A stretch of 60,860 bases of DNA from an uncultured Chitinophagaceae bacterium (lineage in GTDB: Bacteria > Bacteroidota > Bacteroidia > Chitinophagales > Chitinophagaceae): positions 1-60,860 of the forward strand of contig CALLZY010000198.1 in the NCBI GenBank assembly GCA_937858715.1, given 5' to 3'. The position numbers were made by a program, and so were the translations under genes. Of this stretch, positions 1 through 60,860 are shown piece by piece (within the stretch, counting starts at the first letter, position 1; each line of letters begins with the position of its first letter). The notes beneath the pieces were generated by a model. The model was not told the origin of the DNA, did no database searches, and saw nothing but the letters and a program-made list of their open reading frames with translations.

Positions 1-1430
1 TTTTCAATTCTTTCTTTTGTGGCCTGTATTTTCTCCACTACTTCCTTTTCCTCCTTCCACTTTGCTTTCAGCGTATCCCTTTCTACGGCGAGGTTGGCAA
101 TCTCGGTGTTGAGTTCTTTTAATTTGGCTTCGTCATTTTCCCGCTTGATAGCTTCCCGTTCAATTTCCAGCTGGCGGATTTGTCTTTCGAGTGTATCCAG
201 TTCTTCGGGCATGCTGTTCATCTCCAGGCGCAGCTTGGCGGCGCTTTCATCAATCAGGTCAATAGCCTTATCGGGCAGAAAGCGGTCGGTAATATAGCGG
301 CTGCTCAGTTCAACGGCTGCAATAATGGCTTCGTCTTTGATGCGCACATGGTGGTGCGTTTCGTAGCGGTCTTTCAACCCACGAAGGATGGAGATGGCAT
401 CTTCCACCGAAGGTTCACCAATCATCACCTTCTGGAAACGGCGTTCCAGTGCCTTGTCTTTTTCAAAAAATTTCTGGTACTCGTTGAGGGTGGTGGCACC
501 CACGGCCCGCAGGTCGCCTTTGGCCAGGGCAGGTTTTAAAATGTTAGCGGCATCCATCGCCCCTTCGCCACCGCCTGCACCTACGAGGGTGTGTATTTCA
601 TCAATAAAGAGAATGATTTCGCCTTCGCTGGTGCTTACTTCTTTTACCACGGCTTTGAGCCTTTCTTCAAACTCGCCTTTATATTTTGCACCGGCGATGA
701 GCAGGCCCATGTCGAGTGCATAGATGATTTTACTCTTAAGGTTGTCGGGCACATCACCGTTCACAATACGGTGGGCAATGCCTTCGGCAATGGCGGTTTT
801 ACCCACGCCGGGTTCACCCACAAGAATCGGATTGTTCTTGGTGCGGCGGCTGAGGATGTGCAGTGTTCTTCTTATTTCTTCATCACGGCCAATCACCGGG
901 TCGAGTTTGCCCTGGCGGGCCAGTTCGTTCAGGTTCTTGGCGTATTTGTTCAGCGCATTAAACTCCTGGCTCTGCGTTTGCGAAGTAACGGTTTCGCCTT
1001 TGCGTAATTCTTTGATGGCGGCGATTAATCCTTTTTCCGTAAGGCCGGCATCTTTAAGCAGTTTGCCGGTGCTGTCGTTGCCCTGTACCAATGCCAGCAT
1101 CAGGTGTTCAGGTGTTACAAATTCATCACCAAACTGCTTAAGTGTGGCCCCTGCCCGCAGGATAACGTTGTTGGCCTCACGGCTAACCTGCTGTGCTGCA
1201 TCGCCACTTGTAGTGGGCAGTTTGCCGATGAGTTCGTCTAATTTATTATCAACAAGGTTGACGGTAACGTTATTCTTCTTCAAAAGATAATCCACCGGCG
1301 AATCCTGCTGTTCAAGCAACGCCTTGAGGATATGCTCCGTCTCAATGTTCGGGCTTTTGGCGTTAAATGCAATTTGCTGGGCCTGTTGAAAGGCTTCGGC
1401 TGCTTTTATGGTTAAGTTTCCAAGATTCAT
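1..1430 (-). CDS. clpB: ATP-dependent chaperone ClpB, N-terminal part (cut by window edge)
   Basis: Cytosolic AAA+ disaggregase that works with DnaK/DnaJ to rescue aggregated proteins. The reading frame starts at the ATG whose complement is 1428-1430 ([18 protein letters not shown]) and stays open to base 1, so about 476 residues are present and the second ATPase domain lies outside. Visible in order: the double Clp-N repeat ([10 protein letters not shown], then [10 protein letters not shown]), the first AAA+ domain with Walker [10 protein letters not shown] and Walker [10 protein letters not shown], the arginine-finger region (ALERRFQKV), and the beginning of the coiled-coil middle domain ([19 protein letters not shown]). 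The middle domain supports ClpB rather than ClpA or ClpC. Long plus-strand open frames over this stretch are antisense shadows. Confidence 0.96.
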
Positions 1431-1440
1431 AGCTATTTTT

Positions 1441-1526
1441 TTACCACAAGGAACACAAAGTAATTTCACAGAGAGTTCAGATAACCTTTGAGGACTTTGT
1501 GCCTTATCTTAGTGAACTTTGTGGTT
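1441..1526. repeat. Imperfect dyad intergenic repeat upstream of clpB
   Basis: The 156 bp between clpB and the next gene begin with ACCACAAGGAACACAAAG and end the element with CTTTGTGCC and CTTTGTGGTT, so the outer arms are complementary with mismatches around a CACAGAG core. From memory, dyads of the CCACAAAG...CTTTGTGG type are dispersed intergenic repeats in many bacterial genomes; copy number here cannot be judged from one window. Confidence 0.5.
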
Positions 1527-1586
1527 CATTATTAATATTTTCAGATAAACATCAAATACTCATCCAACGTTTCAAAAACCGAAACT

Positions 1587-2636
1587 ATGTCACATAAAGT
1601 TAGTTTAACCTGTCTTAAAGTCTTGTCTGCATTGATTTTCCTGCTATTCTTTCAGCCTGCGTTTTCGCAATACAACTGGTCGGCGCTGGAAGATGAACTG
1701 AACGCCAAACAGAAAGTGCTGGGCAACGACCTGGTGGCGATGGTGTATAAAGGCGATTCGCTGGTGTTTAAAAAAGAAATGGGCAGTTTTAACAGCAAGA
1801 CACAGGCACCCATTGCCAGTTGCAGCAAGTGGCTGACGGCTGCCTTAGTAATGCAGTTTGTTGATGAAGGGAAATTATCGCTGGATGATAAGGTGACGAA
1901 GTATGTACCAGAGTTTGAAAAATACTTTAAAGGCTATATCACCATCCGTCATTGCCTCAGCCATATGACGGGTATTGAAGATGAAGGCAAACTGCTGAAA
2001 AAACTGTTTGAACGCCGCAAATTTGAAACACTGGAAGAAGAAGTAAATCATTTTGCCAAACAGCCCATCCGGGCCAATTGCGGTACCGATTTCTGGTACG
2101 GCAATATCGGGCTGAACATTGCAGGCCGTGTGCTGGAAGTTATCAGCAAAAAGAAATTTGATATGCTGATAAAAACAAAACTCTTTAACCCGATGGGGAT
2201 GACGAAATCCAGTTTTACCAACCTGAACGGCGGAGCAGTAAATCCATCAGGCGGGGCTGTATCCACTGCTGACGACTACATGAAATTTTTACAGATGCTG
2301 CTGCACAATGGCAAATATAACGGCAAGCAGATACTGAGTGAAAAGTCGGTAAATGAAATGCGGAAAGTTCAAACCACCCCTGACCTGATAAAGTATGCAC
2401 CCAAAGCAGCAGAAGGTTATAACTATGCATCAGGCAGCTGGGTGTTGGAAGAACAAAACGGAACGGCAACTGCACTCGCCAGCCCGGGCCTGTTTGGCAC
2501 CTGGCCAATGGTTGATTTTTGCCGTGGTTATACCTACATAGTTTTTGTAAAAAACCTCCTGGGTGAAGAACGGGCCAAAGTACATGAAGGGCTGAAAGAA
2601 ATTATAGATGAGCAGATAATATCAACCTGCAAATAG
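1587..2636 (+). CDS. Exported serine hydrolase, class C beta-lactamase-like family
   Basis: A 349-residue protein with a Sec signal peptide (hydrophobic 11-26, cleavage after A-F-S-Q). The fold is the penicillin-binding-protein-like serine hydrolase: S78-C-S-K81 is the SxxK nucleophile motif and Y171-G-N173 matches the YxN motif. The C-terminal KTG/HTG triad is not evident; a GLFGTW stretch occupies the expected place, which is common in esterase or peptidase members and argues against a true beta-lactamase. Substrate cannot be read from sequence; peptidoglycan peptides, D-amino-acid peptides or esters are the family's usual substrates. It stands alone between clpB (divergent) and the next plus-strand gene 67 bp downstream. 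Confidence 0.85.
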   Translation: MSHKVSLTCLKVLSALIFLLFFQPAFSQYNWSALEDELNAKQKVLGNDLVAMVYKGDSLVFKKEMGSFNSKTQAPIASCSKWLTAALVMQFVDEGKLSLDDKVTKYVPEFEKYFKGYITIRHCLSHMTGIEDEGKLLKKLFERRKFETLEEEVNHFAKQPIRANCGTDFWYGNIGLNIAGRVLEVISKKKFDMLIKTKLFNPMGMTKSSFTNLNGGAVNPSGGAVSTADDYMKFLQMLLHNGKYNGKQILSEKSVNEMRKVQTTPDLIKYAPKAAEGYNYASGSWVLEEQNGTATALASPGLFGTWPMVDFCRGYTYIVFVKNLLGEERAKVHEGLKEIIDEQIISTCK

Positions 2637-2703
2637 CCAGTAGCACTTTTTAACGGTTTCATTTATTGGCAAATACTTATTTTTAGCGCTTAAAAAAGTT
2701 ATC

Positions 2704-3573
2704 ATGCAAAAAATTGTTTTAGTTCTGCTGGCAGGTTTTATGCTTCCTCTTTTTTCAGGTGCCCAAACTGCGGCTGATGTAAAGCCTGCGGCGGCCAATG
2801 CGGGCATACAGGTGAAAGCAGGGCAGAAATTCCGTGTGAAATCAACCATTAAACTGACCAGTGCTGCTGAAACGATGGGGCAAACAATGGAGACCAATGC
2901 CGACTCGAAAAATGTTGTTGTGTATGAAGTAATAAATGCCGGAAATGCAGAAATTGAAATGCAGAAGACAATGACTAAGCTTTCCGTTAACACCAGCATG
3001 ATGGGACAGGAAATGAACTATGACAGCGACAAAGACGATAACCCTGACATGATGAAAGAAATGTTTCAGAATATTATTAACAAAGCTGAAGGAATAACTA
3101 TTGACTATAAAGGAACAATAATTAAGCAGGATGAGTCCGCTTCGTCCTCTAATCCTGTAATGGCCATGAGCGGCGTAAGCACTAATGCTTCCGCAACAGA
3201 GCTTTTTATCCCAGAACTGGCAGGTAAAGAACTGAAAGTGGGTGACAGCATCAGCAGTGTATCTGTAACCAAGGTGGACAAATACAGCTCTAAAGATTCA
3301 GGAACTTATAAAGTACATTTAGTTGATAACGGAATTGCCAGCGTTTCTTACAGTGGCACACAGCAGGTCACCACCGTAATGGAGCAAATGGGAATGGAAA
3401 TGAACAGCGCAAGCAGCAACGTAGTAAAAGCAGAACTACAATTAGATACAAAAACCGGGTTGGTGCTGGCAAAAGCCACTGTAATTGACACCAACACGAC
3501 TATTGAAGTAATGGGCATGCAGATCCCTTCAACAGGGAAAGTAATATCAACAATTACTGTAGAGACAGAATAG
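2704..3573 (+). CDS. Exported DUF6263-like protein
   Basis: A 289-residue protein with a short signal peptide (MQKIVLVLLAGFML, cleavage near F-S-G-A-Q). The rest is predicted mostly beta-strand, with long polar stretches and many methionines (MGQTME, MMGQEMNYD, MEQMGMEMN). The pattern of an early GQKFRVKS strand, a central insert describing a 'DSISSVSVTK' strand and a final TKTGLVLAKATV strand resembles the DUF6263 family of Bacteroidota, whose function is unknown. No catalytic motif is visible. It is followed at once by a strong intrinsic terminator, so it is probably transcribed alone. Confidence 0.65.
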   Translation: MQKIVLVLLAGFMLPLFSGAQTAADVKPAAANAGIQVKAGQKFRVKSTIKLTSAAETMGQTMETNADSKNVVVYEVINAGNAEIEMQKTMTKLSVNTSMMGQEMNYDSDKDDNPDMMKEMFQNIINKAEGITIDYKGTIIKQDESASSSNPVMAMSGVSTNASATELFIPELAGKELKVGDSISSVSVTKVDKYSSKDSGTYKVHLVDNGIASVSYSGTQQVTTVMEQMGMEMNSASSNVVKAELQLDTKTGLVLAKATVIDTNTTIEVMGMQIPSTGKVISTITVETE

Positions 3574-3593
3574 TAAGCACTCTTATAAAAATT

Positions 3594-3636
3594 AAAGATT
3601 CATTGGTAACTTTATTACACCAATGAATCTTTTTTT
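3594..3636 (+). terminator. Intrinsic terminator touching the next start codon
   Basis: A perfect 14-bp inverted repeat (AAAGATTCATTGGT at 3594-3607; ACCAATGAATCTTT at 3619-3632) with an 11-nt loop is followed by T residues to 3636. The ATG at 3637 follows directly. It terminates the DUF6263-like gene and occupies the whole leader of the next gene. Confidence 0.85.
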
Positions 3637-3978
3637 ATGTACGAACACCGGAAACAGCCCCTCGCCACCAAACAGATATTTTACAGGAGAATTATCCGCA
3701 GTATTCTTGTCGCTTCTTTTATTATGCTCATTTGCCTGCTGATTGGTGTGGCCGGGTATCATTATACCGCTCATATTCCGTGGCTGGATGCCCTGCATAA
3801 TGCTTCGATGATACTTAGCGGTATGGGCCCTGTGGTAGAGATTACCACAACCGGCGGCAAATGGTTTTCTTCTGCCTATGCCTTATTCAGTGGTATTGTT
3901 TTCATAACCAATGTGGGTATAATACTTGCACCAGCAGTTCACCGTCTGCTGCACAGGCTGCATGTGGAGGAAGAATAG
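3637..3978 (+). CDS. Small two-helix membrane protein resembling a K+ channel pore module
   Basis: 113 residues: basic N-terminus, a transmembrane helix (about 20-42), a re-entrant-like segment (WLDALHNASMILSGMGPV) and a second helix (about 78-100), then a short charged tail. The order and the wording around the loop (DAL..AS.I.SGMGP......G..FS..YALFSGI.FI) recall two-helix potassium channels, but the selectivity filter T-V-G-Y-G is replaced by L-S-G-M-G-P. Ion conduction is therefore inference only. The start has no purine-rich ribosome site and follows a terminator T-tract; an internal Met (MLICLL) is an alternative but would remove part of helix 1. Confidence 0.6.
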   Translation: MYEHRKQPLATKQIFYRRIIRSILVASFIMLICLLIGVAGYHYTAHIPWLDALHNASMILSGMGPVVEITTTGGKWFSSAYALFSGIVFITNVGIILAPAVHRLLHRLHVEEE

Positions 3979-4027
3979 TGCCACGCAGAGGGCTTAAATC
4001 CCAAATAGAAATATTGATAAACCAACC

Positions 4028-5941
4028 TCATTCTTTTTTTACCAATACAACCTTACTGCGGTCGGCTTTATAGATCACTTCGTAAAACTTAACAAGGTCG
4101 GCATAATCTGCAGCGGAGTGCCGTCCTGCAAAATGCTCCATCGAACGGATATAAACGAGTTTGTTTCCGGACAACTTTACCGATGACTGATACCTGCCAA
4201 ATTTATTACTGAACAGAACATCCTGCGGCATTGACTCCGCACTGTACCCATCCGGGATGGTTATCTCAACTGTATCAACATCCTTATATTCAAAGGAAAG
4301 ATCAATATCATATTTTCTGGCAGAATCAGCAGACAACTTGCGGTGGTGGCGGGTCATAACATTAGGCAAAATAAACAACCGTTTGCCGGTGATTGTAGCA
4401 TAATTGCTGACCACAATATCCAGCGTTTCTTCTATTTCCGGTTCTATTGATTTTTTTTCTTTGTAGTCAAAACTCCTGATATCGTAAGTGGCAAAATCGA
4501 GGTCTTCATGTAATACCTCTTTTAATTTATCTTTTGACAAACTGTTTATCAGGTCGTGATACCGGTCCTGCTGAATGCCCCCATAAGTTGTAGATGACTT
4601 GATATTCAAAGTTGCATCTGCCTCTAAAGCCGCTATAATATGCCGGGTCTGCAGGTTTTCTTTAATGCCATATTTTGGTGTACGTACGAGGGCACTGCCA
4701 TTTTCCTGAACGATGAGTGCATACCTGTCACAAGTAAAATCGCCGAGATAACCAGCAGGTAATGTCTGGCTGGTACATTCGAGCCAAACGGTATCTTTTA
4801 CCAGCGGCACACATAAAATGACATGATTAAACTGCTGCGACGGAAAATCAGCTATCACTTCGCTTGCCCTGCGGCCAGCCTTTACCAATGTATAACAGGA
4901 ATTTATGCCGGCTTCTTTCAGCAGGCTATACATATAATTAGTAAGTGCCTTACAATCGCCATACGATTTTGTGGCCACATAAGTGGCATCAAAAGGCTGC
5001 CAGCCACCAATGCCTAACTGAACACTAATATACCGTGTGTTCTTCTGCATGTATTCATACAGTCTGCTGATTTTTTCAAACGGACTGGCTGCATTATCCG
5101 TCATCTGATGTACGGCCGCTTTTACCTTTTCAGGCAACTGATCTTTTCCCTTCTTGAGAGCATATACAAAATCTCCAAAAGCCTTCCAACTGCTCATATC
5201 GCCTTTGTACTTTTCCATCTCAAAGGCTGTAGGGCCGAATAACACGACAGTGTTTATTTGAAACCAGTGCGGTGAAGCATACTCATCTTCAATAGCCGGG
5301 AGGTCCCTGGCGGACCAGGTGATTTCTTTTCTGCCTTTTTCTTTGTCAACAGAAACAGGATTGCCCGGATAATTAAATGCACGGAACCTTACCGGGTTCG
5401 ATTCGGGATAGACGATACTGATGTTGCTGCTTTCAACAGAAAAATTCTCATCTTCACGGGGCAGCCACAGCGGAAAGAACAATGTGCCTTCATATTTAAT
5501 TTCCACTTCGTACTCCACGGTGTAAGGATAAACCCGGTGAAAGAAATTATGAACCTTGTTTCTGTTGTCATCAATAAGGTTATTATCACCGCCGCCGGTA
5601 AGGTCCACCACCTGTTTATTCTTTAATCTTTTTAACTCTTTACCATTTCCATCGTATAAGGCACCTTCAATATTCCTGATTTCCCTGAACTTATCATAGT
5701 TTTCAGAAAAGAAAGCATGTTTGTCTCCGTTTTCATTCAGAACCGTAATGGCATATTTTTTTCTGAGGACTGCTTCATCATCACTAACCACTTCAAAACT
5801 TATCTGCTCCGTTCTTTTTACAGCATTAGCCTTCTTAAGCAACGCTTCGGGAATAGCGGAAACCGGATACTCTCCGCCTCCGGCATGAGACAGTAACGTA
5901 TATCCAACCAGGGAAATACTAATTATGAATTTTCTAAGCAT
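4028..5941 (-). CDS. Exported DUF3857 / transglutaminase-like protein with catalytic residues
   Basis: A 637-residue protein with a signal peptide (cleavage near L-L-S-H-A). Residues about 45-210 match DUF3857 (beta-sandwich), residues about 275-400 a transglutaminase-like core, and the last 150 residues a DUF3858-like domain. In the core, C330 (YGDCKAL), H373 (FNHVIL) and E388 (WLECT) occupy the Cys-His-Asp triad positions, with Glu in place of the usual Asp. Members are periplasmic or surface proteins of unknown substrate in Bacteroidota. It lies 6 bp downstream of the related gene at 5948-7948 and is surely co-transcribed with it. Confidence 0.88.
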   Translation of the reverse strand: MLRKFIISISLVGYTLLSHAGGGEYPVSAIPEALLKKANAVKRTEQISFEVVSDDEAVLRKKYAITVLNENGDKHAFFSENYDKFREIRNIEGALYDGNGKELKRLKNKQVVDLTGGGDNNLIDDNRNKVHNFFHRVYPYTVEYEVEIKYEGTLFFPLWLPREDENFSVESSNISIVYPESNPVRFRAFNYPGNPVSVDKEKGRKEITWSARDLPAIEDEYASPHWFQINTVVLFGPTAFEMEKYKGDMSSWKAFGDFVYALKKGKDQLPEKVKAAVHQMTDNAASPFEKISRLYEYMQKNTRYISVQLGIGGWQPFDATYVATKSYGDCKALTNYMYSLLKEAGINSCYTLVKAGRRASEVIADFPSQQFNHVILCVPLVKDTVWLECTSQTLPAGYLGDFTCDRYALIVQENGSALVRTPKYGIKENLQTRHIIAALEADATLNIKSSTTYGGIQQDRYHDLINSLSKDKLKEVLHEDLDFATYDIRSFDYKEKKSIEPEIEETLDIVVSNYATITGKRLFILPNVMTRHHRKLSADSARKYDIDLSFEYKDVDTVEITIPDGYSAESMPQDVLFSNKFGRYQSSVKLSGNKLVYIRSMEHFAGRHSAADYADLVKFYEVIYKADRSKVVLVKKE

Positions 5942-5947
5942 TGGTTA

Positions 5948-7948
5948 CTATTTCTTTTTAAAAACAATCTGTTCAGCATGTTTCTTTACTACAAGGTTAA
6001 AAAATTCCCGCAGCATCTCATATTCTTCAGGCTGAAAAACAGTACGGCTGATTCTTACCCTTGAACGGAAAGAGATATTGTCACCCGACTGAGAAATTCT
6101 GTACTCAAACATGCCTTCGTTTTCCTCATTAAGTTTTACAATCATTGATTTGGGTAATTCATCCACCACATATCCCTTTGGCACTTCTATCTGGAGATTA
6201 TACGATTCATCAAACTTATAAGGCATCTCCACCGGATATTTCCGTTCTGCCGACTTGAACGGATTTTCCTTCTGTCCTTCACCAAACATCGGGTTCAGGT
6301 AAATTATGTCTTCCTTTTCATCTCTGATGTCGAAATCGTATTTCAGTGTTATCGGGTTATCATATAGCTCCAATGAATCTATAACGAAGTTCTTTATCGC
6401 AATCTGTGAACCAAAGCCTGAAATAATATCTTTCTGAAGCTGGTCTTTCCCCTTTTCTTTTATCCGGTTCCGCAGACTGTACGACTCATAGTAGCCCGGC
6501 GTTTGCTGAATACTTCCGGCCCAGTTTCCTTTTTCATCATTAATAATGAAGATACTGGTGTATTTTGCCTCATTAAGAGAATCGGTACTGAGGTAAGTAG
6601 CATCCCCCGTTTTGTTGATAATCCTTGCATGGCCATTGTAACACCGAACAGGCAGGTGACCAAATCCCATTTTAGGTTCAGACGCATCCAGAAAATAAAC
6701 CTTGTTATCAATAACTGCTCTCGCCACCACATAATTATACTGGCTAAGTAATGGATAAAGAGAATAGGTGTATCCATTTGAACGGGTACTCAGGATTACA
6801 GGATCAGTATCAATATCATCATATCGGAGCATAGCAATCAGCAGCAGGTTTAATTCGGCAACAGTTCCGCTCTTGTTTTTAAAAATATTTTTAAGCGACT
6901 GGCTTGCATATACAGATGAATAATCAGTACAAGTAAAATTATCTCTGACCCATGCAAAAATCTTAGTGGCCATTTCGGTTTTTGACTCACCGCCTTTCTT
7001 TAAAGGAACAATAATGTCTTTCAACCATCCATTGTCTTTAGATATCTGCTTTCCAAAAAACTCAGATTCCAGCATATCTCCGGCCAGTTTATCCCAGGTA
7101 CCCATAACTCTTTTGTAAGTAAGCGGATAACGGTATTCCGAAAACTGGAACTCAATTTTCGAAATGTGGTTGTCAATTGCAGAAGTAAAGCTTTCCTCCT
7201 TCAGTGCCGGAACATTCTTCATTACCCAGCGATAATCTGAGACATTCGAAGTGGGGTTATGAGTTTCAGATGCCCCTGTTCCCCGGCTGTCAATAATCCT
7301 GAAAGTCTCCTTTCGTTCCTTTCTGTCATTTATATCATATTTTTTGAACCCTTGTGTAAGAAAAGCATAGCCCAGAAACTCTGGAATTGTCAGGTTGTAT
7401 TCGCTCCACAGCCTGGGATAAGCCCCCTGAAATTCCCAAGGCTGAAGATTATCTAAGAAATCTGAAAGAATGGTGTACTCAAATTCTATAATAGACCCTT
7501 CTTTTACATTGGGAAAAGTGAATTTTTTATCAACCCGATTCTTATTAATCTTGTCTTTAAATACATTATTCTTTACATCCAGTTTTGTTTCGACCACCTT
7601 ACCATTTTCCAGATTATAAGTATAAGCCTTAAGCTTATCCAACACTTCTTCATCCTCTCCGTTTGAATAAAGCCGGATACTAACATTGGCCAAATCGTAT
7701 CCATTCTTGTTAAGAATGTGTATCCGTTGAAAATGTTTGTAGCGGAGTGAAAACCAGCCTTTGGTATTACCTTCCAGTTCGCTTGAACCAACGTCAGCAA
7801 TAACAACAGCATCTGCGGTGCTGTCAATCGGGTATACTTTTGTTTCAAAATCTTTAGCAGAAACTTCGCCAAACTTAATCTTAGATTTTTCCTGGGAGAA
7901 CAAAGAAAGTGAAACCAGCAAGGTCAGAGCGAAGATGAAAAATTTCAT
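5948..7948 (-). CDS. Exported DUF3857 protein with degenerate transglutaminase core
   Basis: A 666-residue paralogue of its downstream neighbour, with a signal peptide (cleavage near L-F-S-Q). DUF3857 occupies about residues 40-250 and the transglutaminase-like core about 320-425. The nucleophile position reads SGTVAEL, with V363 where the sister has C330, and the histidine position reads YNYVV, with Y406 in place of His; only the Asp (D421, FLDAS) remains. It therefore looks catalytically dead, probably a binding or partner subunit for the active sister. First gene of the two-gene operon, divergent from queG across 106 bp. Confidence 0.87.
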   Translation of the reverse strand: MKFFIFALTLLVSLSLFSQEKSKIKFGEVSAKDFETKVYPIDSTADAVVIADVGSSELEGNTKGWFSLRYKHFQRIHILNKNGYDLANVSIRLYSNGEDEEVLDKLKAYTYNLENGKVVETKLDVKNNVFKDKINKNRVDKKFTFPNVKEGSIIEFEYTILSDFLDNLQPWEFQGAYPRLWSEYNLTIPEFLGYAFLTQGFKKYDINDRKERKETFRIIDSRGTGASETHNPTSNVSDYRWVMKNVPALKEESFTSAIDNHISKIEFQFSEYRYPLTYKRVMGTWDKLAGDMLESEFFGKQISKDNGWLKDIIVPLKKGGESKTEMATKIFAWVRDNFTCTDYSSVYASQSLKNIFKNKSGTVAELNLLLIAMLRYDDIDTDPVILSTRSNGYTYSLYPLLSQYNYVVARAVIDNKVYFLDASEPKMGFGHLPVRCYNGHARIINKTGDATYLSTDSLNEAKYTSIFIINDEKGNWAGSIQQTPGYYESYSLRNRIKEKGKDQLQKDIISGFGSQIAIKNFVIDSLELYDNPITLKYDFDIRDEKEDIIYLNPMFGEGQKENPFKSAERKYPVEMPYKFDESYNLQIEVPKGYVVDELPKSMIVKLNEENEGMFEYRISQSGDNISFRSRVRISRTVFQPEEYEMLREFFNLVVKKHAEQIVFKKK

Positions 7949-8054
7949 AGTGTGGCAATATTACGTTTTAAGAATATTCAATTTTAACCAGAAAAAGATA
8001 ATCTTGCACTGATTTTAGTCAGTTTTTGCGCTGATTCATTTTGCAAACATCTTA

Positions 8055-8984
8055 ATGGGATTGGTTTCTCAACATAACAACACTATAAAACAACTGGCGG
8101 CAGTGGCTGGCTTTGACTATTGCGGAATAGCCAAAGCTCAAAAACTGGATGACGATGCCCGCAAGCTGGAAAACTGGCTGCGAAAAGGAATGCATGGCTC
8201 AATGCATTACATGGAAAACCATTTTGATCTCCGGGTGGACCCTACCCTGCTTGTTCCAGGGGCAAAATCAGTAATTACAGTTTTGAAGAATTATTATCCC
8301 TCAGAACAAAAAAAGAAGGATACACCAGGCATCTCGAAATACGCTTTTGGCACAGACTACCACTCTGCAATAAAGGAAAAACTGAACGCCTTGCTGGAAA
8401 ACATAAGAGAAAATATTGGGGATATAAATGGCAGGGGCTTTGTTGATTCTGCCCCGGTGCTTGAAAGAAGCTGGGCCACCCGAAGCGGACTTGGCTGGGT
8501 TGGAAAGAACGGTAATCTCATTACCAGACAAAGTGGTTCCTTTTTCTTTATTGCCACTCTTATTACCGACCTGGAACTGGAAGCAGATAATCCCTTTGCG
8601 AAAGACTATTGCGGTTCCTGCAGCCGGTGCATTGATGCCTGCCCTACAGGAGCCATCCTTCCCGATAAAGTGATTGACGGGAGCAAGTGCATTTCTTATT
8701 TCACCATCGAATTGAAAGATGCTATTATTCCTGGGGAGATGAAAGGAAAATTTGAAAACTGGATGTTCGGTTGCGATACCTGCCAGGATGTTTGTCCCTG
8801 GAACAGCTTCAGCAAGCCACACAATGAGCCTGCCTTTTCTCCAATACCAGAAATACTCAATCTTTCTTCAAAAGAATGGGAAGAAATGAGTGAAGATGCG
8901 TTCAGAAAAATATTCAAACATTCTCCGTTAAAGCGGAGCAAATTTGCAGGCATTCAAAGAAACCTGAAATTCATCCGGCAATAA
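8055..8984 (+). CDS. queG: Epoxyqueuosine reductase QueG
   Basis: Cytosolic cobalamin-dependent Fe-S enzyme for the last step of queuosine synthesis in tRNA, reducing epoxyqueuosine to queuosine. The 309 residues carry the family's N-terminal cobalamin-binding part, the putative catalytic Asp in VDSAPVLER (D131), GLGWVGKN, and two 4Fe-4S clusters: C186-C189-C192-C196 ([12 protein letters not shown]) and C212, C240-C243-C247 ([11 protein letters not shown]). The length fits the short QueG form without extra HEAT repeats. The stop codon lies 2 bp from the stop of the convergent next gene. Confidence 0.96.
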
Positions 8985-8986
8985 CG

Positions 8987-9841
8987 TCAAAAATCGTTAT
9001 CGGCCTTCAACGCTGCCAAGTTCTTTGCAAAAGCACTCCACACCTTTTTTGCATCAGGGAACTTGTAGTATTTATTAAACAGTTTTTGCGTTTCAATAAG
9101 GTTCTTACCAAAAGCATAATAATAAGCGGCCAGGTTAAAGGCAAATTCTTTTCTCAGCCCGTTATCAAAATCGGTAACATCGGCCAGTTTCTCATAAGGC
9201 TGTTCCCCTAGTTTTCCTAAGTTATCATAGATAATGCTTTTTAGCTCTTTATCACCCGGAATAATCTGCAACCTTCCATTCTTATATTTCAACGCAACGG
9301 ATGAAACATCAATTGGGGCAGCATCCGTCGTATCACCATAACCACAGGCATAGCAAGTAAAGAAGTACCCGAAATATTCATTCAAGCTGAACTGAAAAAT
9401 TCTGTCTTCCATTATCATGGTGTGCCCACCAAACAGTTTAGCCGTCTGCTGGTATTTATTTGCAGAGGCATTCCTGAAAATGTAAATCTCATCGCAGCAA
9501 TGTGCACCTCCGGTATAGTTCCAGATAAGTAATTCTTTTTTCCCATCGTTATCCAGATCGCTGAAAGCATGATCTGCATACAAGGGAGCATCTGCCAAAT
9601 CTCCGTTTAAACCAGCAATGAATTTCTTAAGAGTAACAGTCTTTTTCGACTTTGTAACTAATGTGAGTTTTCCAGGGCTCTTTGTCTTTTCAGCCTGCTG
9701 AAAGAATAAGGTAGTTGGATCGGTCTCCAATTCGATTACACTGTCCCTGGCATACATAACTGAGTCCTTTTCTTCCTGGCCATTAGCTGATAATCCTAAC
9801 AGGCCCGTCATTACTAATGCAAAAAACTTGTTCATAACCAT
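8987..9841 (-). CDS. Exported protein of unknown function with one FG-GAP/EF-like Asp motif
   Basis: 284 residues with a signal peptide (LLGLSANGQ); the start may be the third codon (MNKFFALV) instead of MVM. A DLDNDGKKELLIW stretch resembles a calcium-binding VCBS/FG-GAP blade and is followed by a Cys pair (AHCCDE) and later CYACGYGD. The C-terminal 80 residues are helical, with many Tyr, Phe and Lys. No enzyme motif is recognised. Third gene of a minus-strand run with the SRPBCC-like gene and the ABC-2 permease (39 bp gap upstream). Confidence 0.6.
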   Translation of the reverse strand: MVMNKFFALVMTGLLGLSANGQEEKDSVMYARDSVIELETDPTTLFFQQAEKTKSPGKLTLVTKSKKTVTLKKFIAGLNGDLADAPLYADHAFSDLDNDGKKELLIWNYTGGAHCCDEIYIFRNASANKYQQTAKLFGGHTMIMEDRIFQFSLNEYFGYFFTCYACGYGDTTDAAPIDVSSVALKYKNGRLQIIPGDKELKSIIYDNLGKLGEQPYEKLADVTDFDNGLRKEFAFNLAAYYYAFGKNLIETQKLFNKYYKFPDAKKVWSAFAKNLAALKADNDF

Positions 9842-9880
9842 TTTTTTGAAAGATGCTGTTAACTCTTTAATAGCTGCATC

Positions 9881-10357
9881 TTATTTTGATACAAAATGCT
9901 TTTTCAGGCTTTCAAGTCCCTTTTCCATTAATGGCCCGTATCTTTTTTCCAGCAGCAGGCTTGAGAATTTTTCCCAGGGATACCAACGAAGATGTACATC
10001 CATATACCATTGAACGGTGGTTGTTCCCGCCAGACCGGAATCATGAAATATAAATCCGCTTTCACTGCGGCCTTTCCTGTTAATAACCAGGCTTGAATCA
10101 GTAATGTCGCTTATTTCGGATTTTACCTGTACAGAATCTGCCCCCGGATACCAGTTTTTCCAATTAGCAGTGTCCTTTATTTGGTCCATTATCTGCTCTT
10201 TGTCAGCAGTAATATCAGTTACTTTTGAAATGCGGATGTAGGAAGGGATGAACAGGGAAAAAATCGTTATAAGGATGGCAAATGCCAGGATGCTGATAAA
10301 CCCGAGTTTAATAATTTTCACAACAATACTATTTATGTTACCTCTTTGATAATTCAA
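9881..10357 (-). CDS. SRPBCC-like (START/polyketide-cyclase fold) membrane-anchored protein
   Basis: 158 residues: short cytosolic start, one transmembrane helix (about 13-36), then a lipid-binding-fold domain. ITADKEQIMDQIKDTANWKNWYPG is the usual opening of SRPBCC proteins (strand, helix, W-x-x-W-x-P), followed by beta strands and a long final helix (KRYGPLMEKGLESLKKHF). Family members bind hydrophobic ligands; the ligand here is unknown. It lies 22 bp after the ABC-2 permease. Confidence 0.7.
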   Translation of the reverse strand: MNYQRGNINSIVVKIIKLGFISILAFAILITIFSLFIPSYIRISKVTDITADKEQIMDQIKDTANWKNWYPGADSVQVKSEISDITDSSLVINRKGRSESGFIFHDSGLAGTTTVQWYMDVHLRWYPWEKFSSLLLEKRYGPLMEKGLESLKKHFVSK

Positions 10358-10379
10358 CCTACTGGCTGTTATTCGCCTT

Positions 10380-11498
10380 CTATTCCCACTTAATCACTTT
10401 TACAGCTATCACATAAGCAATCGCTATCCAGATACCCAAAATGCCGATCTCCTTCCAACAGTTAAGAACTGTTAATCCCTCGAAAGAAACCTTTCTTACA
10501 GCATCGTTATACTGTGTTAAGGGCAGCACTTTGCATACTTCCTGCAGCCAGCCGGGGAACACTTCGAATGTAAAAAAAGTGCCCGATAACATCATTTGCG
10601 GCAAAGCAAAAATATTAATCAGCAAAGGGATGGATGAATCCGTCTTTACCACACTGCTGAAAATAAGCCCCACCCCCATCAGGAAAAAGAGCATGACAAG
10701 TGTTAACAGAAGTATCTGCAGGAAAGTAAATGCACCATGTATCAGCGTAAACTTCATGGCAAAATGACCAAAGAGAATCAGCACAATCACACTCAGCACC
10801 TGGAAGGCAAGCCGGCTGAAACCGATGCCCATAAGAATATTAATCCTGTTAACCGGCGTGGCGTAAAAACGCTTCAATACAAGTTGCTCTCTTAAGCCAA
10901 AGAATGTAAAAGCAATTCCAAACAGGGTGGAAAAAAGAATAGAAAAACCTAACTGACCCGGCAGAATAAAATCTATTGCCCGGTATTTTCTAACTGTTTC
11001 AATATTGGGTTGGCTTACCACCACTAAATCCTCTGTATTATTGCTGAGAAGTTTCTCCAGCTTGAGCTTAACCAGTTCAAGGCTGGGTAAAAAACTGTAG
11101 ATAGTATTGCTGCTGGCTGTGGTGGTTCTTACCGCAACTGTATATTTCGTTTTACCAGCAGTATCCGTCTTTTTCTGAATGTCAAGAATAGCAGTTAGTC
11201 TTCCCTTTATCATATCCTCCCGTCTTTCAACAGTATCAGCATACTCCACCACTTTTAGACCGGGAATTTGCAGCAATCCATTGTAAAAAGTATCTGTAAC
11301 GGGTATTTTGCTTTCCAGTGCAATCCTGTAAGTAAGGCCTCCGCCATTACCAAAGGCCCCGAAAATCAAAACAAATATGATAGGAAAAAGAATACTGAAA
11401 ATTATAGCACTCGGGTTTTCAAATATTGCCCTGAAACTTGCTTTAGTGATTGCCCACAAAGCTTTTGACTGGCTGTATTGCTGCATCGTTGGTTTCAT
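10380..11498 (-). CDS. ABC-2 type transporter permease without its ATPase nearby
   Basis: About 372 residues from the ATG at 11498 (MKPTMQQY) or 368 from 11486. One transmembrane helix near the N-terminus (AIIFSILFPIIFVLIFG), an extracytoplasmic domain of about 150 residues, then five C-terminal helices with the ABC-2 signature region (FALPQMMLSGTFFTFEVFPGWLQ and VLPLTQYNDAVRK). The open frame continues upstream into antisense of folK, but those residues are composition-odd and overlap a divergent gene, so I reject that extension. Such permeases export drugs, lipids or polysaccharides with an ATPase; no ATPase gene adjoins it. First gene of a three-gene run. Confidence 0.85.
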   Translation of the reverse strand: MKPTMQQYSQSKALWAITKASFRAIFENPSAIIFSILFPIIFVLIFGAFGNGGGLTYRIALESKIPVTDTFYNGLLQIPGLKVVEYADTVERREDMIKGRLTAILDIQKKTDTAGKTKYTVAVRTTTASSNTIYSFLPSLELVKLKLEKLLSNNTEDLVVVSQPNIETVRKYRAIDFILPGQLGFSILFSTLFGIAFTFFGLREQLVLKRFYATPVNRINILMGIGFSRLAFQVLSVIVLILFGHFAMKFTLIHGAFTFLQILLLTLVMLFFLMGVGLIFSSVVKTDSSIPLLINIFALPQMMLSGTFFTFEVFPGWLQEVCKVLPLTQYNDAVRKVSFEGLTVLNCWKEIGILGIWIAIAYVIAVKVIKWE

Positions 11499-11503
11499 TC
11501 CGG

Positions 11504-11511
11504 CAAATGTA
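11504..11511 (-). promoter_or_regulatory. Bacteroidota -7 box for the ABC-2 permease
   Basis: On the minus strand the bases read TACATTTG, matching TAnnTTTG, 5 nt before the ATG at 11498 and 17 nt before the ATG at 11486. If used, the second ATG gives a normal short leader and the first a leaderless transcript. Confidence 0.45.
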
Positions 11512-11541
11512 TTTATTTTAATGCTTAAGGGATAAATTAAA

Positions 11542-11549
11542 GATATTTG
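11542..11549 (+). promoter_or_regulatory. Near-consensus -7 box for folK
   Basis: GATATTTG differs from TAnnTTTG at one base and lies 10 nt before the folK ATG. It is placed back to back with the minus-strand box for the permease in a 61-bp divergent intergenic region. Confidence 0.35.
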
Positions 11550-11559
11550 CCTGCCAATT

Positions 11560-12042
11560 ATGAATACTGCTTTTTTATTAACCGGTGGAAACATGGGCGA
11601 CCGTGCCGCCAATCTTGCCAAAGCAAAGGAGATTATTTCGCAGGATTGCGGACGCATCATTGCACAATCATCACTGTATGAAACAGCCGCATGGGGCAAA
11701 ACTGACCAACCAGCCTTTCTAAACCAGGCCATTTGCCTCTCCACACCACTTTCTGCAAAACAGCTATTACACCGTCTGCTGAAAGCAGAAAAAGTACTGG
11801 GCCGTGTCCGGGAGGAAAAATTTGGCCCCCGTATTATTGATATTGACATCCTTCTTTTCAATAATGAAGTGCATAATCTTGACCACCTCAAAATCCCTCA
11901 TCCCGAAATGCCAAACCGCCGCTTTGCACTGCTGCCCCTTTCTGAAATTGCTGCCGGCATGGTTCATCCTATACTGAAAAAAACAATTGCAGCACTCCTT
12001 GAAGAATGCCCTGATACCCTGGAAGCAAAAAAGTATTCCTGA
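11560..12042 (+). CDS. folK: 2-amino-4-hydroxy-6-hydroxymethyldihydropteridine diphosphokinase
   Basis: Cytosolic HPPK of folate synthesis: transfers pyrophosphate from ATP to 6-hydroxymethyl-7,8-dihydropterin, ahead of dihydropteroate synthase. 160 residues, normal for a stand-alone HPPK. The opening LTGGNMGDRAANL, the SSLYETAAWG strand, the conserved FGPRIIDIDILLF (metal-binding Asp pair) and IPHPEMPNRRFALLPL are all in place. Followed after 96 bp by a deoxynucleoside kinase gene, a pairing I recall from other Bacteroidota. Confidence 0.96.
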   Translation: MNTAFLLTGGNMGDRAANLAKAKEIISQDCGRIIAQSSLYETAAWGKTDQPAFLNQAICLSTPLSAKQLLHRLLKAEKVLGRVREEKFGPRIIDIDILLFNNEVHNLDHLKIPHPEMPNRRFALLPLSEIAAGMVHPILKKTIAALLEECPDTLEAKKYS

Positions 12043-12138
12043 TTTTTTCCACAGGTATTTTTAATCAATTTTTTTGCAGCCGCATTTGGCATATTTTGCA
12101 GCCGTACTCGTACTTCCTGTGCTGTACATATATCTTTC

Positions 12139-12771
12139 ATGAACTATCATTTTATCACTATTGAGGGTAATATTGGTGCCGGCAAAACAACACTGGCGCA
12201 TTTACTAAGCAAACATTATAATGCCCGGCTGGTGCTGGAAGAGTTTGCCGACAACCCTTTTCTTCCCAAGTTTTATGAAAACCCTGCCCAGTATGCCTTT
12301 CCGGTCGAGCTATTCTTTATGGCCGAGCGGTTTAAACAATTAAAGGAACTGATACAGCAAAAGGACCTGTTTCAGAGTGTAACCATTTCCGATTACCTGT
12401 TTACCAAATGCCTTCTCTTTTCAAAGGTAACCTTGCCTGAAGATGAGTTCCGGTTATACCAGCGGCTTTTCGATATCATTCACCAGCAGCTCGTACAACC
12501 TGATATTCTTATTTATCTGCATTCGCCAATATCAAGGTTGCAAGCCAACATTAAAAAAAGAAACAGGTCTTACGAGCAAAATATACCTGATGAGTATTTG
12601 TTTAACCTCCAGGAAACCTACACTCACTACATAAAGCAGCACAACATTAAAACGCTTTTTGTTGATGCCAGTAATGCCGATTTCCTGGGTAATGAAAAAC
12701 ACCTTGAGGTTATTTATGAAGCGCTGGAGAAAGATTACGAACATGGCCAGCATTACATAACATTACCATGA
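12139..12771 (+). CDS. Deoxynucleoside kinase (dNK/dGK family)
   Basis: Cytosolic salvage kinase that phosphorylates deoxynucleosides with ATP. 210 residues: P-loop EGNIGAGKTT (K16), the substrate-binding E of LVLEEFADNPFLPKFY, the DYLFTKCLLF region in place of the DRS motif, and the lid arginines (IKKRNRSYE). Which deoxynucleoside is preferred cannot be read. Its TGA overlaps the ATG of the next gene by 4 bp, so translation is probably coupled. Confidence 0.9.
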   Translation: MNYHFITIEGNIGAGKTTLAHLLSKHYNARLVLEEFADNPFLPKFYENPAQYAFPVELFFMAERFKQLKELIQQKDLFQSVTISDYLFTKCLLFSKVTLPEDEFRLYQRLFDIIHQQLVQPDILIYLHSPISRLQANIKKRNRSYEQNIPDEYLFNLQETYTHYIKQHNIKTLFVDASNADFLGNEKHLEVIYEALEKDYEHGQHYITLP

Positions 12772-14012
12772 GCAGGGCATTTCAAATAAAGAACCCTCTC
12801 AGGGTCATCATCAACCCGGAGTTTACATGGTATATCACAGCAAGAATCCTTTTCATTGCAGGCCTGCGTATGACCCCTGTATTGCTTGGCTGGCGGCTGT
12901 ACGAAATAACAGGAAGCAAACTTGCATTGGGTATTCTTGGCCTGGCAGAAGTTATTCCTGCTATTTCCCTGGCACTTCCGGCTGGTGTAAAAGTTGACAA
13001 AAGCAACAAACACCGCTTAATCAGCTTTTGCATTTTGCTTTATTTTTTTATTATGCTGGGGTTAATGCTGGTAACATCTGACTGGATGCGCCAAAACTAT
13101 TCCAGAAGCACTATTGAGTGGAGCATTTATATACTGATATTTATTACCGGAGCAGTAAGGGCATTTACCGGCTCGGCATTCAGTGCCTTTATGCCCCAGC
13201 TTGTGCCTGCTGAATCGTTAGTAAAAGCAATTTCTTTCAATAGTATGGTTTGGCTGATTGCTGCAGTAATTGGGCCAGCCGTTGCCGGTGTTATGATGGG
13301 CTATACTGACATAACAATCGCCTTTATTCCCGTTTGTGCATTGGTGGGCATTTCATTCCTGTTTTTTCAGAAAATAAAATCAAAACCGGTAAGCTGGCAA
13401 GGCACCAGTAAAACATGGGATGGTATGCTCGAAGGACTACGTTATGTATTCTCACAAAAAGCATTACTTGGCGCTATGAGCCTTGATATGTTTGCTGTAT
13501 TATTTGGAGGTGCAGTCGCTTTATTGCCGGCTTTCGCTACAGATATTCTTCATGTAGGTCCGCAAGGTCTTGGATGGCTGGTTGCTGCCACTTATTTGGG
13601 CAATTTTATTGCTATAGCATGGCTTACTTCCCATCCCTTAAAAGGCAAGCAAGGTAAAATACTGCTGTATGTTGTCGCCGGTTTCGGACTTTGCATACTG
13701 TTATTTGCCATCTCCAAAAATTTCTGGCTGAGTTTCATTGCCCTTTTCGCCAGCGGTTTGTTTGATGGTGTCAGTGTAATTATACGGGGAACAGTTGTGC
13801 AGATATTTGTGCCTGATGAAATGCGGGGCCGTGTGTCATCAGTCAACTCCATCTTCATCAATTCATCTAATGAGCTTGGCCAGTTCGAAAGTGGTGTTGC
13901 CGCTACTGCAATGGGCATGGTGCCATCTGTAATTTTTGGTGGCTGCATGACATTGCTTGTAACCGTTATTACATGGTTTAAGGCTCCGGGATTAAGAAAA
14001 TTTGAGTATTAA
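12768..14012 (+). CDS. MFS transporter, EntS-like (MFS_3) family
   Basis: 414 residues with 10-12 predicted transmembrane helices. The typical features of the MFS_3 exporters are visible: PAGVKVDKSNKHRLI as the loop 2-3 motif (GxxxDRxxRR type), GSAFSAFMPQLVPAESLVKA in the middle of the N-half, and FVPDEMRGRVSSVNSIFINSSNELGQFESG in the C-half. Relatives export siderophores, macrolides or other small molecules; the substrate is unknown. Translationally coupled to the deoxynucleoside kinase. Confidence 0.88.
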   Translation: MSRAFQIKNPLRVIINPEFTWYITARILFIAGLRMTPVLLGWRLYEITGSKLALGILGLAEVIPAISLALPAGVKVDKSNKHRLISFCILLYFFIMLGLMLVTSDWMRQNYSRSTIEWSIYILIFITGAVRAFTGSAFSAFMPQLVPAESLVKAISFNSMVWLIAAVIGPAVAGVMMGYTDITIAFIPVCALVGISFLFFQKIKSKPVSWQGTSKTWDGMLEGLRYVFSQKALLGAMSLDMFAVLFGGAVALLPAFATDILHVGPQGLGWLVAATYLGNFIAIAWLTSHPLKGKQGKILLYVVAGFGLCILLFAISKNFWLSFIALFASGLFDGVSVIIRGTVVQIFVPDEMRGRVSSVNSIFINSSNELGQFESGVAATAMGMVPSVIFGGCMTLLVTVITWFKAPGLRKFEY

Positions 14013-14017
14013 TTACG

Positions 14018-14125
14018 TTACCAGCCCCTTTTTTTGCCAGATACATTGAGCATCTTCTTTGTGTCTGCCAAAGGCGTATCATCTTTCTCCACACTAATCG
14101 GCAAAACATATTCATCCAATCTCAT
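14018..14125 (-). CDS. Possible 35-residue protein or gene remnant
   Basis: In the gap between the MFS gene and the next plus-strand gene, the minus strand holds ATG...TAA coding MRLDEYVLPISVEKDD and ending KKMLNVSGKKRGW. Composition looks protein-like (charged, well-spread), unlike the flanking antisense frames, and an in-frame TAG closes the frame a few codons upstream. It could be a real small protein, or the surviving C-terminus of a lost antitoxin-like gene. I do not recognise a family. Confidence 0.35.
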   Translation of the reverse strand: MRLDEYVLPISVEKDDTPLADTKKMLNVSGKKRGW

Positions 14126-14168
14126 TAACTTTAGTAACTACTAATTGAGAACCCCTAAACCTCAGATC

Positions 14169-15065
14169 ATGAACCGCCGCTCATTCATTCAAAATACTGC
14201 TCTCACTTTCGGCGCATTGACTTTTGCGCAAAAAAACCTGTTAGCCTCCTTGTTTGAAGATCCCTGGAAAATTAAAATGCTGACAGACTCCATAGGAATC
14301 TTTACAGAAAGAGGCGGCACTATTGGCTTCATGCTTTCCAAAAAAGGGATAGCCGTTGTTGACACCCAATTTCCCGACCAGAGCAAACACCTGATTGACG
14401 AACTGAAGAAAAGAGGTACGAAGCCAATCAAACTGTTAATAAATACACACCACCACGGCGATCATACATCAGGAAATATTGCTTTTAAAGGAATTGCAGA
14501 AACAATTGTGGCACATACCAATTCCAAACTGAACCAGGAAACAGTTGCCAAACAAAATAAGTCAGAGGACAAACAATTATATCCTGACATAACCTTTACT
14601 GATAAGTGGAAGAAGAAAATCGGAAGTGAAAAAATATCACTTCATTATTTTGGTGCTGCTCATACAAACGGCGACAGTTTAGTACATTTTGAACATGCCA
14701 ATATTGTACATATGGGTGACCTTGTATTCAACCGTCGCCATCCGTATGTTGACAGGCCGGGAGGTGCCAATATAAAAAGCTGGATACAGGTATTAGAGAA
14801 AGCCCTGGGTAAATTCAGTAATGACACACAATACATTTTTGGACATGCCGGAACAGGATACGAAGTAACGGGCAAAGCCGATGATCTGAGGGCATTCCAG
14901 AATTACCTGGGTAATGTATTGCAGTTTACAGAAAAAGAGATGAAAGCGGGAAAAACAAAAGAAGAATTACTAAAAGCCATATCAATCCCCGGTTCAGAGG
15001 AATGGAAAGGCGATGGAATTTTCAGGCCGCTTACTGCTGCCTGGGAAGAATTAGGAGGAAAATAG
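14169..15065 (+). CDS. Exported metallo-beta-lactamase-fold hydrolase with Tat-type signal
   Basis: 298 residues from the ATG at 14169; an upstream in-frame ATG (14145) would add MRTPKPQI before the signal and is unlikely. MNRRSFIQNTALTFGALTF is a twin-arginine signal. The metal-binding motif HHHGDHTSG (HxHxDH) follows at about residue 100, then AHTNGDSLVHF, MGDLVFNRRHPY (Asp ligand) and FGHAGTGYE (final His). All ligands of a two-zinc MBL hydrolase are present. The substrate is unknown; lactamase, lactonase or phosphodiesterase activity are all seen in the superfamily. Confidence 0.9.
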   Translation: MNRRSFIQNTALTFGALTFAQKNLLASLFEDPWKIKMLTDSIGIFTERGGTIGFMLSKKGIAVVDTQFPDQSKHLIDELKKRGTKPIKLLINTHHHGDHTSGNIAFKGIAETIVAHTNSKLNQETVAKQNKSEDKQLYPDITFTDKWKKKIGSEKISLHYFGAAHTNGDSLVHFEHANIVHMGDLVFNRRHPYVDRPGGANIKSWIQVLEKALGKFSNDTQYIFGHAGTGYEVTGKADDLRAFQNYLGNVLQFTEKEMKAGKTKEELLKAISIPGSEEWKGDGIFRPLTAAWEELGGK

Positions 15066-15091
15066 TACCTGCTCAAGAATTAATACATATT

Positions 15092-15934
15092 ATGGTACGG
15101 TTGATTTTAATTATTGTTCTTTTTTGCGTATTCGCCTGCAATGCAAATAAGAAAAGAAAAGAAAGTCACTCGGTTGATTTGGAATGGGTAACATTTGATA
15201 GTACCACAAAAACTCATTTTTATAATTCAAAAGGAAATATTGACTCTACTATTGAACTTCGGCATTATCTGAGGAATAACAGAGGAGAAATAGGAATAGT
15301 AGTCAAAACACTCAAAAAAAGAACTTACAACTCAACCGATAGCCTATTGTCAGAAAGAGAATTTCTCATTTTTGAAAATGGGGACAGGGAACTCTCAAGT
15401 GAAAGACTTCTGAAGTATGATTCAAAAAACAACTTGATTTTAGAATTGTATTCATCACATGGCGAAACTACTTACAGTAATAAATATGAATATTCACAAA
15501 ACCGGCTAACTAAGAAAACTCATATTTTTTCCGAGCCTAAATCATTTAATCAGATAATTCAGACTGACAAGGAAAAAGGTAATGCAAAATACGACACCCT
15601 GATCACTGTATACAAGTACGATGATAAAGGCGTTCAAATATACCCCGGGGATTCAGAAGAAATGTACCCTTTTATTGATACGACAGACAATTTCAGAGTT
15701 TTTTATACAAATCACTACAAAAATTCTGATACGCAAATTCTGTATAGCGTAAGCAGACGATTATCCGACAACTACATGCTTGCAACTGATACAAGCTGGG
15801 AGGTTAATGGCAAGCAGGTAAAATGGGTTGATTATAATTTTGAATCCTTGCAATTAAGAATGGGAATTAGGAAATATGATAAACGAGGAAATGAAGTTCT
15901 GGAGGTAACTTACAACAATAGCAGAAACAAATAA
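15092..15934 (+). CDS. Lipoprotein of unknown function
   Basis: 280 residues from ATG 15092. The frame extends upstream to 15002, but that part overlaps the end of the previous gene, whereas MVRLILIIVLFCVFAC is a clean lipoprotein signal with C16. The mature part is hydrophilic and beta-rich, with repeated Tyr/Lys/Asp strand patterns (YDSKNNLILELYSSHGE, KYEYSQNRLTKKT, YKYDDKGVQIY) that resemble RHS/YD-like or DUF4595-type strands without a recognisable family. A+T content is higher than in the neighbours. Convergent with the RES toxin gene, 3 bp apart. Confidence 0.65.
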   Translation: MVRLILIIVLFCVFACNANKKRKESHSVDLEWVTFDSTTKTHFYNSKGNIDSTIELRHYLRNNRGEIGIVVKTLKKRTYNSTDSLLSEREFLIFENGDRELSSERLLKYDSKNNLILELYSSHGETTYSNKYEYSQNRLTKKTHIFSEPKSFNQIIQTDKEKGNAKYDTLITVYKYDDKGVQIYPGDSEEMYPFIDTTDNFRVFYTNHYKNSDTQILYSVSRRLSDNYMLATDTSWEVNGKQVKWVDYNFESLQLRMGIRKYDKRGNEVLEVTYNNSRNK

Positions 15935-15937
15935 TCT

Positions 15938-16405
15938 TTACAGATTTCCTTCAACCCTTTTATCAAAGTATATTCTTCTTTTATTCAGAATTTTTACCTT
16001 TTTAAAATCACTTTGCAGCGGATTTAAAATAAAATTTCTTTCCTCAAATACAATTACGCTTGGTACTGAAAGTAACAACTGTTTTTTGTCTGTCAGGAAA
16101 CTATCCCCTGTTTTTTGGGTAAAGTTTCTTATATCCGGAGCATCCCAACCTGCAGGTAATTTTTTCAAATCAACTTCTTGCACAACAGTAGCATCAGGAA
16201 CAAAGATTGTAACCAGGATGTAAGGTTTAGCGTCCAACATTTTGGCAGGTGTATGTGCAAGTGTTTCCAAAAGAGCTAAAGCTCTGCCCGATGCGGCATA
16301 TAATGCAGGATGACCTTCACTGTTCCATCTTCCGCCAAACAGCTTTGCCCCGTTACCGCTCAGATCATCTGCATATTGCTCTTGTGTAATCCTGTATAGT
16401 TCCAT
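15938..16405 (-). CDS. RES-domain toxin (NAD+-degrading) of a Xre/RES module
   Basis: 155 residues, the typical length. MELYRIT (Arg near the N-terminus), LFGGRWNSEGHPALYAA, ALALLETLAH and the SVPSVIV segment are the conserved RES elements that build the ADP-ribosyltransferase-like active site. Characterised members are NAD+ phosphorylases or hydrolases that stop growth when free of antitoxin. It lies 18 bp downstream of the Xre antitoxin, the usual order with antitoxin first. Confidence 0.93.
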   Translation of the reverse strand: MELYRITQEQYADDLSGNGAKLFGGRWNSEGHPALYAASGRALALLETLAHTPAKMLDAKPYILVTIFVPDATVVQEVDLKKLPAGWDAPDIRNFTQKTGDSFLTDKKQLLLSVPSVIVFEERNFILNPLQSDFKKVKILNKRRIYFDKRVEGNL

Positions 16406-16423
16406 TTATGATATAATGAGGGC

Positions 16424-16957
16424 CTAATAAACACCCTGCTCGAGTCTTCCTAATATTTTTAAAACTAATTGTATCCCAAAAGTTGTATCTAAAAAATCAA
16501 GAGGGGTTTTATTGCCGAGAGAAATTAAGGGGCTGTGCACCCACTCAATAAAAGCACCTTTAGAACCGATAACTTCTATTCCCCGTTGGGCAAAAGCGGC
16601 AAGTTCCAAAACCTTTTCGGTTTTTAATGTGTCAAGAAGCTCATCTTCATCTTTTCGCTGGATATTGCGGTGAGAACTGTGAAGCAAACCACTCATAACT
16701 TCCATAGAAATTCCAAGGTGGGCCGCCAGTGATTTTAAAGTAGATTTTTTTATTCCTTCCCTGGTAAGGGCTATTAAATCATAATCTCCGGAAATAGATT
16801 TTTCAATCGAAGTATTACCCCCAAGAATGACCCGGAATGTATTGTATTTTAATGCAGGTTCTTCCAGTATCAGGGTTTCATTTTCTTGTACAGAATATGA
16901 TTTTAATTTTTTAGCCTTAGCACCCATTTTCTTTTCCTTTTTCCAAAAATACGACAT
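16424..16957 (-). CDS. Xre/MbcA/ParS-type antitoxin of the RES module
   Basis: 177 residues (or 167 from the Met at 16927, MGAKAKKL). The N-terminal half has a helix-turn-helix-like segment (LIALTREGIKKSTLKSLAAHLG), and the C-terminal half the toxin-binding DUF2384 domain (SKGAFIEWVHSPLISLGNKTPLDFLDT and LGRLEQGVY). It neutralises RES by covering the active site and represses its own promoter in studied systems. An AT-rich inverted repeat just upstream is a plausible operator. Confidence 0.93.
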   Translation of the reverse strand: MSYFWKKEKKMGAKAKKLKSYSVQENETLILEEPALKYNTFRVILGGNTSIEKSISGDYDLIALTREGIKKSTLKSLAAHLGISMEVMSGLLHSSHRNIQRKDEDELLDTLKTEKVLELAAFAQRGIEVIGSKGAFIEWVHSPLISLGNKTPLDFLDTTFGIQLVLKILGRLEQGVY

Positions 16958-16965
16958 TTTGCAAT

Positions 16966-16991
16966 AATAATATCCAAATTGTCATATTATT
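16966..16991. promoter_or_regulatory. Inverted repeat before the Xre/RES operon, candidate operator
   Basis: AATAATAT (16966-16973) and ATATTATT (16984-16991) form a perfect 8-bp dyad with a 10-nt spacer, 8 bp upstream of the longer Xre start. It overlaps the stop codon of the upstream YkgJ-type gene. A self-binding site for Xre is inferred from position only. Confidence 0.4.
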
Positions 16992-17469
16992 TTTTTTCTA
17001 TCAACTTTTCGAGTACATAATATGTAATCGGGCAAAAGGTGGAATTCTTCAGCGTAAGGGCTTTTCGTTTTATGATTACATCCTCATCTGTGTAGGGAAA
17101 CCGTTGGCAGTCAGAAGGTCTCTGGTCGTAAATCGAACAGTAGTTATCTGCGCCAAGAAAAGGGCATGGTGATGATTTTACTACAAAATCACCATCCTCA
17201 TCCACCCGCAGGTAAGTCTCAATAAAATCACTTTCCCTCAATCTCAGATACTTACTGATGCGTTTTATATCAGGGGTTTTAAACCGTGGAGAGAAATTTT
17301 TACAACAATTGGCACAACTTAAACAATCAACTTTAGAAAATGCTTCTTCATGAAAGCCGGGAAGCAGGCGTAATACATCATTCTTGCCAGCCCTTTCCAG
17401 GAACTGCTTATACAATTTTTGCCGCTCCTTCGTTTTCTTTTCCCAGTTATGCAATAGTTTATCTGCCAT
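16987..17469 (-). CDS. YkgJ-type cysteine-cluster protein
   Basis: 160 residues. Eight or so cysteines form the CxxCxxCC-type cluster typical of the family: CLSCANCCKNF near residue 50, then SPCPFLGADNYCSIYDQRPSDCQRFP, and a last Cys in TFCPITYY. The family (zinc- or iron-chelate domain) is widespread and mostly uncharacterised. Stop codon lies 29 bp before the Xre start, so some read-through into the toxin-antitoxin pair is possible. Confidence 0.88.
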   Translation of the reverse strand: MADKLLHNWEKKTKERQKLYKQFLERAGKNDVLRLLPGFHEEAFSKVDCLSCANCCKNFSPRFKTPDIKRISKYLRLRESDFIETYLRVDEDGDFVVKSSPCPFLGADNYCSIYDQRPSDCQRFPYTDEDVIIKRKALTLKNSTFCPITYYVLEKLIEKK

Positions 17470-17540
17470 AAGGCAAAGAAAAACATTTCACTGCTTATCC
17501 CCAGCATGTTTGCTGCACTGTTTTTCTCGCCACTGCATCT

Positions 17541-17548
17541 TACCTTTG
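17541..17548 (+). promoter_or_regulatory. Bacteroidota -7 box for gcvP
   Basis: TACCTTTG matches TAnnTTTG. It would give a leader of about 70 nt before the gcvP ATG. A clear TTTG -33 box at the right spacing is not seen. Confidence 0.45.
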
Positions 17549-17562
17549 CGAAGCTAAAAAAA

Positions 17563-17582
17563 GGCTAAGTGGACTATTAGCC
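17563..17582 (+). promoter_or_regulatory. Small hairpin and T-tract in the gcvP leader
   Basis: GGCTAA (17563-17568) and TTAGCC (17577-17582) can pair around an 8-nt loop and are followed by GATTATTTTTTC. It has the shape of a weak terminator inside the leader. No glycine riboswitch core was recognised. Confidence 0.35.
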
Positions 17583-17621
17583 GATTATTTTTTCTATAAA
17601 TCACACTCATACCCTGATTTT

Positions 17622-20507
17622 ATGAATCTGATTGAAAAACAAGCAAACGAATTCGCAAAAAGGCATATAGGACCAGGCAATGCAGACACAGTGGCAATGC
17701 TGAAGACGGTTAGAGAAAACAGTCTGAACGAACTGATTGCCAAAACCGTCCCTGAAACAATCAGGATGAGCCGTACCTTGAACCTGCCTGCAGCAATGAA
17801 TGAATATGAATACTTGCAGCACATCAAGGCTATTTCGCAAAAGAACAAGGTATTTAAGACCTATATTGGACAAGGTTATTATGATACCATCACCCCTTCG
17901 GTGATAATGAGAAATATTTTTGAAAACCCGGGATGGTACACACAATACACTCCTTACCAGGCAGAAATATCTCAAGGCCGCCTTGAAAGCCTGCTGAACT
18001 TCCAGACAATGGTAAGCGACCTTACAGCATTACCCATTGCGAACGCCTCATTACTTGATGAAGGTACCGCTGCCGCAGAAGCTATGGCCATGTTCTTTCA
18101 TACACTAAACAAACAGGACGTTGCTGAACGGCCAAAGTTCTTTATTGATACTGAAGTTTTCCAGCAAACAAAAGATGTACTTGCCACAAGGGCTATGCCC
18201 ATTGGTATCGAACTGGTAGAAGGAAATTACAAAACAGCAGAAATAGACAGTACTTATTTTGGGGCAATTGTACAATATCCTAATGATAAAGGTTCTGTTG
18301 AAGATTACCGCAATTTTATCGAAAAAACTCATGCTGCTGGTGCCTTTGTAGTAATGGCCACTGACCTGCTGGCACTCACACTCCTCACACCTCCAGGTGA
18401 ACTGGGTGCAGATGTCGCTGTTGGCTCCGCCCAGCGTTTTGGCGTTCCATTGGGTTATGGCGGACCACATGCTGCATTCTTTGCAGCAAAAGACGATTTC
18501 AAAAGAAGCCTTCCGGGGCGTATTATCGGTATCAGTATTGATGCGCAGGGTAACAGGGCATTAAGAATGGCTTTGCAAACCAGGGAACAGCATATTAAAA
18601 GAGAAAAGGCCACATCAAATATCTGCACCGCCCAGGCTCTTCTTGCAAATATGGCTGCTATGTATGCAGTTTATCACGGTCCCGACGGTCTGAAAGATAT
18701 TGCCAAAAGAATTGCCACCCTCACACAAACAGTGGCTGTTTCACTTCAGGAAATGGGTTATGAATTAGTTTCGGACACTTTCTTTGATACCATATTTGTT
18801 AAAACAGACAACAATACAGTTATTAAAGAAAATGCTGAAGCAAAAAGAATCAACCTGCGTTATGCCGGCAACAATCTTGTGGGCATTTCAATTGACGAAA
18901 CAACAGAACTTTCCGACCTGTTTGATTTAATCAGTTGCTTTGAAAGTGAAATCGATACTGTTAGTTTTGAGATTGATCAGGATACAACGCTAGAGTATAT
19001 TCCATCTTCATTAACAAGAACCTCTGCATTCCTTACGCATCCAGTATTTAACACTCACAAGAGTGAAAGCCAGATGATGCGGTACATCAAGTATCTTGAA
19101 AACAAAGATCTGTCGCTTAATACTTCCATGATTTCGCTGGGCAGTTGTACTATGAAGCTGAACGCTGCCTCAGAGATGATTCCGCTTAGCTGGACACACT
19201 GGAATAAAATTCATCCCTTTGCTCCTGTCAGCCAGACTGAGGGCTATCAATACATTATTGATGAGCTGAGTAAATACCTCTGTGAAATAACAGCGTTCGA
19301 TGCCTGCAGCCTTCAGCCAAACAGTGGTGCACAAGGTGAATATGCAGGCTTGCTTACTATCAAATCATATCATGAAGCTAATGGAGACCATCATCGCAAC
19401 GTAATGCTGATTCCCATTTCAGCACACGGGACAAACCCCGCTTCGGCTGTAATGGCAGGCATGAAAGTAGTGGTGGTAAAGGCATTGGATAACGGATACA
19501 TCGACATTGATGACCTGAAAGCCAAAGCCGAAGCTAATGCTGCAAACCTGGCGGGAATTATGATTACATATCCGAGCACCTATGGTATTTACGAGGAGAC
19601 TGTAAAAGAAATTACAGATATAGTTCACCAGCATGGCGGCCAGGTTTATATGGATGGTGCCAACATGAATGCGCAGGTTGGCTTAACTGCTCCGGGCCTT
19701 ATCGGTGCCGATGTTTGTCACCTGAACTTGCACAAAACTTTTGCTATTCCACATGGTGGTGGTGGTCCGGGAATGGGGCCAATTTGTGTAAGAGCTCATC
19801 TTGCCAAACATTTACCCGGCCATTTTCTGGCTGACAGTCCAAGCCTTGCAGAAAACAATGGAGCCGTTTCCGCTGCGCCTTATGGCTCTGCACTTATTCT
19901 TCTTATATCTTACGGATATATCCGGATGCTTGGACCTGATGGACTGAAAGAGGCAACAGAATATGCCATTGTGAATGCAAATTATATGCGGGCAAGGCTG
20001 GCGGGTAACTTTGATATTCTATACACAAACAGTAATGGCCAATGTGCCCATGAATTCATTGTTGACTTAAGGCCATTCAAAAAATCAGCGGAAATTGAAG
20101 CAGAAGATGTAGCAAAACGCCTGATTGATTATGGCTTCCATGCGCCAACGATGAGCTTCCCCGTACCCGGAACAATAATGATTGAGCCAACAGAAAGCGA
20201 AGACAAGGCAGAGTTAGACCGTTTCTGCGATGCGCTGCTCTCCATCCGTGAAGAAATCAAGGCAATTGAAGAAGGTAAAGCTGACAAAAAAGATAATCCT
20301 CTTAAAAATGCTCCGCATACCCAGTTTATAACTACTGCCAACGAATGGAACCATGCTTATACAAGACAGGAAGCCGCCTTTCCATTACCATATGTGGCAA
20401 CAAATAAATTCTGGCCATCTGTGGCAAGGGTAAATAATACTCATGGCGACAGGAACCTGATTTGCACTTGCGAACCTGTTGAAAGTTATATGGAAGCTGA
20501 AGCCTGA
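17622..20507 (+). CDS. gcvP: Glycine dehydrogenase (decarboxylating), P-protein
   Basis: 961 residues, the full-length single-chain form (about 957 in E. coli). PLP-dependent: decarboxylates glycine and passes the aminomethyl group to the lipoyl arm of GcvH. Start [12 protein letters not shown] is the typical opening; the N-half has [18 protein letters not shown] and [19 protein letters not shown]; the C-half has the PLP lysine K705 in [17 protein letters not shown] and [12 protein letters not shown]. The other cleavage-system genes are not in the window, so it is a stand-alone unit closed by its own terminator. Confidence 0.98.
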
Positions 20508-20528
20508 TTTCATTTTGTATGAAATAAT

Positions 20529-20562
20529 AAAAGGGGCTGTCTGAAAAGACAACCCCTTTTTT
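20529..20562 (+). terminator. Intrinsic terminator of gcvP (works on both strands)
   Basis: AAAAGGGGCTGTCT and AGACAACCCCTTTT pair around a GAAA loop with one mismatch, ending in a T-run. It lies between convergent gcvP and the WG-repeat gene and has A/T tracts on both sides. Confidence 0.85.
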
Positions 20563-20580
20563 CTTTAATCATGGCAAAAC

Positions 20581-22029
20581 TTAAAATCTTCCGCGGTTTC
20601 TTCCGCTGTTGTTACTATTGCTGTTTCCATTATTTCCTCCACCGTTATTACGGCCACTGTTGCTACCACCTCCATTGTCTCTTCTTTCAAACTGGCGGGA
20701 AGGTTGCTGCTGTTCACTTCTCCTTTGCATTTGCTGTGGCTGGCGTTGTTGTTGAGGCTGAGGCTCATACCTCCGTTCCATCTGCTGCGGTTGCCTTTGA
20801 GGTTGTTGCTGGCCATTTCTATCAAATGTCCTTACCTCCCGCTGGCGTGGCGGCTGGTTGCCGTTGTTGTTATCATTAGTACGCCGTTCAAAACTTCTAT
20901 TGGTATTGTTATTACCAGGAATATTTGTTCTCTCGTTCCTTTCAGAAGGTCTGTAAATCCTTTGCTCATTTCCGGGCTGACGGTTGTCATTATTTGTTCT
21001 GTCAAAGCGGCGGTTATCCTGCCTGCTGTTGTTCATTTCCTGCTGCCTGTTATTATCATTTCTTCTGAAACCATTATCGTCAATCCTGTCGCGGCGGTCA
21101 GGGCCATTATTATTCCGGTTATTCATCTCCCGCCTGTCTTCACGGTATGTCCTGTTTCTGAAGTCTCCGCTGTTTCTTTCGTACCTGTCGAACTGACGGG
21201 GTGCAAACTGGCGGCTTTCTTCTCTTCTCACATTTGGTCTGTACACATTTATTTCGTTATTACGGAATACTGTGCGACCGGGTGAATAGCTCTGGCGGAA
21301 ACGTACCGGCTCAATCCTGCCGCAATATCTTTCAGCCTGGAACCTTGAAGGACCTGAACGGAACCCATAACCACCACTATAGTTATAATTAATGACTGTT
21401 GTGTAGTTAATGATGGTAACGTTCTGATACCTTGGCACACAGTAATCGTACCAGCGATTAGAAACAATGTGCCTTCTTGGAACAAAGCACCAATAGTTGG
21501 ATGGAGGATTGTATCCGCCGAGGTTAAAGTTGATACTGATATTTATTCCGGGCCTTAATGGTGCCCAGCCATAATAATCGCCACCATCCCGCCAGGCCAC
21601 CCATGCTGGCGACCATTCATAACCTGGAACCCAGAACCATCCATAATACCTGTCTTGCTCCCAGCGGCCATAGTGGAATGGAGCCCATCCCCAGTCATAA
21701 TCGGATACCCACATCCATTCGTAGTTATCTGTCCACACCCAGTGGCCATTAGTGCTGTATGGCTGAAAATCTTCTTCTACTTCGGGTACCCACACATAAC
21801 CATAGCCCGGATATTCAACCCAGTTGCCGTAAGGGGTAAGGTTGTCATAAAAATCCTGGTAAGTTACATCCCTGTCTTCTCCATACCTGTCATCGTACCT
21901 GTTGTCGTACCTGTCATTACCATAATAATCATCATTACCGTTATTGTATTGTGCCAACGAGGTAATACTGATTAACATGCTGGCTGGCATTACTAAAGCC
22001 AGAACAGCAAACCTTATAATTCTTTTCAT
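20581..22029 (-). CDS. Exported DUF6600-like protein with YxWGxW-type repeats and N/Q/R-rich tail
   Basis: 482 residues with a signal peptide (ISITSLAQ). Residues about 55-165 hold aromatic repeats of the kind P-Y-G-x-W-x-x-x-x-G-Y-x-W-x-P (TPYGNWVEYPGYGYVWVP, GHWVWTDNYEWMWVSDYDWG, YGWFWVPGYEWSPAW), the DUF6600 pattern. The last 230 residues are nearly free of hydrophobics and full of Asn, Gln, Arg and Asp (for example RREMNNRNNNGPDRRD), so disordered and strongly basic. Periplasmic or surface location; function unknown. A complementary 8-mer in the leader could cover its start codon. Confidence 0.8.
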   Translation of the reverse strand: MKRIIRFAVLALVMPASMLISITSLAQYNNGNDDYYGNDRYDNRYDDRYGEDRDVTYQDFYDNLTPYGNWVEYPGYGYVWVPEVEEDFQPYSTNGHWVWTDNYEWMWVSDYDWGWAPFHYGRWEQDRYYGWFWVPGYEWSPAWVAWRDGGDYYGWAPLRPGINISINFNLGGYNPPSNYWCFVPRRHIVSNRWYDYCVPRYQNVTIINYTTVINYNYSGGYGFRSGPSRFQAERYCGRIEPVRFRQSYSPGRTVFRNNEINVYRPNVRREESRQFAPRQFDRYERNSGDFRNRTYREDRREMNNRNNNGPDRRDRIDDNGFRRNDNNRQQEMNNSRQDNRRFDRTNNDNRQPGNEQRIYRPSERNERTNIPGNNNTNRSFERRTNDNNNGNQPPRQREVRTFDRNGQQQPQRQPQQMERRYEPQPQQQRQPQQMQRRSEQQQPSRQFERRDNGGGSNSGRNNGGGNNGNSNSNNSGRNRGRF

Positions 22030-22095
22030 GGGTCAATTGTTTTTTGTGTAAAAAATCTTGTCATTACGATTTTGTCTTTTTTACATATGACCCAT
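22028..22095 (-). promoter_or_regulatory. Leader inverted repeat that can pair with the start codon
   Basis: On the minus strand ATGGGTCA (complement of 22088-22095) lies in the 5' leader, and its complement TGACCCAT (22035-22028) includes the first two bases of the start codon. The spacing is 52 nt. Confidence 0.35.
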
Positions 22096-22160
22096 TACTA
22101 TGCCAGCAAGAGTTAAAAGATTGATGGCAACATTTTTTTATCAAAAAATTGTGTTAACAA

Positions 22161-22187
22161 AAAAGGTCGCCATAATGACGACCTTTT
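22161..22187 (-). terminator. Intrinsic terminator of the large lipoprotein gene
   Basis: AAAAGGTCG (22161-22169) and CGACCTTTT (22179-22187) pair around a 9-nt loop; on the minus strand the stem is followed by TTGTTAAC after a T-run. It lies 19 bp after the stop of the gene at 22207-24015. Confidence 0.75.
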
Positions 22188-22206
22188 CTCTTTCATGATT
22201 GCAGAC

Positions 22207-24015
22207 TTAGTTCCGGCGAATCCTGAAGTTACATACCACATTCTTTGGTGTGGTGTTGAACATCATCTGTATATTGAAATTGCCTTCAACAAAACCAGTC
22301 AGCGGTGGCCCAAATGCTGTAATATTTACTGTTGGATTCGATGTAATAATCTGATTGGAAAAAACACTCGAACCATAGCTTACTGAAGCTAACGTAAGGG
22401 GCAAGTTATTTCCAGTCACCTGATTATTCAAGAAAGAAAATTGAACAGCACTCACGGTTCCGGCATTTTGTCTATATCCGGACACCCAAGATTTATGGGA
22501 ATAAGCCCCGGTATAAACTGAGTCGTTATAGTTAAGATAATCTGGTGGTGAAGCCAGGTTGCTGGGCGAGCCATCAATCATCAACTCAATATACTGCACT
22601 GATGAGGTACCGCAAGCCTGCAATGTGCCCACATTTACCGAACCTGTTGTACCACTACCACTAACGGGAACGCTTTGTTGCAGTGTTGAATAATCAACCC
22701 CCAGCACCGAAAAATTCAAGGTGCCGGAACTGCATCTCATCACTGAAAATGAGAATGTACCATTCGTAACAGGCACAGTATATTGATGCCCTCCGTCTAA
22801 ATAAATAGCAGCCGCACCGCTTGTAACATTGGCTGAAGCACAGTTGGTAACAGTACCGGTAATAACAAGGCTGTTCGCTGCAGGGATGGTAACAGTAACC
22901 ACAGGCAATGTTGTATTTGCACTAAACGGCCCGATGTTCTGGCTATGAACTACAGTATTGCAAATATCAAGCACTTCCAGTACCAATGATTCATTCTTTG
23001 GCACTTTTCCGCAGAGGTTTCCGGCAGAGTCTGTACGGCCATAAGCGTATGTCCCATTTACTGTTCTTTTTATTCTAACCTGGGCATTTATCAAGGCCCC
23101 GCCATCATCATCCTTAAATGACATACAAAGATCGACTAATGGAAACGGAGCATCGCAATTCCAGAAAGAAAAATGGCTGACCTGTGCCACATAGTTATTT
23201 CCTGTTTTTGTTGCTGTTCCCTCCTGTTTCCACCGTGCTGTTGCTTCATCAAAATGCCAGAGGTCAATCGTCGCCGGAGCACTTGCCTGCAAAGATGCAG
23301 GAACAGGAAATGTCAGCTCGGCAGTTTTTCCACTGGCAATTTTAAGTGCCTGGCCAGATGAACCGGTTAGCTCCACGCCAATCATTCCATAAGTAGAAAG
23401 TCCTCTTTCTGCACCAGCAGTTGTTATTCCTCTCAGGTCGCCCATAACAGTATAAGGCAAATCGGCTGAAGAAGGGTCAATCCATGTCATTGCTACATCT
23501 ACCGTACCAGAATAGGCCATTCCCACTGCATCAGTTATCGCATTAACAGGCATTACCAATTTTGCACCGCCTGAAATATTTACCGTGCCTCCCGCAGAAG
23601 CTGCGAAACTGCCGCTGTTTGCTTTGGGCAACATTTTTATTCTTACGTTGTTAATGCGACCAGCTACTGATACGAATGTTCTGTAACCGGTAAAGTATCC
23701 GTTCTTTTCAACTTTAACTGCACCGTTTGCCTTGGAGAGATTAATATTTCTGAAATGAAATACTCCATAACGGTCGCTAGTGGTTGTATTCGCTCCGCTC
23801 CTTACAGTGGCACCGGCAACAGGACGGTTGTTTTCATCTACAACGATACCATTTACTCCTCCCGTAACCATTTCATTATCGTTAACTGAAGGATCGGCAG
23901 GGACGACTACATCAGGCAATGTACCTTCCACTTCCCGCTGGCAGGAAGTAACAGTAGCCGCAAACCCTAACATTAACAGTACAGGCAAATAAAATTGCTT
24001 AATTGAACTTAGCAT
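22207..24015 (-). CDS. Large lipoprotein with carboxypeptidase-regulatory-like domain
   Basis: 602 residues. Lipoprotein signal with lipobox TVTSC (C25). Residues about 50-130 form a carboxypeptidase regulatory-like beta domain (VNGIVVDENNRPVAGATVRSG, TSDRYGVFHFRNI), followed by a ZU5-like or FAM171-like stretch (GAKLVMPVNAITDAVG, STYGMIGVELTG, HFDEATARWKQEGTATKTG, QVSHFSFWNCDAP), another regulatory-like repeat (DDDGGALINAQVRIKRTVNGTY... in part) and Ser/Thr-rich strands. Probably anchored in the outer membrane. Function unknown. Followed by its own terminator, so a single-gene unit. Confidence 0.75.
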   Translation of the reverse strand: MLSSIKQFYLPVLLMLGFAATVTSCQREVEGTLPDVVVPADPSVNDNEMVTGGVNGIVVDENNRPVAGATVRSGANTTTSDRYGVFHFRNINLSKANGAVKVEKNGYFTGYRTFVSVAGRINNVRIKMLPKANSGSFAASAGGTVNISGGAKLVMPVNAITDAVGMAYSGTVDVAMTWIDPSSADLPYTVMGDLRGITTAGAERGLSTYGMIGVELTGSSGQALKIASGKTAELTFPVPASLQASAPATIDLWHFDEATARWKQEGTATKTGNNYVAQVSHFSFWNCDAPFPLVDLCMSFKDDDGGALINAQVRIKRTVNGTYAYGRTDSAGNLCGKVPKNESLVLEVLDICNTVVHSQNIGPFSANTTLPVVTVTIPAANSLVITGTVTNCASANVTSGAAAIYLDGGHQYTVPVTNGTFSFSVMRCSSGTLNFSVLGVDYSTLQQSVPVSGSGTTGSVNVGTLQACGTSSVQYIELMIDGSPSNLASPPDYLNYNDSVYTGAYSHKSWVSGYRQNAGTVSAVQFSFLNNQVTGNNLPLTLASVSYGSSVFSNQIITSNPTVNITAFGPPLTGFVEGNFNIQMMFNTTPKNVVCNFRIRRN

Positions 24016-24041
24016 ATTGACAGTTTATGTGATGTGAAGCT

Positions 24042-24079
24042 AAAAAAATAATCGCAGCCATACAAACCTGACTGCGATT
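24042..24079 (-). terminator. Intrinsic terminator of the superoxide dismutase gene
   Basis: AATCGCAG (24050-24057) and CTGCGATT (24072-24079) pair around a 14-nt loop; the minus-strand 3' side carries a run of seven T (24048-24042). It lies 24 bp after the sod stop. Confidence 0.75.
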
Positions 24080-24103
24080 ACTATCAATATATCTCAAACA
24101 AAA

Positions 24104-24844
24104 TCAATTCCCCAATCGGGCTTCTACGCTATCCCAGTTCACCACTTTCCACCACGCCGTGATATAATCTGCACGGCGGTTTTGGTATTTTAGGTAGTAG
24201 GCATGTTCCCATACATCCAATCCGAGCAGCGGAGCTCCCTTTAAATCACTGATATTCATCAACGGATTGTCCTGGTTTGGGGTCGAACCTATGATAAGTT
24301 TTCCTTCATTTGAATTTACCAGCCATGCCCAACCACTGCCAAACCTGTTCTTTGCAGCATCGGCAAACTGGTTCTTAAAAGCATCCTCCGAACCAAAATC
24401 TCTGATTAACAATTGAGAAAGTTTATTTCCCGGTGCATTTGCATCTGAAGGAGCCTTCATGCTCTTCCAGAAAAACTCATGATTATAATGCCCGCCACCA
24501 TTATTTCTCATTTTGGCAGAATACTTATTGATATTCTTCATCAACGCAGTCAACGACACCTTATTCGTATCTACATTTTCAGCTTTTACAGCATCAGCCA
24601 AATTTTTTGCATATGCGGACGCATGCTTCGAATAATGTATTTCCATCGTCATGGCATCAATAACCGGCTCCAACGCATTGTACGCATATGGCAGGGGTTG
24701 CTGTGTGTATGAAAAATCTTCGCCACCAATACCGGTCACTTTCGTAGTTCCTGCACAAGCCCACGAAGGAATAACTGTCGCTCCTATTCCAGCCACTGAT
24801 GTGGTAATCAAAAAACTTCTCCTATTTAGTTTTTTATCTGCCAT
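24104..24844 (-). CDS. Superoxide dismutase, Mn-type, with twin-arginine signal
   Basis: 246 residues: about 35-45 residues of leader, then a complete Fe/Mn SOD. NRRSFLITTSVAGIGATVI is a Tat signal, so the enzyme is probably folded in the cytosol and exported to the periplasm or cell surface; a Cys in PSWACAG might allow lipidation, but the lipobox is poor. Metal ligands H70 (EIHYSKH), H122 (HYNHEFFW), D210 and H214 (DVWEHAYY) are present. Q191 in NQDNPL is the Mn-type active-site glutamine position. It disposes of superoxide outside the cytosol. Single-gene unit divergent from a J-protein. Confidence 0.93.
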   Translation of the reverse strand: MADKKLNRRSFLITTSVAGIGATVIPSWACAGTTKVTGIGGEDFSYTQQPLPYAYNALEPVIDAMTMEIHYSKHASAYAKNLADAVKAENVDTNKVSLTALMKNINKYSAKMRNNGGGHYNHEFFWKSMKAPSDANAPGNKLSQLLIRDFGSEDAFKNQFADAAKNRFGSGWAWLVNSNEGKLIIGSTPNQDNPLMNISDLKGAPLLGLDVWEHAYYLKYQNRRADYITAWWKVVNWDSVEARLGN

Positions 24845-24927
24845 ACTATTGGTTTTTGTTCAATAAAATTAGGCTATTTTTATTAACTGCTGATTTCCCA
24901 AAAACTGTTACATATTCAGCGATTATC

Positions 24928-25584
24928 ATGGCATTTGTACTAAAAGACTATTATAAAATACTTGCGGTAGAACCGTCAGCCACTATTCCCGAAATAAAAA
25001 AGGCCTACCGGAAACTTGCACATCAATATCATCCTGATAAAAGCAACAACGACCCTTATGCCATTGCTCAATTTGCAGAAATAAAAGAAGCCTACGAAGT
25101 GCTGACTGACCCTGCGAAAAAAGAATATTATCTGCAGCAAAGATGGTATGCACAAAGTATCGGAAAAAGAAAAACTGAAAGTGTAGTTACTCCTGTCACA
25201 ATCCTTCAGCAGGCTATTGCATTGGAAAGGCATACTGCTACGATTGATGTTTTCAGGATGGATAAAAACGGCCTGCGGGATTATATTCTTGATATGCTAA
25301 ACTCAGAAACAATCCAGAAGCTGCAGTCTTTTGATGAACCTTTCACTATCCGGCAAATTATTGATACAATCCTCCGTTCATTAAAGCCCCTTACAAAAGA
25401 ACATACAATCACAATATTAGAATCACTTAGAAAACTATCCCCAAACGACAAGCAGGCCTGTGAACTCATAAATCAGTTTGAAGAGAAACAGCAGCAAAGG
25501 CACAAATCTGAAAAGTTGACAATACCGGCAGTTATACTCATCACCCTTCTGATCTGCCTTATCATGTGGCTGGCATCCCGATAA
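24928..25584 (+). CDS. Tail-anchored J-domain protein
   Basis: 218 residues from ATG 24928; an earlier in-frame ATG (24856) would add 24 residues that interrupt the usual J-domain start and run into the sod promoter region. Residues 6-70 are a J-domain with H35-P-D37 (DYYKILAVEPSAT, HQYHPDKSNN, FAEIKEAYEVLTDP), which stimulates a DnaK-type ATPase. No Gly/Phe region or zinc-finger of DnaJ follows; the middle is helical and the last 22 residues (IPAVILITLLICLIMWLA) are a single transmembrane helix. It probably recruits Hsp70 to the membrane. Confidence 0.85.
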   Translation: MAFVLKDYYKILAVEPSATIPEIKKAYRKLAHQYHPDKSNNDPYAIAQFAEIKEAYEVLTDPAKKEYYLQQRWYAQSIGKRKTESVVTPVTILQQAIALERHTATIDVFRMDKNGLRDYILDMLNSETIQKLQSFDEPFTIRQIIDTILRSLKPLTKEHTITILESLRKLSPNDKQACELINQFEEKQQQRHKSEKLTIPAVILITLLICLIMWLASR

Positions 25585-25606
25585 TTGCCACCTGTGCCGA
25601 ATAAAA

Positions 25607-25614
25607 TATATTTG
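25607..25614 (+). promoter_or_regulatory. -7 box 4 nt before the ABC-F start codon
   Basis: TATATTTG matches TAnnTTTG and is followed by CAGC and then the ATG at 25619. With the usual start-site spacing the transcript would have almost no leader. Confidence 0.5.
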
Positions 25615-25618
25615 CAGC

Positions 25619-27505
25619 ATGCACTATATCTCGGTCAACGGACTTACAAAAAGCTACGGCATTCAGCCACTATTTCATAACATCTCTTTTAACATTGAGG
25701 AAGGTGATAAAATTGCCCTCATTGCCAGGAACGGAACCGGAAAATCAACACTGCTGAAAATACTAGCAGGAATTGAAACTGCAGATGAAGGGACTGTTTG
25801 GGTAAATAAAGACGTGGATGTAGTGCTCTTTGAACAAGACCCCGGGTTTGAAGAAGAGAAAACAGTACTTGACAATATCTTTTTCCATAATCACCCCATC
25901 ATCAACGCCATTAAAGAATATGAAGCAGCGGCTGAAGATAACGATGTTGAAAAACTGAATACAGCTATCGTTAAAATGGATGAACTGGGTGCCTGGGATT
26001 TTGATGCCAAAGTGAAACAGGTACTGGGCAAATTGAATATTCATAACCTGGCACAACCGGTTAATACATTAAGCGGTGGCCAGCGGAAAAGGGTGGCCCT
26101 TGCAAAAACACTGATTGATATTGGCTTTGAACATAAACATGTGCTGCTGATAATGGATGAGCCTACCAACCACCTTGATGTGAGTATGGTTGAATGGCTG
26201 GAGCATTATCTGGACAAAGAAAATGTAACGCTGTTGCTTGTAACCCACGACCGTTATTTTCTGGATGCCGTATGTGAAGAAATCTGGGAACTTGACAGCA
26301 GTGAAATCTATGTATATAAAGGCGACTATGAAAACTATCTTGAAAAAAAATCTGCCCGTGCCGAAAACGATGCAGCCAGCATAGACAAGGCCCGGAACCT
26401 GTACCGAAAAGAACTGGAATGGATGCGGAAGCAGCCCAAAGCAAGAACAACCAAGAGCAAAAGCCGCCAGGATAACTTCTATGAAATTGAAAAGAAAGCA
26501 AAAAAACAAGTGGCAGATGAACAAATGCAGCTTGATATGAAAATGAGCCGGCTTGGAGGCAAAGTGCTTGAACTGAAAAAGGTTTACAAAAACTATTGTG
26601 ATACAATAATCCTGAAAGGATTTGATTACACTTTTAAGAAAGGAGAAAGAATTGGGGTTATTGGCAAAAATGGTGTCGGTAAATCAACCTTCATTAATAT
26701 TCTCCAGGGGATGGAGAAAGCCGACAGCGGAAAAATCAATATCGGCGATACTGTTGTTTTTGGCAACTACTCACAACAGGGATTAGTGATAAAAGAAGAT
26801 ATGCGGGTGATTGAGTTTGTAAAAAACATAGCTGAGAATTTTCCACTGGCCAGTGGTGGTTCGCTGAGTGCAGCCCAGTTCTTACAACTGTTTCTTTTCG
26901 ACCCGGATAAGCAATATACCTACATCAGCAAGTTAAGCGGAGGAGAGAAAAGAAGGCTCCACCTTTTGTCAATCCTGTTTCGTAATCCCAATTTCCTGAT
27001 ATTGGATGAGCCTACCAATGACCTCGACCTTCCGACATTGGGTGTGCTGGAGAATTTTTTAAGTGAGTTTCCCGGTTGCCTGCTTATAGTATCCCATGAC
27101 CGCTACTTTATGGACAGACTCGTTGAACACCTGTTTGTCTTTGAAGGCGATGGTATCATCCGGGATTTCCCTGGTAATTATTCACAGTACAGGGAGTCAT
27201 CAGCCAACAGTCAACAGTCAACGGTCAATAGCCTGCAATCCACAGACGGCAATACGGCCATTGAAGCTGAACGAACTAATAAAGAGAAGACCCGGCAGCT
27301 TTCCTACAAAGAGAAAAGAGAGTTTGAGATGCTGGAAAAAGAAATACCGGAACTTACAAAGGAGAAAGAAACAATTACTGAGAAACTCAACAGCGGTACT
27401 GCTCCTTTTGAAGAATTACAGCAATTGTCTGTAAGAATTGGGGAAATAACACAACTGCTTGACGAAAAAGAAATGCGCTGGCTGGAACTTAGCGAATTGC
27501 AGTGA
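25619..27505 (+). CDS. ABC-F ATPase, Uup-like
   Basis: 628 residues: two cytosolic ABC domains in one chain, no membrane segment. First Walker A ARNGTGKST (K42), signature LSGGQRKR, Walker B LLIMDEPTNHLD; second GKNGVGKST, LSGGEKRR and FLILDEPTNDLD. ABC-F proteins act on ribosomes; a C-terminal coiled coil (KEKREFEMLEKEIPELTKEKE to the end) is the Uup-type extension linked to nucleic-acid or ribosome binding. The linker before that coil contains a short heptanucleotide repeat and is Ser/Gln/Asn-rich. Start is fixed by a -7 box 4 nt upstream. Confidence 0.92.
   Translation: MHYISVNGLTKSYGIQPLFHNISFNIEEGDKIALIARNGTGKSTLLKILAGIETADEGTVWVNKDVDVVLFEQDPGFEEEKTVLDNIFFHNHPIINAIKEYEAAAEDNDVEKLNTAIVKMDELGAWDFDAKVKQVLGKLNIHNLAQPVNTLSGGQRKRVALAKTLIDIGFEHKHVLLIMDEPTNHLDVSMVEWLEHYLDKENVTLLLVTHDRYFLDAVCEEIWELDSSEIYVYKGDYENYLEKKSARAENDAASIDKARNLYRKELEWMRKQPKARTTKSKSRQDNFYEIEKKAKKQVADEQMQLDMKMSRLGGKVLELKKVYKNYCDTIILKGFDYTFKKGERIGVIGKNGVGKSTFINILQGMEKADSGKINIGDTVVFGNYSQQGLVIKEDMRVIEFVKNIAENFPLASGGSLSAAQFLQLFLFDPDKQYTYISKLSGGEKRRLHLLSILFRNPNFLILDEPTNDLDLPTLGVLENFLSEFPGCLLIVSHDRYFMDRLVEHLFVFEGDGIIRDFPGNYSQYRESSANSQQSTVNSLQSTDGNTAIEAERTNKEKTRQLSYKEKREFEMLEKEIPELTKEKETITEKLNSGTAPFEELQQLSVRIGEITQLLDEKEMRWLELSELQ
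27205..27232 (+). repeat. Heptanucleotide tandem repeat inside the ABC-F gene
   Basis: CAACAGT, CAACAGT, CAACGGT and CAATAGC follow one another. They encode part of the Ser/Gln/Asn-rich linker (NSQQSTVNS) near residue 530. The unit is not a multiple of three, so gain or loss of one unit shifts the frame. Confidence 0.75.
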
Positions 27506-27547
27506 TTTTAGTATCTTGACCAGGCATAGACCATTAACCATTACAAA

Positions 27548-28315
27548 ATGAATTACTCACTCAAGGCTGTATTTTTTACAGCAGTATTATTTTCTGCATT
27601 TACATCATCTGCACAGATAATCAATATCGAAAATGCCCGCATGCACTCCGACACTACAGGCTGGATGGGCGGAGCCGGAGCAGCTTTCAGCCTGAATCAG
27701 AATAAAGAAAAAATTACAGGCGGTAATATCCAGGCACATCTTCAGCACAAGACAAAGACTGACAAAAGCCTATGGCTTCTTTTAGGCGATTACGGCTTAC
27801 TTAAAGCAGGAGGCGAAAAACTAATAGCAGAAGGTTTTGGTCATATCCGGTACAACAAGAAAATAAACAACTGGCTTCGCTGGGAAGCTTTCGGTCAGTT
27901 TCAGAAAAATGTAATTACACAAATAGATTCGAGGTATTTGATAGGTACGGGGCCGAGGTTCAGGATTGTTAAAAACAAAATAATCAGACTGTATGCTGCC
28001 AGCCTTGTTATGTATGAAAGAGAAAAGGAAACTTCATCGATAGTTCCTGTACAAAATATAGCAAGAAGCAGCAGTTATATTTCTTTCACACTTACACCTG
28101 TTGAAACAACAGATATAACGAGCACAACATTCTTTCAGCCTGCAATAAATAACTTAAGCGACTACAGAATTCTTAACCAGGTTAAGATCGGGGTAAAGGC
28201 CACAAAACATTTTTCACTTTCACTTAAATGGAATTACCTTTTCGACAACCGCCCTGCCGGAGCAGCACCAAAAACCACCTATTCATTGTCAACTGGTATT
28301 GATTACGACTTTTAA
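27548..28315 (+). CDS. DUF481-like outer-membrane protein
   Basis: 255 residues with a signal peptide (TAVLFSAFTSSAQ). The rest is a run of amphipathic beta-strands ending in an aromatic residue (TGIDYDF at the C-terminus), the mark of an outer-membrane barrel. The wording (GGNIQAHLQHKTKTDKS, NKKINNWLRWEAFGQFQ, YLIGTGPRFRI, RLYAASLVMYERE) fits DUF481, formerly YdiY-like. Function unknown. Its stop abuts the stop of the convergent next gene with no spacer. Confidence 0.75.
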   Translation: MNYSLKAVFFTAVLFSAFTSSAQIINIENARMHSDTTGWMGGAGAAFSLNQNKEKITGGNIQAHLQHKTKTDKSLWLLLGDYGLLKAGGEKLIAEGFGHIRYNKKINNWLRWEAFGQFQKNVITQIDSRYLIGTGPRFRIVKNKIIRLYAASLVMYEREKETSSIVPVQNIARSSSYISFTLTPVETTDITSTTFFQPAINNLSDYRILNQVKIGVKATKHFSLSLKWNYLFDNRPAGAAPKTTYSLSTGIDYDF

Positions 28316-29251
28316 TTACTCTATAAATTCCGAATAAACCCTGGCGCCGTAATAAGAATAGCCTTTTGATTCCCTTTTTGTTCCGCATAATACTGAGTGA
28401 ATAAATCCGTTCAGTTCCACCTGCTGAGTATGGTATATGCCACGGTTGAGATTGTGTTTGAAGAAAAATTGTACTTTACCGTCAGGTGTTTTCCAGATAT
28501 CAAGACTGTCTGTTTGCAGATTATTAAATACAAAATTCTCTCTTAGATGCGTAAGCAATAACCGGCTCCTGTACCATGTGCCACCAGTAGCCGACACAAA
28601 GGGTTTTCCATTGTACAATGCAACGCTGTCATTATAAGCAAATACGTTAAGATAATTATCCCCCTTTCTTAGCCAATCCCTGAGTTTTGGATAATAGGTA
28701 CTGTCATATCCGTAGTCGCTATCCAGAAACGAAATCCTTTTAATGTAAGATGGCATCTGGCTAACTCCTGCAATAAAGCCGAAGATAAAACTGCCGCCGC
28801 CGCTATGCCCATTTAAATAAACGCTTCTCCTTTTCCCAAATAGAGCAGACAACGAATCCACTAATCCTGTAATTATAACCTTAAAATCCGGGTGTTTCGT
28901 TTTCCAGGCAGGCCAGCTTTTGTAATCATTCTCCAGGTAAATAACTATGAAATCTTTTTTACGAAGCTGACTGCGGATAAATTTTGTCTGTGCTGCTATA
29001 TGCTGAATATCAAAATGCCAGTCATCTCCAGGCTGCATCCTCTTCCCCATAGTTTGTGCGGTGGTATTCCCGTTTGGTAAAGCATAAAAGACGATTATTT
29101 TATTGCCACTTTTTGAAATAGTTTCAGGCCTGTCAACAGTCACTCTTATATCAGAATAAATACGGAAAGATTCAATAATATTTTTCTGCTGACTAAAGAG
29201 CAGCAAAGGAATGAGCAGAAATATAAAGCCGGACAGCAAATTTTTTATCAC
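28316..29251 (-). CDS. Exported alpha/beta-hydrolase-like protein of unknown function
   Basis: 311 residues with a signal peptide (LLIPLLLFSQ). NGHSGGGSFIFGF is a good nucleophile elbow (G-H-S-G-G) of an alpha/beta hydrolase, after a plausible central strand (KRRSVYLNGHS) and a DSDYGYD segment that could supply the acid; a late His (GIYHTQQVELNGFIH) may complete the triad. No closer family is recognised, so esterase activity is inference. Last gene of the five-gene run beginning with the symporter at 33689. Confidence 0.65.
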   Translation of the reverse strand: MIKNLLSGFIFLLIPLLLFSQQKNIIESFRIYSDIRVTVDRPETISKSGNKIIVFYALPNGNTTAQTMGKRMQPGDDWHFDIQHIAAQTKFIRSQLRKKDFIVIYLENDYKSWPAWKTKHPDFKVIITGLVDSLSALFGKRRSVYLNGHSGGGSFIFGFIAGVSQMPSYIKRISFLDSDYGYDSTYYPKLRDWLRKGDNYLNVFAYNDSVALYNGKPFVSATGGTWYRSRLLLTHLRENFVFNNLQTDSLDIWKTPDGKVQFFFKHNLNRGIYHTQQVELNGFIHSVLCGTKRESKGYSYYGARVYSEFIE

Positions 29252-29269
29252 AGAAGTATTTGTCTAAAG

Positions 29270-30256
29270 TTACAATCTTGCCATCGCTTTTCTCAACACC
29301 TCATCCGGTTCAATCTTTTCCATACACTTAAAGTGCCCCAGGGGACACTTCTTATAACCAATCTTTGAACAGGGACGGCACCAGAGTTTATTTACCTGCA
29401 TAATGACATCTGTAGTCGGCGCATCGCCATAATAGGGTGTCATCCCAAAAGAAGGAACTGTATTTCCCCAAAGCGAAACGATTGGCTTCTTATAGGCGGC
29501 GGCAATGTGCATCAGGCCGGTATCATTGGTTATCACCAGTCTTGCTTTTCTTACCAGGTCTGCACTTTCATTCAGTTTAAACTTGCCACAGGCATTATAC
29601 ACTTTTATATCATCCACCGCAGCAATTTCTTTTCCTGCTTCTGCATCCTCCGGGCCGCCAAGCAGAATGACCGGGAATTTTATTTTTGTACAAAACTCTT
29701 TCCATCGATCTATTGGCCACTTCTTTGTGCCCAAGGCTGCTCCAATTACACAGGCAACATAGCCCACAGAATGAGAGGCGGGAATATCCTCTCTCCTTAT
29801 TTCATCCGCTTTCGAAATAAAATAGTCAAGTCCAGCACCATCATTCTTTACTCCAAAGGATTCTACTGTTTTCAGATATCGGTCAACAATATGAACCTTC
29901 GGAAGAAAATTTATCTTAAACGCTGTGTAGAGATACTTCTCAATGTTAAGTTTATAAAAAGAATATGATTTCTTTTTTAACGCCGATTTTACACGGAGTG
30001 TTTTTGTGTTATGATGCAGGTCAATAATGTAGTCATAGTTTTCAAGTTTCAGTTCTTCAATCATCAGTTCCCAGCTATGTGCTAAGAAGTGGATTTTGTC
30101 TATATATGGATTATGCTCCACCACCGGCAGAAAAGCGGACTTAGTTAAAAAATGCACCTCTGCATCCGGCACTTGTTGCTTCAGGCAACGGATTACCGGT
30201 GTGGTGAGGACAATATCACCAATGGATGAAAAGCGGATAATTAAAAATTTCGCCAT
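29270..30256 (-). CDS. Glycosyltransferase family 9 (heptosyltransferase-like)
   Basis: 328 residues, GT-B fold. Opening FLIIRFSSIGDIVLTTPVIRCLK is the GT9 start motif; ITNDTGLMHIAAAYKKPIVSLWG is the C-terminal donor-binding signature. A four-Cys tail (LWCRPCSKIGYKKCPLGHFKC) is present, as in many GT9 members. Such enzymes add heptose or related sugars to lipopolysaccharide core in the cytosol. Gap to the MFS gene upstream is 4 bp, so it is co-transcribed. Confidence 0.92.
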   Translation of the reverse strand: MAKFLIIRFSSIGDIVLTTPVIRCLKQQVPDAEVHFLTKSAFLPVVEHNPYIDKIHFLAHSWELMIEELKLENYDYIIDLHHNTKTLRVKSALKKKSYSFYKLNIEKYLYTAFKINFLPKVHIVDRYLKTVESFGVKNDGAGLDYFISKADEIRREDIPASHSVGYVACVIGAALGTKKWPIDRWKEFCTKIKFPVILLGGPEDAEAGKEIAAVDDIKVYNACGKFKLNESADLVRKARLVITNDTGLMHIAAAYKKPIVSLWGNTVPSFGMTPYYGDAPTTDVIMQVNKLWCRPCSKIGYKKCPLGHFKCMEKIEPDEVLRKAMARL

Positions 30257-30260
30257 GTTA

Positions 30261-31502
30261 TTAAGGCATCATCTCTTCCATTTCGAGGAAGTTCAGGTCT
30301 TTATTAAATGTTTCCTTTGTGAATATTGCAGCAACAACTGTAATCACCATTATGATAATTGCTGCCACCCATCCGGCTGTCACATAATCCATGTAATTAC
30401 GCAGCAACAAAAATAGTGGCATAATAAAAAAAGTCAGCATTCCCCTAACCATATTTGGAATGGTGGTTGCAGCGGTTGAGCGGAGGTTAGTACCGAACTG
30501 TTCCGCTCCCATCGTTACAAAAATTGCCCAAAAGCCAGTGCTAAACCCAAGTCCGGCACAAATCCAATACATTCTTTCGGCAGTTGAATTCCATAAAGTG
30601 GTAAAGAACAATGCTACAAAAATGGCAGTAAGAAGATAAAAAAGAAACAACGCCTTCTTCCGGCTTTGGAGCCATTGACTGACAAATCCCACTGCGATAT
30701 CTCCAACTGAAATAGCAGCATAGGCAAACATGATGGCCTTACCGGCATCAATCTTTTCGCTGATGCCGAATTTTTCACCAAACTCTTTTGAAAAGGAAAC
30801 AAGTACACCAATTACAAACCAGGTTGGCAATCCTATAAGAATGCTCAGCGCATATCGCTTAAACCTTTCCCTGTTGTTGAACAGCATTTTGAAACTGCCC
30901 CGTTTTATATCCATTCTCTTCACCGTATGAAACATTCCGGATTCAAAAACAGAGATGCGAAGCAAAAGCAACAATAAACCAAGTCCGCCACCGATGAAAT
31001 AGCAAACCCGCCAGTCGAATTGCTGCTTCATGATAAAAGCAACAACGGCTCCTGTGAGACCGATTCCTGCTACGAAAGAAGTAGCAATCCCTCTTTTTTC
31101 TTTTGGAATTAATTCAGAAACCAAAGTAATGCCGGCTCCTAATTCTCCGGCAAGGCCAAGGCCTGCAATAAAACGTACAGCTTTAAACTGGTCGGGAGTT
31201 TGTACAAATCCATTTGTAATATTGGCAAGGGAATAAAGAATAATAGAACCAAACAGCACACTCAGCCTTCCTTTTTTATCACCCATTACGCCCCAGATAA
31301 TGCCGCCGATAAGTAACCCTGCCATTTGCCACATCATTATGCTTTCGCCCTGACTTGTTACTTGTGCTTCAGAAAGACCAAATGAACGCAGGCTTGGAAC
31401 ACGGGTAATACTGAACAGCAGTAAATCGTAGATATCAACAAAATAGCCTAATGCAGCCACCAGTACCGGAACAGATAATATGCCATACTGTTTCTGTTGC
31501 AT
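30261..31502 (-). CDS. MFS transporter, metabolite:proton symporter-like
   Basis: 413 residues with about 12 transmembrane helices. Signatures: GDKKGRLSVLFGS (loop 2-3 motif), RFIAGLGLAGELGAGITLVSELIPKEKRG (helix 4 and central loop of the sugar/metabolite porter clade), and GFSTGFWAIFVTMGAEQFG in the C-half. This wording is close to the metabolite:H+ symporter clade; substrate unknown. It lies between dedA and the GT9 gene with gaps of 21 and 4 bp. Confidence 0.85.
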   Translation of the reverse strand: MQQKQYGILSVPVLVAALGYFVDIYDLLLFSITRVPSLRSFGLSEAQVTSQGESIMMWQMAGLLIGGIIWGVMGDKKGRLSVLFGSIILYSLANITNGFVQTPDQFKAVRFIAGLGLAGELGAGITLVSELIPKEKRGIATSFVAGIGLTGAVVAFIMKQQFDWRVCYFIGGGLGLLLLLLRISVFESGMFHTVKRMDIKRGSFKMLFNNRERFKRYALSILIGLPTWFVIGVLVSFSKEFGEKFGISEKIDAGKAIMFAYAAISVGDIAVGFVSQWLQSRKKALFLFYLLTAIFVALFFTTLWNSTAERMYWICAGLGFSTGFWAIFVTMGAEQFGTNLRSTAATTIPNMVRGMLTFFIMPLFLLLRNYMDYVTAGWVAAIIIMVITVVAAIFTKETFNKDLNFLEMEEMMP

Positions 31503-31523
31503 AAATTGATTTCTGATTGCCTG

Positions 31524-32279
31524 CTATTGAGGATTATTCTCTTGCGGTTTCTTTTTCGAGGGTGCAAACATTTTAATCAGCACCGGAGCAGTGGTTACCA
31601 CAACAATACCAATAACAATTATTTCAAGATGCTCCTTTAAGTCGAAATTAAACTGCTGAAGTACCCATTTTTGGAGAAAGAAACCTCCTAATATCATCGT
31701 GGCAACCCAGGCAATACAACCAACAACATTAAAGAAATGAAATTTCTTTCTGTCCATCTCCACAATGCCCGCCACTATCGGAGCAAAGGTGCGGATGAAT
31801 GGCAAAAATCTGGCTCCAATAACGGCCAGTCCGCCATGTTTTTCATAAAAATCATGTGCCTGATGCAGGTATTTTTTCTTGAACAAAAGCCTGTCCCGCC
31901 AATGGTACATCGCCGGTCCTACTTTTCGGCCTGTCCAATAGCCAACAGTATTTCCTAAAATACCCATTAAAGAAATTAAGCCCACCAGTACAAAAAGATC
32001 AAGCCAGTAGGTATAAGGATAATCAAATCCAAAATGTTTTAAAAACTGGTAACCTAGACCTGGTGCTGGAGCCTCCCCTTTTTTTGTTATTTCATGGGCA
32101 TAAATGCCTGCAACAAATAACAGCGAATCACCTGGCAGAAAGAAACCAACAAACAAACCAGTTTCTGCAAAAACCACAAACAACAACAGCCAGAGTCCTC
32201 CATTCTCAATATACCATTGTGGTTGCAGCAGCTGAGACCAATGAAAACTATCCAGCAAATACATCAATTCCATTGCCAT
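31524..32279 (-). CDS. DedA-family membrane protein
   Basis: 251 residues. Central DedA/SNARE-associated motif FAETGLFVGFFLPGDSLLFVAG near the N-terminus and GARFLPFIRTFAPIVAGIVEMDRKKF in the middle, with RDRLLFKKKYL between. The fold has re-entrant segments and about five helices, and members act in membrane lipid (undecaprenyl phosphate or phospholipid) translocation. Twelve bp downstream of the symporter gene and followed by the MFS gene. Confidence 0.93.
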   Translation of the reverse strand: MAMELMYLLDSFHWSQLLQPQWYIENGGLWLLLFVVFAETGLFVGFFLPGDSLLFVAGIYAHEITKKGEAPAPGLGYQFLKHFGFDYPYTYWLDLFVLVGLISLMGILGNTVGYWTGRKVGPAMYHWRDRLLFKKKYLHQAHDFYEKHGGLAVIGARFLPFIRTFAPIVAGIVEMDRKKFHFFNVVGCIAWVATMILGGFFLQKWVLQQFNFDLKEHLEIIVIGIVVVTTAPVLIKMFAPSKKKPQENNPQ

Positions 32280-32291
32280 AATAACATTTCT

Positions 32292-33689
32292 TTATTTCTC
32301 AATAATTGCATCAGCATCATGCTCATTAAACGCCAATGCTTTTTTATCATCAAACTCACCTTCCCATCTTGCCACAACACAACTTGCCAAAGTATTGCCG
32401 ATAACATTAACTGATGTGCGGGCCATATCCATGAGTTCATCAATACCAAAAATAGCAGCTATCGGCCAAAGGGGCAGATGAAACTGCTCAGCCGTTGCAA
32501 TTAAAATTACTAATGATGCTCTTGGCACTGCTGCCACACCTTTACTCGTTAACATTAATATAAGACCCATTGTAATCTGTGCGCCTATACTCATGTGCAT
32601 ATTTGCAGCCTGTGCTACAAACACTGACGCTAGCGACAAATACAGTGTAGTTCCATCCAGGTTAAATGTATATCCAGTCGGAATTACAAACGAAACAATC
32701 TTTCGTGGCACACCAAATTTTTCCATGTTTTCCATTGCCTTTGGCAAAGCAGAATCTGAGCTCGTTGTTGCAAATGCAATAGACACTGGCTCCCGGATTG
32801 CCTGTACAAACTTCTTAACAGGAATCTTTATAAACATTGCTATTGGCAACAGTACGCAAAAAAGGAATACAAGCAGAGCAGCATAGAGAGTCAAAACCAG
32901 TTTAAAAAGGTTTTCCAAAACACCAATGCCCAGGTGCCCAACTGTAACAGCCATTGCTGCACCAATACCAACGGGGGCGAAATACATTATGATGTTGGTA
33001 AACTTAAACATTGCCTCAGACAAACTCTCACAAGCCCGTAGCATCGGCCTTTTCTTTTCCTCTTTCAACATGGCAAGACCTATAGCAAACAAAACAGAAA
33101 ACACAACAATCTGTAAAACCTTCCCTTCAAAAATCGCCTTAACGAAATTAGTTGGGAAAATATCAACGATATGTTCATCCCAGGTTAGCTTTTTTGTTTC
33201 AGGTAATTTCTCCAAAATTTCTGGTTGTACAATACCCACTCCCGCCTGCGAAACATTTATCGCTATGATCCCGATGATAAGAGCAATAGTAGTGACGACT
33301 TCAAAATAAAGAAGCGATTTCCATCCCAACCGGCCAACCTGTTTAAGATTTGAATGTCCGGCAATACCGACTACCAATGTCGAGAACAGAAGCGGTGCAA
33401 CTATCGTCTTAACGAGATTCAGGAATATTTGGCGAAGAAAGGCGAGATGTTGTGAAAACTCTCTGAATTCAACTCCAATTAATACGCCAAGCACCATACT
33501 TGTCATTATCCAGGCTGTAAGAGATTTTTTAAACCAGGAATAAATACATAAAGCCGCAACAAAAGCCCATCGTGAAACAGATAAAACTATTAATGGGACA
33601 TCAACTACTCCGTTCCAGTCAACTGCATGTATTATTGCAGAAACCGAAAAAACTATCAATGCAAGCAACCCGGCTTTACGTTGGTTCAT
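32292..33689 (-). CDS. Dicarboxylate/amino-acid:cation symporter (DAACS family)
   Basis: 465 residues, longer than the usual 420-430. Residues about 60-440 carry the GltPh-like core: re-entrant loop HP1 TTSSDSALPKAMENME, TM7 motif GYTFNLDGTTLYLS (NMDGT-type), HP2 MLTSKGVAAVPRASLV and TM8 GIDELMDMARTSVNVIGN. About 60 extra residues at the N-terminus contain two further predicted helices. It imports dicarboxylates or acidic amino acids with Na+ or H+. First gene of a five-gene minus-strand run; a TAnnTTTG box lies 18 nt upstream. Confidence 0.94.
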   Translation of the reverse strand: MNQRKAGLLALIVFSVSAIIHAVDWNGVVDVPLIVLSVSRWAFVAALCIYSWFKKSLTAWIMTSMVLGVLIGVEFREFSQHLAFLRQIFLNLVKTIVAPLLFSTLVVGIAGHSNLKQVGRLGWKSLLYFEVVTTIALIIGIIAINVSQAGVGIVQPEILEKLPETKKLTWDEHIVDIFPTNFVKAIFEGKVLQIVVFSVLFAIGLAMLKEEKKRPMLRACESLSEAMFKFTNIIMYFAPVGIGAAMAVTVGHLGIGVLENLFKLVLTLYAALLVFLFCVLLPIAMFIKIPVKKFVQAIREPVSIAFATTSSDSALPKAMENMEKFGVPRKIVSFVIPTGYTFNLDGTTLYLSLASVFVAQAANMHMSIGAQITMGLILMLTSKGVAAVPRASLVILIATAEQFHLPLWPIAAIFGIDELMDMARTSVNVIGNTLASCVVARWEGEFDDKKALAFNEHDADAIIEK

Positions 33690-33707
33690 ACAGTTAAACT
33701 AAGTTCT

Positions 33708-33715
33708 CAAAACTA
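33708..33715 (-). promoter_or_regulatory. -7 box of the symporter operon
   Basis: On the minus strand TAGTTTTG matches TAnnTTTG, 18 nt before the ATG at 33689. Confidence 0.45.
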
Positions 33716-33823
33716 ATGGTTTACTCCCAATCAGTGAAATCAATCATGTTTCATCCATTCACAATTCTTTTCAGCCAAATTGCAGGAAATCAGTATTTTC
33801 CAGCCTGTAAATAACTCTACCTG

Positions 33824-35302
33824 ATGACAGAAAACAAAACCACTTTTAAACAGTCCCTCGGATTGTTGGATGCCACCATGATTGTAGCCGGCTCGATGAT
33901 AGGCTCCGGTATTTTTATCGTTAGCTCAGACATTGCACAAAATGTGGGCAGTGCAGGCTGGCTTATTGCCATCTGGCTGATTACAGGCTTTATGACCATC
34001 ACTGCTGCTGTAAGCTATGGCGAACTGAGCAGTATGTACCCAAAAGCAGGCGGACAGTATGTGTACCTAAAGGAAGCATTTAATCCACTTGCAGGATTTC
34101 TTTACGGCTGGAGTTTTTTTGCAGTTATTCAAACCGCCACCATTGCAGCTGTGGGTGTGGCCTTTGCCCGTTATACAGCCTATCTTATTCCGGCATTGGG
34201 CGAAGACAATATTCTGTTTGGCATTGAAAAAGGATTGAATGCGGCAGGCAAAATGGAATACTCGTTTTCCATTAACGCAGCACAACTGCTTGCAATGGCT
34301 TTGATAATCTTTTTGACATACACGAACTCCAAAGGCATTAAAGGAGGAAAGATTATTCAAACGACTTTTACCACAACCAAATTAGTTTCACTTTTTGGTC
34401 TTATAATTCTCGGATTTTTTCTGGTAAAAGAGAGCTTCTGGTCGCAAAACTGGCAATCCGCCTTTGCCGCCAATCAATTGCAAAAAGATGGCTCCTGGTC
34501 ATCAATCAGCGGCACTGTACTCATTGGTGCTATTGCTGCTGCTATGGTAGGCTCTATCTTCAGCAGCGATGCCTGGAACAACGTAACCTTTATTGCGGGT
34601 GAAATAAAAAATCCGAAAAGGAATATTGGTCTTGCTCTTTTTCTCGGTACACTTATCGTAACACTCATCTATGTTTCTGCCAACCTGATGTACCTGAATG
34701 TACTGCCGCTAAAAGGAACCGACAGTATTGCTTTTCCTGAAGGAGAAAGAGTTGCTGTAGCAGCATCTAATGCTATTTTTGGAACAGCTGGTGCCAAAAT
34801 CATTGCCATCATGATTATGATTTCAACATTCGGATGCAATAACGGACTGATACTTGCTGGTGGCCGGGTGTATTATACAATGGCTAACGATGGCCTTTTC
34901 TTCAAAAAAACGAGAGAGCTGAATAAAAATGCTGTTCCCGAATGGGCCATGTGGGCACAATGTGTGGTGGCCTGCCTGCTTTGCCTGAGCGGAAAATATG
35001 GTGACCTGTTGGATATGGTTTCTTTTGTGGTTGTTTTATTCTATGCACTTACCATACTTGGCATTTTTATTCTTCGTAAAAAAAGGCCGGACATTGACAG
35101 GCCGTATAAGGCATTTGGCTACCCGGTGCTGCCGGTCATCTATATTTTGATGGCAGTCACTTTTTGTTATTTTCTCATAACGATGAAACCAACCTATGCA
35201 GGGATAGGCCTTGGCATTGTGCTGGCGGGCATTCCTTTATATTATATCGCCGTTTCAAACCGCAAATCAAATAAGCCTGAAAATATTAACGTCAATCCTT
35301 AA
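33824..35302 (+). CDS. APC-family amino-acid permease (LAT-like)
   Basis: 492 residues, about 12 helices. Opening helix LGLLDATMIVAGSMIGSGIFIVSSDIAQ has the G-S-G-I-F unwound substrate site; FNPLAGFLYGWSFFAVIQTATIAAVGVAFARY and FSSDAWNNVTFIAGEIKNPKRNIGLALFLG match the L-type/GABA permease branch. It exchanges or imports neutral amino acids, exact substrate unknown. Divergent from the symporter operon across 134 bp and followed 28 bp later by a second permease. Confidence 0.92.
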   Translation: MTENKTTFKQSLGLLDATMIVAGSMIGSGIFIVSSDIAQNVGSAGWLIAIWLITGFMTITAAVSYGELSSMYPKAGGQYVYLKEAFNPLAGFLYGWSFFAVIQTATIAAVGVAFARYTAYLIPALGEDNILFGIEKGLNAAGKMEYSFSINAAQLLAMALIIFLTYTNSKGIKGGKIIQTTFTTTKLVSLFGLIILGFFLVKESFWSQNWQSAFAANQLQKDGSWSSISGTVLIGAIAAAMVGSIFSSDAWNNVTFIAGEIKNPKRNIGLALFLGTLIVTLIYVSANLMYLNVLPLKGTDSIAFPEGERVAVAASNAIFGTAGAKIIAIMIMISTFGCNNGLILAGGRVYYTMANDGLFFKKTRELNKNAVPEWAMWAQCVVACLLCLSGKYGDLLDMVSFVVVLFYALTILGIFILRKKRPDIDRPYKAFGYPVLPVIYILMAVTFCYFLITMKPTYAGIGLGIVLAGIPLYYIAVSNRKSNKPENINVNP

Positions 35303-35330
35303 CTTTAAAACTTATTATTAAAAACAGCTT

Positions 35331-36986
35331 ATGAGTTTATTTGTAAGAAAGCCGATGGCAACCTTGTTGAATGAAGCTGCCGAATCAGGTACACATACGT
35401 TGAAAAGAACTTTAGGTGCTGGCGGACTTGTCGCATTAGGAATTGGAGCAATTATCGGCGCAGGATTATTCTCTATCACAGGTATGGCAGCTGCCAATCA
35501 TGCCGGGCCTGCTATTACCATTTCATTTATCGTTGCCGGTTTAGGCTGTCTTTTTGCAGGTCTTTGTTATGCAGAGTTTGCTTCAATGATTCCGGTTGCA
35601 GGAAGTGCCTATACTTACAGTTATGCCACAATGGGTGAATTCATTGCATGGATTATTGGCTGGGACCTGGTATTAGAATATGCAGTCGGTGCTGCTACGG
35701 TTGGCATAAGCTGGAGCCGCTATCTTGTAAAATTTCTGGAAGGGTTTAATATTAATCTCCCACATGAATTAACCGTAGGCCCCTGGGATGGAGGGATAAT
35801 AAATCTGCCCGCTGTATTTATTATTGTGCTGATGAGTTTGTTATTAATAAAAGGAACAAAAGAGAGCGCCACTGTGAATGCAATTATTGTTGCACTTAAA
35901 GTGTCTGTTGTTTTAATATTTATTTTTCTTGGCTGGAAATATATTAACAATACCAATTATAACCCTTACATCCCGGACAACACAGGAAAGTTTGGTGATT
36001 TTGGATTTAGCGGGATTATAAGAGCAGCTGCCATTGTATTCTTTGCGTATATTGGTTTTGATGCCGTAAGTACAGCCGCACAAGAAGCTAAAAATCCCAA
36101 ACGGGATATGCCTATAGGAATTTTAGGTTCACTTGTAATTTGCACTTTGCTCTATATTCTCTTTGCCCATGTAATGACGGGTGTAACCAGCTATAAGGCT
36201 TTTGCAGGAAAAGATGGAATAGCACCCGTGGCCGTTGCCATTGAGCACATGGGAAGCACCACCAACGCTGCCGGAGTTATCCAGCCCGACTATCCTTGGT
36301 TGAACAGGGCAATAGTTGTGGCAATACTGGCTGGTTATTCATCCGTTATCCTTGTAATGCTGATGGGGCAAAGCCGTGTATTCTTCAGCATGAGCAAAGA
36401 TGGACTTATACCAAGAATCTTCTCAACTGTTAATGCAAAAACCCAGACACCGGCTAAGAGCAACCTGCTCTTCATGCTTTTTGTAAGCCTTTTTGCGGCA
36501 TTCGTTCCTGCAAGGGTCGTTGGGGAGATGACAAGCATCGGAACTTTATTTGCCTTTATTCTTGTTTGCATCGGGATACTTGTAATGAGAAAAAAGATGC
36601 CGGAACTCCCAAGGGCTTTTAAAACACCTATGGTGCCTTTGGTGCCCATTCTCGGCATCATCACTTGCCTTTTCATGATGGTATTTCTCCCAATGGATAC
36701 CTGGATCCGTCTCTTATTGTGGATGCTGATAGGCTTGGATATTTATCTTGCTTACGGGGCAAAAAACAGTCACTTGGGTGATGGCACCCTTGAAAGAAGA
36801 GGAATGAGGCTGGCCCGGATTACTGGACTGATTTTAAGTGTACTGCTTATAATCGTCGGATTCCTGCATCAATATGTAGTTGGGTTTGATGCAGACAGAA
36901 TACTTCTTTACATATCTATCGGTTTTGCATTATTTCACATGGTGCTGTATGCAAGTAAACTAAACAGGCCTGAATCTGCCAGTTAA
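35331..36986 (+). CDS. APC-family amino-acid permease (CAT-like)
   Basis: 551 residues, 12-14 helices. Features of the cationic-amino-acid (CAT) branch: KRTLGAGGLVALGIGAIIGAGLFSITG, AEFASMIPVAGSAYTYSYATMGEFIAWIIGWDLVLEYAVG, FFAYIGFDAVSTAAQEAKNPKRDMPIGI and LMGQSRVFFSMSKDGLIP. The extra C-terminal helices also suit CAT. Start MSLFVRKPMATLLNEA fits; co-transcribed with the upstream permease and closed by a terminator. Confidence 0.93.
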   Translation: MSLFVRKPMATLLNEAAESGTHTLKRTLGAGGLVALGIGAIIGAGLFSITGMAAANHAGPAITISFIVAGLGCLFAGLCYAEFASMIPVAGSAYTYSYATMGEFIAWIIGWDLVLEYAVGAATVGISWSRYLVKFLEGFNINLPHELTVGPWDGGIINLPAVFIIVLMSLLLIKGTKESATVNAIIVALKVSVVLIFIFLGWKYINNTNYNPYIPDNTGKFGDFGFSGIIRAAAIVFFAYIGFDAVSTAAQEAKNPKRDMPIGILGSLVICTLLYILFAHVMTGVTSYKAFAGKDGIAPVAVAIEHMGSTTNAAGVIQPDYPWLNRAIVVAILAGYSSVILVMLMGQSRVFFSMSKDGLIPRIFSTVNAKTQTPAKSNLLFMLFVSLFAAFVPARVVGEMTSIGTLFAFILVCIGILVMRKKMPELPRAFKTPMVPLVPILGIITCLFMMVFLPMDTWIRLLLWMLIGLDIYLAYGAKNSHLGDGTLERRGMRLARITGLILSVLLIIVGFLHQYVVGFDADRILLYISIGFALFHMVLYASKLNRPESAS

Positions 36987-37004
36987 AAATCAAACATACC
37001 TGAT

Positions 37005-37030
37005 AAAACCACCCAAACCGGGTGGTTTTT
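37005..37030 (+). terminator. Intrinsic terminator after the permease pair
   Basis: AAAACCACCC (37005-37014) and GGGTGGTTTT (37020-37029) form a perfect 10-bp stem with a 5-nt loop and a T-run, 19 bp after the permease stop. Confidence 0.88.
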
Positions 37031-37048
37031 CATTTTCGGCCATTCCCT

Positions 37049-37056
37049 TACATTTG
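37049..37056 (+). promoter_or_regulatory. -7 box of yebC
   Basis: TACATTTG matches TAnnTTTG 41 nt before the yebC ATG and just after the terminator of the preceding operon. Confidence 0.5.
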
Positions 37057-37097
37057 CAGCCCGGATTATCAGTTAACTCAATACCCAAAAACATACC

Positions 37098-37820
37098 ATG
37101 GGAAGAATTTTTGAAGTACGAAAAGCCTCTATGTTTGCCCGCTGGGACAAGATGGCTAAGAACTTTACCAGGATTGGTAAGGAAATTATCATAGCCGTAA
37201 AAGCCGGAGGACCAGATCCCGGAACTAACGCTGCTCTCCGCCGCTGCTTTCAAAATGCCCGGAGTGTGGGCATGCCGAAAGACCGGGTAGAAGCTGCTAT
37301 CAAGAGGGCTCAGGGCAAAGAGCTTGTAAACTATGACGAAATCCTGTACGAAGGTTATGGCCCACATGGTGTGGCAATTCTGGTAGAAACTGCAACAGAT
37401 AACCATGTAAGAACAGTGGCCAATGTAAAAAGCCATTTTAATAAAGGCGGTGGCACAATGGGAAACAGCGGAAGTGTTGCTTTTCAGTTTAAGAAAATGG
37501 GTGTATTTAAATTGAAACCCGAAGGACTGAATGCAGATGATATGGAGCTGGAACTTATTGACTTTGGCCTGGAAGAACTAGGTGAAGGAACCGGCGAAAA
37601 TGGCGAAGACATATTAGTAGTTCGATGTGGATTTACTGATTTCGGTCATATGCAAAAAGCATTAGAAGATAAAGGTATCACACCAATCAGTGCTGAGGTT
37701 GAATGGATTCCTTCCACAACCGTTCCTCTTTCCGATGCCCAGGCAGAAGATGTGAGCAAACTGATTGAAAGGCTGGAGCAGGATGATGATGTACAAAAGG
37801 TATTTCATAATATGGGATAA
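37098..37820 (+). CDS. yebC: YebC/PmpR (TACO1) family protein
   Basis: 240 residues, three-domain YebC fold. Typical wording: [29 protein letters not shown], then [82 protein letters not shown]. Members were described as transcription regulators and more recently as factors that help ribosomes through proline stretches; either role is family knowledge. Single gene between two terminators. Confidence 0.96.
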
Positions 37821-37832
37821 CGAATCCTCACA

Positions 37833-37870
37833 AATAGAAAAGCGGCTGAGTTTTCAGCCGCTTTTCTATT
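37833..37870 (+). terminator. Strong bidirectional terminator between yebC and the 38-53 kb cluster
   Basis: AATAGAAAAGCGGCTGA (37833-37849) and TCAGCCGCTTTTCTATT (37854-37870) form a perfect 17-bp stem with a GTTT loop. It can stop yebC transcription and also the long minus-strand cluster ending at 37900. Confidence 0.9.
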
Positions 37871-37899
37871 TTTATTTTTGGGCTTAAACGGTAACGATT

Positions 37900-39306
37900 T
37901 TACATTCCCAATGCAGTCTTAATCGCTGTAATATGCTGCGAAATATTCTGTGTACCATTAGGCACTCCGTTATTCATTACAAAAGGTGCGGCCCGTCTCA
38001 CCATATCTTTTGCGCCTACCCAATATAAATCAACCCAGTCTGCTGGTATCAGGTTTTCAAACAATGCCCTGAATTCACTTTGCGAATTAGACCTGTAGTA
38101 GCTAAAATAGTCCACTAAAGCAAGAGGAAACAAATATGGCATTTGCGACCTTGAAGATCTGGCAACGTCTGATAATGACAGGCCTGAGGGCAATGCCTCT
38201 GTACAAAAACTATTAATTAACTGTGCAAAGGGGCTGGTGCTTACGCCTTCTACTGTAGTATTGGTGTGACGAATAGCACTTATAAATTTTGAATAGCCAA
38301 TCGTTTGTGCATACATTGCTGCAATAAGGCCAATAATTCTCTCATTGTGCAATATGTGCTTTGCTGGCAATTCAGCTATCCTGAACACCTTATACCGGTT
38401 TGAAATATCTGCACCGTAATGTGATCTGGGAGGTGTCCTCCCTCTCAAGGGTGGATTTAAAGATGTTAGTATCGAATAAAGCCAAATGCTTGCTGATATA
38501 TGTGAAGGCCTGTTTGTTTCAATAAGACACTCACCATTCTCAGCAAACCAGGACATTGCTTCATTTCTTTCAGTAGCATAATACAAAAAAGAAAAGGCAT
38601 TTGCGATACCTTCCTGGTAAGTTGCTGTAACATTAGGTATCAGTTCTTCAAAATAATGAACTTCGTCATTGCCATAAGAAAAAGACCGGGAATGCCGTCT
38701 GGAGAACCAGATATGTTCCCTTCTGTCGCTGGCGTCCTGTGTATGCATCAGTTCATGCAAAAAAGTGGCACGGCTTGCCAGAACACCTGTCATTCTGAAA
38801 TATCTCTCCCCAATAGAAATGGTGCCAGCTGTGTCCCGGTTATCTCTTCCGTTATTATCCTGGAAATGAGTAGCACACGGCCACACATACCTGTTAGCTG
38901 CAGAACCAGAACCACAAAGGCCCCAATTTGTTTCTGCTGCTGATGTTATAGCCGCATTTATATCATTCACAACCTGAAAAACAACAATCTTATTATTTAT
39001 TCGCAATATGCTCGCCACATACTGTTGCAACCTTGATGAACCACCTTGGGAAACAGGTCTGAATAACACCCTCAGAAAACTTTGCATACTGTCCATGTTG
39101 GCAGAAGCAGACGGACCAAACAAGTTCCTGCTGCTGATAATGCTATCGGGCAAACGACGATACATTAAATTGCTGGTATTAGGATTAGGTGCATAATACA
39201 CATGCAGCTTTGCTACAATTAATTCCCTGTCCGTTTGAGAAAAAGCTGGCTTCTGTATAAAAAAAACAACAGGAAATAAAAACAGAAAAGTTTTGTACTT
39301 TCTCAT
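37900..39306 (-). CDS. Exported zinc-peptidase-like protein (HExxH), last gene of the cluster
   Basis: 468 residues with a signal peptide (VVFFIQKPAFSQ). H184-E-L-M-H188 in TFLHELMHTQD is a gluzincin-type zinc motif; E232 in YQEGIANAF, 44 residues later, is a plausible third ligand. No named peptidase family is recognised; the surroundings (NMDSMQSFLRVLF, LQQYVASILRINNK, VVNDINAAIT) are shared with the next gene, so both belong to one family. It probably acts in the periplasm or outside the cell. Twenty-five bp after its paralogue, so co-transcribed. Confidence 0.75.
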   Translation of the reverse strand: MRKYKTFLFLFPVVFFIQKPAFSQTDRELIVAKLHVYYAPNPNTSNLMYRRLPDSIISSRNLFGPSASANMDSMQSFLRVLFRPVSQGGSSRLQQYVASILRINNKIVVFQVVNDINAAITSAAETNWGLCGSGSAANRYVWPCATHFQDNNGRDNRDTAGTISIGERYFRMTGVLASRATFLHELMHTQDASDRREHIWFSRRHSRSFSYGNDEVHYFEELIPNVTATYQEGIANAFSFLYYATERNEAMSWFAENGECLIETNRPSHISASIWLYSILTSLNPPLRGRTPPRSHYGADISNRYKVFRIAELPAKHILHNERIIGLIAAMYAQTIGYSKFISAIRHTNTTVEGVSTSPFAQLINSFCTEALPSGLSLSDVARSSRSQMPYLFPLALVDYFSYYRSNSQSEFRALFENLIPADWVDLYWVGAKDMVRRAAPFVMNNGVPNGTQNISQHITAIKTALGM

Positions 39307-39331
39307 GTTATTACATTTAATGGTTAGGTTT

Positions 39332-40768
39332 TTATCTGGTTAACAGTTCCTTCAACTGGTTTCGTATGACAGGCCAGCCTGTTTCAAGTATGTTATTATG
39401 CTGCTTAATAGCCTCTACAGCGGCTCTGGTGTTACTATCATAAAGGTTGAATAATTCCTCGGGATAACCCCCGCCTATCAGGTTTGTGAATTCAGCATAA
39501 GTGAATGGGGCGCTACCAGTATAAAAAAAGTGCATAAATACCATCGGTGCGAGGTAAGCTTTATTGGCTGGCGGAGTTGTTGCTAACTGCGTAAGTGGTA
39601 TTCCCCCAATGTTTTCTCTTGTAAAATTTTCAAGGAACAAAGGCAGTTTTTGTGCAGCTTGTGCATTACAATAGCGATAGTTATCATAACTAACCGAACC
39701 AAGAAATGACCGGAGGTTTGATACCCAAAGACAAAAATGAAAAAGTAAACCCTGCATCATTTCATTACGGTATCTGTACATTTTTCTCACATCGCTGTTT
39801 CTCTCTGGTAATGAGAAATTCACCATTCCATACCTTCTTGCTGCCGATTCTGACATTAATGAATTGGGCGGTGTAACATACGAAGCTGGCAAGCCAATAA
39901 AAGGCCTTTGGTTGGGCAGCCAATTTAAGTTCAGTTCCCTTGATGCCCTTACAGGGATATTACGGGTCAGCATCATTACTGGTCTCTTTACCCAGTCGTT
40001 AAGGCCGGACTGGTAATCAAAATCGTAACTGGACAATAACCCGGTACAGATACCTTCATCTGTAACATACCGGTAATCCATAACAGCATTACCTGCATAA
40101 AAATCAATATCGGGGTATTCAGTCATTTTAAACGTATGCACACCCCCAACATGCAGGCTGCGGTAACTGCTGAGTTCAGCATAGATAAGCAGGCGTAAAA
40201 AAGTTTGCTTACACAGTTTCAGGTTTTGCCTGAGCAAAAACTCGCCTAACATAATGTTCCCTGCCTCTGCGACATCCATAACATTCCAAACAGAAGGCAT
40301 TACCCTCAGTTGTCCCCTTACCCGCACTGTATCAATTGCATTAAGGAGCAGCCCTTCGGTAGTTATCGGGCTGTTTACATCATTGACGAAATAAATATTA
40401 ATCCTTCTGCTTTTAACTTTCAGCAACTGGTACACCCAGTCCTGCAAATGGCCATCCCCACCATTATTCCTGTTCTTAAATAATGACGAAAGAAACCTGG
40501 CACAGGTATCCATACCATTGTTGCTGCGGGTACCGAAGATATAGCGGTCAACAGCCACTTCAACAAACTCCGGCGAAATAGTATTTATTGCTGAAATTGT
40601 ATTTGGGCTATTGATGTAATAAACATGGATATTCTGCTTCAGGTAAGTGAGTACTGTTGCAGGATCCACAGCCTGGGTTATACCTTGTTTGCAAGGAAAC
40701 AAGGCTATACTGCAAAAAAGGAAGCCGGCAAGCAGTCCTTTTTTATTGACATTTGATTGGCTGCTCAT
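39332..40768 (-). CDS. Exported paralogue of the zinc-peptidase-like protein, zinc motif lost
   Basis: 478 residues, N-terminal hydrophobic segment with signal-like end (QGITQA). It lines up with the gene downstream over most of its length (IHVYYINSPNT vs LHVYYAPNPNT; LQDWVYQLLKVKS vs LQQYVASILRINN; VNDVNSPIT vs VNDINAAIT). At the zinc site TFLHELMH becomes TFLRLLIY (R192, L193, Y196), while E238 in DEGICTG is kept. It cannot bind zinc in the same way and probably serves as a structural or substrate-binding partner. Confidence 0.72.
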   Translation of the reverse strand: MSSQSNVNKKGLLAGFLFCSIALFPCKQGITQAVDPATVLTYLKQNIHVYYINSPNTISAINTISPEFVEVAVDRYIFGTRSNNGMDTCARFLSSLFKNRNNGGDGHLQDWVYQLLKVKSRRINIYFVNDVNSPITTEGLLLNAIDTVRVRGQLRVMPSVWNVMDVAEAGNIMLGEFLLRQNLKLCKQTFLRLLIYAELSSYRSLHVGGVHTFKMTEYPDIDFYAGNAVMDYRYVTDEGICTGLLSSYDFDYQSGLNDWVKRPVMMLTRNIPVRASRELNLNWLPNQRPFIGLPASYVTPPNSLMSESAARRYGMVNFSLPERNSDVRKMYRYRNEMMQGLLFHFCLWVSNLRSFLGSVSYDNYRYCNAQAAQKLPLFLENFTRENIGGIPLTQLATTPPANKAYLAPMVFMHFFYTGSAPFTYAEFTNLIGGGYPEELFNLYDSNTRAAVEAIKQHNNILETGWPVIRNQLKELLTR

Positions 40769-40800
40769 AATAATATTCTTACGATAATATTAAACAGTAA

Positions 40801-42990
40801 TTATTGCGGTAACACATCTACATAAATATCATCCAAACTGGTTTTCTTTCTGCCCGACTTAATTGTCTGATTAGTTTTTGTCAGCCAGTCAATTTCATAT
40901 TCATATTCAGACTGCGATTTTGGCAAAATAAAATCTATCGGGGTGCTTAGTATTTGTTTTGAGACATTAAGGGTTGCCTGCTTAAACTGTTCCTCGCCTC
41001 CCTCAATTTTATAATAAACCCTTACCGTTGCACTCCTGATATTGTTCTTTGCCGCCTCATCAGCGTCAGCTATAACATTGATAGTCCTTCTTTTCACTGG
41101 TGCTTTAAGAGGTATTACCGGATTTACAGAAGATATCCAGTCACTTTCTACTGTAGCCCCGCCAAAAAAGTTCCAAACAGTTTTATATTCATAATTCAGC
41201 CATGTTTTACGGTCATTGTCGCCCGGCATCCATCCATACATCAATTTGAAATTATTCCCTTCTGCATTAAAGTTTTTACGGTCAACCCTCACTTCCGGTG
41301 TTGAAATATCTCCGCCGGGATGTTTTTTCCGCATACTAACTGTAACATAATTTACAAACTTGTCAAAGTCCTGTGATATTTCCCCGTCAATAAAACACAC
41401 CACTTCCCTCTGGGTGTATAACGGGCTGGCGAGGTTTACTTCCCTTATACAGTCCTTACAATTTATCTTCCCGATATTTCCACCAAAAACTTCTGTAAGT
41501 GATGTTGTAAAATAACTCTTTGCTTCGGCCACATATTTGCCACTGTGCTTTATAGTTTTCTTTTGATATGAAGCAACAATATTTATGTTTTGAAGACTTT
41601 CCTGCTGTTGTTGTACGGGCTGATAGTCAGGAATAGGCTCATTAGCAGGCCTGATATTTTGAGGGTTAGTTAATGCCGCCCTAGCGGCAGAATCCCTTTG
41701 CGGAGTGCGGGCAGTAGATACAGGCAACTCTTCTTCTGTTAATAAAGCAGATAAAGCTGATGATGTCCCTGTTGTATCACTTTCAGGATTTGCTATGCTG
41801 CCTGAACGGGAAATATCAGCAGCCCCTGAATTATTTCCTCCACCTGAAGAACCACCACTATTTGGCGAATTTGTATTCCCGGATGAATTCGGCTGGTTTA
41901 CACGGTTTTCCCTGTTACGCCTGTCGTCTTCCTCTCTTCTCCTTCTGTTCTCCTCATCAGCATATCTTCTTTCCTGCCTGTTTTCATCCCTTATTTGCCT
42001 GTTACTTTCTCTTTGGCGTTGCCTTTCATTATTTAATTGGTCTGTTGCCCTGTCGAGAAAACTGCGGCCACCGTTCAATGGTTGCGCAAGATCGCTCCAG
42101 TTGGGTGAGCCCTCTCTGCCAAAAGGTACAAAGCACATATCAATCATCTTGTTGGTAAGTACATCCTGCAAACGCTGAAGGTTAGGATCTTCACCTATCT
42201 GGGTTATTTTGATTGCTCCAGATTCTTTTAGTTCCTGCACAGCTACACCAATTTCGGCCTGTAGCACAGGTGTGGCAATTCCTGCATTGAAAATATCATG
42301 GTTATAAACTTTGTCCCAATCCATTTCAATTTTGAACTCGACCGGTGACTGGTACCCTGCAAGTGTCATATTCAGGTTGAATGAAATATCCGGTGTCGGA
42401 GTTTTTAAAGACTCCCAAAGCAGTGTTGCATCGTTCTTGTCAAGCAAAAAAGAAACAGCAATCTTATCGCCTTCCAGCACCGGAGCAGGGCCAATGCCCA
42501 ATACCCGTCTTTGGTTCTCTCCGCTGGCATTGTTTGCATTGGTAATTACGCTTTTTGTAATGAGTGCCATTGTCCCTCCTCGATAAACAACAGTTCCCAC
42601 AATTTTCCCTTTGGGGTTGACATTCTTTAGCTCCTGCTCAGCAGCTTTTATTTCATCGGGGCTTACACTTAACCCTATAAGCAAGTGAACATACCCGCCA
42701 CCATCTCCAACGGTAGCTGTCTTATCGGCATTTCCTGAACCAATGTTTTCCACAAAACGGATAAATGAAAACTGCTGCCGCCCATTCTCATCAACGCCCA
42801 ATCTCACTTTGTTTGGCAGATAATAATAGCTGTTGGGATCGTCAAGCAGGGGGAACACTTTTAGTGTACCTGCACTTACGGGTTTGTCCAATAATATACG
42901 CTGAACAAATTCCTTCTGGGCATTAGCCGCAGCCGAAATAAGTATTACCAATACAAACATCAGCCATCTGAATTTACTTTTCATGTGCAT
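40801..42990 (-). CDS. Cluster family protein A, exported, with long disordered Arg/Glu/Asn insert
   Basis: 729 residues with a signal peptide (ISAAANAQ). Shared family elements: YYYLPNKVRLGVDENGRQQF near residue 55, a repeat-like alpha/beta part (SPDEIKAAEQELKNVNPKGKIVG), GIGPAPVLEGDKIAVSFLLDKNDATLLWESL (165-195), CFIDGEISQDFDKFVNYVTVSMRKKHPGG (532-560) and TWLNYEYKTVWNFFGG (597-611). Residues about 318-460 are an insert of low complexity, first Arg/Glu/Asn-rich (NERQRQRESNRQIRDEN), then Ser/Gly/Asn-rich. Unknown function; no enzyme motif seen. It is the only member with such an insert. MHMK start may equally be the second Met. Confidence 0.72.
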   Translation of the reverse strand: MHMKSKFRWLMFVLVILISAAANAQKEFVQRILLDKPVSAGTLKVFPLLDDPNSYYYLPNKVRLGVDENGRQQFSFIRFVENIGSGNADKTATVGDGGGYVHLLIGLSVSPDEIKAAEQELKNVNPKGKIVGTVVYRGGTMALITKSVITNANNASGENQRRVLGIGPAPVLEGDKIAVSFLLDKNDATLLWESLKTPTPDISFNLNMTLAGYQSPVEFKIEMDWDKVYNHDIFNAGIATPVLQAEIGVAVQELKESGAIKITQIGEDPNLQRLQDVLTNKMIDMCFVPFGREGSPNWSDLAQPLNGGRSFLDRATDQLNNERQRQRESNRQIRDENRQERRYADEENRRRREEDDRRNRENRVNQPNSSGNTNSPNSGGSSGGGNNSGAADISRSGSIANPESDTTGTSSALSALLTEEELPVSTARTPQRDSAARAALTNPQNIRPANEPIPDYQPVQQQQESLQNINIVASYQKKTIKHSGKYVAEAKSYFTTSLTEVFGGNIGKINCKDCIREVNLASPLYTQREVVCFIDGEISQDFDKFVNYVTVSMRKKHPGGDISTPEVRVDRKNFNAEGNNFKLMYGWMPGDNDRKTWLNYEYKTVWNFFGGATVESDWISSVNPVIPLKAPVKRRTINVIADADEAAKNNIRSATVRVYYKIEGGEEQFKQATLNVSKQILSTPIDFILPKSQSEYEYEIDWLTKTNQTIKSGRKKTSLDDIYVDVLPQ

Positions 42991-43028
42991 GTTTTTAATT
43001 TTAGAAATTGGTCACATGTTACTCGCAA

Positions 43029-43071
43029 TAAAATTTTCATCGTCGGCTGTTATTTTAGCCCGAAAATTTTA
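43029..43071. repeat. Two-part inverted repeat in the largest internal gap of the cluster
   Basis: TAAAATTTTC (43029-43038) and GAAAATTTTA (43062-43071) are complementary, and GGCT/AGCC inside them form an inner stem. The element lies in the 127-bp gap between two family genes. Poor T-run on the minus strand makes it a weak terminator at best; it could mark partial termination or an RNA end. Confidence 0.4.
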
Positions 43072-43117
43072 CAGCTCATTTCATAAACTATAATGTTGGT
43101 TAGTTAATTATTCAAAA

Positions 43118-45079
43118 TCAGTTTTTAATTGCACCTAAAATATCTTTAAAGCCATCCAGCACTTTATCAGCAGTTACTTTGCCATCAGGACCCGGGGTTA
43201 TAATATTTTTGGCAACTTCAACGGCTTTTGTAAAAACAGCAGACGTTTTATCCTTAAGCTCCTCGGGAATAACTGCGAACTCATAACTTTCTGTACCACT
43301 TCCGCTTACTTTAGGGCTCCAGTCAAGTGCCAGTTTGCCTTCTGTTTTATGATAGAAAATCATGCGGTAGGCATATCCCCTTACATCCCTGTCAATGAAT
43401 ATTGTTTTACTGGCAATAGCCTCGTTTTTTGCAGGCGATATACTTATATTCTCCTCTACTTCTTCTCCCAGTTTACTGTATCTGACCTGCATAACAGCCC
43501 TGCTGATATTGAGTTCTTTCAGCTTGTCAATATCTGCTTCAAATTCAATTTTATGAGCTTGTACCGGGAGTTTTAACTCGTTGCCCTGCATCTGTCCTAC
43601 CTGCCATTGAGGCTCTTTGGGATACAACAAACCACCACGAAGGCTCCATTGTGTCTTGTACTGAAACATTTCCGGGTTTCTGTCGTCTCCGGCGGCATAT
43701 GATAGTGTTTTCCTGTTTCCTTTACTTTGTAAATCGTCTTTATTCAGCACAAAGGAATTTGTAAAATCGTTACCCGAGGTCCTTCTCTTTCTGACATTAA
43801 CCGTTACATAATTCACCTCGCCCTTTTCAAACATGCTTACAGCATCGTTATCAACAAGAAACTGGATGTCCATGTGTTTATAAAAAGGATCGTTCAGGTT
43901 TACTGTAGCCACACATTTTTCATTGTCCCTTGCGGCATTGTAGAATGTTTTGAGGTTTTGCGTAACCGAAAGCTCCATAGGCAACAGGAAATTGTAGCTT
44001 AAATCAAACACCTCTTTCTTTTTTACTACTGACTGCTCAAACTTTTTAATATTTAGATAATAGCCGTAAGCATTGCTTTTTCCAGGCAGGTTTTGCTGCT
44101 CAGCCTGCGAAGGTGGTGCAGCATTCGGCTGGTCTGTTGACGGTGTAGTAAACTTATCCATAAAAAACTGGAAGAACATTTCGATTAGTTTTTTGGACAG
44201 TTCATTAGGCATCCCTTCGTCCAACTGTACATTTATTGCATTTTTCTCTGTTAGCTTAGAATAGAACTTATGCATTTCATCCCAGGTCTGGCTTTCTCTT
44301 ACTGAGTTTTTTGTTTCTTTTCTGTAATATCTTGCACTTATACTGTCCTGCTTAAAAATCTGGGAGATTTTCTCGTAGTCAACAGTAATACGGCCTTTTA
44401 CCCCGTTTACTTTCAGATAATATTTATAAAACAGGTTAACACTGAGATCAGTAATTGATTTTGAGTTTTCAAAGGTTGCTGCCATCAGTTGTGCTCCATA
44501 TTTATTCAGGTTGGTTGCCACAGCCACTTTTCCGCCCTGGTATAAGGGTGCCTTGCCAGATGTGACAATACTTTTTGCGAGTCCGCTTTCCTTGTTAACA
44601 ACTGCAGAAGTTATTGTAAAAGTATTAGCATCCCCGGCCGCAAATAAATCAACTGGCCCTTTAACCTTAGCACCACTTACCCTTGCATTCAGCTTCGCCT
44701 GCAGTTCCGCCAGTTGTCCCGGTGTATAACCTGTCTGCATCAAAAAGTGCATCAGTGCACCTGTTACACCTCCCTGGTCTTCCCTTTCTTCGGTGATATA
44801 CTTCAGAAATAAAAACTCAGGCACCTGTGAAACAGGATCTTTTGAAAGCATTACCTGAGTGGGCAGATAGAAATAATTGAGTGATGGCTTTGCATTCCAT
44901 GTGTCTCCCTGCAATTGTGCATATAAAGTAATAATGGTGCCATCGCCCAATGCGATTGTTTCCTTTGAATTGTAGTCCAGGTTTTGTGCCTGTATCCTTA
45001 TAAACGATAAAAGGATGAAAAGTACCGGCACCAGTTTCTTACTAAGAACTAATCCTGAACGGTTAATAATTGTTTTCAT
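43118..45079 (-). CDS. Cluster family protein B, exported
   Basis: 653 residues with a signal peptide (LSFIRIQAQ). Family elements: NYFYLPTQVMLSKD (near 68), TPGQLAELQAKLNARVSGAKVKGPVDLF, SIVTSGKAPLYQGGKVAVATNLNKYGAQLM (169-199), CVATVNLNDPFYKHMDIQFLVDN, EVNYVTVNVRKRRTSG (421-436) and MFQYKTQWSLRGG (471-483). The VDG motif of the other members reads VDND here. C-terminal 40 residues add a helical tail (VFTKAVEVAKNIITPGPDG). Function unknown. Downstream of the papain-like gene by 34 bp. Confidence 0.72.
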   Translation of the reverse strand: MKTIINRSGLVLSKKLVPVLFILLSFIRIQAQNLDYNSKETIALGDGTIITLYAQLQGDTWNAKPSLNYFYLPTQVMLSKDPVSQVPEFLFLKYITEEREDQGGVTGALMHFLMQTGYTPGQLAELQAKLNARVSGAKVKGPVDLFAAGDANTFTITSAVVNKESGLAKSIVTSGKAPLYQGGKVAVATNLNKYGAQLMAATFENSKSITDLSVNLFYKYYLKVNGVKGRITVDYEKISQIFKQDSISARYYRKETKNSVRESQTWDEMHKFYSKLTEKNAINVQLDEGMPNELSKKLIEMFFQFFMDKFTTPSTDQPNAAPPSQAEQQNLPGKSNAYGYYLNIKKFEQSVVKKKEVFDLSYNFLLPMELSVTQNLKTFYNAARDNEKCVATVNLNDPFYKHMDIQFLVDNDAVSMFEKGEVNYVTVNVRKRRTSGNDFTNSFVLNKDDLQSKGNRKTLSYAAGDDRNPEMFQYKTQWSLRGGLLYPKEPQWQVGQMQGNELKLPVQAHKIEFEADIDKLKELNISRAVMQVRYSKLGEEVEENISISPAKNEAIASKTIFIDRDVRGYAYRMIFYHKTEGKLALDWSPKVSGSGTESYEFAVIPEELKDKTSAVFTKAVEVAKNIITPGPDGKVTADKVLDGFKDILGAIKN

Positions 45080-45113
45080 GTTTTGCTGTTTAATGCTGTA
45101 TTGGTGTTATAAA

Positions 45114-45824
45114 TTATTTGCGGTGAAAAATTTTGTAAAATACCCTTTGTCCGAGAAAAGTACCATTTGCCTTATTGCCAGCATCCTTCACAACAACTAT
45201 CCCGGGCAAAGATTTCAACTTCCTGTACAATTTATTTGGTGTTGTGCTCCAGCCCAACCCTACAAATTCACTGCTTTTGAGCGGCATATTTAAAAATTGC
45301 TCAAGGGAAAGGCGTATAAAATCGGTACAGTTAAATTTTCTTGCATTAAAAATCCTATTTGAAGCAGCAAGGCTGTCCAGTATTTTATTCAGCCAAAAGT
45401 TCTGTTGCCATGATACGCTTATTTTCAATATCCCGTCAGCCGGATAGTACTCCTTATGCGGGATGCCCTGATAATATAGCTTATTAAGAGTAATTTTTTC
45501 TTGCGATGCAACTGGAAGTTTGTAATACACTGCCGGAATATCTCTGCCCGTATTTGTAATACTGAAATAATCCTCATCAGGCCACAGATCGTAATAGGTA
45601 AGTTCTGAGCTGGCCACAGTATCAAACGATGCCAGACTATTCTCATTATTTTCTTTCACCCAAACAGAATAATTATCCATCGCAATGCCCATATGCCCGG
45701 TTTTGCCTTTACAGGTTGCATAATAAACTACATAAACAGAAGATTGTGAAACAGCAGGCAAGGCTACCACAATGATTGCTATTGCTGTAACAATATTTAG
45801 TATTATCGCTTTTCTGTTTATCAT
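45114..45824 (-). CDS. Exported permuted papain-like (NlpC/P60 or LRAT-like) candidate enzyme
   Basis: 236 residues with a signal peptide (VVALPAVSQ). H44 in GKTGHMGIAMDNY precedes C166 in KFNCTDFIRLSLEQFLN; His-before-Cys with a C-T-D-F helix start is the order of circularly permuted papain-fold enzymes (YiiX/LRAT-like), which hydrolyse or transfer acyl or peptide bonds. This assignment rests on those two motifs only. Sits inside the cluster: its start overlaps the stop of the upstream family gene by 4 bp, so both are translated together. Confidence 0.6.
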   Translation of the reverse strand: MINRKAIILNIVTAIAIIVVALPAVSQSSVYVVYYATCKGKTGHMGIAMDNYSVWVKENNENSLASFDTVASSELTYYDLWPDEDYFSITNTGRDIPAVYYKLPVASQEKITLNKLYYQGIPHKEYYPADGILKISVSWQQNFWLNKILDSLAASNRIFNARKFNCTDFIRLSLEQFLNMPLKSSEFVGLGWSTTPNKLYRKLKSLPGIVVVKDAGNKANGTFLGQRVFYKIFHRK

Positions 45825-47581
45825 TTAGCGGGTATTACATCTATAAACAGCAGTTCATTATCGTTTTTTCCTGTGGCAACTTTCTCGGTATTGTCCTTCA
45901 ACCGCCACCGGATTGTATAGTCATACTCATATTGTCCGGCCGGAAGTGTGATGTCAAAATATTTTTGCGACAGGTCATCATCAGGTTTGACAGTAAAATC
46001 AAGGGTTTTAATTTCACCAAGAAAAGGATAAGAAATCCGTACAGATACAGCCCTGACATTCGCCGATCTGAGAATATCTTTGTCAGCCTCTACCTTTATC
46101 ATTTTTCTTGAATAGGGCACAAAGAGGTTTATCATAGAATTATTCTGCTGTTTCCAATCTGTTTGAAAAGTTTTACCTCCAAGAAAATTGTACTGTGCCC
46201 GGTATTCGTAATTCAGCCATTCTTCACGGTCCATATCGCCAACAGAACCATAATTCATCATTAAGTTCCTGTTCTCTGCTACCGTTGATTTCAGAATCGT
46301 CACTTCCCGCATAGTCTGGCTGCCATTTTGGTGTTTCTTCTTCAAAGTAACCGTTATACTGTTAATCATTTTATCGAACTCAGGCACCAGTTGACCATCT
46401 ACCGATACATACACCTGCCTCATCTCAAACTCGGGATTGTATAAAGACACTGTCCTGAAATACTTTTCATCACTTCCAAATTTTTTATAGAAGTCTCCAA
46501 TATTAAAAGTTATATAATGGTGCCTGTCAGTAGCTGTACGACTGTTAAAATTGAGCACACTGAATCCCGATAGCTTTACATCTTTTCTTTTGTATCCGAA
46601 ATGCGCCCCAAAACCAAATGTCCTGCCACTTGATGCAGCACCATTTCCGCTATTACCAATTAATCCACCAAGCAAAGAACTTAATCCGCTTTGTTCTGCC
46701 GGGGGCAGTTGTTCAGGTTCTGCCCTGCGGAACATCATATCAGTAACTTTTGAATACGCTTCATCCACTATCTGCTGCATTTTATCATCCTGTCCTGTGG
46801 TTTCCAGTTTTATAGCGCTGGTCCTCCGTAACTCTTCATAAATCTTTTCAAGTTCGGCACTTACAAAATATACATTTGCCCCGCCTGAAATTTTTTCGTT
46901 CTTCTGCACTTCTGCCCAGTCAACCGTCATCTTTGCATTATATGCATCCATTATTCCAGAAAAAGTCATATCGAAAACTATTGACACATCCGGTGTTGCT
47001 GTTTTAAAACTTTCAAATAACAGCGTTGACCTTTCCGGATCCAGTTCGAACGACAGTGCTATCCTGCTGCCCTGCAAAACAGGTGCGGCACCTATAGCCA
47101 TCAGCTTTTTCTCTGAATTACCTGTTTCGGGGTTAATAACTGAAGATACCAGTGCATAGCGTCCTTCTTTAAATACTACAGGTCCCTTCAGTTTTACTTC
47201 ATCGTTATTCAGCAATTCCTTCAATCTTTCCTGCGCCTTCTTTATTTTGCTTTCATCTGTATCATACAACACAAGAAAATGCAACACACCGCCGCCCCCG
47301 GCTTTTACAATTGAACTGCCATCACCATTAGCTGATGTGGCCGGTGTAACATATCTTATAAAAGAAAATTGTGGCTGCTTTTTATCATCAACTGCCAGCA
47401 TCGAACGATCGGGCAAATACAAATACTGCAATGTATCAGTGATTAACGGGAAGCACCATAAACCCTCCACCCTTACACCCCTGTCAATAGCTATCTGCTG
47501 TGCTTCCAGTTTTTGGTGAGAAAAACTCAGAAGCAGGAAAAAAAACAGCAAGAAGAATATTTTCTTTCTCCGGATTCTCAT
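45821..47581 (-). CDS. Cluster family protein C, exported
   Basis: 586 residues with a basic, hydrophobic signal peptide (FSHQKLEAQ). Same layout as proteins A and D: YLYLPDRSMLAVDDKKQPQF (near 53), GGGGVLHFLVLYDTDESKIKK, GAAPVLQGSRIALSFELD (164-181), YFRTVSLYNPEFEMRQVYVS, VDGQLVPEFDKMINSITVTL (394-413) and DREEWLNYEYRAQYNFLGG (451-469). The final 100 residues are beta-rich (LPAGQYEYDYTIRWRLKDNT). It is the most compact member and best represents the common core. No catalytic motif is evident. 4 bp after protein D, overlapping the papain-like gene. Confidence 0.74.
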   Translation of the reverse strand: MRIRRKKIFFLLFFFLLLSFSHQKLEAQQIAIDRGVRVEGLWCFPLITDTLQYLYLPDRSMLAVDDKKQPQFSFIRYVTPATSANGDGSSIVKAGGGGVLHFLVLYDTDESKIKKAQERLKELLNNDEVKLKGPVVFKEGRYALVSSVINPETGNSEKKLMAIGAAPVLQGSRIALSFELDPERSTLLFESFKTATPDVSIVFDMTFSGIMDAYNAKMTVDWAEVQKNEKISGGANVYFVSAELEKIYEELRRTSAIKLETTGQDDKMQQIVDEAYSKVTDMMFRRAEPEQLPPAEQSGLSSLLGGLIGNSGNGAASSGRTFGFGAHFGYKRKDVKLSGFSVLNFNSRTATDRHHYITFNIGDFYKKFGSDEKYFRTVSLYNPEFEMRQVYVSVDGQLVPEFDKMINSITVTLKKKHQNGSQTMREVTILKSTVAENRNLMMNYGSVGDMDREEWLNYEYRAQYNFLGGKTFQTDWKQQNNSMINLFVPYSRKMIKVEADKDILRSANVRAVSVRISYPFLGEIKTLDFTVKPDDDLSQKYFDITLPAGQYEYDYTIRWRLKDNTEKVATGKNDNELLFIDVIPAK

Positions 47582-47585
47582 TCAA

Positions 47586-49481
47586 CTATTTTTTAAACTT
47601 TTCCTGGGCTGGCGGAGCCAGAAAAAGGTATGATGAACCAAGTACGCCCATGTCTGATTTTGCCTCCCCTTTATACCGGCTGTACCATGTTGCCTGATGC
47701 ACTACCGGCTGGTTGGTATCGTGGTATAATGTAATCTTACTTGTCGAGGATGCATCACCTGCCCTGAGTATTACACTCTTTACCACTTTTTTTTGTCCGG
47801 CAAGCACGGATGCAAAATTTATATTTACTGACGAGATGCTATCTGTACGGAACTGCTCCCTGTCTCCGTCCAGTTCTATAAACTCCTTAACAAGCGGAGG
47901 CGTTAATGAAACTGCAGGGTCTGATGATTTTATCCATTCCTTGGCATCAGCCGGATAACGGACTGCTTCCTGTTTCCCTTTAAAACTCCACAGAACCTGG
48001 TATTCATAATTAAGCCATTCCGCTGTGGTTAGACCAAGGCGGGGATACATGATATCCTTAAAACTCACCCCTTTCTTCAGGTCTTCACCATTAATAATTA
48101 CCTGGCCGGTTACATCATCCTGTCCGTTTGAATATCTCTTCCGGAAGTTTACAGTTACAAAATTTATTATTTCGTCAAATGCATCAGTAAATTTCCCGTC
48201 AACCTGAAAACTGACAGAACGTTTCTGAAAATCCGGATCATCCATATTTACAATACGGAAATATCTCTCGTCTTCGCCCAACATGGAATAAAGGCCGCCG
48301 AGGTTTCCTGCGGTATGAAATGGCACTTTTATCGTTGTAGCCTTGCTTAAATTAAGATAAAACTTGTTAGTCCTTATATTTTGTATATCCTTTAGCACAT
48401 ACTGGTTATCGGTAATGTACTCTGGATTTGTATTCTTCTTTTTCTTTGGAGAGAACCATCCTAAAATCGGCAGGGAACCCATGATGTCACACATAGCATC
48501 ACCCACATCGCTAATCACCTGCCCGGCTTCTGTTTTATCACCCTGTCTTCCACGGGGATCGAAACCAAGGTTAGGATCTACTGTTTCAGGTTCTTTAGAC
48601 CAGCCGGTTTTCGTATCAAACATTATTTCGGTAAGCTTATTCGTTACAAGGTTCAGAATACCATCCATGTCACTTGTTTTAATACCCAGCCCGGCCGACC
48701 TGTCAAACACATCCACTTTTATCCCGCCTTTCTTAGATAAATCATCTACCACCTTACGGATTTGTGTTTTATTATATCCCTCCTGGCTGGCAATCATTTG
48801 ACTGAAGTGGCTGTATATCACATTCATCTCTGCGGTTACAACCGCATTATATGCTTTTACTGCCGCTTCATAATATCCATGTACAGATACTGATACATCT
48901 GAATTGGGTCCGGTAAAAGAATTCCATAGAATGGTGGCGCCATTTTGGTTGAGCAGTGATGCCACAGCAGCTTTTGAACCTGGTGTAAGCGGGGCAAAAC
49001 CGGATGTAACAACAGAACGGGCCATTGCGTCTTTGCCGTCCTTATTACTTAATACAGCGGAGACGATATCAAAACTTGGCGTAACGTTTTCGGGATCGTC
49101 TTTCTTGGGCTGCATCAATGGAACAGGGCCGGCGATCCTTGCACCCGGCACCTTCTTCTGTAATTCTTTTGTAAGCCGCATCAGCAGCGAATCCGGTATA
49201 TCAAATGTTACCAGTGCATGAAACAGACCACCGGAATTCTCTGCCCTGTCGCCTACATATTTCAGGCACAGGAATTCAAAGGAACCATCCTCCTTGGTTG
49301 ATAACCTGGGAAACTGAGGCAGGTAATAATAATCTTTTTCATTAGCCCTGTCCTGCAATAATGTAACACCAGAAATATACATAGCACCTTCATCATATTT
49401 TACCTGGGCACTCATGCAAACAGAACCTGCAATAAACAACAGGCATAAAGTCATTTTTCTTGAAATGTGTTTCATCAGCAT
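47586..49481 (-). CDS. Cluster family protein D, exported
   Basis: 631 residues with a signal peptide (GSVCMSAQ). Core motifs: KDYYYLPQFPRLSTKEDGSF (near 50), GGLFHALVTFDIPDSLLMRL, VTSGFAPLTPGSKAAVASLL (159-178), GATILWNSF, DERYFRIVNMDDPDFQKRSV, FQVDGKFTDAFDEIINFVTV (425-444) and EWLNYEYQVLWSFKG (488-502). A KKKKN stretch near 347 follows a hydrophobic segment (SLPILGWF). Unknown function. MLMK start may equally be the third codon. 26 bp downstream of protein E. Confidence 0.73.
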   Translation of the reverse strand: MLMKHISRKMTLCLLFIAGSVCMSAQVKYDEGAMYISGVTLLQDRANEKDYYYLPQFPRLSTKEDGSFEFLCLKYVGDRAENSGGLFHALVTFDIPDSLLMRLTKELQKKVPGARIAGPVPLMQPKKDDPENVTPSFDIVSAVLSNKDGKDAMARSVVTSGFAPLTPGSKAAVASLLNQNGATILWNSFTGPNSDVSVSVHGYYEAAVKAYNAVVTAEMNVIYSHFSQMIASQEGYNKTQIRKVVDDLSKKGGIKVDVFDRSAGLGIKTSDMDGILNLVTNKLTEIMFDTKTGWSKEPETVDPNLGFDPRGRQGDKTEAGQVISDVGDAMCDIMGSLPILGWFSPKKKKNTNPEYITDNQYVLKDIQNIRTNKFYLNLSKATTIKVPFHTAGNLGGLYSMLGEDERYFRIVNMDDPDFQKRSVSFQVDGKFTDAFDEIINFVTVNFRKRYSNGQDDVTGQVIINGEDLKKGVSFKDIMYPRLGLTTAEWLNYEYQVLWSFKGKQEAVRYPADAKEWIKSSDPAVSLTPPLVKEFIELDGDREQFRTDSISSVNINFASVLAGQKKVVKSVILRAGDASSTSKITLYHDTNQPVVHQATWYSRYKGEAKSDMGVLGSSYLFLAPPAQEKFKK

Positions 49482-49507
49482 TTATTTTATTTTACACTTT
49501 TTCTTAC

Positions 49508-50701
49508 TTACTCTCCTTCTTCAGGTTTTCCTTTTCTTACTGTCTTTTCCGGAGGAGAGGTAATATCAATCAGTTCAGTCCAGCTTTCTCTTTTTATCCA
49601 TTCAGAACTTGTTGCTTCACCATCATTATTTATTTCTGTTGTGCGGTAATAAAAAGGCCTGTCGAACCGCACTGCATATTTAAATCTGATATTTCTTGCA
49701 AATAGTTCCGGCTTTGCTTGTAAAAAAGTAAACGACGATTCAATATCCGCCCCGGAAACACTGCGAGCCTTTACCTCAATTTTCTTTGCAAATAAATCAT
49801 CTCTAAGTCCATTATTGAAATCGTAGCAATACACCGTAAATACAGGAAATTTTGCAGGAAGATTCTCATTAATGTCTATTTTTTCAACTACGGAAGGCCA
49901 TTTTGCCACATCTGCCTTCAGCGGGATTGCGTCAGCCTTTATCAGGATTATATTTGAGTCTCCTTTATTTTCATCGCTGAGCATCCTGCGAATTTCGTTT
50001 TTCAGTTCCCCGCCGGCATTGGTATTTATACTGCTGTTCGCCGAATCAGAAAACAATGAATAAAAAGCATAACCAAAACTGAGTATCACTTTGTCCTCAT
50101 TTAATGCTGCAGCCACTGCTTGTGCGTCCATATCATTCAACCTGAATGTTACGACCCTTTCATTCCAGTAGCTGTTATTTATTTCGGCATTTTCATCTGT
50201 GGCTTCTGCGTAACCGCTGTTTTTTATTACAGAAAGGCTGTCTATGCCGGAAGAACTTCCTGTACCGGAGAAAACGAGTATTGAAGAAAATTTTCGCACC
50301 GGTAATATTCGCAGTTGCGAGCCAGGCATTTCCTTTTTTACCGCTTGCTGGAGGGAGTACAATTTTTTCTGATATGCAGTATCTATACCAATTCTGAATT
50401 GAAAGATGTTATTAGTCCGAACCAGGCCATTATCCCCGGCAGCTACCGTTCCGGTATAGCGCATTTGCAAGAGAGATAATGATGGTTTACCATCACCGCC
50501 GTTCATCAACTGATAATCAGGTGGCTGGTAATACCAAAGATTTGGTATCCGGCTATCCTTATACAATTTCTGACCGACAACAGTTACTGACGAAGCCAGC
50601 TGCGGCTGCGCCGAAACTTCTCTTATCAAAAGGGAAGCAAGTACAATTAAGAGAATTATATGATAAGCCACTTTCAGCATTGAGTCTAACAGTTTATTCA
50701 A
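49508..50701 (-). CDS. Cluster protein E, short divergent member, exported
   Basis: 397 residues with a signal peptide (LLIREVSAQ). It keeps the outline but not the exact words: NLWYYQPPDYQLMNGGDG (N-terminal strand), YQKKLYSLQQAVKKEMPGSQ, VTFRLNDMDAQAVAAALNED and VFTVYCYDFNNGLRDDLFAKKIEVKARSVSG, then YAVRFDRPFYYRTTE. The middle third of the family proteins is missing. Its start overlaps the stop of protein F by 8 bp; a second Met (50680) with an equally good signal peptide would avoid the overlap. Membership of the family is an inference. Confidence 0.62.
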   Translation of the reverse strand: MNKLLDSMLKVAYHIILLIVLASLLIREVSAQPQLASSVTVVGQKLYKDSRIPNLWYYQPPDYQLMNGGDGKPSLSLLQMRYTGTVAAGDNGLVRTNNIFQFRIGIDTAYQKKLYSLQQAVKKEMPGSQLRILPVRKFSSILVFSGTGSSSGIDSLSVIKNSGYAEATDENAEINNSYWNERVVTFRLNDMDAQAVAAALNEDKVILSFGYAFYSLFSDSANSSINTNAGGELKNEIRRMLSDENKGDSNIILIKADAIPLKADVAKWPSVVEKIDINENLPAKFPVFTVYCYDFNNGLRDDLFAKKIEVKARSVSGADIESSFTFLQAKPELFARNIRFKYAVRFDRPFYYRTTEINNDGEATSSEWIKRESWTELIDITSPPEKTVRKGKPEEGE

Positions 50702-53081
50702 TACCAGGTATTATGCCTTTGAACAGTTCTTTCAGTTTTGTTTTCCCAAGTAAAACATCCTTTTCTGTGGCAGGTATCCAGTCCCGGACAGGATAGAAGT
50801 CTCCATCGGCAGATGCCACAGTAATTTTGTACTCAAATTCAATTGCTCCATTTGCGGGAATAAACAGCGGGCCTGCAGAATTACTCCCTGTTCCCTCTTT
50901 AGTTATTTTAATCGCTTCAAATTCCTTAAGTTCTGTTCCCTTAGGATCGCCCTGTTTACTACGGACTGTAATTAGAAAATAACTGGCACGAAGTGTATCG
51001 AAAACAGCAGGTGGAATTGTAAACTTAACCTGTTGGTTTTTTGTTCCTGCCACTCCACCCGTTACAGCATCAAGTACCTTCAGGTCACAACTGTTACATT
51101 CTTCAACAGAATATTCAACCCACATTACCACCGATGGGTCTGTATCTATCCAAACGGGTATGCGGCTGTTTTCAAATTCTGCCTGCGCCTGTGAAGGCAC
51201 AATAGCATCATTCAGCGACCAGGAATAAATAATAGGTTTGGTGCCATTAATTTCCTTTTTAAGCACATGTATATACTTTAGCCGCAAAGGGTATGGTGTG
51301 AGGTTCCTCCATTTTTGACTGCGCCAGTTGGCCGGGTTAAGGTTCATTTTCCCCAATGTCCTTATATCGGCAAGGTTAATAGTCGCCGGAATTTGCTGAT
51401 CGAGAATAGACTCATCGGCAGGTTTAAGGATTACCGAAGCACTGATGCCCTCACGGGAAGTAAGTGATGACTGGATAAAATCCTTGGTTGTTACATCTGT
51501 TTGCCATGCCACTTTTATATCGCTGTTAAGATCAGTATAGCTTTCTACTTTTATTTTCCCTTCAGGAATGTTGAACTGTGAACCAAGTGTGCTTTGAAAT
51601 GTAAACTGTGGGTTTTCACGAAGAGGCAGGTACCGTATATCAACAAAATCGGGCCTTACTGACTTGAGCAGTTCTTTTACAAAATTTCTTTCCCTTGAAC
51701 TGATTCCGGTTGTAAGCGAAGCCGACATTCTTACAGGTGCATCAGAGTCTGTTTCCTCTCCACCGTTTGTTTGAGTGCCATATAAAATCCTGAAATCGTA
51801 TCCCTTCTCAGGTTCGGTCCTGGTTTCCCACTTAAGGTGAAAATCTGCAGGAAGTATGTAATAAATACCAGAGGTTATATTCTTGTCTGCAAAAACACTG
51901 ATATTAATATTAGAAATATCCTGCGGCCTTCTAAAATCAACATCGGCACTCAAGCCGTCAAGCAGGTACAACTGCAGGTTTTTGTCAGGCCCCCTTGGAG
52001 TTTTATCAGCCGTACCTCCTGAAGGGGGGGGCATCTTCGCTATATCTTTCATTGTATAAATCTGGGTAGCGGCAAATACAATTTTTATGTCTTTCTTGAA
52101 AGTATATGAGTAGTTTCTGGCGGGACGCCCATCTTTATACACATCAGCACCGTTTAATACAAGTTCTGCACCGTTAAGCGAAAGATTAAATGTTGTATTT
52201 CTGAAGCTGGTTGTATATAAAGCTTTATAGTTATTGCCACCCGATGAGGCAAGAGATGCTTTTCCCCAGTCACAGTCCTGCGGGTGACAACGTCCAAATG
52301 CCTGTATCGAATTGTCGTTAACAATTATCAGCTTGGTGATGCCTTGGGTATTTTGATCGATATTAACCCATGTGCCAGAGATACTTTCCTGTGCTGCCGC
52401 TGCATAATTAAAGTTGCGGAAACTGTTACCGCCACCCGGTACAATACCAGGTTTTATGTTCCTTATTACATCTGGTCTGATATATGTTTTTGAAGGGTCA
52501 AAATAAATCGTTTTAGCAGGTGTAATATCCTTTTTTTCATTTGTAAGATTAGCCGCCTTACCTACAGGAACAAGAGGAACATTTATTACTATGTTTTTTA
52601 CATCAAGATTCGTTTTCCATTTTTTGTTCAATTGAAAAACAGAGACATTACCCGTTCCTCCTTGTTTTTTTGAAACATCAATGCGTAAAAAGACTGACGC
52701 ATACTCACTATTATCAGGCAACCCGGATTTTAAATCAATTGAAAATTCAGCAGGAGATGCAGACTGCGTAAACTGGGCTTTAGACATTTCAGCCTGCACT
52801 TTCCTGTCTGCAGCCAAACAGGAAACAGTGAAATAACCTCCGGAGTACTCTTTATAATAAATCTTTCCCTTCAGATTTTTTTCAGCATCATAAGAGATAA
52901 CAACACTGTCAACATTACCGGGAATTTTTCCACCAAGAAGAATACCTATTCCTGACTCAATCATTGAACTTATATCATCTGATTTAATCAGTTTTTTATT
53001 TTGTAACCCGCTTATGTTTTGTGAGTTTAATGCCTGAATAAAAAACAGGGAAATGGCTAAGAAGGCGATTCTTAATAACAT
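50694..53081 (-). CDS. Cluster protein F, exported, with lipocalin-like domain; first gene of the operon
   Basis: 795 residues with a signal peptide (FFIQALNSQ). Residues about 235-330 form a small beta-barrel-like domain (SGTWVNIDQNTQGITKLIIV, GRCHPQDCDWGKAS, NYKALYTTSF), a pattern I recall from other secreted bacterial proteins. A Pro/Gly linker (MPPPSGGTADK) follows, coded partly by eight C in a row. Residues about 365-570 resemble the family N-half (GIYYILPADFHLKWET; ERNFVKELLKSVRPDFVDI; SQFNIPEGKIKVESYTD), then a beta-rich C-terminus with C-N-S-C. Function unknown. A weak -7 box lies about 50 nt upstream. Confidence 0.65.
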   Translation of the reverse strand: MLLRIAFLAISLFFIQALNSQNISGLQNKKLIKSDDISSMIESGIGILLGGKIPGNVDSVVISYDAEKNLKGKIYYKEYSGGYFTVSCLAADRKVQAEMSKAQFTQSASPAEFSIDLKSGLPDNSEYASVFLRIDVSKKQGGTGNVSVFQLNKKWKTNLDVKNIVINVPLVPVGKAANLTNEKKDITPAKTIYFDPSKTYIRPDVIRNIKPGIVPGGGNSFRNFNYAAAAQESISGTWVNIDQNTQGITKLIIVNDNSIQAFGRCHPQDCDWGKASLASSGGNNYKALYTTSFRNTTFNLSLNGAELVLNGADVYKDGRPARNYSYTFKKDIKIVFAATQIYTMKDIAKMPPPSGGTADKTPRGPDKNLQLYLLDGLSADVDFRRPQDISNINISVFADKNITSGIYYILPADFHLKWETRTEPEKGYDFRILYGTQTNGGEETDSDAPVRMSASLTTGISSRERNFVKELLKSVRPDFVDIRYLPLRENPQFTFQSTLGSQFNIPEGKIKVESYTDLNSDIKVAWQTDVTTKDFIQSSLTSREGISASVILKPADESILDQQIPATINLADIRTLGKMNLNPANWRSQKWRNLTPYPLRLKYIHVLKKEINGTKPIIYSWSLNDAIVPSQAQAEFENSRIPVWIDTDPSVVMWVEYSVEECNSCDLKVLDAVTGGVAGTKNQQVKFTIPPAVFDTLRASYFLITVRSKQGDPKGTELKEFEAIKITKEGTGSNSAGPLFIPANGAIEFEYKITVASADGDFYPVRDWIPATEKDVLLGKTKLKELFKGIIPGIE
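52024..52031 (-). repeat. Eight-base homopolymer tract in protein F
   Basis: Plus strand has eight G (C on the coding strand), encoding P351-P353 of the linker. Slippage by one base would shift the frame and remove the C-terminal 440 residues. Confidence 0.7.
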
Positions 53082-53610
53082 AATATATTTTGCTTAATGA
53101 TTAAACTAATACTACTTATCAGAACCTGCCACAAATATTGCACACTTACTGCTGCTCAACCAGTTGTTAATTTATCCTGCAACTTTAAAATGTGTCCCGA
53201 TGTGCTTCTACATAAAGATAATAATATTCATATATACAGACATCAGCGACATCCAAAAAACATTCGTGTAAACTGAGCACTTTACTATGTCGGCCCGTTT
53301 TGCCAAAAAGTTGTATGTGCCATTTATTTTTTTGACTTATTTATCCGGCCTGCCTGACACTTAATGTATTGTATTTAGTTTTTTATACCCTTTTCGAGAT
53401 GCCCTGCAAACCCAAGGCAACACCTCTTATTCAAAGATTCTTATCTAACACTCATAGGTTTTTGCTGTGCAAAAGTTTTCAAACAAAGCATGCAAAGAAA
53501 AAACAGGCTAATTTGCCAGACAAAAAAATGCTTACGACGTTTGTGAGGCTGGTTCATGCTGGTTTCTGTAATAAAGGCATCACATTATACAAAAAAAAAA
53601 TCACTTATTA
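53082..53610. other. 529-bp intergenic region upstream of the cluster
   Basis: AT-rich, between the divergent cluster and the DCC gene. An 80-codon plus-strand frame (53369-53611) has no family likeness, weak composition and no ribosome site, so I regard it as chance. An A10 tract lies at 53591-53600. No RNA gene or repeat was recognised. Confidence 0.5.
53132..53139 (-). promoter_or_regulatory. Possible -7 box of the 38-53 kb cluster
   Basis: On the minus strand AATATTTG differs from TAnnTTTG at one position, 50 nt before the protein F start, with a GTTG about 17 bp upstream that may serve as -33 box. Confidence 0.25.
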
Positions 53611-54003
53611 ATGCAAGCGGTATTACTATTTGACGGTGTCTGTAATTTTTGCAACAGTATGGTGAATTTTGCCATCCGAAACGACAAGAAGGCCAAACTT
53701 AAATTCTGTCCGCTCCAATCTGAATATGGGCAAATGCTGAAAATAAAACATGGACTATCTCCTGATGCCGACACTATCGTTTTTATTGAAAATGATACGG
53801 CATATACTTATGCTAAAGCAGCCATCCGTGTATGTAAATACCTTGACTGGCCTGCAAAAATGCTTTATGGGTTTATCATAGTACCATCATTCATCAGCCA
53901 GCCTTTATATAAATGGTTTGCCCGGCACAGATACAAATGGTTTGGCAAAAAAGACACTTGCATGATTCCTTCGCCTGAAGTAAAAAACAGATTCCTTTTG
54001 TAA
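53611..54003 (+). CDS. DCC-family thiol-disulfide oxidoreductase (DUF393)
   Basis: 130 residues. LLFDGVCNFCNSMVNF carries the name-giving D8-G-V-C11-N-F-C14 motif of a thioredoxin-like CxxC; KFCPLQSEYG and WFARHRYKWFGKKDTC complete the family pattern. Predicted thiol redox protein of the cytosol or membrane surface; partner unknown. No purine-rich ribosome site. Its stop abuts the stop of the convergent PhzF gene with no spacer. Confidence 0.9.
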   Translation: MQAVLLFDGVCNFCNSMVNFAIRNDKKAKLKFCPLQSEYGQMLKIKHGLSPDADTIVFIENDTAYTYAKAAIRVCKYLDWPAKMLYGFIIVPSFISQPLYKWFARHRYKWFGKKDTCMIPSPEVKNRFLL

Positions 54004-54804
54004 TCAGATTTTTATTATCCCCTTCATATAAAAACAACATTCGCCGCCAATTAGCACCCGTTCTTCGCTAAGTTGCCCGCAAACAAGTTCGCCACCTCTT
54101 TTCGAAAGCTGTTTTGCAAACATCTTGGTTTTACCAAGTTTCTCACTCCAGAATGGAATAAGCTGCGAATGGGCAGAACCTGTAACAGGATCTTCGTCAA
54201 CTCCTGCCCCCGGCCCGAAAAATCTTGACACAAAATCCGTTCCTTCTTTACCTGGAGCGGTAATAATTATTTCACCAAAGTATTTCTTAATAAGCGTAAA
54301 GTCAGGTTCACAACTTGCCACTGCCTCCTCATTGTGTAATTCCACGAGCCAGTCACGATGCTTATATACACCCACCACTTCTTTTCCTCCTATGCAGGCT
54401 GATAGCTCAGCAGGATATTCATCAACCCTCTCTGGCTTCCATGACGGGAAATCCATCAGTAATTTTCCTTTATTATTTTTAATAACCAGCAACCCGCTTT
54501 TTGAGGTGAAAACAACTTTCTTTTTTTTCTTTCCCAGAATAAAGAAGATTGTGTAAGCAGATGCTAATGTGGCATGTCCGCACAGGTTTATCTCTGTTGT
54601 TGGCGTAAACCAGCGGATGCTGTAATCGGCCTTGCTTCCCTTTTCTTCAGGTACAAAGAAAACTGTTTCACTAAGGTTGTTTTCCATAGCTATCTGCTGC
54701 ATCAGTTCATCAGGTAGCCATTTCTTAAGTGGAATGACTGCAGCAGGGTTTCCTGTAAAGAGTTTGCTGGCGAAAGCATCAACCTGGTAAATATTTAGTT
54801 TCAT
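54004..54804 (-). CDS. PhzF-family isomerase-like protein
   Basis: 266 residues with the two-lobed diaminopimelate-epimerase-like fold. FTGNPAAVIPL at the start, E46 in NNLSETVFFV (the catalytic Glu position), TEINLCGHATLASA and GVDEDPVTGSAHSQL are the conserved motifs. Members isomerise small carboxylic acids; few are linked to phenazines, and no other phenazine gene is here. A Lys-rich turn (GKKKKKVVF) is unusual but in frame. Separate unit from the E1 gene, from which a terminator divides it. Confidence 0.93.
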   Translation of the reverse strand: MKLNIYQVDAFASKLFTGNPAAVIPLKKWLPDELMQQIAMENNLSETVFFVPEEKGSKADYSIRWFTPTTEINLCGHATLASAYTIFFILGKKKKKVVFTSKSGLLVIKNNKGKLLMDFPSWKPERVDEYPAELSACIGGKEVVGVYKHRDWLVELHNEEAVASCEPDFTLIKKYFGEIIITAPGKEGTDFVSRFFGPGAGVDEDPVTGSAHSQLIPFWSEKLGKTKMFAKQLSKRGGELVCGQLSEERVLIGGECCFYMKGIIKI

Positions 54805-54853
54805 GTGCCATTTTTTTAAGTCAATTCAAAATTTCGGTTTCTGATATGCAAAT

Positions 54854-54889
54854 TAAAAAATCCCGACCAGTATTTCTGCCGGACGGGAT
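54854..54889 (-). terminator. Intrinsic terminator of the E1 dehydrogenase gene
   Basis: On the minus strand ATCCCGTCCGGCAG pairs with CTGGTCGGGAT (two mismatches) around a short AT-rich loop, followed by a T-run. It lies between the E1 stop at 54936 and the PhzF start. Confidence 0.7.
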
Positions 54890-54935
54890 GAAGACTTCAG
54901 TTAATTACTGCTAAAACAAGCCTGTCATTTGTTTG

Positions 54936-57329
54936 TCATTCTTTCATCATTGATAAGATAACATCCACAATTTCCTCAGCATTCGGCTTACTAAAATAAT
55001 CACCATCACTTCCGTATGAAGGGCGGTGATCTTTTCCTGTAATTGTTCTGGGAGCTACATCAAGGTAACGGTAGCCGCCCTGATCTTCCATCACCTTGTT
55101 GAACATAAACCCTGCTGCGCCACCCGGCACATCCTCATCAACAAAAACTATACGGCTGGTTTTTTTAAGTGATTCAAGAATCATGTGCTTTAAATCAAAA
55201 GGCAACAGCGTTTGCACATCCACCACTTCGCAGCTAACACTTTGTTCTTCCAATACCTGCACCGCATCCATAACAATGCGCAGAGTGGAGCCATAAGTAA
55301 CTATTGTAACATCCGTCCCTTCTTTTACCACCTCCGGTATTCCCAGCGGAACTGTGTATTCCAGCAAATTATTGGGAAGTTTTTCTTTCAACCGGTAGCC
55401 GTTGAGGCATTCCACCACCAGACCCGGATCATTGCTACGGAGCAAAGTATTATACATGCCTACCGCCTGTGTCATATTTCGTGGCACACATATGTATATT
55501 CCTCTGAGAGAATTAATAATCATACCCATGGGAGAGCCGCTATGCCAAATGCCTTCAAGCCTGTGGCCTCTTGTTCTCACAATCAGCGGACAAGACTGTT
55601 TGCCGACTGTGCGATAATGCAAGGTGGCCACATCGTCACTTAATGGCTGCAAACCATACAGTAAGTAATCAAGATATTGAATTTCGGCAATTGGCCTCAG
55701 TCCACGGTAAGCCAGGCCAATGCCCTGTCCCATTATTGTCAGTTCCCTGATGCCGGTATCAAAAATGCGAAGGTTACCATGTTTCTGTTGCAACCCGCTG
55801 AAGCCCTGGTTTACATCACCGATATATCCCAGGTCTTCTCCAAAAGCCAGCACCCTTGGATTGGAAGTAAATAACTGATCGAAGTACCTGTTCAAAACCT
55901 CAAAGCCATTTACCACCGATGCATCGTAATTATAAGATGGCTTTACTTCATTTACATGTAAGGCACTTTTTACACCTTCATTATAAAGATGTGAGTTATA
56001 AAGTTTCCTGCTTTCGGCCAGCAGATCATTATAATAATCCTTTGTCCAGAAAGCTGCATCTGTATCGCCGGCCATAAGCAAGGCGTTATGTAATGCTTTC
56101 ATCACATCCCTCCGCAGTGGTTCTCTTAAAGCAGAGAGTTCAGTAGCAATCTTGTGTAGGCCTCCTGCCAAATCTGGTAACGCTTTTGCCATGGAGTGTA
56201 TCAGTTCTGTCGCCCTTGCTACCTGTGCTTTTACCGGAGCTATGTATTTCTCCCAAGCTGTATTCTTACTGTCTCTTACAAACTCTTTTGCTTTTGAAGC
56301 AATTTCAGTCAGATCATCATCAGTTGCAAGATCATTAGTTACTATCCACTCCCGCATCTTCTTAATCCCATCCCATTCTCTTTCCCATTCCAGTCTTTCG
56401 GGAGTTTTATACCGCTCATGGCTTCCTGATGTGGAATGCCCTTGCGGCTGATTAATTTCTTCTACATGAAACAATACAGGAATATGTTCGGTTCTGCAAA
56501 GGGTAATTCCTTCTTCAAATACCTCACACATACCGGCATAGTCCCAACCTTTTACCTTATAAATTTTAATGCCGTTAGTTCCTTCTTCTTTATTTAGTCC
56601 GGCAAGTGCTTCAGAAATGGAACCCTTGGTTGTCTGCAACTGCTTGGGTACAGATATGCCGTATCCATTGTCCCACACAAAAACAGCCATTGGTATTTGC
56701 AGTACCCCGGCGGCATTCAGGGCTTCCCAAAAATGCCCTTCGCTGGTGGAAGCATCGCCAATTGTAGTGAAACAAACCTCGTTGCCACTATCCGACAAAT
56801 GCTTATAAGATTGCAATTGTTCGATGTGCCGGAAGGCTTTTGATGCATAGGCTAATCCCAATGCCCTCGGCATCTGACCAGCCGTGGGTGCCATGTCGCT
56901 GGATGTGTTTTTCATGGCAGTAAGATTGAGCCAGTCGCCATTCTCATCCACATTTGGGGTGGCGAAATGACTGTTCATCTGTCGGCCAGCACTAAAAGGA
57001 TCATTGTTTATATCCGGGTCAGCGTATAACTGCGAAAAAATCTGCTCAACTGTGGCAATACCTGATGCAACCGCAAATGTCTGGTCTCTGTAATAACCAC
57101 TGCGGTAATCGCCGGGCTGAAAAAACTTGGCCATTGCCACTTGTGCTATTTCCTTTCCATCGCCAAAAATGCCGAACTTGGCTTTGCCGCTCAGTACTTC
57201 CTTCCGGCCCAATAAACTGGCCTCCCGGCTTATACAGGCAGTTCTGAAATCGTTCAGCACTTCATTTCTGAACTTGTCAAAGGAGAGCTTTCCTTCGTCA
57301 GCAGTTACTTGCAAATTGGCTTGTTCCAT
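54936..57329 (-). CDS. 2-oxoacid dehydrogenase E1, fused alpha and beta subunits
   Basis: 797 residues from ATG 57329 (MEQANLQVT); the frame continues 19 codons upstream but the start here follows a -7 box. Thiamine-diphosphate enzyme of a branched-chain or pyruvate-type 2-oxoacid dehydrogenase complex. The alpha half has GDASTSEGHFWEALNAAGVLQ and DNGYGIS (TPP/Mg site), the beta half FGEDLGYIGDVNQGF, AYRGLRPIAEIQYLDYL, and the transketolase C-domain (VEVVDVQTLLPFD-type, GHRLEG). Fusion of alpha and beta in one chain is normal in Bacteroidota. The E2 and E3 genes are elsewhere; the substrate is most often branched-chain oxoacids. Confidence 0.93.
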   Translation of the reverse strand: MEQANLQVTADEGKLSFDKFRNEVLNDFRTACISREASLLGRKEVLSGKAKFGIFGDGKEIAQVAMAKFFQPGDYRSGYYRDQTFAVASGIATVEQIFSQLYADPDINNDPFSAGRQMNSHFATPNVDENGDWLNLTAMKNTSSDMAPTAGQMPRALGLAYASKAFRHIEQLQSYKHLSDSGNEVCFTTIGDASTSEGHFWEALNAAGVLQIPMAVFVWDNGYGISVPKQLQTTKGSISEALAGLNKEEGTNGIKIYKVKGWDYAGMCEVFEEGITLCRTEHIPVLFHVEEINQPQGHSTSGSHERYKTPERLEWEREWDGIKKMREWIVTNDLATDDDLTEIASKAKEFVRDSKNTAWEKYIAPVKAQVARATELIHSMAKALPDLAGGLHKIATELSALREPLRRDVMKALHNALLMAGDTDAAFWTKDYYNDLLAESRKLYNSHLYNEGVKSALHVNEVKPSYNYDASVVNGFEVLNRYFDQLFTSNPRVLAFGEDLGYIGDVNQGFSGLQQKHGNLRIFDTGIRELTIMGQGIGLAYRGLRPIAEIQYLDYLLYGLQPLSDDVATLHYRTVGKQSCPLIVRTRGHRLEGIWHSGSPMGMIINSLRGIYICVPRNMTQAVGMYNTLLRSNDPGLVVECLNGYRLKEKLPNNLLEYTVPLGIPEVVKEGTDVTIVTYGSTLRIVMDAVQVLEEQSVSCEVVDVQTLLPFDLKHMILESLKKTSRIVFVDEDVPGGAAGFMFNKVMEDQGGYRYLDVAPRTITGKDHRPSYGSDGDYFSKPNAEEIVDVILSMMKE

Positions 57330-57333
57330 GAAG

Positions 57334-57341
57334 CAAAAATA
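57334..57341 (-). promoter_or_regulatory. -7 box 4 nt before the E1 start codon
   Basis: On the minus strand TATTTTTG matches TAnnTTTG, then CTTC and the ATG at 57329. It resembles the arrangement before the ABC-F gene. Confidence 0.5.
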
Positions 57342-57425
57342 GGGAGATTGGATACCAACCGTTAGCCTGTGAAAAAAATGCTGCAAGCTTTTGCAACCCT
57401 TTTAAGCCGTCTGCCATCTTTTTGC

Positions 57426-57433
57426 TAAATTTG
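57426..57433 (+). promoter_or_regulatory. -7 box of the DUF1573 pair
   Basis: TAAATTTG matches TAnnTTTG 22 nt before the ATG at 57456. Confidence 0.5.
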
Positions 57434-57455
57434 AAGTCTTCAAAACCTCATTTTC

Positions 57456-57950
57456 ATGAAGAAAATACTGGCCATTGCTCTTTCTTCAGCTTTTAACCTG
57501 GCGGTCTGTGCCCAGCAAACTCCTGTTAATGAGCATGCAGGTCATAACCATGATATACCTGCTGCTGCCGCAAAACCGGTAACAGAGAATGTACTTACAG
57601 TTTCAGAAACTGAGTTTGATTTTGGCAGTATTCCGCAGGGGAAACCCGTTTACCACAATTTTATCATCACCAATACAGGAAAAACACCCCAGAAACTGGA
57701 CAATGTAACAGCCAGTTGCGGTTGTACAACTCCCGAATGGAGCAGGGATCCGATTCCTGCAGGTGGAAATGCCACAATAAGAGTAGGATATAATTCCGCC
57801 GCCGAAGGGCCTTTTGCAAAGCCGCTTACCATTATTTATAATACCAACCAGACAATTCAGTTAATTATTAAAGGCAAAGTTTGGAGAGCCCCGGAAGGAC
57901 CAGCACCAGCTAATGCCTCAATTGACATACTTAAAAAACAAACATTTTAA
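57456..57950 (+). CDS. Exported DUF1573 protein, first of a tandem pair
   Basis: 164 residues with a signal peptide (AFNLAVCAQ). After a His-rich stretch (NEHAGHNHD) comes an immunoglobulin-like DUF1573 domain with the conserved TASCGCTTPEWS and the strands TEFDFGSIPQGKPVYHNF and ITNTGKTPQKLDNV. Role unknown; the fold is found in secreted or periplasmic proteins. A gap of 12 bp separates it from its paralogue, with which it shares half its residues in the core. Confidence 0.9.
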   Translation: MKKILAIALSSAFNLAVCAQQTPVNEHAGHNHDIPAAAAKPVTENVLTVSETEFDFGSIPQGKPVYHNFIITNTGKTPQKLDNVTASCGCTTPEWSRDPIPAGGNATIRVGYNSAAEGPFAKPLTIIYNTNQTIQLIIKGKVWRAPEGPAPANASIDILKKQTF

Positions 57951-57962
57951 ATTTAGAAAACC

Positions 57963-58388
57963 ATGAAGAAGCTATTCTTACTCGCAACTGCTTTTGCTTT
58001 CACTTTTGCTGCTACAGCACAAACAAAACCAGAAGATGTAGTTAAACCTAATGCAGAAACTCACGACTTTGGTAAAATAAAGCAGGGTGAGCCTGCATCA
58101 TTTGTTTTTGAACTGAAAAATATCAGTAAAGCTCCGATTGTTGTAGAAAGCACCAGTGCTTCCTGCGGATGCACCACACCGGAAAAACCTACAGAGCCCA
58201 TTCTGCCCGGAGAAGTTGGTAAAGTTAAAGTTCAGTACAATGCTGCTGCTGTTGCTCCATTCACAAAAGATGTGTATGTAAAACTGGCCGGAGTTGACCA
58301 GCAATTAATCCTTCACATTAAAGGAGAAGTGCTTACCCCGGAGGCCTATGCCGACTACCTGAAAACAAAACCGGCAAAAAGCAAATAA
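57963..58388 (+). CDS. Exported DUF1573 protein, second of a tandem pair
   Basis: 141 residues with a signal peptide (FAFTFAATAQ). Core AETHDFGKIKQGEPASFVFELKN, STSASCGCTTPEKPTE and GEVGKVKVQYNAA mirrors the upstream gene but lacks its His-rich segment; the C-terminus is Lys-rich (KTKPAKSK). It is the second gene of the operon and is closed by an intrinsic terminator. Confidence 0.92.
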   Translation: MKKLFLLATAFAFTFAATAQTKPEDVVKPNAETHDFGKIKQGEPASFVFELKNISKAPIVVESTSASCGCTTPEKPTEPILPGEVGKVKVQYNAAAVAPFTKDVYVKLAGVDQQLILHIKGEVLTPEAYADYLKTKPAKSK

Positions 58389-58405
58389 GTTCTAACAATT
58401 ATTAT

Positions 58406-58434
58406 AAAAAAATCCTCCTGCGGAGGATTTTTTT
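58406..58434 (+). terminator. Bidirectional intrinsic terminator
   Basis: ATCCTCC (58412-58418) and GGAGGAT (58422-58428) pair with a 3-nt loop, flanked by A and T runs on either side, so it can serve the DUF1573 pair and the convergent TPR gene. Confidence 0.85.
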
Positions 58435-58442
58435 ATTTCGGG

Positions 58443-59579
58443 CTACATCTCATTTACTTTCTTCTGCAGTGTTTCCACATGCTTTGATGATAGTACTTTC
58501 AATTCATCCACCATTTTCTGGGCCTGCGATCTCTTTCCTTGTTTAATGTACATAAGACAGGCGTAATAGCGGGCATTTTCATTTTTTGGGTTAAGAGAAA
58601 TGGCCTTATCAAAACTTAAACCAGCTTCCACATAGTTATTAGTTTTATAATAGCTATATCCTAATTCCACATAAGCTGCTGTATAATCAGGCTCCATTTC
58701 AACTGCCGTTTTAAGATAAGAAATGGCTTCGGAGTATTTTTCTGAGGAGTTCAGACAATAACCAATTCCAAAACAGGCCTTTCTTTCTTTTGGTTTAATT
58801 TCCAATGATTTCTTATACCAGCTTATTGCCGTATTGCAATCCTTTTTATTATCCCTGTACACTTCAGCAATACCGTTGTAAGGCACATGGCTTTTGCTGT
58901 CTAATTTCATGGCATCATTAAAGTATGCTATTGCCTCATTATCCTGTTTCAGTTTTGAAGAAGCAAACCCCAGTTCCAGATAGGTGTTGATGTAATCTTT
59001 TTTGAACTCTAACGATTTATTCAAGGCGTCTTTTGCCTTTGCGTATTCTTTTATTGCGTTATTACAAAAACCCTTTCTGTACCAATACAGGTAATCTGTA
59101 ATTTCCTTTTTTGCATTAGACTCATACTTTTCAAATTGGGAGAGTGCATTATTGTATTCGTCTTTGTCATACTCAATATAACCAAGTTGCTTATAAGCCC
59201 CGGAATAGTCAGGTTTTAGTTTCAGGCATTGGTTATAGGAAACCTGTGCCGAATCTGTTATATTCAGTTTCTCAAACGCATAGCCCAGTTCAAAATGCAC
59301 CTTGGGAATAGTTGGTATAAATTTTCTCGCTTTCCGGAGACTAACAAGAGCATCTGTATATTTTCTTAAGTCATTCTGGCACCATCCCATTTCATATATA
59401 GCATCAGCGTAATCAGGTTTCAAAGATGCGGCTTGTTTGAACTTTTCAAGAGCAAGTGCTGAATTACCCTGCTCCTTCAGTTTAACTCCCTCTTTATAAA
59501 AAGATGTTGCATCTTGGGCAAAAACTGGTGGTAAGGTTGTAAGTATAGCCAAAAAGGCAATGATGGTTTTGTTTCTCAT
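58443..59579 (-). CDS. Exported tetratricopeptide-repeat protein
   Basis: 378 residues from ATG 59579 (MRNKTIIAFLAILTTL, signal peptide to VFAQ); an upstream in-frame Met (59612) would place odd residues before a good signal. The rest is about ten TPR units (for example GNSALALEKFKQAASLKPDY, KYSEAISYLKTAVEMEPDYT, NNYVEAGLSFDKAISLNPKN). TPR proteins are protein-binding scaffolds; the partner is unknown. Located between the DUF1573 pair (convergent) and the histidine kinase, with 57 bp to the latter. Confidence 0.93.
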   Translation of the reverse strand: MRNKTIIAFLAILTTLPPVFAQDATSFYKEGVKLKEQGNSALALEKFKQAASLKPDYADAIYEMGWCQNDLRKYTDALVSLRKARKFIPTIPKVHFELGYAFEKLNITDSAQVSYNQCLKLKPDYSGAYKQLGYIEYDKDEYNNALSQFEKYESNAKKEITDYLYWYRKGFCNNAIKEYAKAKDALNKSLEFKKDYINTYLELGFASSKLKQDNEAIAYFNDAMKLDSKSHVPYNGIAEVYRDNKKDCNTAISWYKKSLEIKPKERKACFGIGYCLNSSEKYSEAISYLKTAVEMEPDYTAAYVELGYSYYKTNNYVEAGLSFDKAISLNPKNENARYYACLMYIKQGKRSQAQKMVDELKVLSSKHVETLQKKVNEM

Positions 59580-59636
59580 ACAGCTAATATAAAAAACTGT
59601 CCGGAGAAACAAATATCACAGGGAAGGTATTTTGAC

Positions 59637-60860
59637 TTATGGCACAGACGGTGACACTTCCTGTTCTGATATATTATTTAACGGAATATCAATTTCAAGT
59701 GTAAAACCTTCGCCAGGCTCTGTTTCCACATTTATTGTTCCGCCAAACACACCTAAGCGGCTGGCTATGTTTTTTAGCCCAATTCCATGTGTAACATTTT
59801 CCTTATCCATACCTTTTCCATCGTCCGTTATCCGCATGAAGAAATGGTTATCTGCGGTCTTTAAGGAAAAGACGACATGCCCTGCGTCAGCATATTTGAT
59901 AATATTGGTACACTGCTCCTGAGCCACCCTGTAAACAGCAAGCTTCATATCATTATTAAGCAGTTCTTCGTTAAAACGGTCGTGTTTAATATGTGCATTT
60001 ATTCCTGCATTCTTCAGCATTGTATCTCCAAGACGGCGGATTTGCTTAATAAGATCTTCATTCGAAAGGTTGGGAGTTACCAGTTCGTGGGCAATTTTCC
60101 TGTTTTCCTGAATGGCCATATTAATATTATCAATACAGGAAGGGACTAATTCTTCTCTTTTGTCCGGGAAATCTCTCACTACCGACAGAAGCACTTTAGT
60201 GCCTACTAATATCTGGTTCACATTATCGTGTAATTCAATACCTATTGCATTTCGCTCTTTCTCCTGCCCTTTCAGCATGGCTTCCGTAATCTTTCGCTGC
60301 TCTTCCGTTTTACTTTTAATTCTTTCTTCCTCCAGTCTTTTTATTTCCGAAATATCTATGTGCATCACTACGGCACCGTTGTTTTCCTTTCCCTTTAGAG
60401 GTGTAACAACCATTTTAAACCATTGTTGCTTTTTGCATCTTGGGCAGAAATATTCATGTACAAACTCCTCAGTTCTGCCTTCAAGCACTCTTCTTATCCC
60501 TTCCGAAACCATGCTTTTTTCAACTTCTCCTCCCAACGAGTCTCCCGAAAACGCTATGTAGTCTTCTCCTATCCCATACTGTTTGCCTGCAAAGCCGCAC
60601 TCCATTGTAAAAGACTTCCACTCATCGTTCACATCAAGTATGCTGCCATCCGAATCTAACAGGGCGATTTGTGCAGGCAGGGTATTAAGAATAGTGGAGA
60701 GCCGACCCGTAAGCAGCATATTCTCGTCTAATGTTTCTCTGAGTTCTCTTTGCGCTTCTGTTATTTCTGTGATATCAATCATTGAGCCAACTACCCGGTA
60801 GGGTTTACCTTTTTCATTATAAAGTATATATCCGCAATCGTATATATAAGCAATCTCCCC
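59637..60860 (-). CDS. PAS-domain sensor histidine kinase, N-terminus beyond the window
   Basis: 407 residues are visible and the frame stays open to the window edge, where the residues GEIAYIYDCGYILYNEKGK and VVGSMIDITE are the end of another PAS/PAC unit. Then a PAS domain (LLDSDGSILDVNDEWKSF, with a CPRCKKQQWF pair), a HisKA_3 dimer domain with the phospho-accepting His in GIELHDNVNQIL, and a HATPase_c domain (EQCTNIIKYADA, TDDGKGMD, HGIGLKNIASRLG). It is of the NarL-partner type, so a LuxR-family regulator is expected but none is in the window. Confidence 0.94.
   Translation of the reverse strand, partial: GEIAYIYDCGYILYNEKGKPYRVVGSMIDITEITEAQRELRETLDENMLLTGRLSTILNTLPAQIALLDSDGSILDVNDEWKSFTMECGFAGKQYGIGEDYIAFSGDSLGGEVEKSMVSEGIRRVLEGRTEEFVHEYFCPRCKKQQWFKMVVTPLKGKENNGAVVMHIDISEIKRLEEERIKSKTEEQRKITEAMLKGQEKERNAIGIELHDNVNQILVGTKVLLSVVRDFPDKREELVPSCIDNINMAIQENRKIAHELVTPNLSNEDLIKQIRRLGDTMLKNAGINAHIKHDRFNEELLNNDMKLAVYRVAQEQCTNIIKYADAGHVVFSLKTADNHFFMRITDDGKGMDKENVTHGIGLKNIASRLGVFGGTINVETEPGEGFTLEIDIPLNNISEQEVSPSVP

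Follow-up and report, generated by a model that had tools for sequence, protein, structure and literature searches.

In EAD/STAND-NTPase conflict systems (PMC7159879, PMC8195603), changing effector enzymes are encoded beside a constant part, and in polymorphic toxin systems (PMC3482391) an enzyme that can be exchanged is joined to a part that stays constant, as far as the accessible portions of these publications describe them. The locus analysed here and its relatives recall both in this respect. It is a run of nine genes in a window of 60,860 nucleotides (the whole stretch of DNA that was analysed) from an uncultured Chitinophagaceae bacterium, and comparison with other genomes reveals it to be a conserved system.

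All nine open reading frames lie on the minus strand between positions 37900 and 53081, as the preliminary description had it, and the junctions from F to h2 (-8, 26, 4, -4, 34, 127, 32 and 25 bp) agree with that description as well (Table 1). E starts with a TTG codon within the 8 bp overlap with F; an alternative ATG is located seven codons in. The proposed export of the proteins is supported, since a simple hydropathy rule detected an N-terminal hydrophobic leader in all nine. No family had been recognised for them, and indeed none has a credible match in Pfam, NCBIfam or PADLOC. The cassette was previously unnamed. Profiles of C alone, of C/A/D, of pap, of F and of h found no match among PDB sequences, and a description of the family was not found in the published papers that were searched. 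A known antiphage system was rejected with PADLOC 2.0.0, where the best match of any of the nine had an E of 0.007 and none was credible. Cargo of the T9SS was rejected as well: NCBIfam, which includes models for the C-terminal sorting domain, gave a match to this domain in none of the nine.

Table 1. Features of the nine-gene run and its borders (positions in the window)
Feature	Position	Strand	Length	Description	Evidence
F	50694..53081	-	795 aa	first gene of the run; leader-bearing	ORF list, hydropathy rule, hhalign, orthologues
E	49508..50701	-	397 aa	short divergent member (N-terminal domain)	ORF list, hhalign 99.2%
D	47586..49481	-	631 aa	subunit type D of the A-D family	blastp/phmmer, tree
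C	45821..47581	-	586 aa	subunit type C of the A-D family	blastp/phmmer, tree, AlphaFold2 model
pap	45114..45824	-	236 aa	leader-bearing; permuted papain-like motif order	GKTGH44 ... FNC166xDF
B	43118..45079	-	653 aa	subunit type B of the A-D family	blastp/phmmer, tree
A	40801..42990	-	729 aa	subunit type A; charged low-complexity insert at about residues 310-470	
h1	39332..40768	-	478 aa	leader-bearing h2 paralogue without HExxH; probable pseudoenzyme	
h2	37900..39306	-	468 aa	leader-bearing candidate zinc protease	HELMH ... QEGIAN
hairpin	37832..37871	.		between the convergent h2 and yebC ends; probable two-way terminator	18 pairs, T tail and A head
yebC	37098..37820	+		left border of the insertion site; outside the system	
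DCC-type oxidoreductase gene	53611..54003	+		right border of the insertion site; outside the system	

The paralogy of A to D was evident in all six pairs (best blastp E 1e-14 to 1e-49, phmmer 1e-25 to 3e-92), and the proteins have the features of the family, namely YxYLP, GxAP, an N-terminal domain and a C-terminal beta half. B agrees less well than A, C and D with the motif list drawn up earlier: in the alignment, B has VDN...FE in place of VDG...FD and lacks WLNYEY, and A reads IDG at the position listed as VDG. E and F had been regarded as divergent members, which is correct for E over its N-terminal domain (hhalign 99.2%, E 9e-20) but for F only in part. One stretch of F matches E (hhalign 94%, E 1e-7) and the similarity to the C-terminus of A-D is weak (hhalign 39%, E 3e-4), its middle and C-terminal parts being those that resemble E and the A-D C-terminus. 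F also contains an insert, SGTW...CHPxDCDWG, starting at residue 235; two 190-aa proteins encoded beside the operon (loci L018 and L020) were ruled out as copies of this insert, since their similarity is to the N-terminal part of F.

C was modelled with AlphaFold2 (pLDDT 86.9), and the model has an alpha/beta N-terminal half and an all-beta C-terminal half. Foldseek had been expected to reveal the common fold, but the search with this model did not find a convincing fold match, the query TM-score being at most 0.21 among the best 50 of each list. A few partial matches had a probability of 1.00 (5cag, a Medusavirus and a Siphoviridae protein), with an rmsd of 10-18 A. Matches to complement, alpha-2-macroglobulin, adhesin and phage FN3 proteins were discarded as generic beta-sandwich similarity (no query TM above 0.21 among the matches listed).

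Linkage conserved across other genera, proposed as the mark of a system, was found throughout: all 21 loci outside the window that have all four genes, drawn from 27 loci, show them on one strand in the order D-C-B-A. Besides several Bacteroidota families, the hosts comprise Candidatus Eisenbacteria, Nitrotoga and an Armatimonadetes bin; culturable carriers include Neolewinella aurantiaca, Lacihabitans and Emticicia strains. Members occurring singly, which had been set against such a system, were seen in some distant relatives (L052-L056) and as second A copies (L033, L034). A tree of 103 proteins recovers exact clades for A, B and D (0.97-1.0 support), and the C clade is short of one row, Nitrotoga. 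The pairwise identity matrices of A to D, calculated over 21 loci (20 outside loci and the window), correlate with 0.77-0.94, and for each of the six pairs none of 2000 permutations was as high. In the tree of D and C, a 10-row set contains the window, five further Bacteroidota loci and those of Eisenbacteria, Armatimonadetes and Nitrotoga, and 12 other Bacteroidota loci stand apart. Since this tree is midpoint-rooted, a single Bacteroidota origin appears in 22% of the bootstrap trees and the bins may contain foreign contigs, we make no claim of transfer between phyla.

Two kinds of enzyme-like genes are part of the run. Permuted papains of the LRAT/YiiX type have a His followed by an Asn-Cys motif, and pap resembles them in having His before Cys and an N-C-x-D-F motif; none of the 11 members deviates at His44, Asn165 or Cys166. 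The earlier assignment as a permuted papain thus holds for the motif order, but pap differs from these enzymes in having no credible Pfam match (0 of 11 family members), no match among PDB sequences and no significant fold match. Its best Foldseek match was CLN5 (E 0.15, probability 0.54, TM 0.31; below significance), a papain-like cysteine thioesterase. With no significant fold match, the enzyme class depends on the motif, and pap might be a permuted papain-like cysteine enzyme acting as protease, amidase, thioesterase or acyltransferase. The second kind had been described as an HExxH pair, which is true for h2 but not for its paralogue h1 (blastp 4e-16), where the HExxH is missing and only the downstream Glu is retained. 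With HELMH and the downstream QEGIAN, h2 has the HExxH...E motif of zinc proteases and is a candidate for such an enzyme; h1 is probably a pseudoenzyme, an inactive paralogue that might regulate h2. HExxH is retained in 9 of 12 aligned members of the h family. In 13 carrier genomes, all seven matches to pap and all ten matches to the h family are located inside the operon.

The enzyme genes are not the same everywhere. A hydrolase-like gene is present within the run in 17 of the 21 outside loci (14 if pap is not counted), a raw count of a pattern noticed post hoc among the neighbours. Proteases are common among exported Bacteroidota proteins. The families vary from locus to locus: besides pap and HExxH proteins we found astacin-C70 (L015, with L016, L017 and L019 in the same blastp cluster), C70/C39 (L023, with L027 in the same cluster) and M43 (L014, where a STAND NTPase is encoded upstream of D). 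Among the loci found later, which are few and give a mixed picture, L103 and L106 have a hydrolase and L105 has none, L104 is cut by the contig, and L107 and L108 were left out. A peptidase was not recognised in the runs of L031, L032, L050 and L105 (one downstream gene each examined for L031 and L105); L032 contains a tyrosinase and L050 is an 8-gene Pararhizobium run. The h proteins of L018 lack HExxH, and L024 stops 66 bp past A.

Hydrolase and family mostly match in the presence or absence of a leader. According to the hydropathy rule, applied to hand-chosen rows, 19 of 20 hydrolase-slot proteins of leader-bearing operons have a leader, and five of six companions of leaderless members have none. 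Exceptions are h2 of L029, which scores none from the start used, and a 304 aa protein of L050 and a muramidase of L054, which score as leaders. The leaderless relatives occur on alphaproteobacterial plasmids and in other genomes. Beside the family member, L051 has two caspases, L058 a trypsin-EAD1 and a PLD protein, and L103 a NAL1-like (NARROW-LEAF-1-like) protease (E 1e-69), NARROW LEAF 1 being a serine protease. In genome G108 the sole caspase is located about 3 kb from the sole family member, and G220 has three caspases, two of them encoded at the family locus.

Because the enzyme slot differs between genomes, our reading moves from the surface or periplasmic machine for assembly or processing proposed earlier towards an assembly whose hydrolase is interchangeable. 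The operon encodes a single copy of each of four subunit types that diverged long ago (A, B, C and D) together with E and F, all exported, and A-F might join in one hetero-oligomeric complex, either periplasmic or extracellular. The catalytic cargo, here pap and h2, would come from the same operon. The paralogues remain constant and the hydrolase varies, being replaced or joined elsewhere by astacin-C70, C70/C39 or M43, and in the distant relatives without leaders by caspases, trypsin-EAD1 or the NAL1-like serine protease. In the simplest mechanism, the assembly would hold, position or gate the hydrolase, such that it acts only upon a bound target or trigger. We see the chances as evenly balanced that the locus encodes such an exported hetero-oligomeric assembly holding or gating an interchangeable hydrolase.

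An envelope processing or appendage system, with A-F as surface-layer or fibre subunits matured by the co-encoded enzymes, is the strongest competitor and seems unlikely to us. It would agree with many exported paralogous subunits in a fixed order, with the two enzyme-like genes in the run of the window and with the all-beta half of C. However, a maturation protease would be expected to be constant, yet its family changes while the subunits stay; leaderless versions would be odd for a surface fibre, and pilin or fimbrial Pfam models gave no credible match, only one chance-level tip-pilin Ig match (E 0.12). A TonB receptor is absent from the scanned genes of the run, none of the nine proteins has a carbohydrate-active Pfam match, and the caspase, trypsin-EAD1 and STAND-like companions of the relatives do not fit an extracellular degradation or feeding machine, in which A-F would bind a polymer and the hydrolase digest it. 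This explanation is quite improbable, although exported hydrolases of several classes, Bacteroidota hosts and the frequent polymer binding of beta-sandwich-rich proteins speak for it. Still less probable are cognate inhibitors or chaperones (A-F conferring self-immunity against the co-encoded enzyme instead of being a scaffold), which would suit the mostly shared compartment and the varying protease families, but keeping four subunit types through changes of protease family exceeds the needs of an inhibitor.

The operon seems to move horizontally between bacteria as a unit. In G546, a member of the same genus, the genes bordering the run (yebC and a DCC-type oxidoreductase gene) are 31 bp apart and the flanking genes adjoin, representing an empty site, and D was found in none of 37 other relatives. 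A Segetibacter copy is located at the same site, and thus vertical inheritance with losses also fits. Composition was dismissed as a sign of recent transfer (GC 0.410 in the island; 0.418 and 0.417 in the flanks), as was a tRNA insertion site, with no tRNA found within the window. A phage or prophage origin was likewise rejected: viral contigs searched with exact peptide patterns contained no C relative, and a distant member was unmatched in phage records.

A set of related exported proteins with likely cutting enzymes that differ between bacteria suggests a type of molecular assembly not recognised before. The core order of the operon is kept across distant Bacteroidota, and its nine proteins have no curated-family match. 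If the subunits form one complex gating a hydrolase, this would be a new molecular machine. The swapping of enzymes across genomes is a natural experiment that makes the idea directly testable, and family definitions are gained for proteins now annotated as hypothetical. As biological purpose we weakly favour conflict, and an involvement of the system in conflict or in cell death is an inference. It is possible, at clearly less than even chances, that a new mobile macromolecular class exists, a heteromer of four paralogous subunits (plus E/F), exported or leaderless and loaded with the hydrolase of the lineage (papain-like, metalloprotease, caspase, trypsin or serine protease), that acts in envelope or cytosol as a gated proteolytic weapon or as a means of self-destruction.

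The A-D family was not found in the searched passages of Kaur et al. 2020 (PMC7159879) and 2021 (PMC8195603). From polymorphic toxin systems, as the accessible part of PMC3482391 presents them, the run differs in swapping a separate gene and not a C-terminal domain, in having many paralogous subunits and in the lack of a recognised immunity gene. NARROW LEAF 1 (PDB 7y77, 8hau, 8pme) has a bacterial relative in the leaderless L103 operon, but it is the companion in one distant relative and is absent from the window. Unlike the EAD/STAND systems, the proteins of the window are exported, and EAD, NTPase, caspase or trypsin domains matched none of the nine (Pfam, NCBIfam). The likeness to these systems is found in the leaderless relatives: L058 has trypsin-EAD1, EAD1 and a STAND-like NTPase, and L051 and L056 have caspases.

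The operon is conserved and co-directional; its subunits are fixed, whereas the hydrolases encoded with them are either dedicated to it or change between loci, and in most cases the compartments of the two match. In the window it comprises nine ORFs on the minus strand, from 53081 down to 37900, transcribed in the order F, E, D, C, pap (permuted papain-like motif order), B, A, h1 and h2, with junctions of -8, 26, 4, -4, 34, 127, 32 and 25 bp, which agrees with the nine-gene run described previously. The terminator scan listed no hairpin in the 127-bp gap; its strongest candidate lies behind h2 (see table). A to D are mutually paralogous (best blastp E 1e-14 to 1e-49 over six pairs; phmmer E 1e-25 to 3e-92), and the single family proposed in the preliminary description was thus confirmed, while two of its shared motifs do not fit B, which is without WLNYEY and has VDN...FE instead of VDG...FD. 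E is a divergent member, its N-terminal domain matching the C/A/D profile (99.2%, E 9e-20, profile comparison); for F this holds in part only, with one stretch matching E (94%, E 1e-7) and a weak match to C/A/D (39%, E 3e-4). h1 is a paralogue of h2 (blastp E 4e-16) and has no HExxH motif, contrary to the proposed HExxH pair. A hydrophobic N-terminal leader is present in 9/9 proteins by the hydropathy rule, as expected for the exported proteins assumed earlier.

Table. Coordinates of features in the window and in loci from other genomes (L numbers)
Location	Feature	Observation
window 37832-37871	terminator-like hairpin	18 pairs; between h2 and the flanking yebC gene
window 50694-53081	F	from residue 235 an inserted SGTW...CHPxDCDWG stretch, also in F of L011, L023 and L027; absent from most other F proteins
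window about 14000-17000	GC drop	to ~0.36; left part, outside the operon
L011:10741-12663	B, Segetibacter bin	split over two ORFs
L014:3310-7836	nSTAND1 NTPase and WG-repeat protein	in the same direction as the D ORF and 246 bp upstream of it
L018:3964-4539	separate ~190-aa protein	adjoins operon; matches N-terminal part of F profile (~51-184)
L020:21677-22249	separate ~190-aa protein	as in L018
L032:7920-15059	Nitrotoga operon region	operon followed by a tyrosinase plus a pair of large proteins showing weak cytochrome-type matches; no recognised protease
L034:7714-9600	lone A copy, Eisenbacteria bin	beside VWA7_N / PLAT protein with weak Het-C match
L036:14178-16367	h2, Aquimarina spongiae	second, C-terminal HELGH region (sub-threshold SprT-like match)
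L050:2320-19384	leaderless operon, Pseudomonadota	shares further unnamed genes with L103, e.g. a 536-588 aa protein
L103:2926-19499	leaderless operon, Pseudomonadota	as in L050
L087:4492-6231	exported-looking 574-579 aa protein at yebC-DCC site, same genus	papain-like-looking region GGLCGG ... HVVL; no Pfam peptidase match
L088:7889-9613	same protein, second same-genus genome	in addition ricin-type lectin domain (Pfam scan of this copy)

In Pfam and NCBIfam none of the nine proteins had a credible match, nor did Pfam give one among 73 C/A/D, 11 pap and 15 F proteins; the 12 h proteins yielded a single sub-threshold SprT-like match, in L036. Nothing credible was returned by PADLOC for the nine proteins or by PDB sequences with C as query or the C/A/D, pap, F and h profiles, so that the earlier statement that no family is recognised was upheld. 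A description of the operon or its protein family was not found in the literature searched, two papers being covered by the passages around the search terms. The nine proteins are thus outside every curated family of the searched libraries.

Scanning one genome per species with a pattern-based search identified 27 loci, which is a lower bound. D, C, B and A are all present in 21 of them, and in 21/21 they follow the order D-C-B-A on a single strand; the linkage that the preliminary description proposed to look for is thus conserved outside the window. L012 (C-B-A) and L025 (D-C) are incomplete, truncated by contig ends, and A occurs without D-C-B in L033, L034, L035 (also with h2) and L037, the last two starting at a contig end. 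In 14/21 loci C is followed by a short extra family member, encoded by ORFs of 221-244 aa, which is absent from the window; F-E precedes D or follows A/h, and A is duplicated in seven loci and B in four. In L018 and L020 F looks as if it were split, given the ~190-aa proteins matching its N-terminal part. Hosts are several Bacteroidota families, Candidatus Eisenbacteria, Nitrotoga and one bin each of Armatimonadetes and Burkholderiales, the latter with a 3-kb contig. The operon is rare: relatives are carried by 3/117 genomes of the window's family (itself included, one a distant single copy), with D not found in other close relatives (0/37), and by 8/395 Bacteroidota (itself included; in the other seven every match is distant or weak, that in G189 probably by chance), 4/398 genomes of Nitrotoga's phylum (including Nitrotoga, two weak) and 5/47 of the phylum of the Eisenbacteria bin (counting two already known), the two large surveys scoring at most two or three candidates per genome.

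A FastTree phylogeny of 103 proteins recovers exact clades for A (31), B (26) and D (23) and, for C (23), a clade complete except for the Nitrotoga row; the tree is a separate check, since each label was taken from the window protein that matched best. The identity matrices of A to D correlate (0.77-0.94; 0/2000 permutations as high) over 21 loci, made up of the window and 20 outside loci, L011 with its split B being omitted. Together, clades and matrices indicate that duplication preceded spread. All four types are retained in every full operon, and such one-of-each retention would be expected of subunits of one complex. The predicted model of C (pLDDT 86.9, pTM 0.65) has an alpha/beta half (~30-310) and an all-beta half (~330-580); Foldseek returned generic beta-sandwich matches, three of them partial with probability 1.00 and rmsd 10-18 Å. 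The residues invariant over the 73 C/A/D proteins (G, G, P, L, R, K) are unlike an active site, which suggests a structural or binding role.

The enzymes are tied to the operon as well: of the matches with E up to 0.001 in 13 carrier genomes, all 7 for pap and all 10 for h fall within it. H44, N165, C166 and D168 of pap are unchanged in 11/11 proteins. Its model (pLDDT 85.2) had no significant match among PDB folds; the top match, CLN5 (E 0.15), a papain-like cysteine thioesterase, may serve as a hint rather than a test. HExxH is retained in 9/12 aligned h proteins. Counting a peptidase family match, HExxH or pap, the hydrolase slot is filled within the run in 17/21 loci (14/21 if pap is not counted). 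Pap is present in 10 loci, h with HExxH in L011, L013, L020, L028, L029, L030 and L036, an astacin-C70 fusion in L015 (domain scan; L016, L017 and L019 in the same blastp cluster), C70/C39 in L023 (L027 as cluster mate) and M43 in L014. No slot hydrolase was found in L018 (h without the motif) and L024 (contig stops 66 bp past A), and no peptidase in L031 (one downstream gene scanned, with CARDB repeats) and L032 (tyrosinase). Among chosen rows, 19/20 slot proteins of leader-bearing operons have a leader by the hydropathy rule, the exception being h2 of L029 from the start used.

Distant relatives without a leader have other companions. L051 encodes three family members and two caspases. The Paracoccus plasmid locus L058 has five members, accompanied by trypsin-EAD1, EAD1, a STAND-like ATPase and PLD. 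L056 has a caspase nearby that bears a peptidoglycan-binding domain, and L054 a C1 papain and an N-acetylmuramidase; L050, on a Pararhizobium plasmid, has no recognised hydrolase. Of the later loci, L103 (leaderless as judged from protein starts) and L106 include a protease gene in their runs, that of L103 being NARROW-LEAF-1-like (E 1e-69); L104 is truncated, L105 gave none in the single gene compared with PDB sequences, and L107 and L108 are outside this tally. In a test chosen after caspases had been seen, the only caspase gene of genome G108 lies ~3 kb from its only family member, and 2/3 caspases of G220 are at the family locus. Among chosen rows, 5/6 companions of leaderless members have no leader, the L054 muramidase scoring just above the line. 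The leaderless operons of L103 and L050 give the impression of a second, related type of operon.

Genome G546, of the same genus, has yebC and the DCC gene, which flank the operon in the window, 31 bp apart between the same outer neighbours (presumably APC permeases on one side and, on the other, phzF and a dehydrogenase gene), so that the site is empty there. Among six stretches examined from other genomes, yebC also adjoins DCC in G547 and G549, G529 and G537 have other genes between them, and no DCC gene was found within the stretch of G545. The Segetibacter operon likewise adjoins yebC and the permease; thus, both copies may go back to a single insertion, to a hotspot or to a common ancestor followed by losses. 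Judging from the exported-looking protein that occupies it in L087 and L088, the yebC-DCC site seems to be a hotspot for genes of exported proteins. Operon GC is no different from the flanks. We infer horizontal movement, in which the whole operon unit would move.

Mechanistically, we propose that the A-F subunits form an assembly that positions or gates the hydrolase. An exported feeding or processing role is possible. Relatives accompanied by caspase, trypsin-EAD1 or STAND-like proteins, the STAND and WG-repeat pair of L014, possibly a regulator and sensor, and the VWA7 protein with weak Het-C match in L034 make us lean towards a purpose in conflict or cell death, the purpose being the least certain point. 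Combining a constant part with a changing enzyme is a principle already known from conflict systems.
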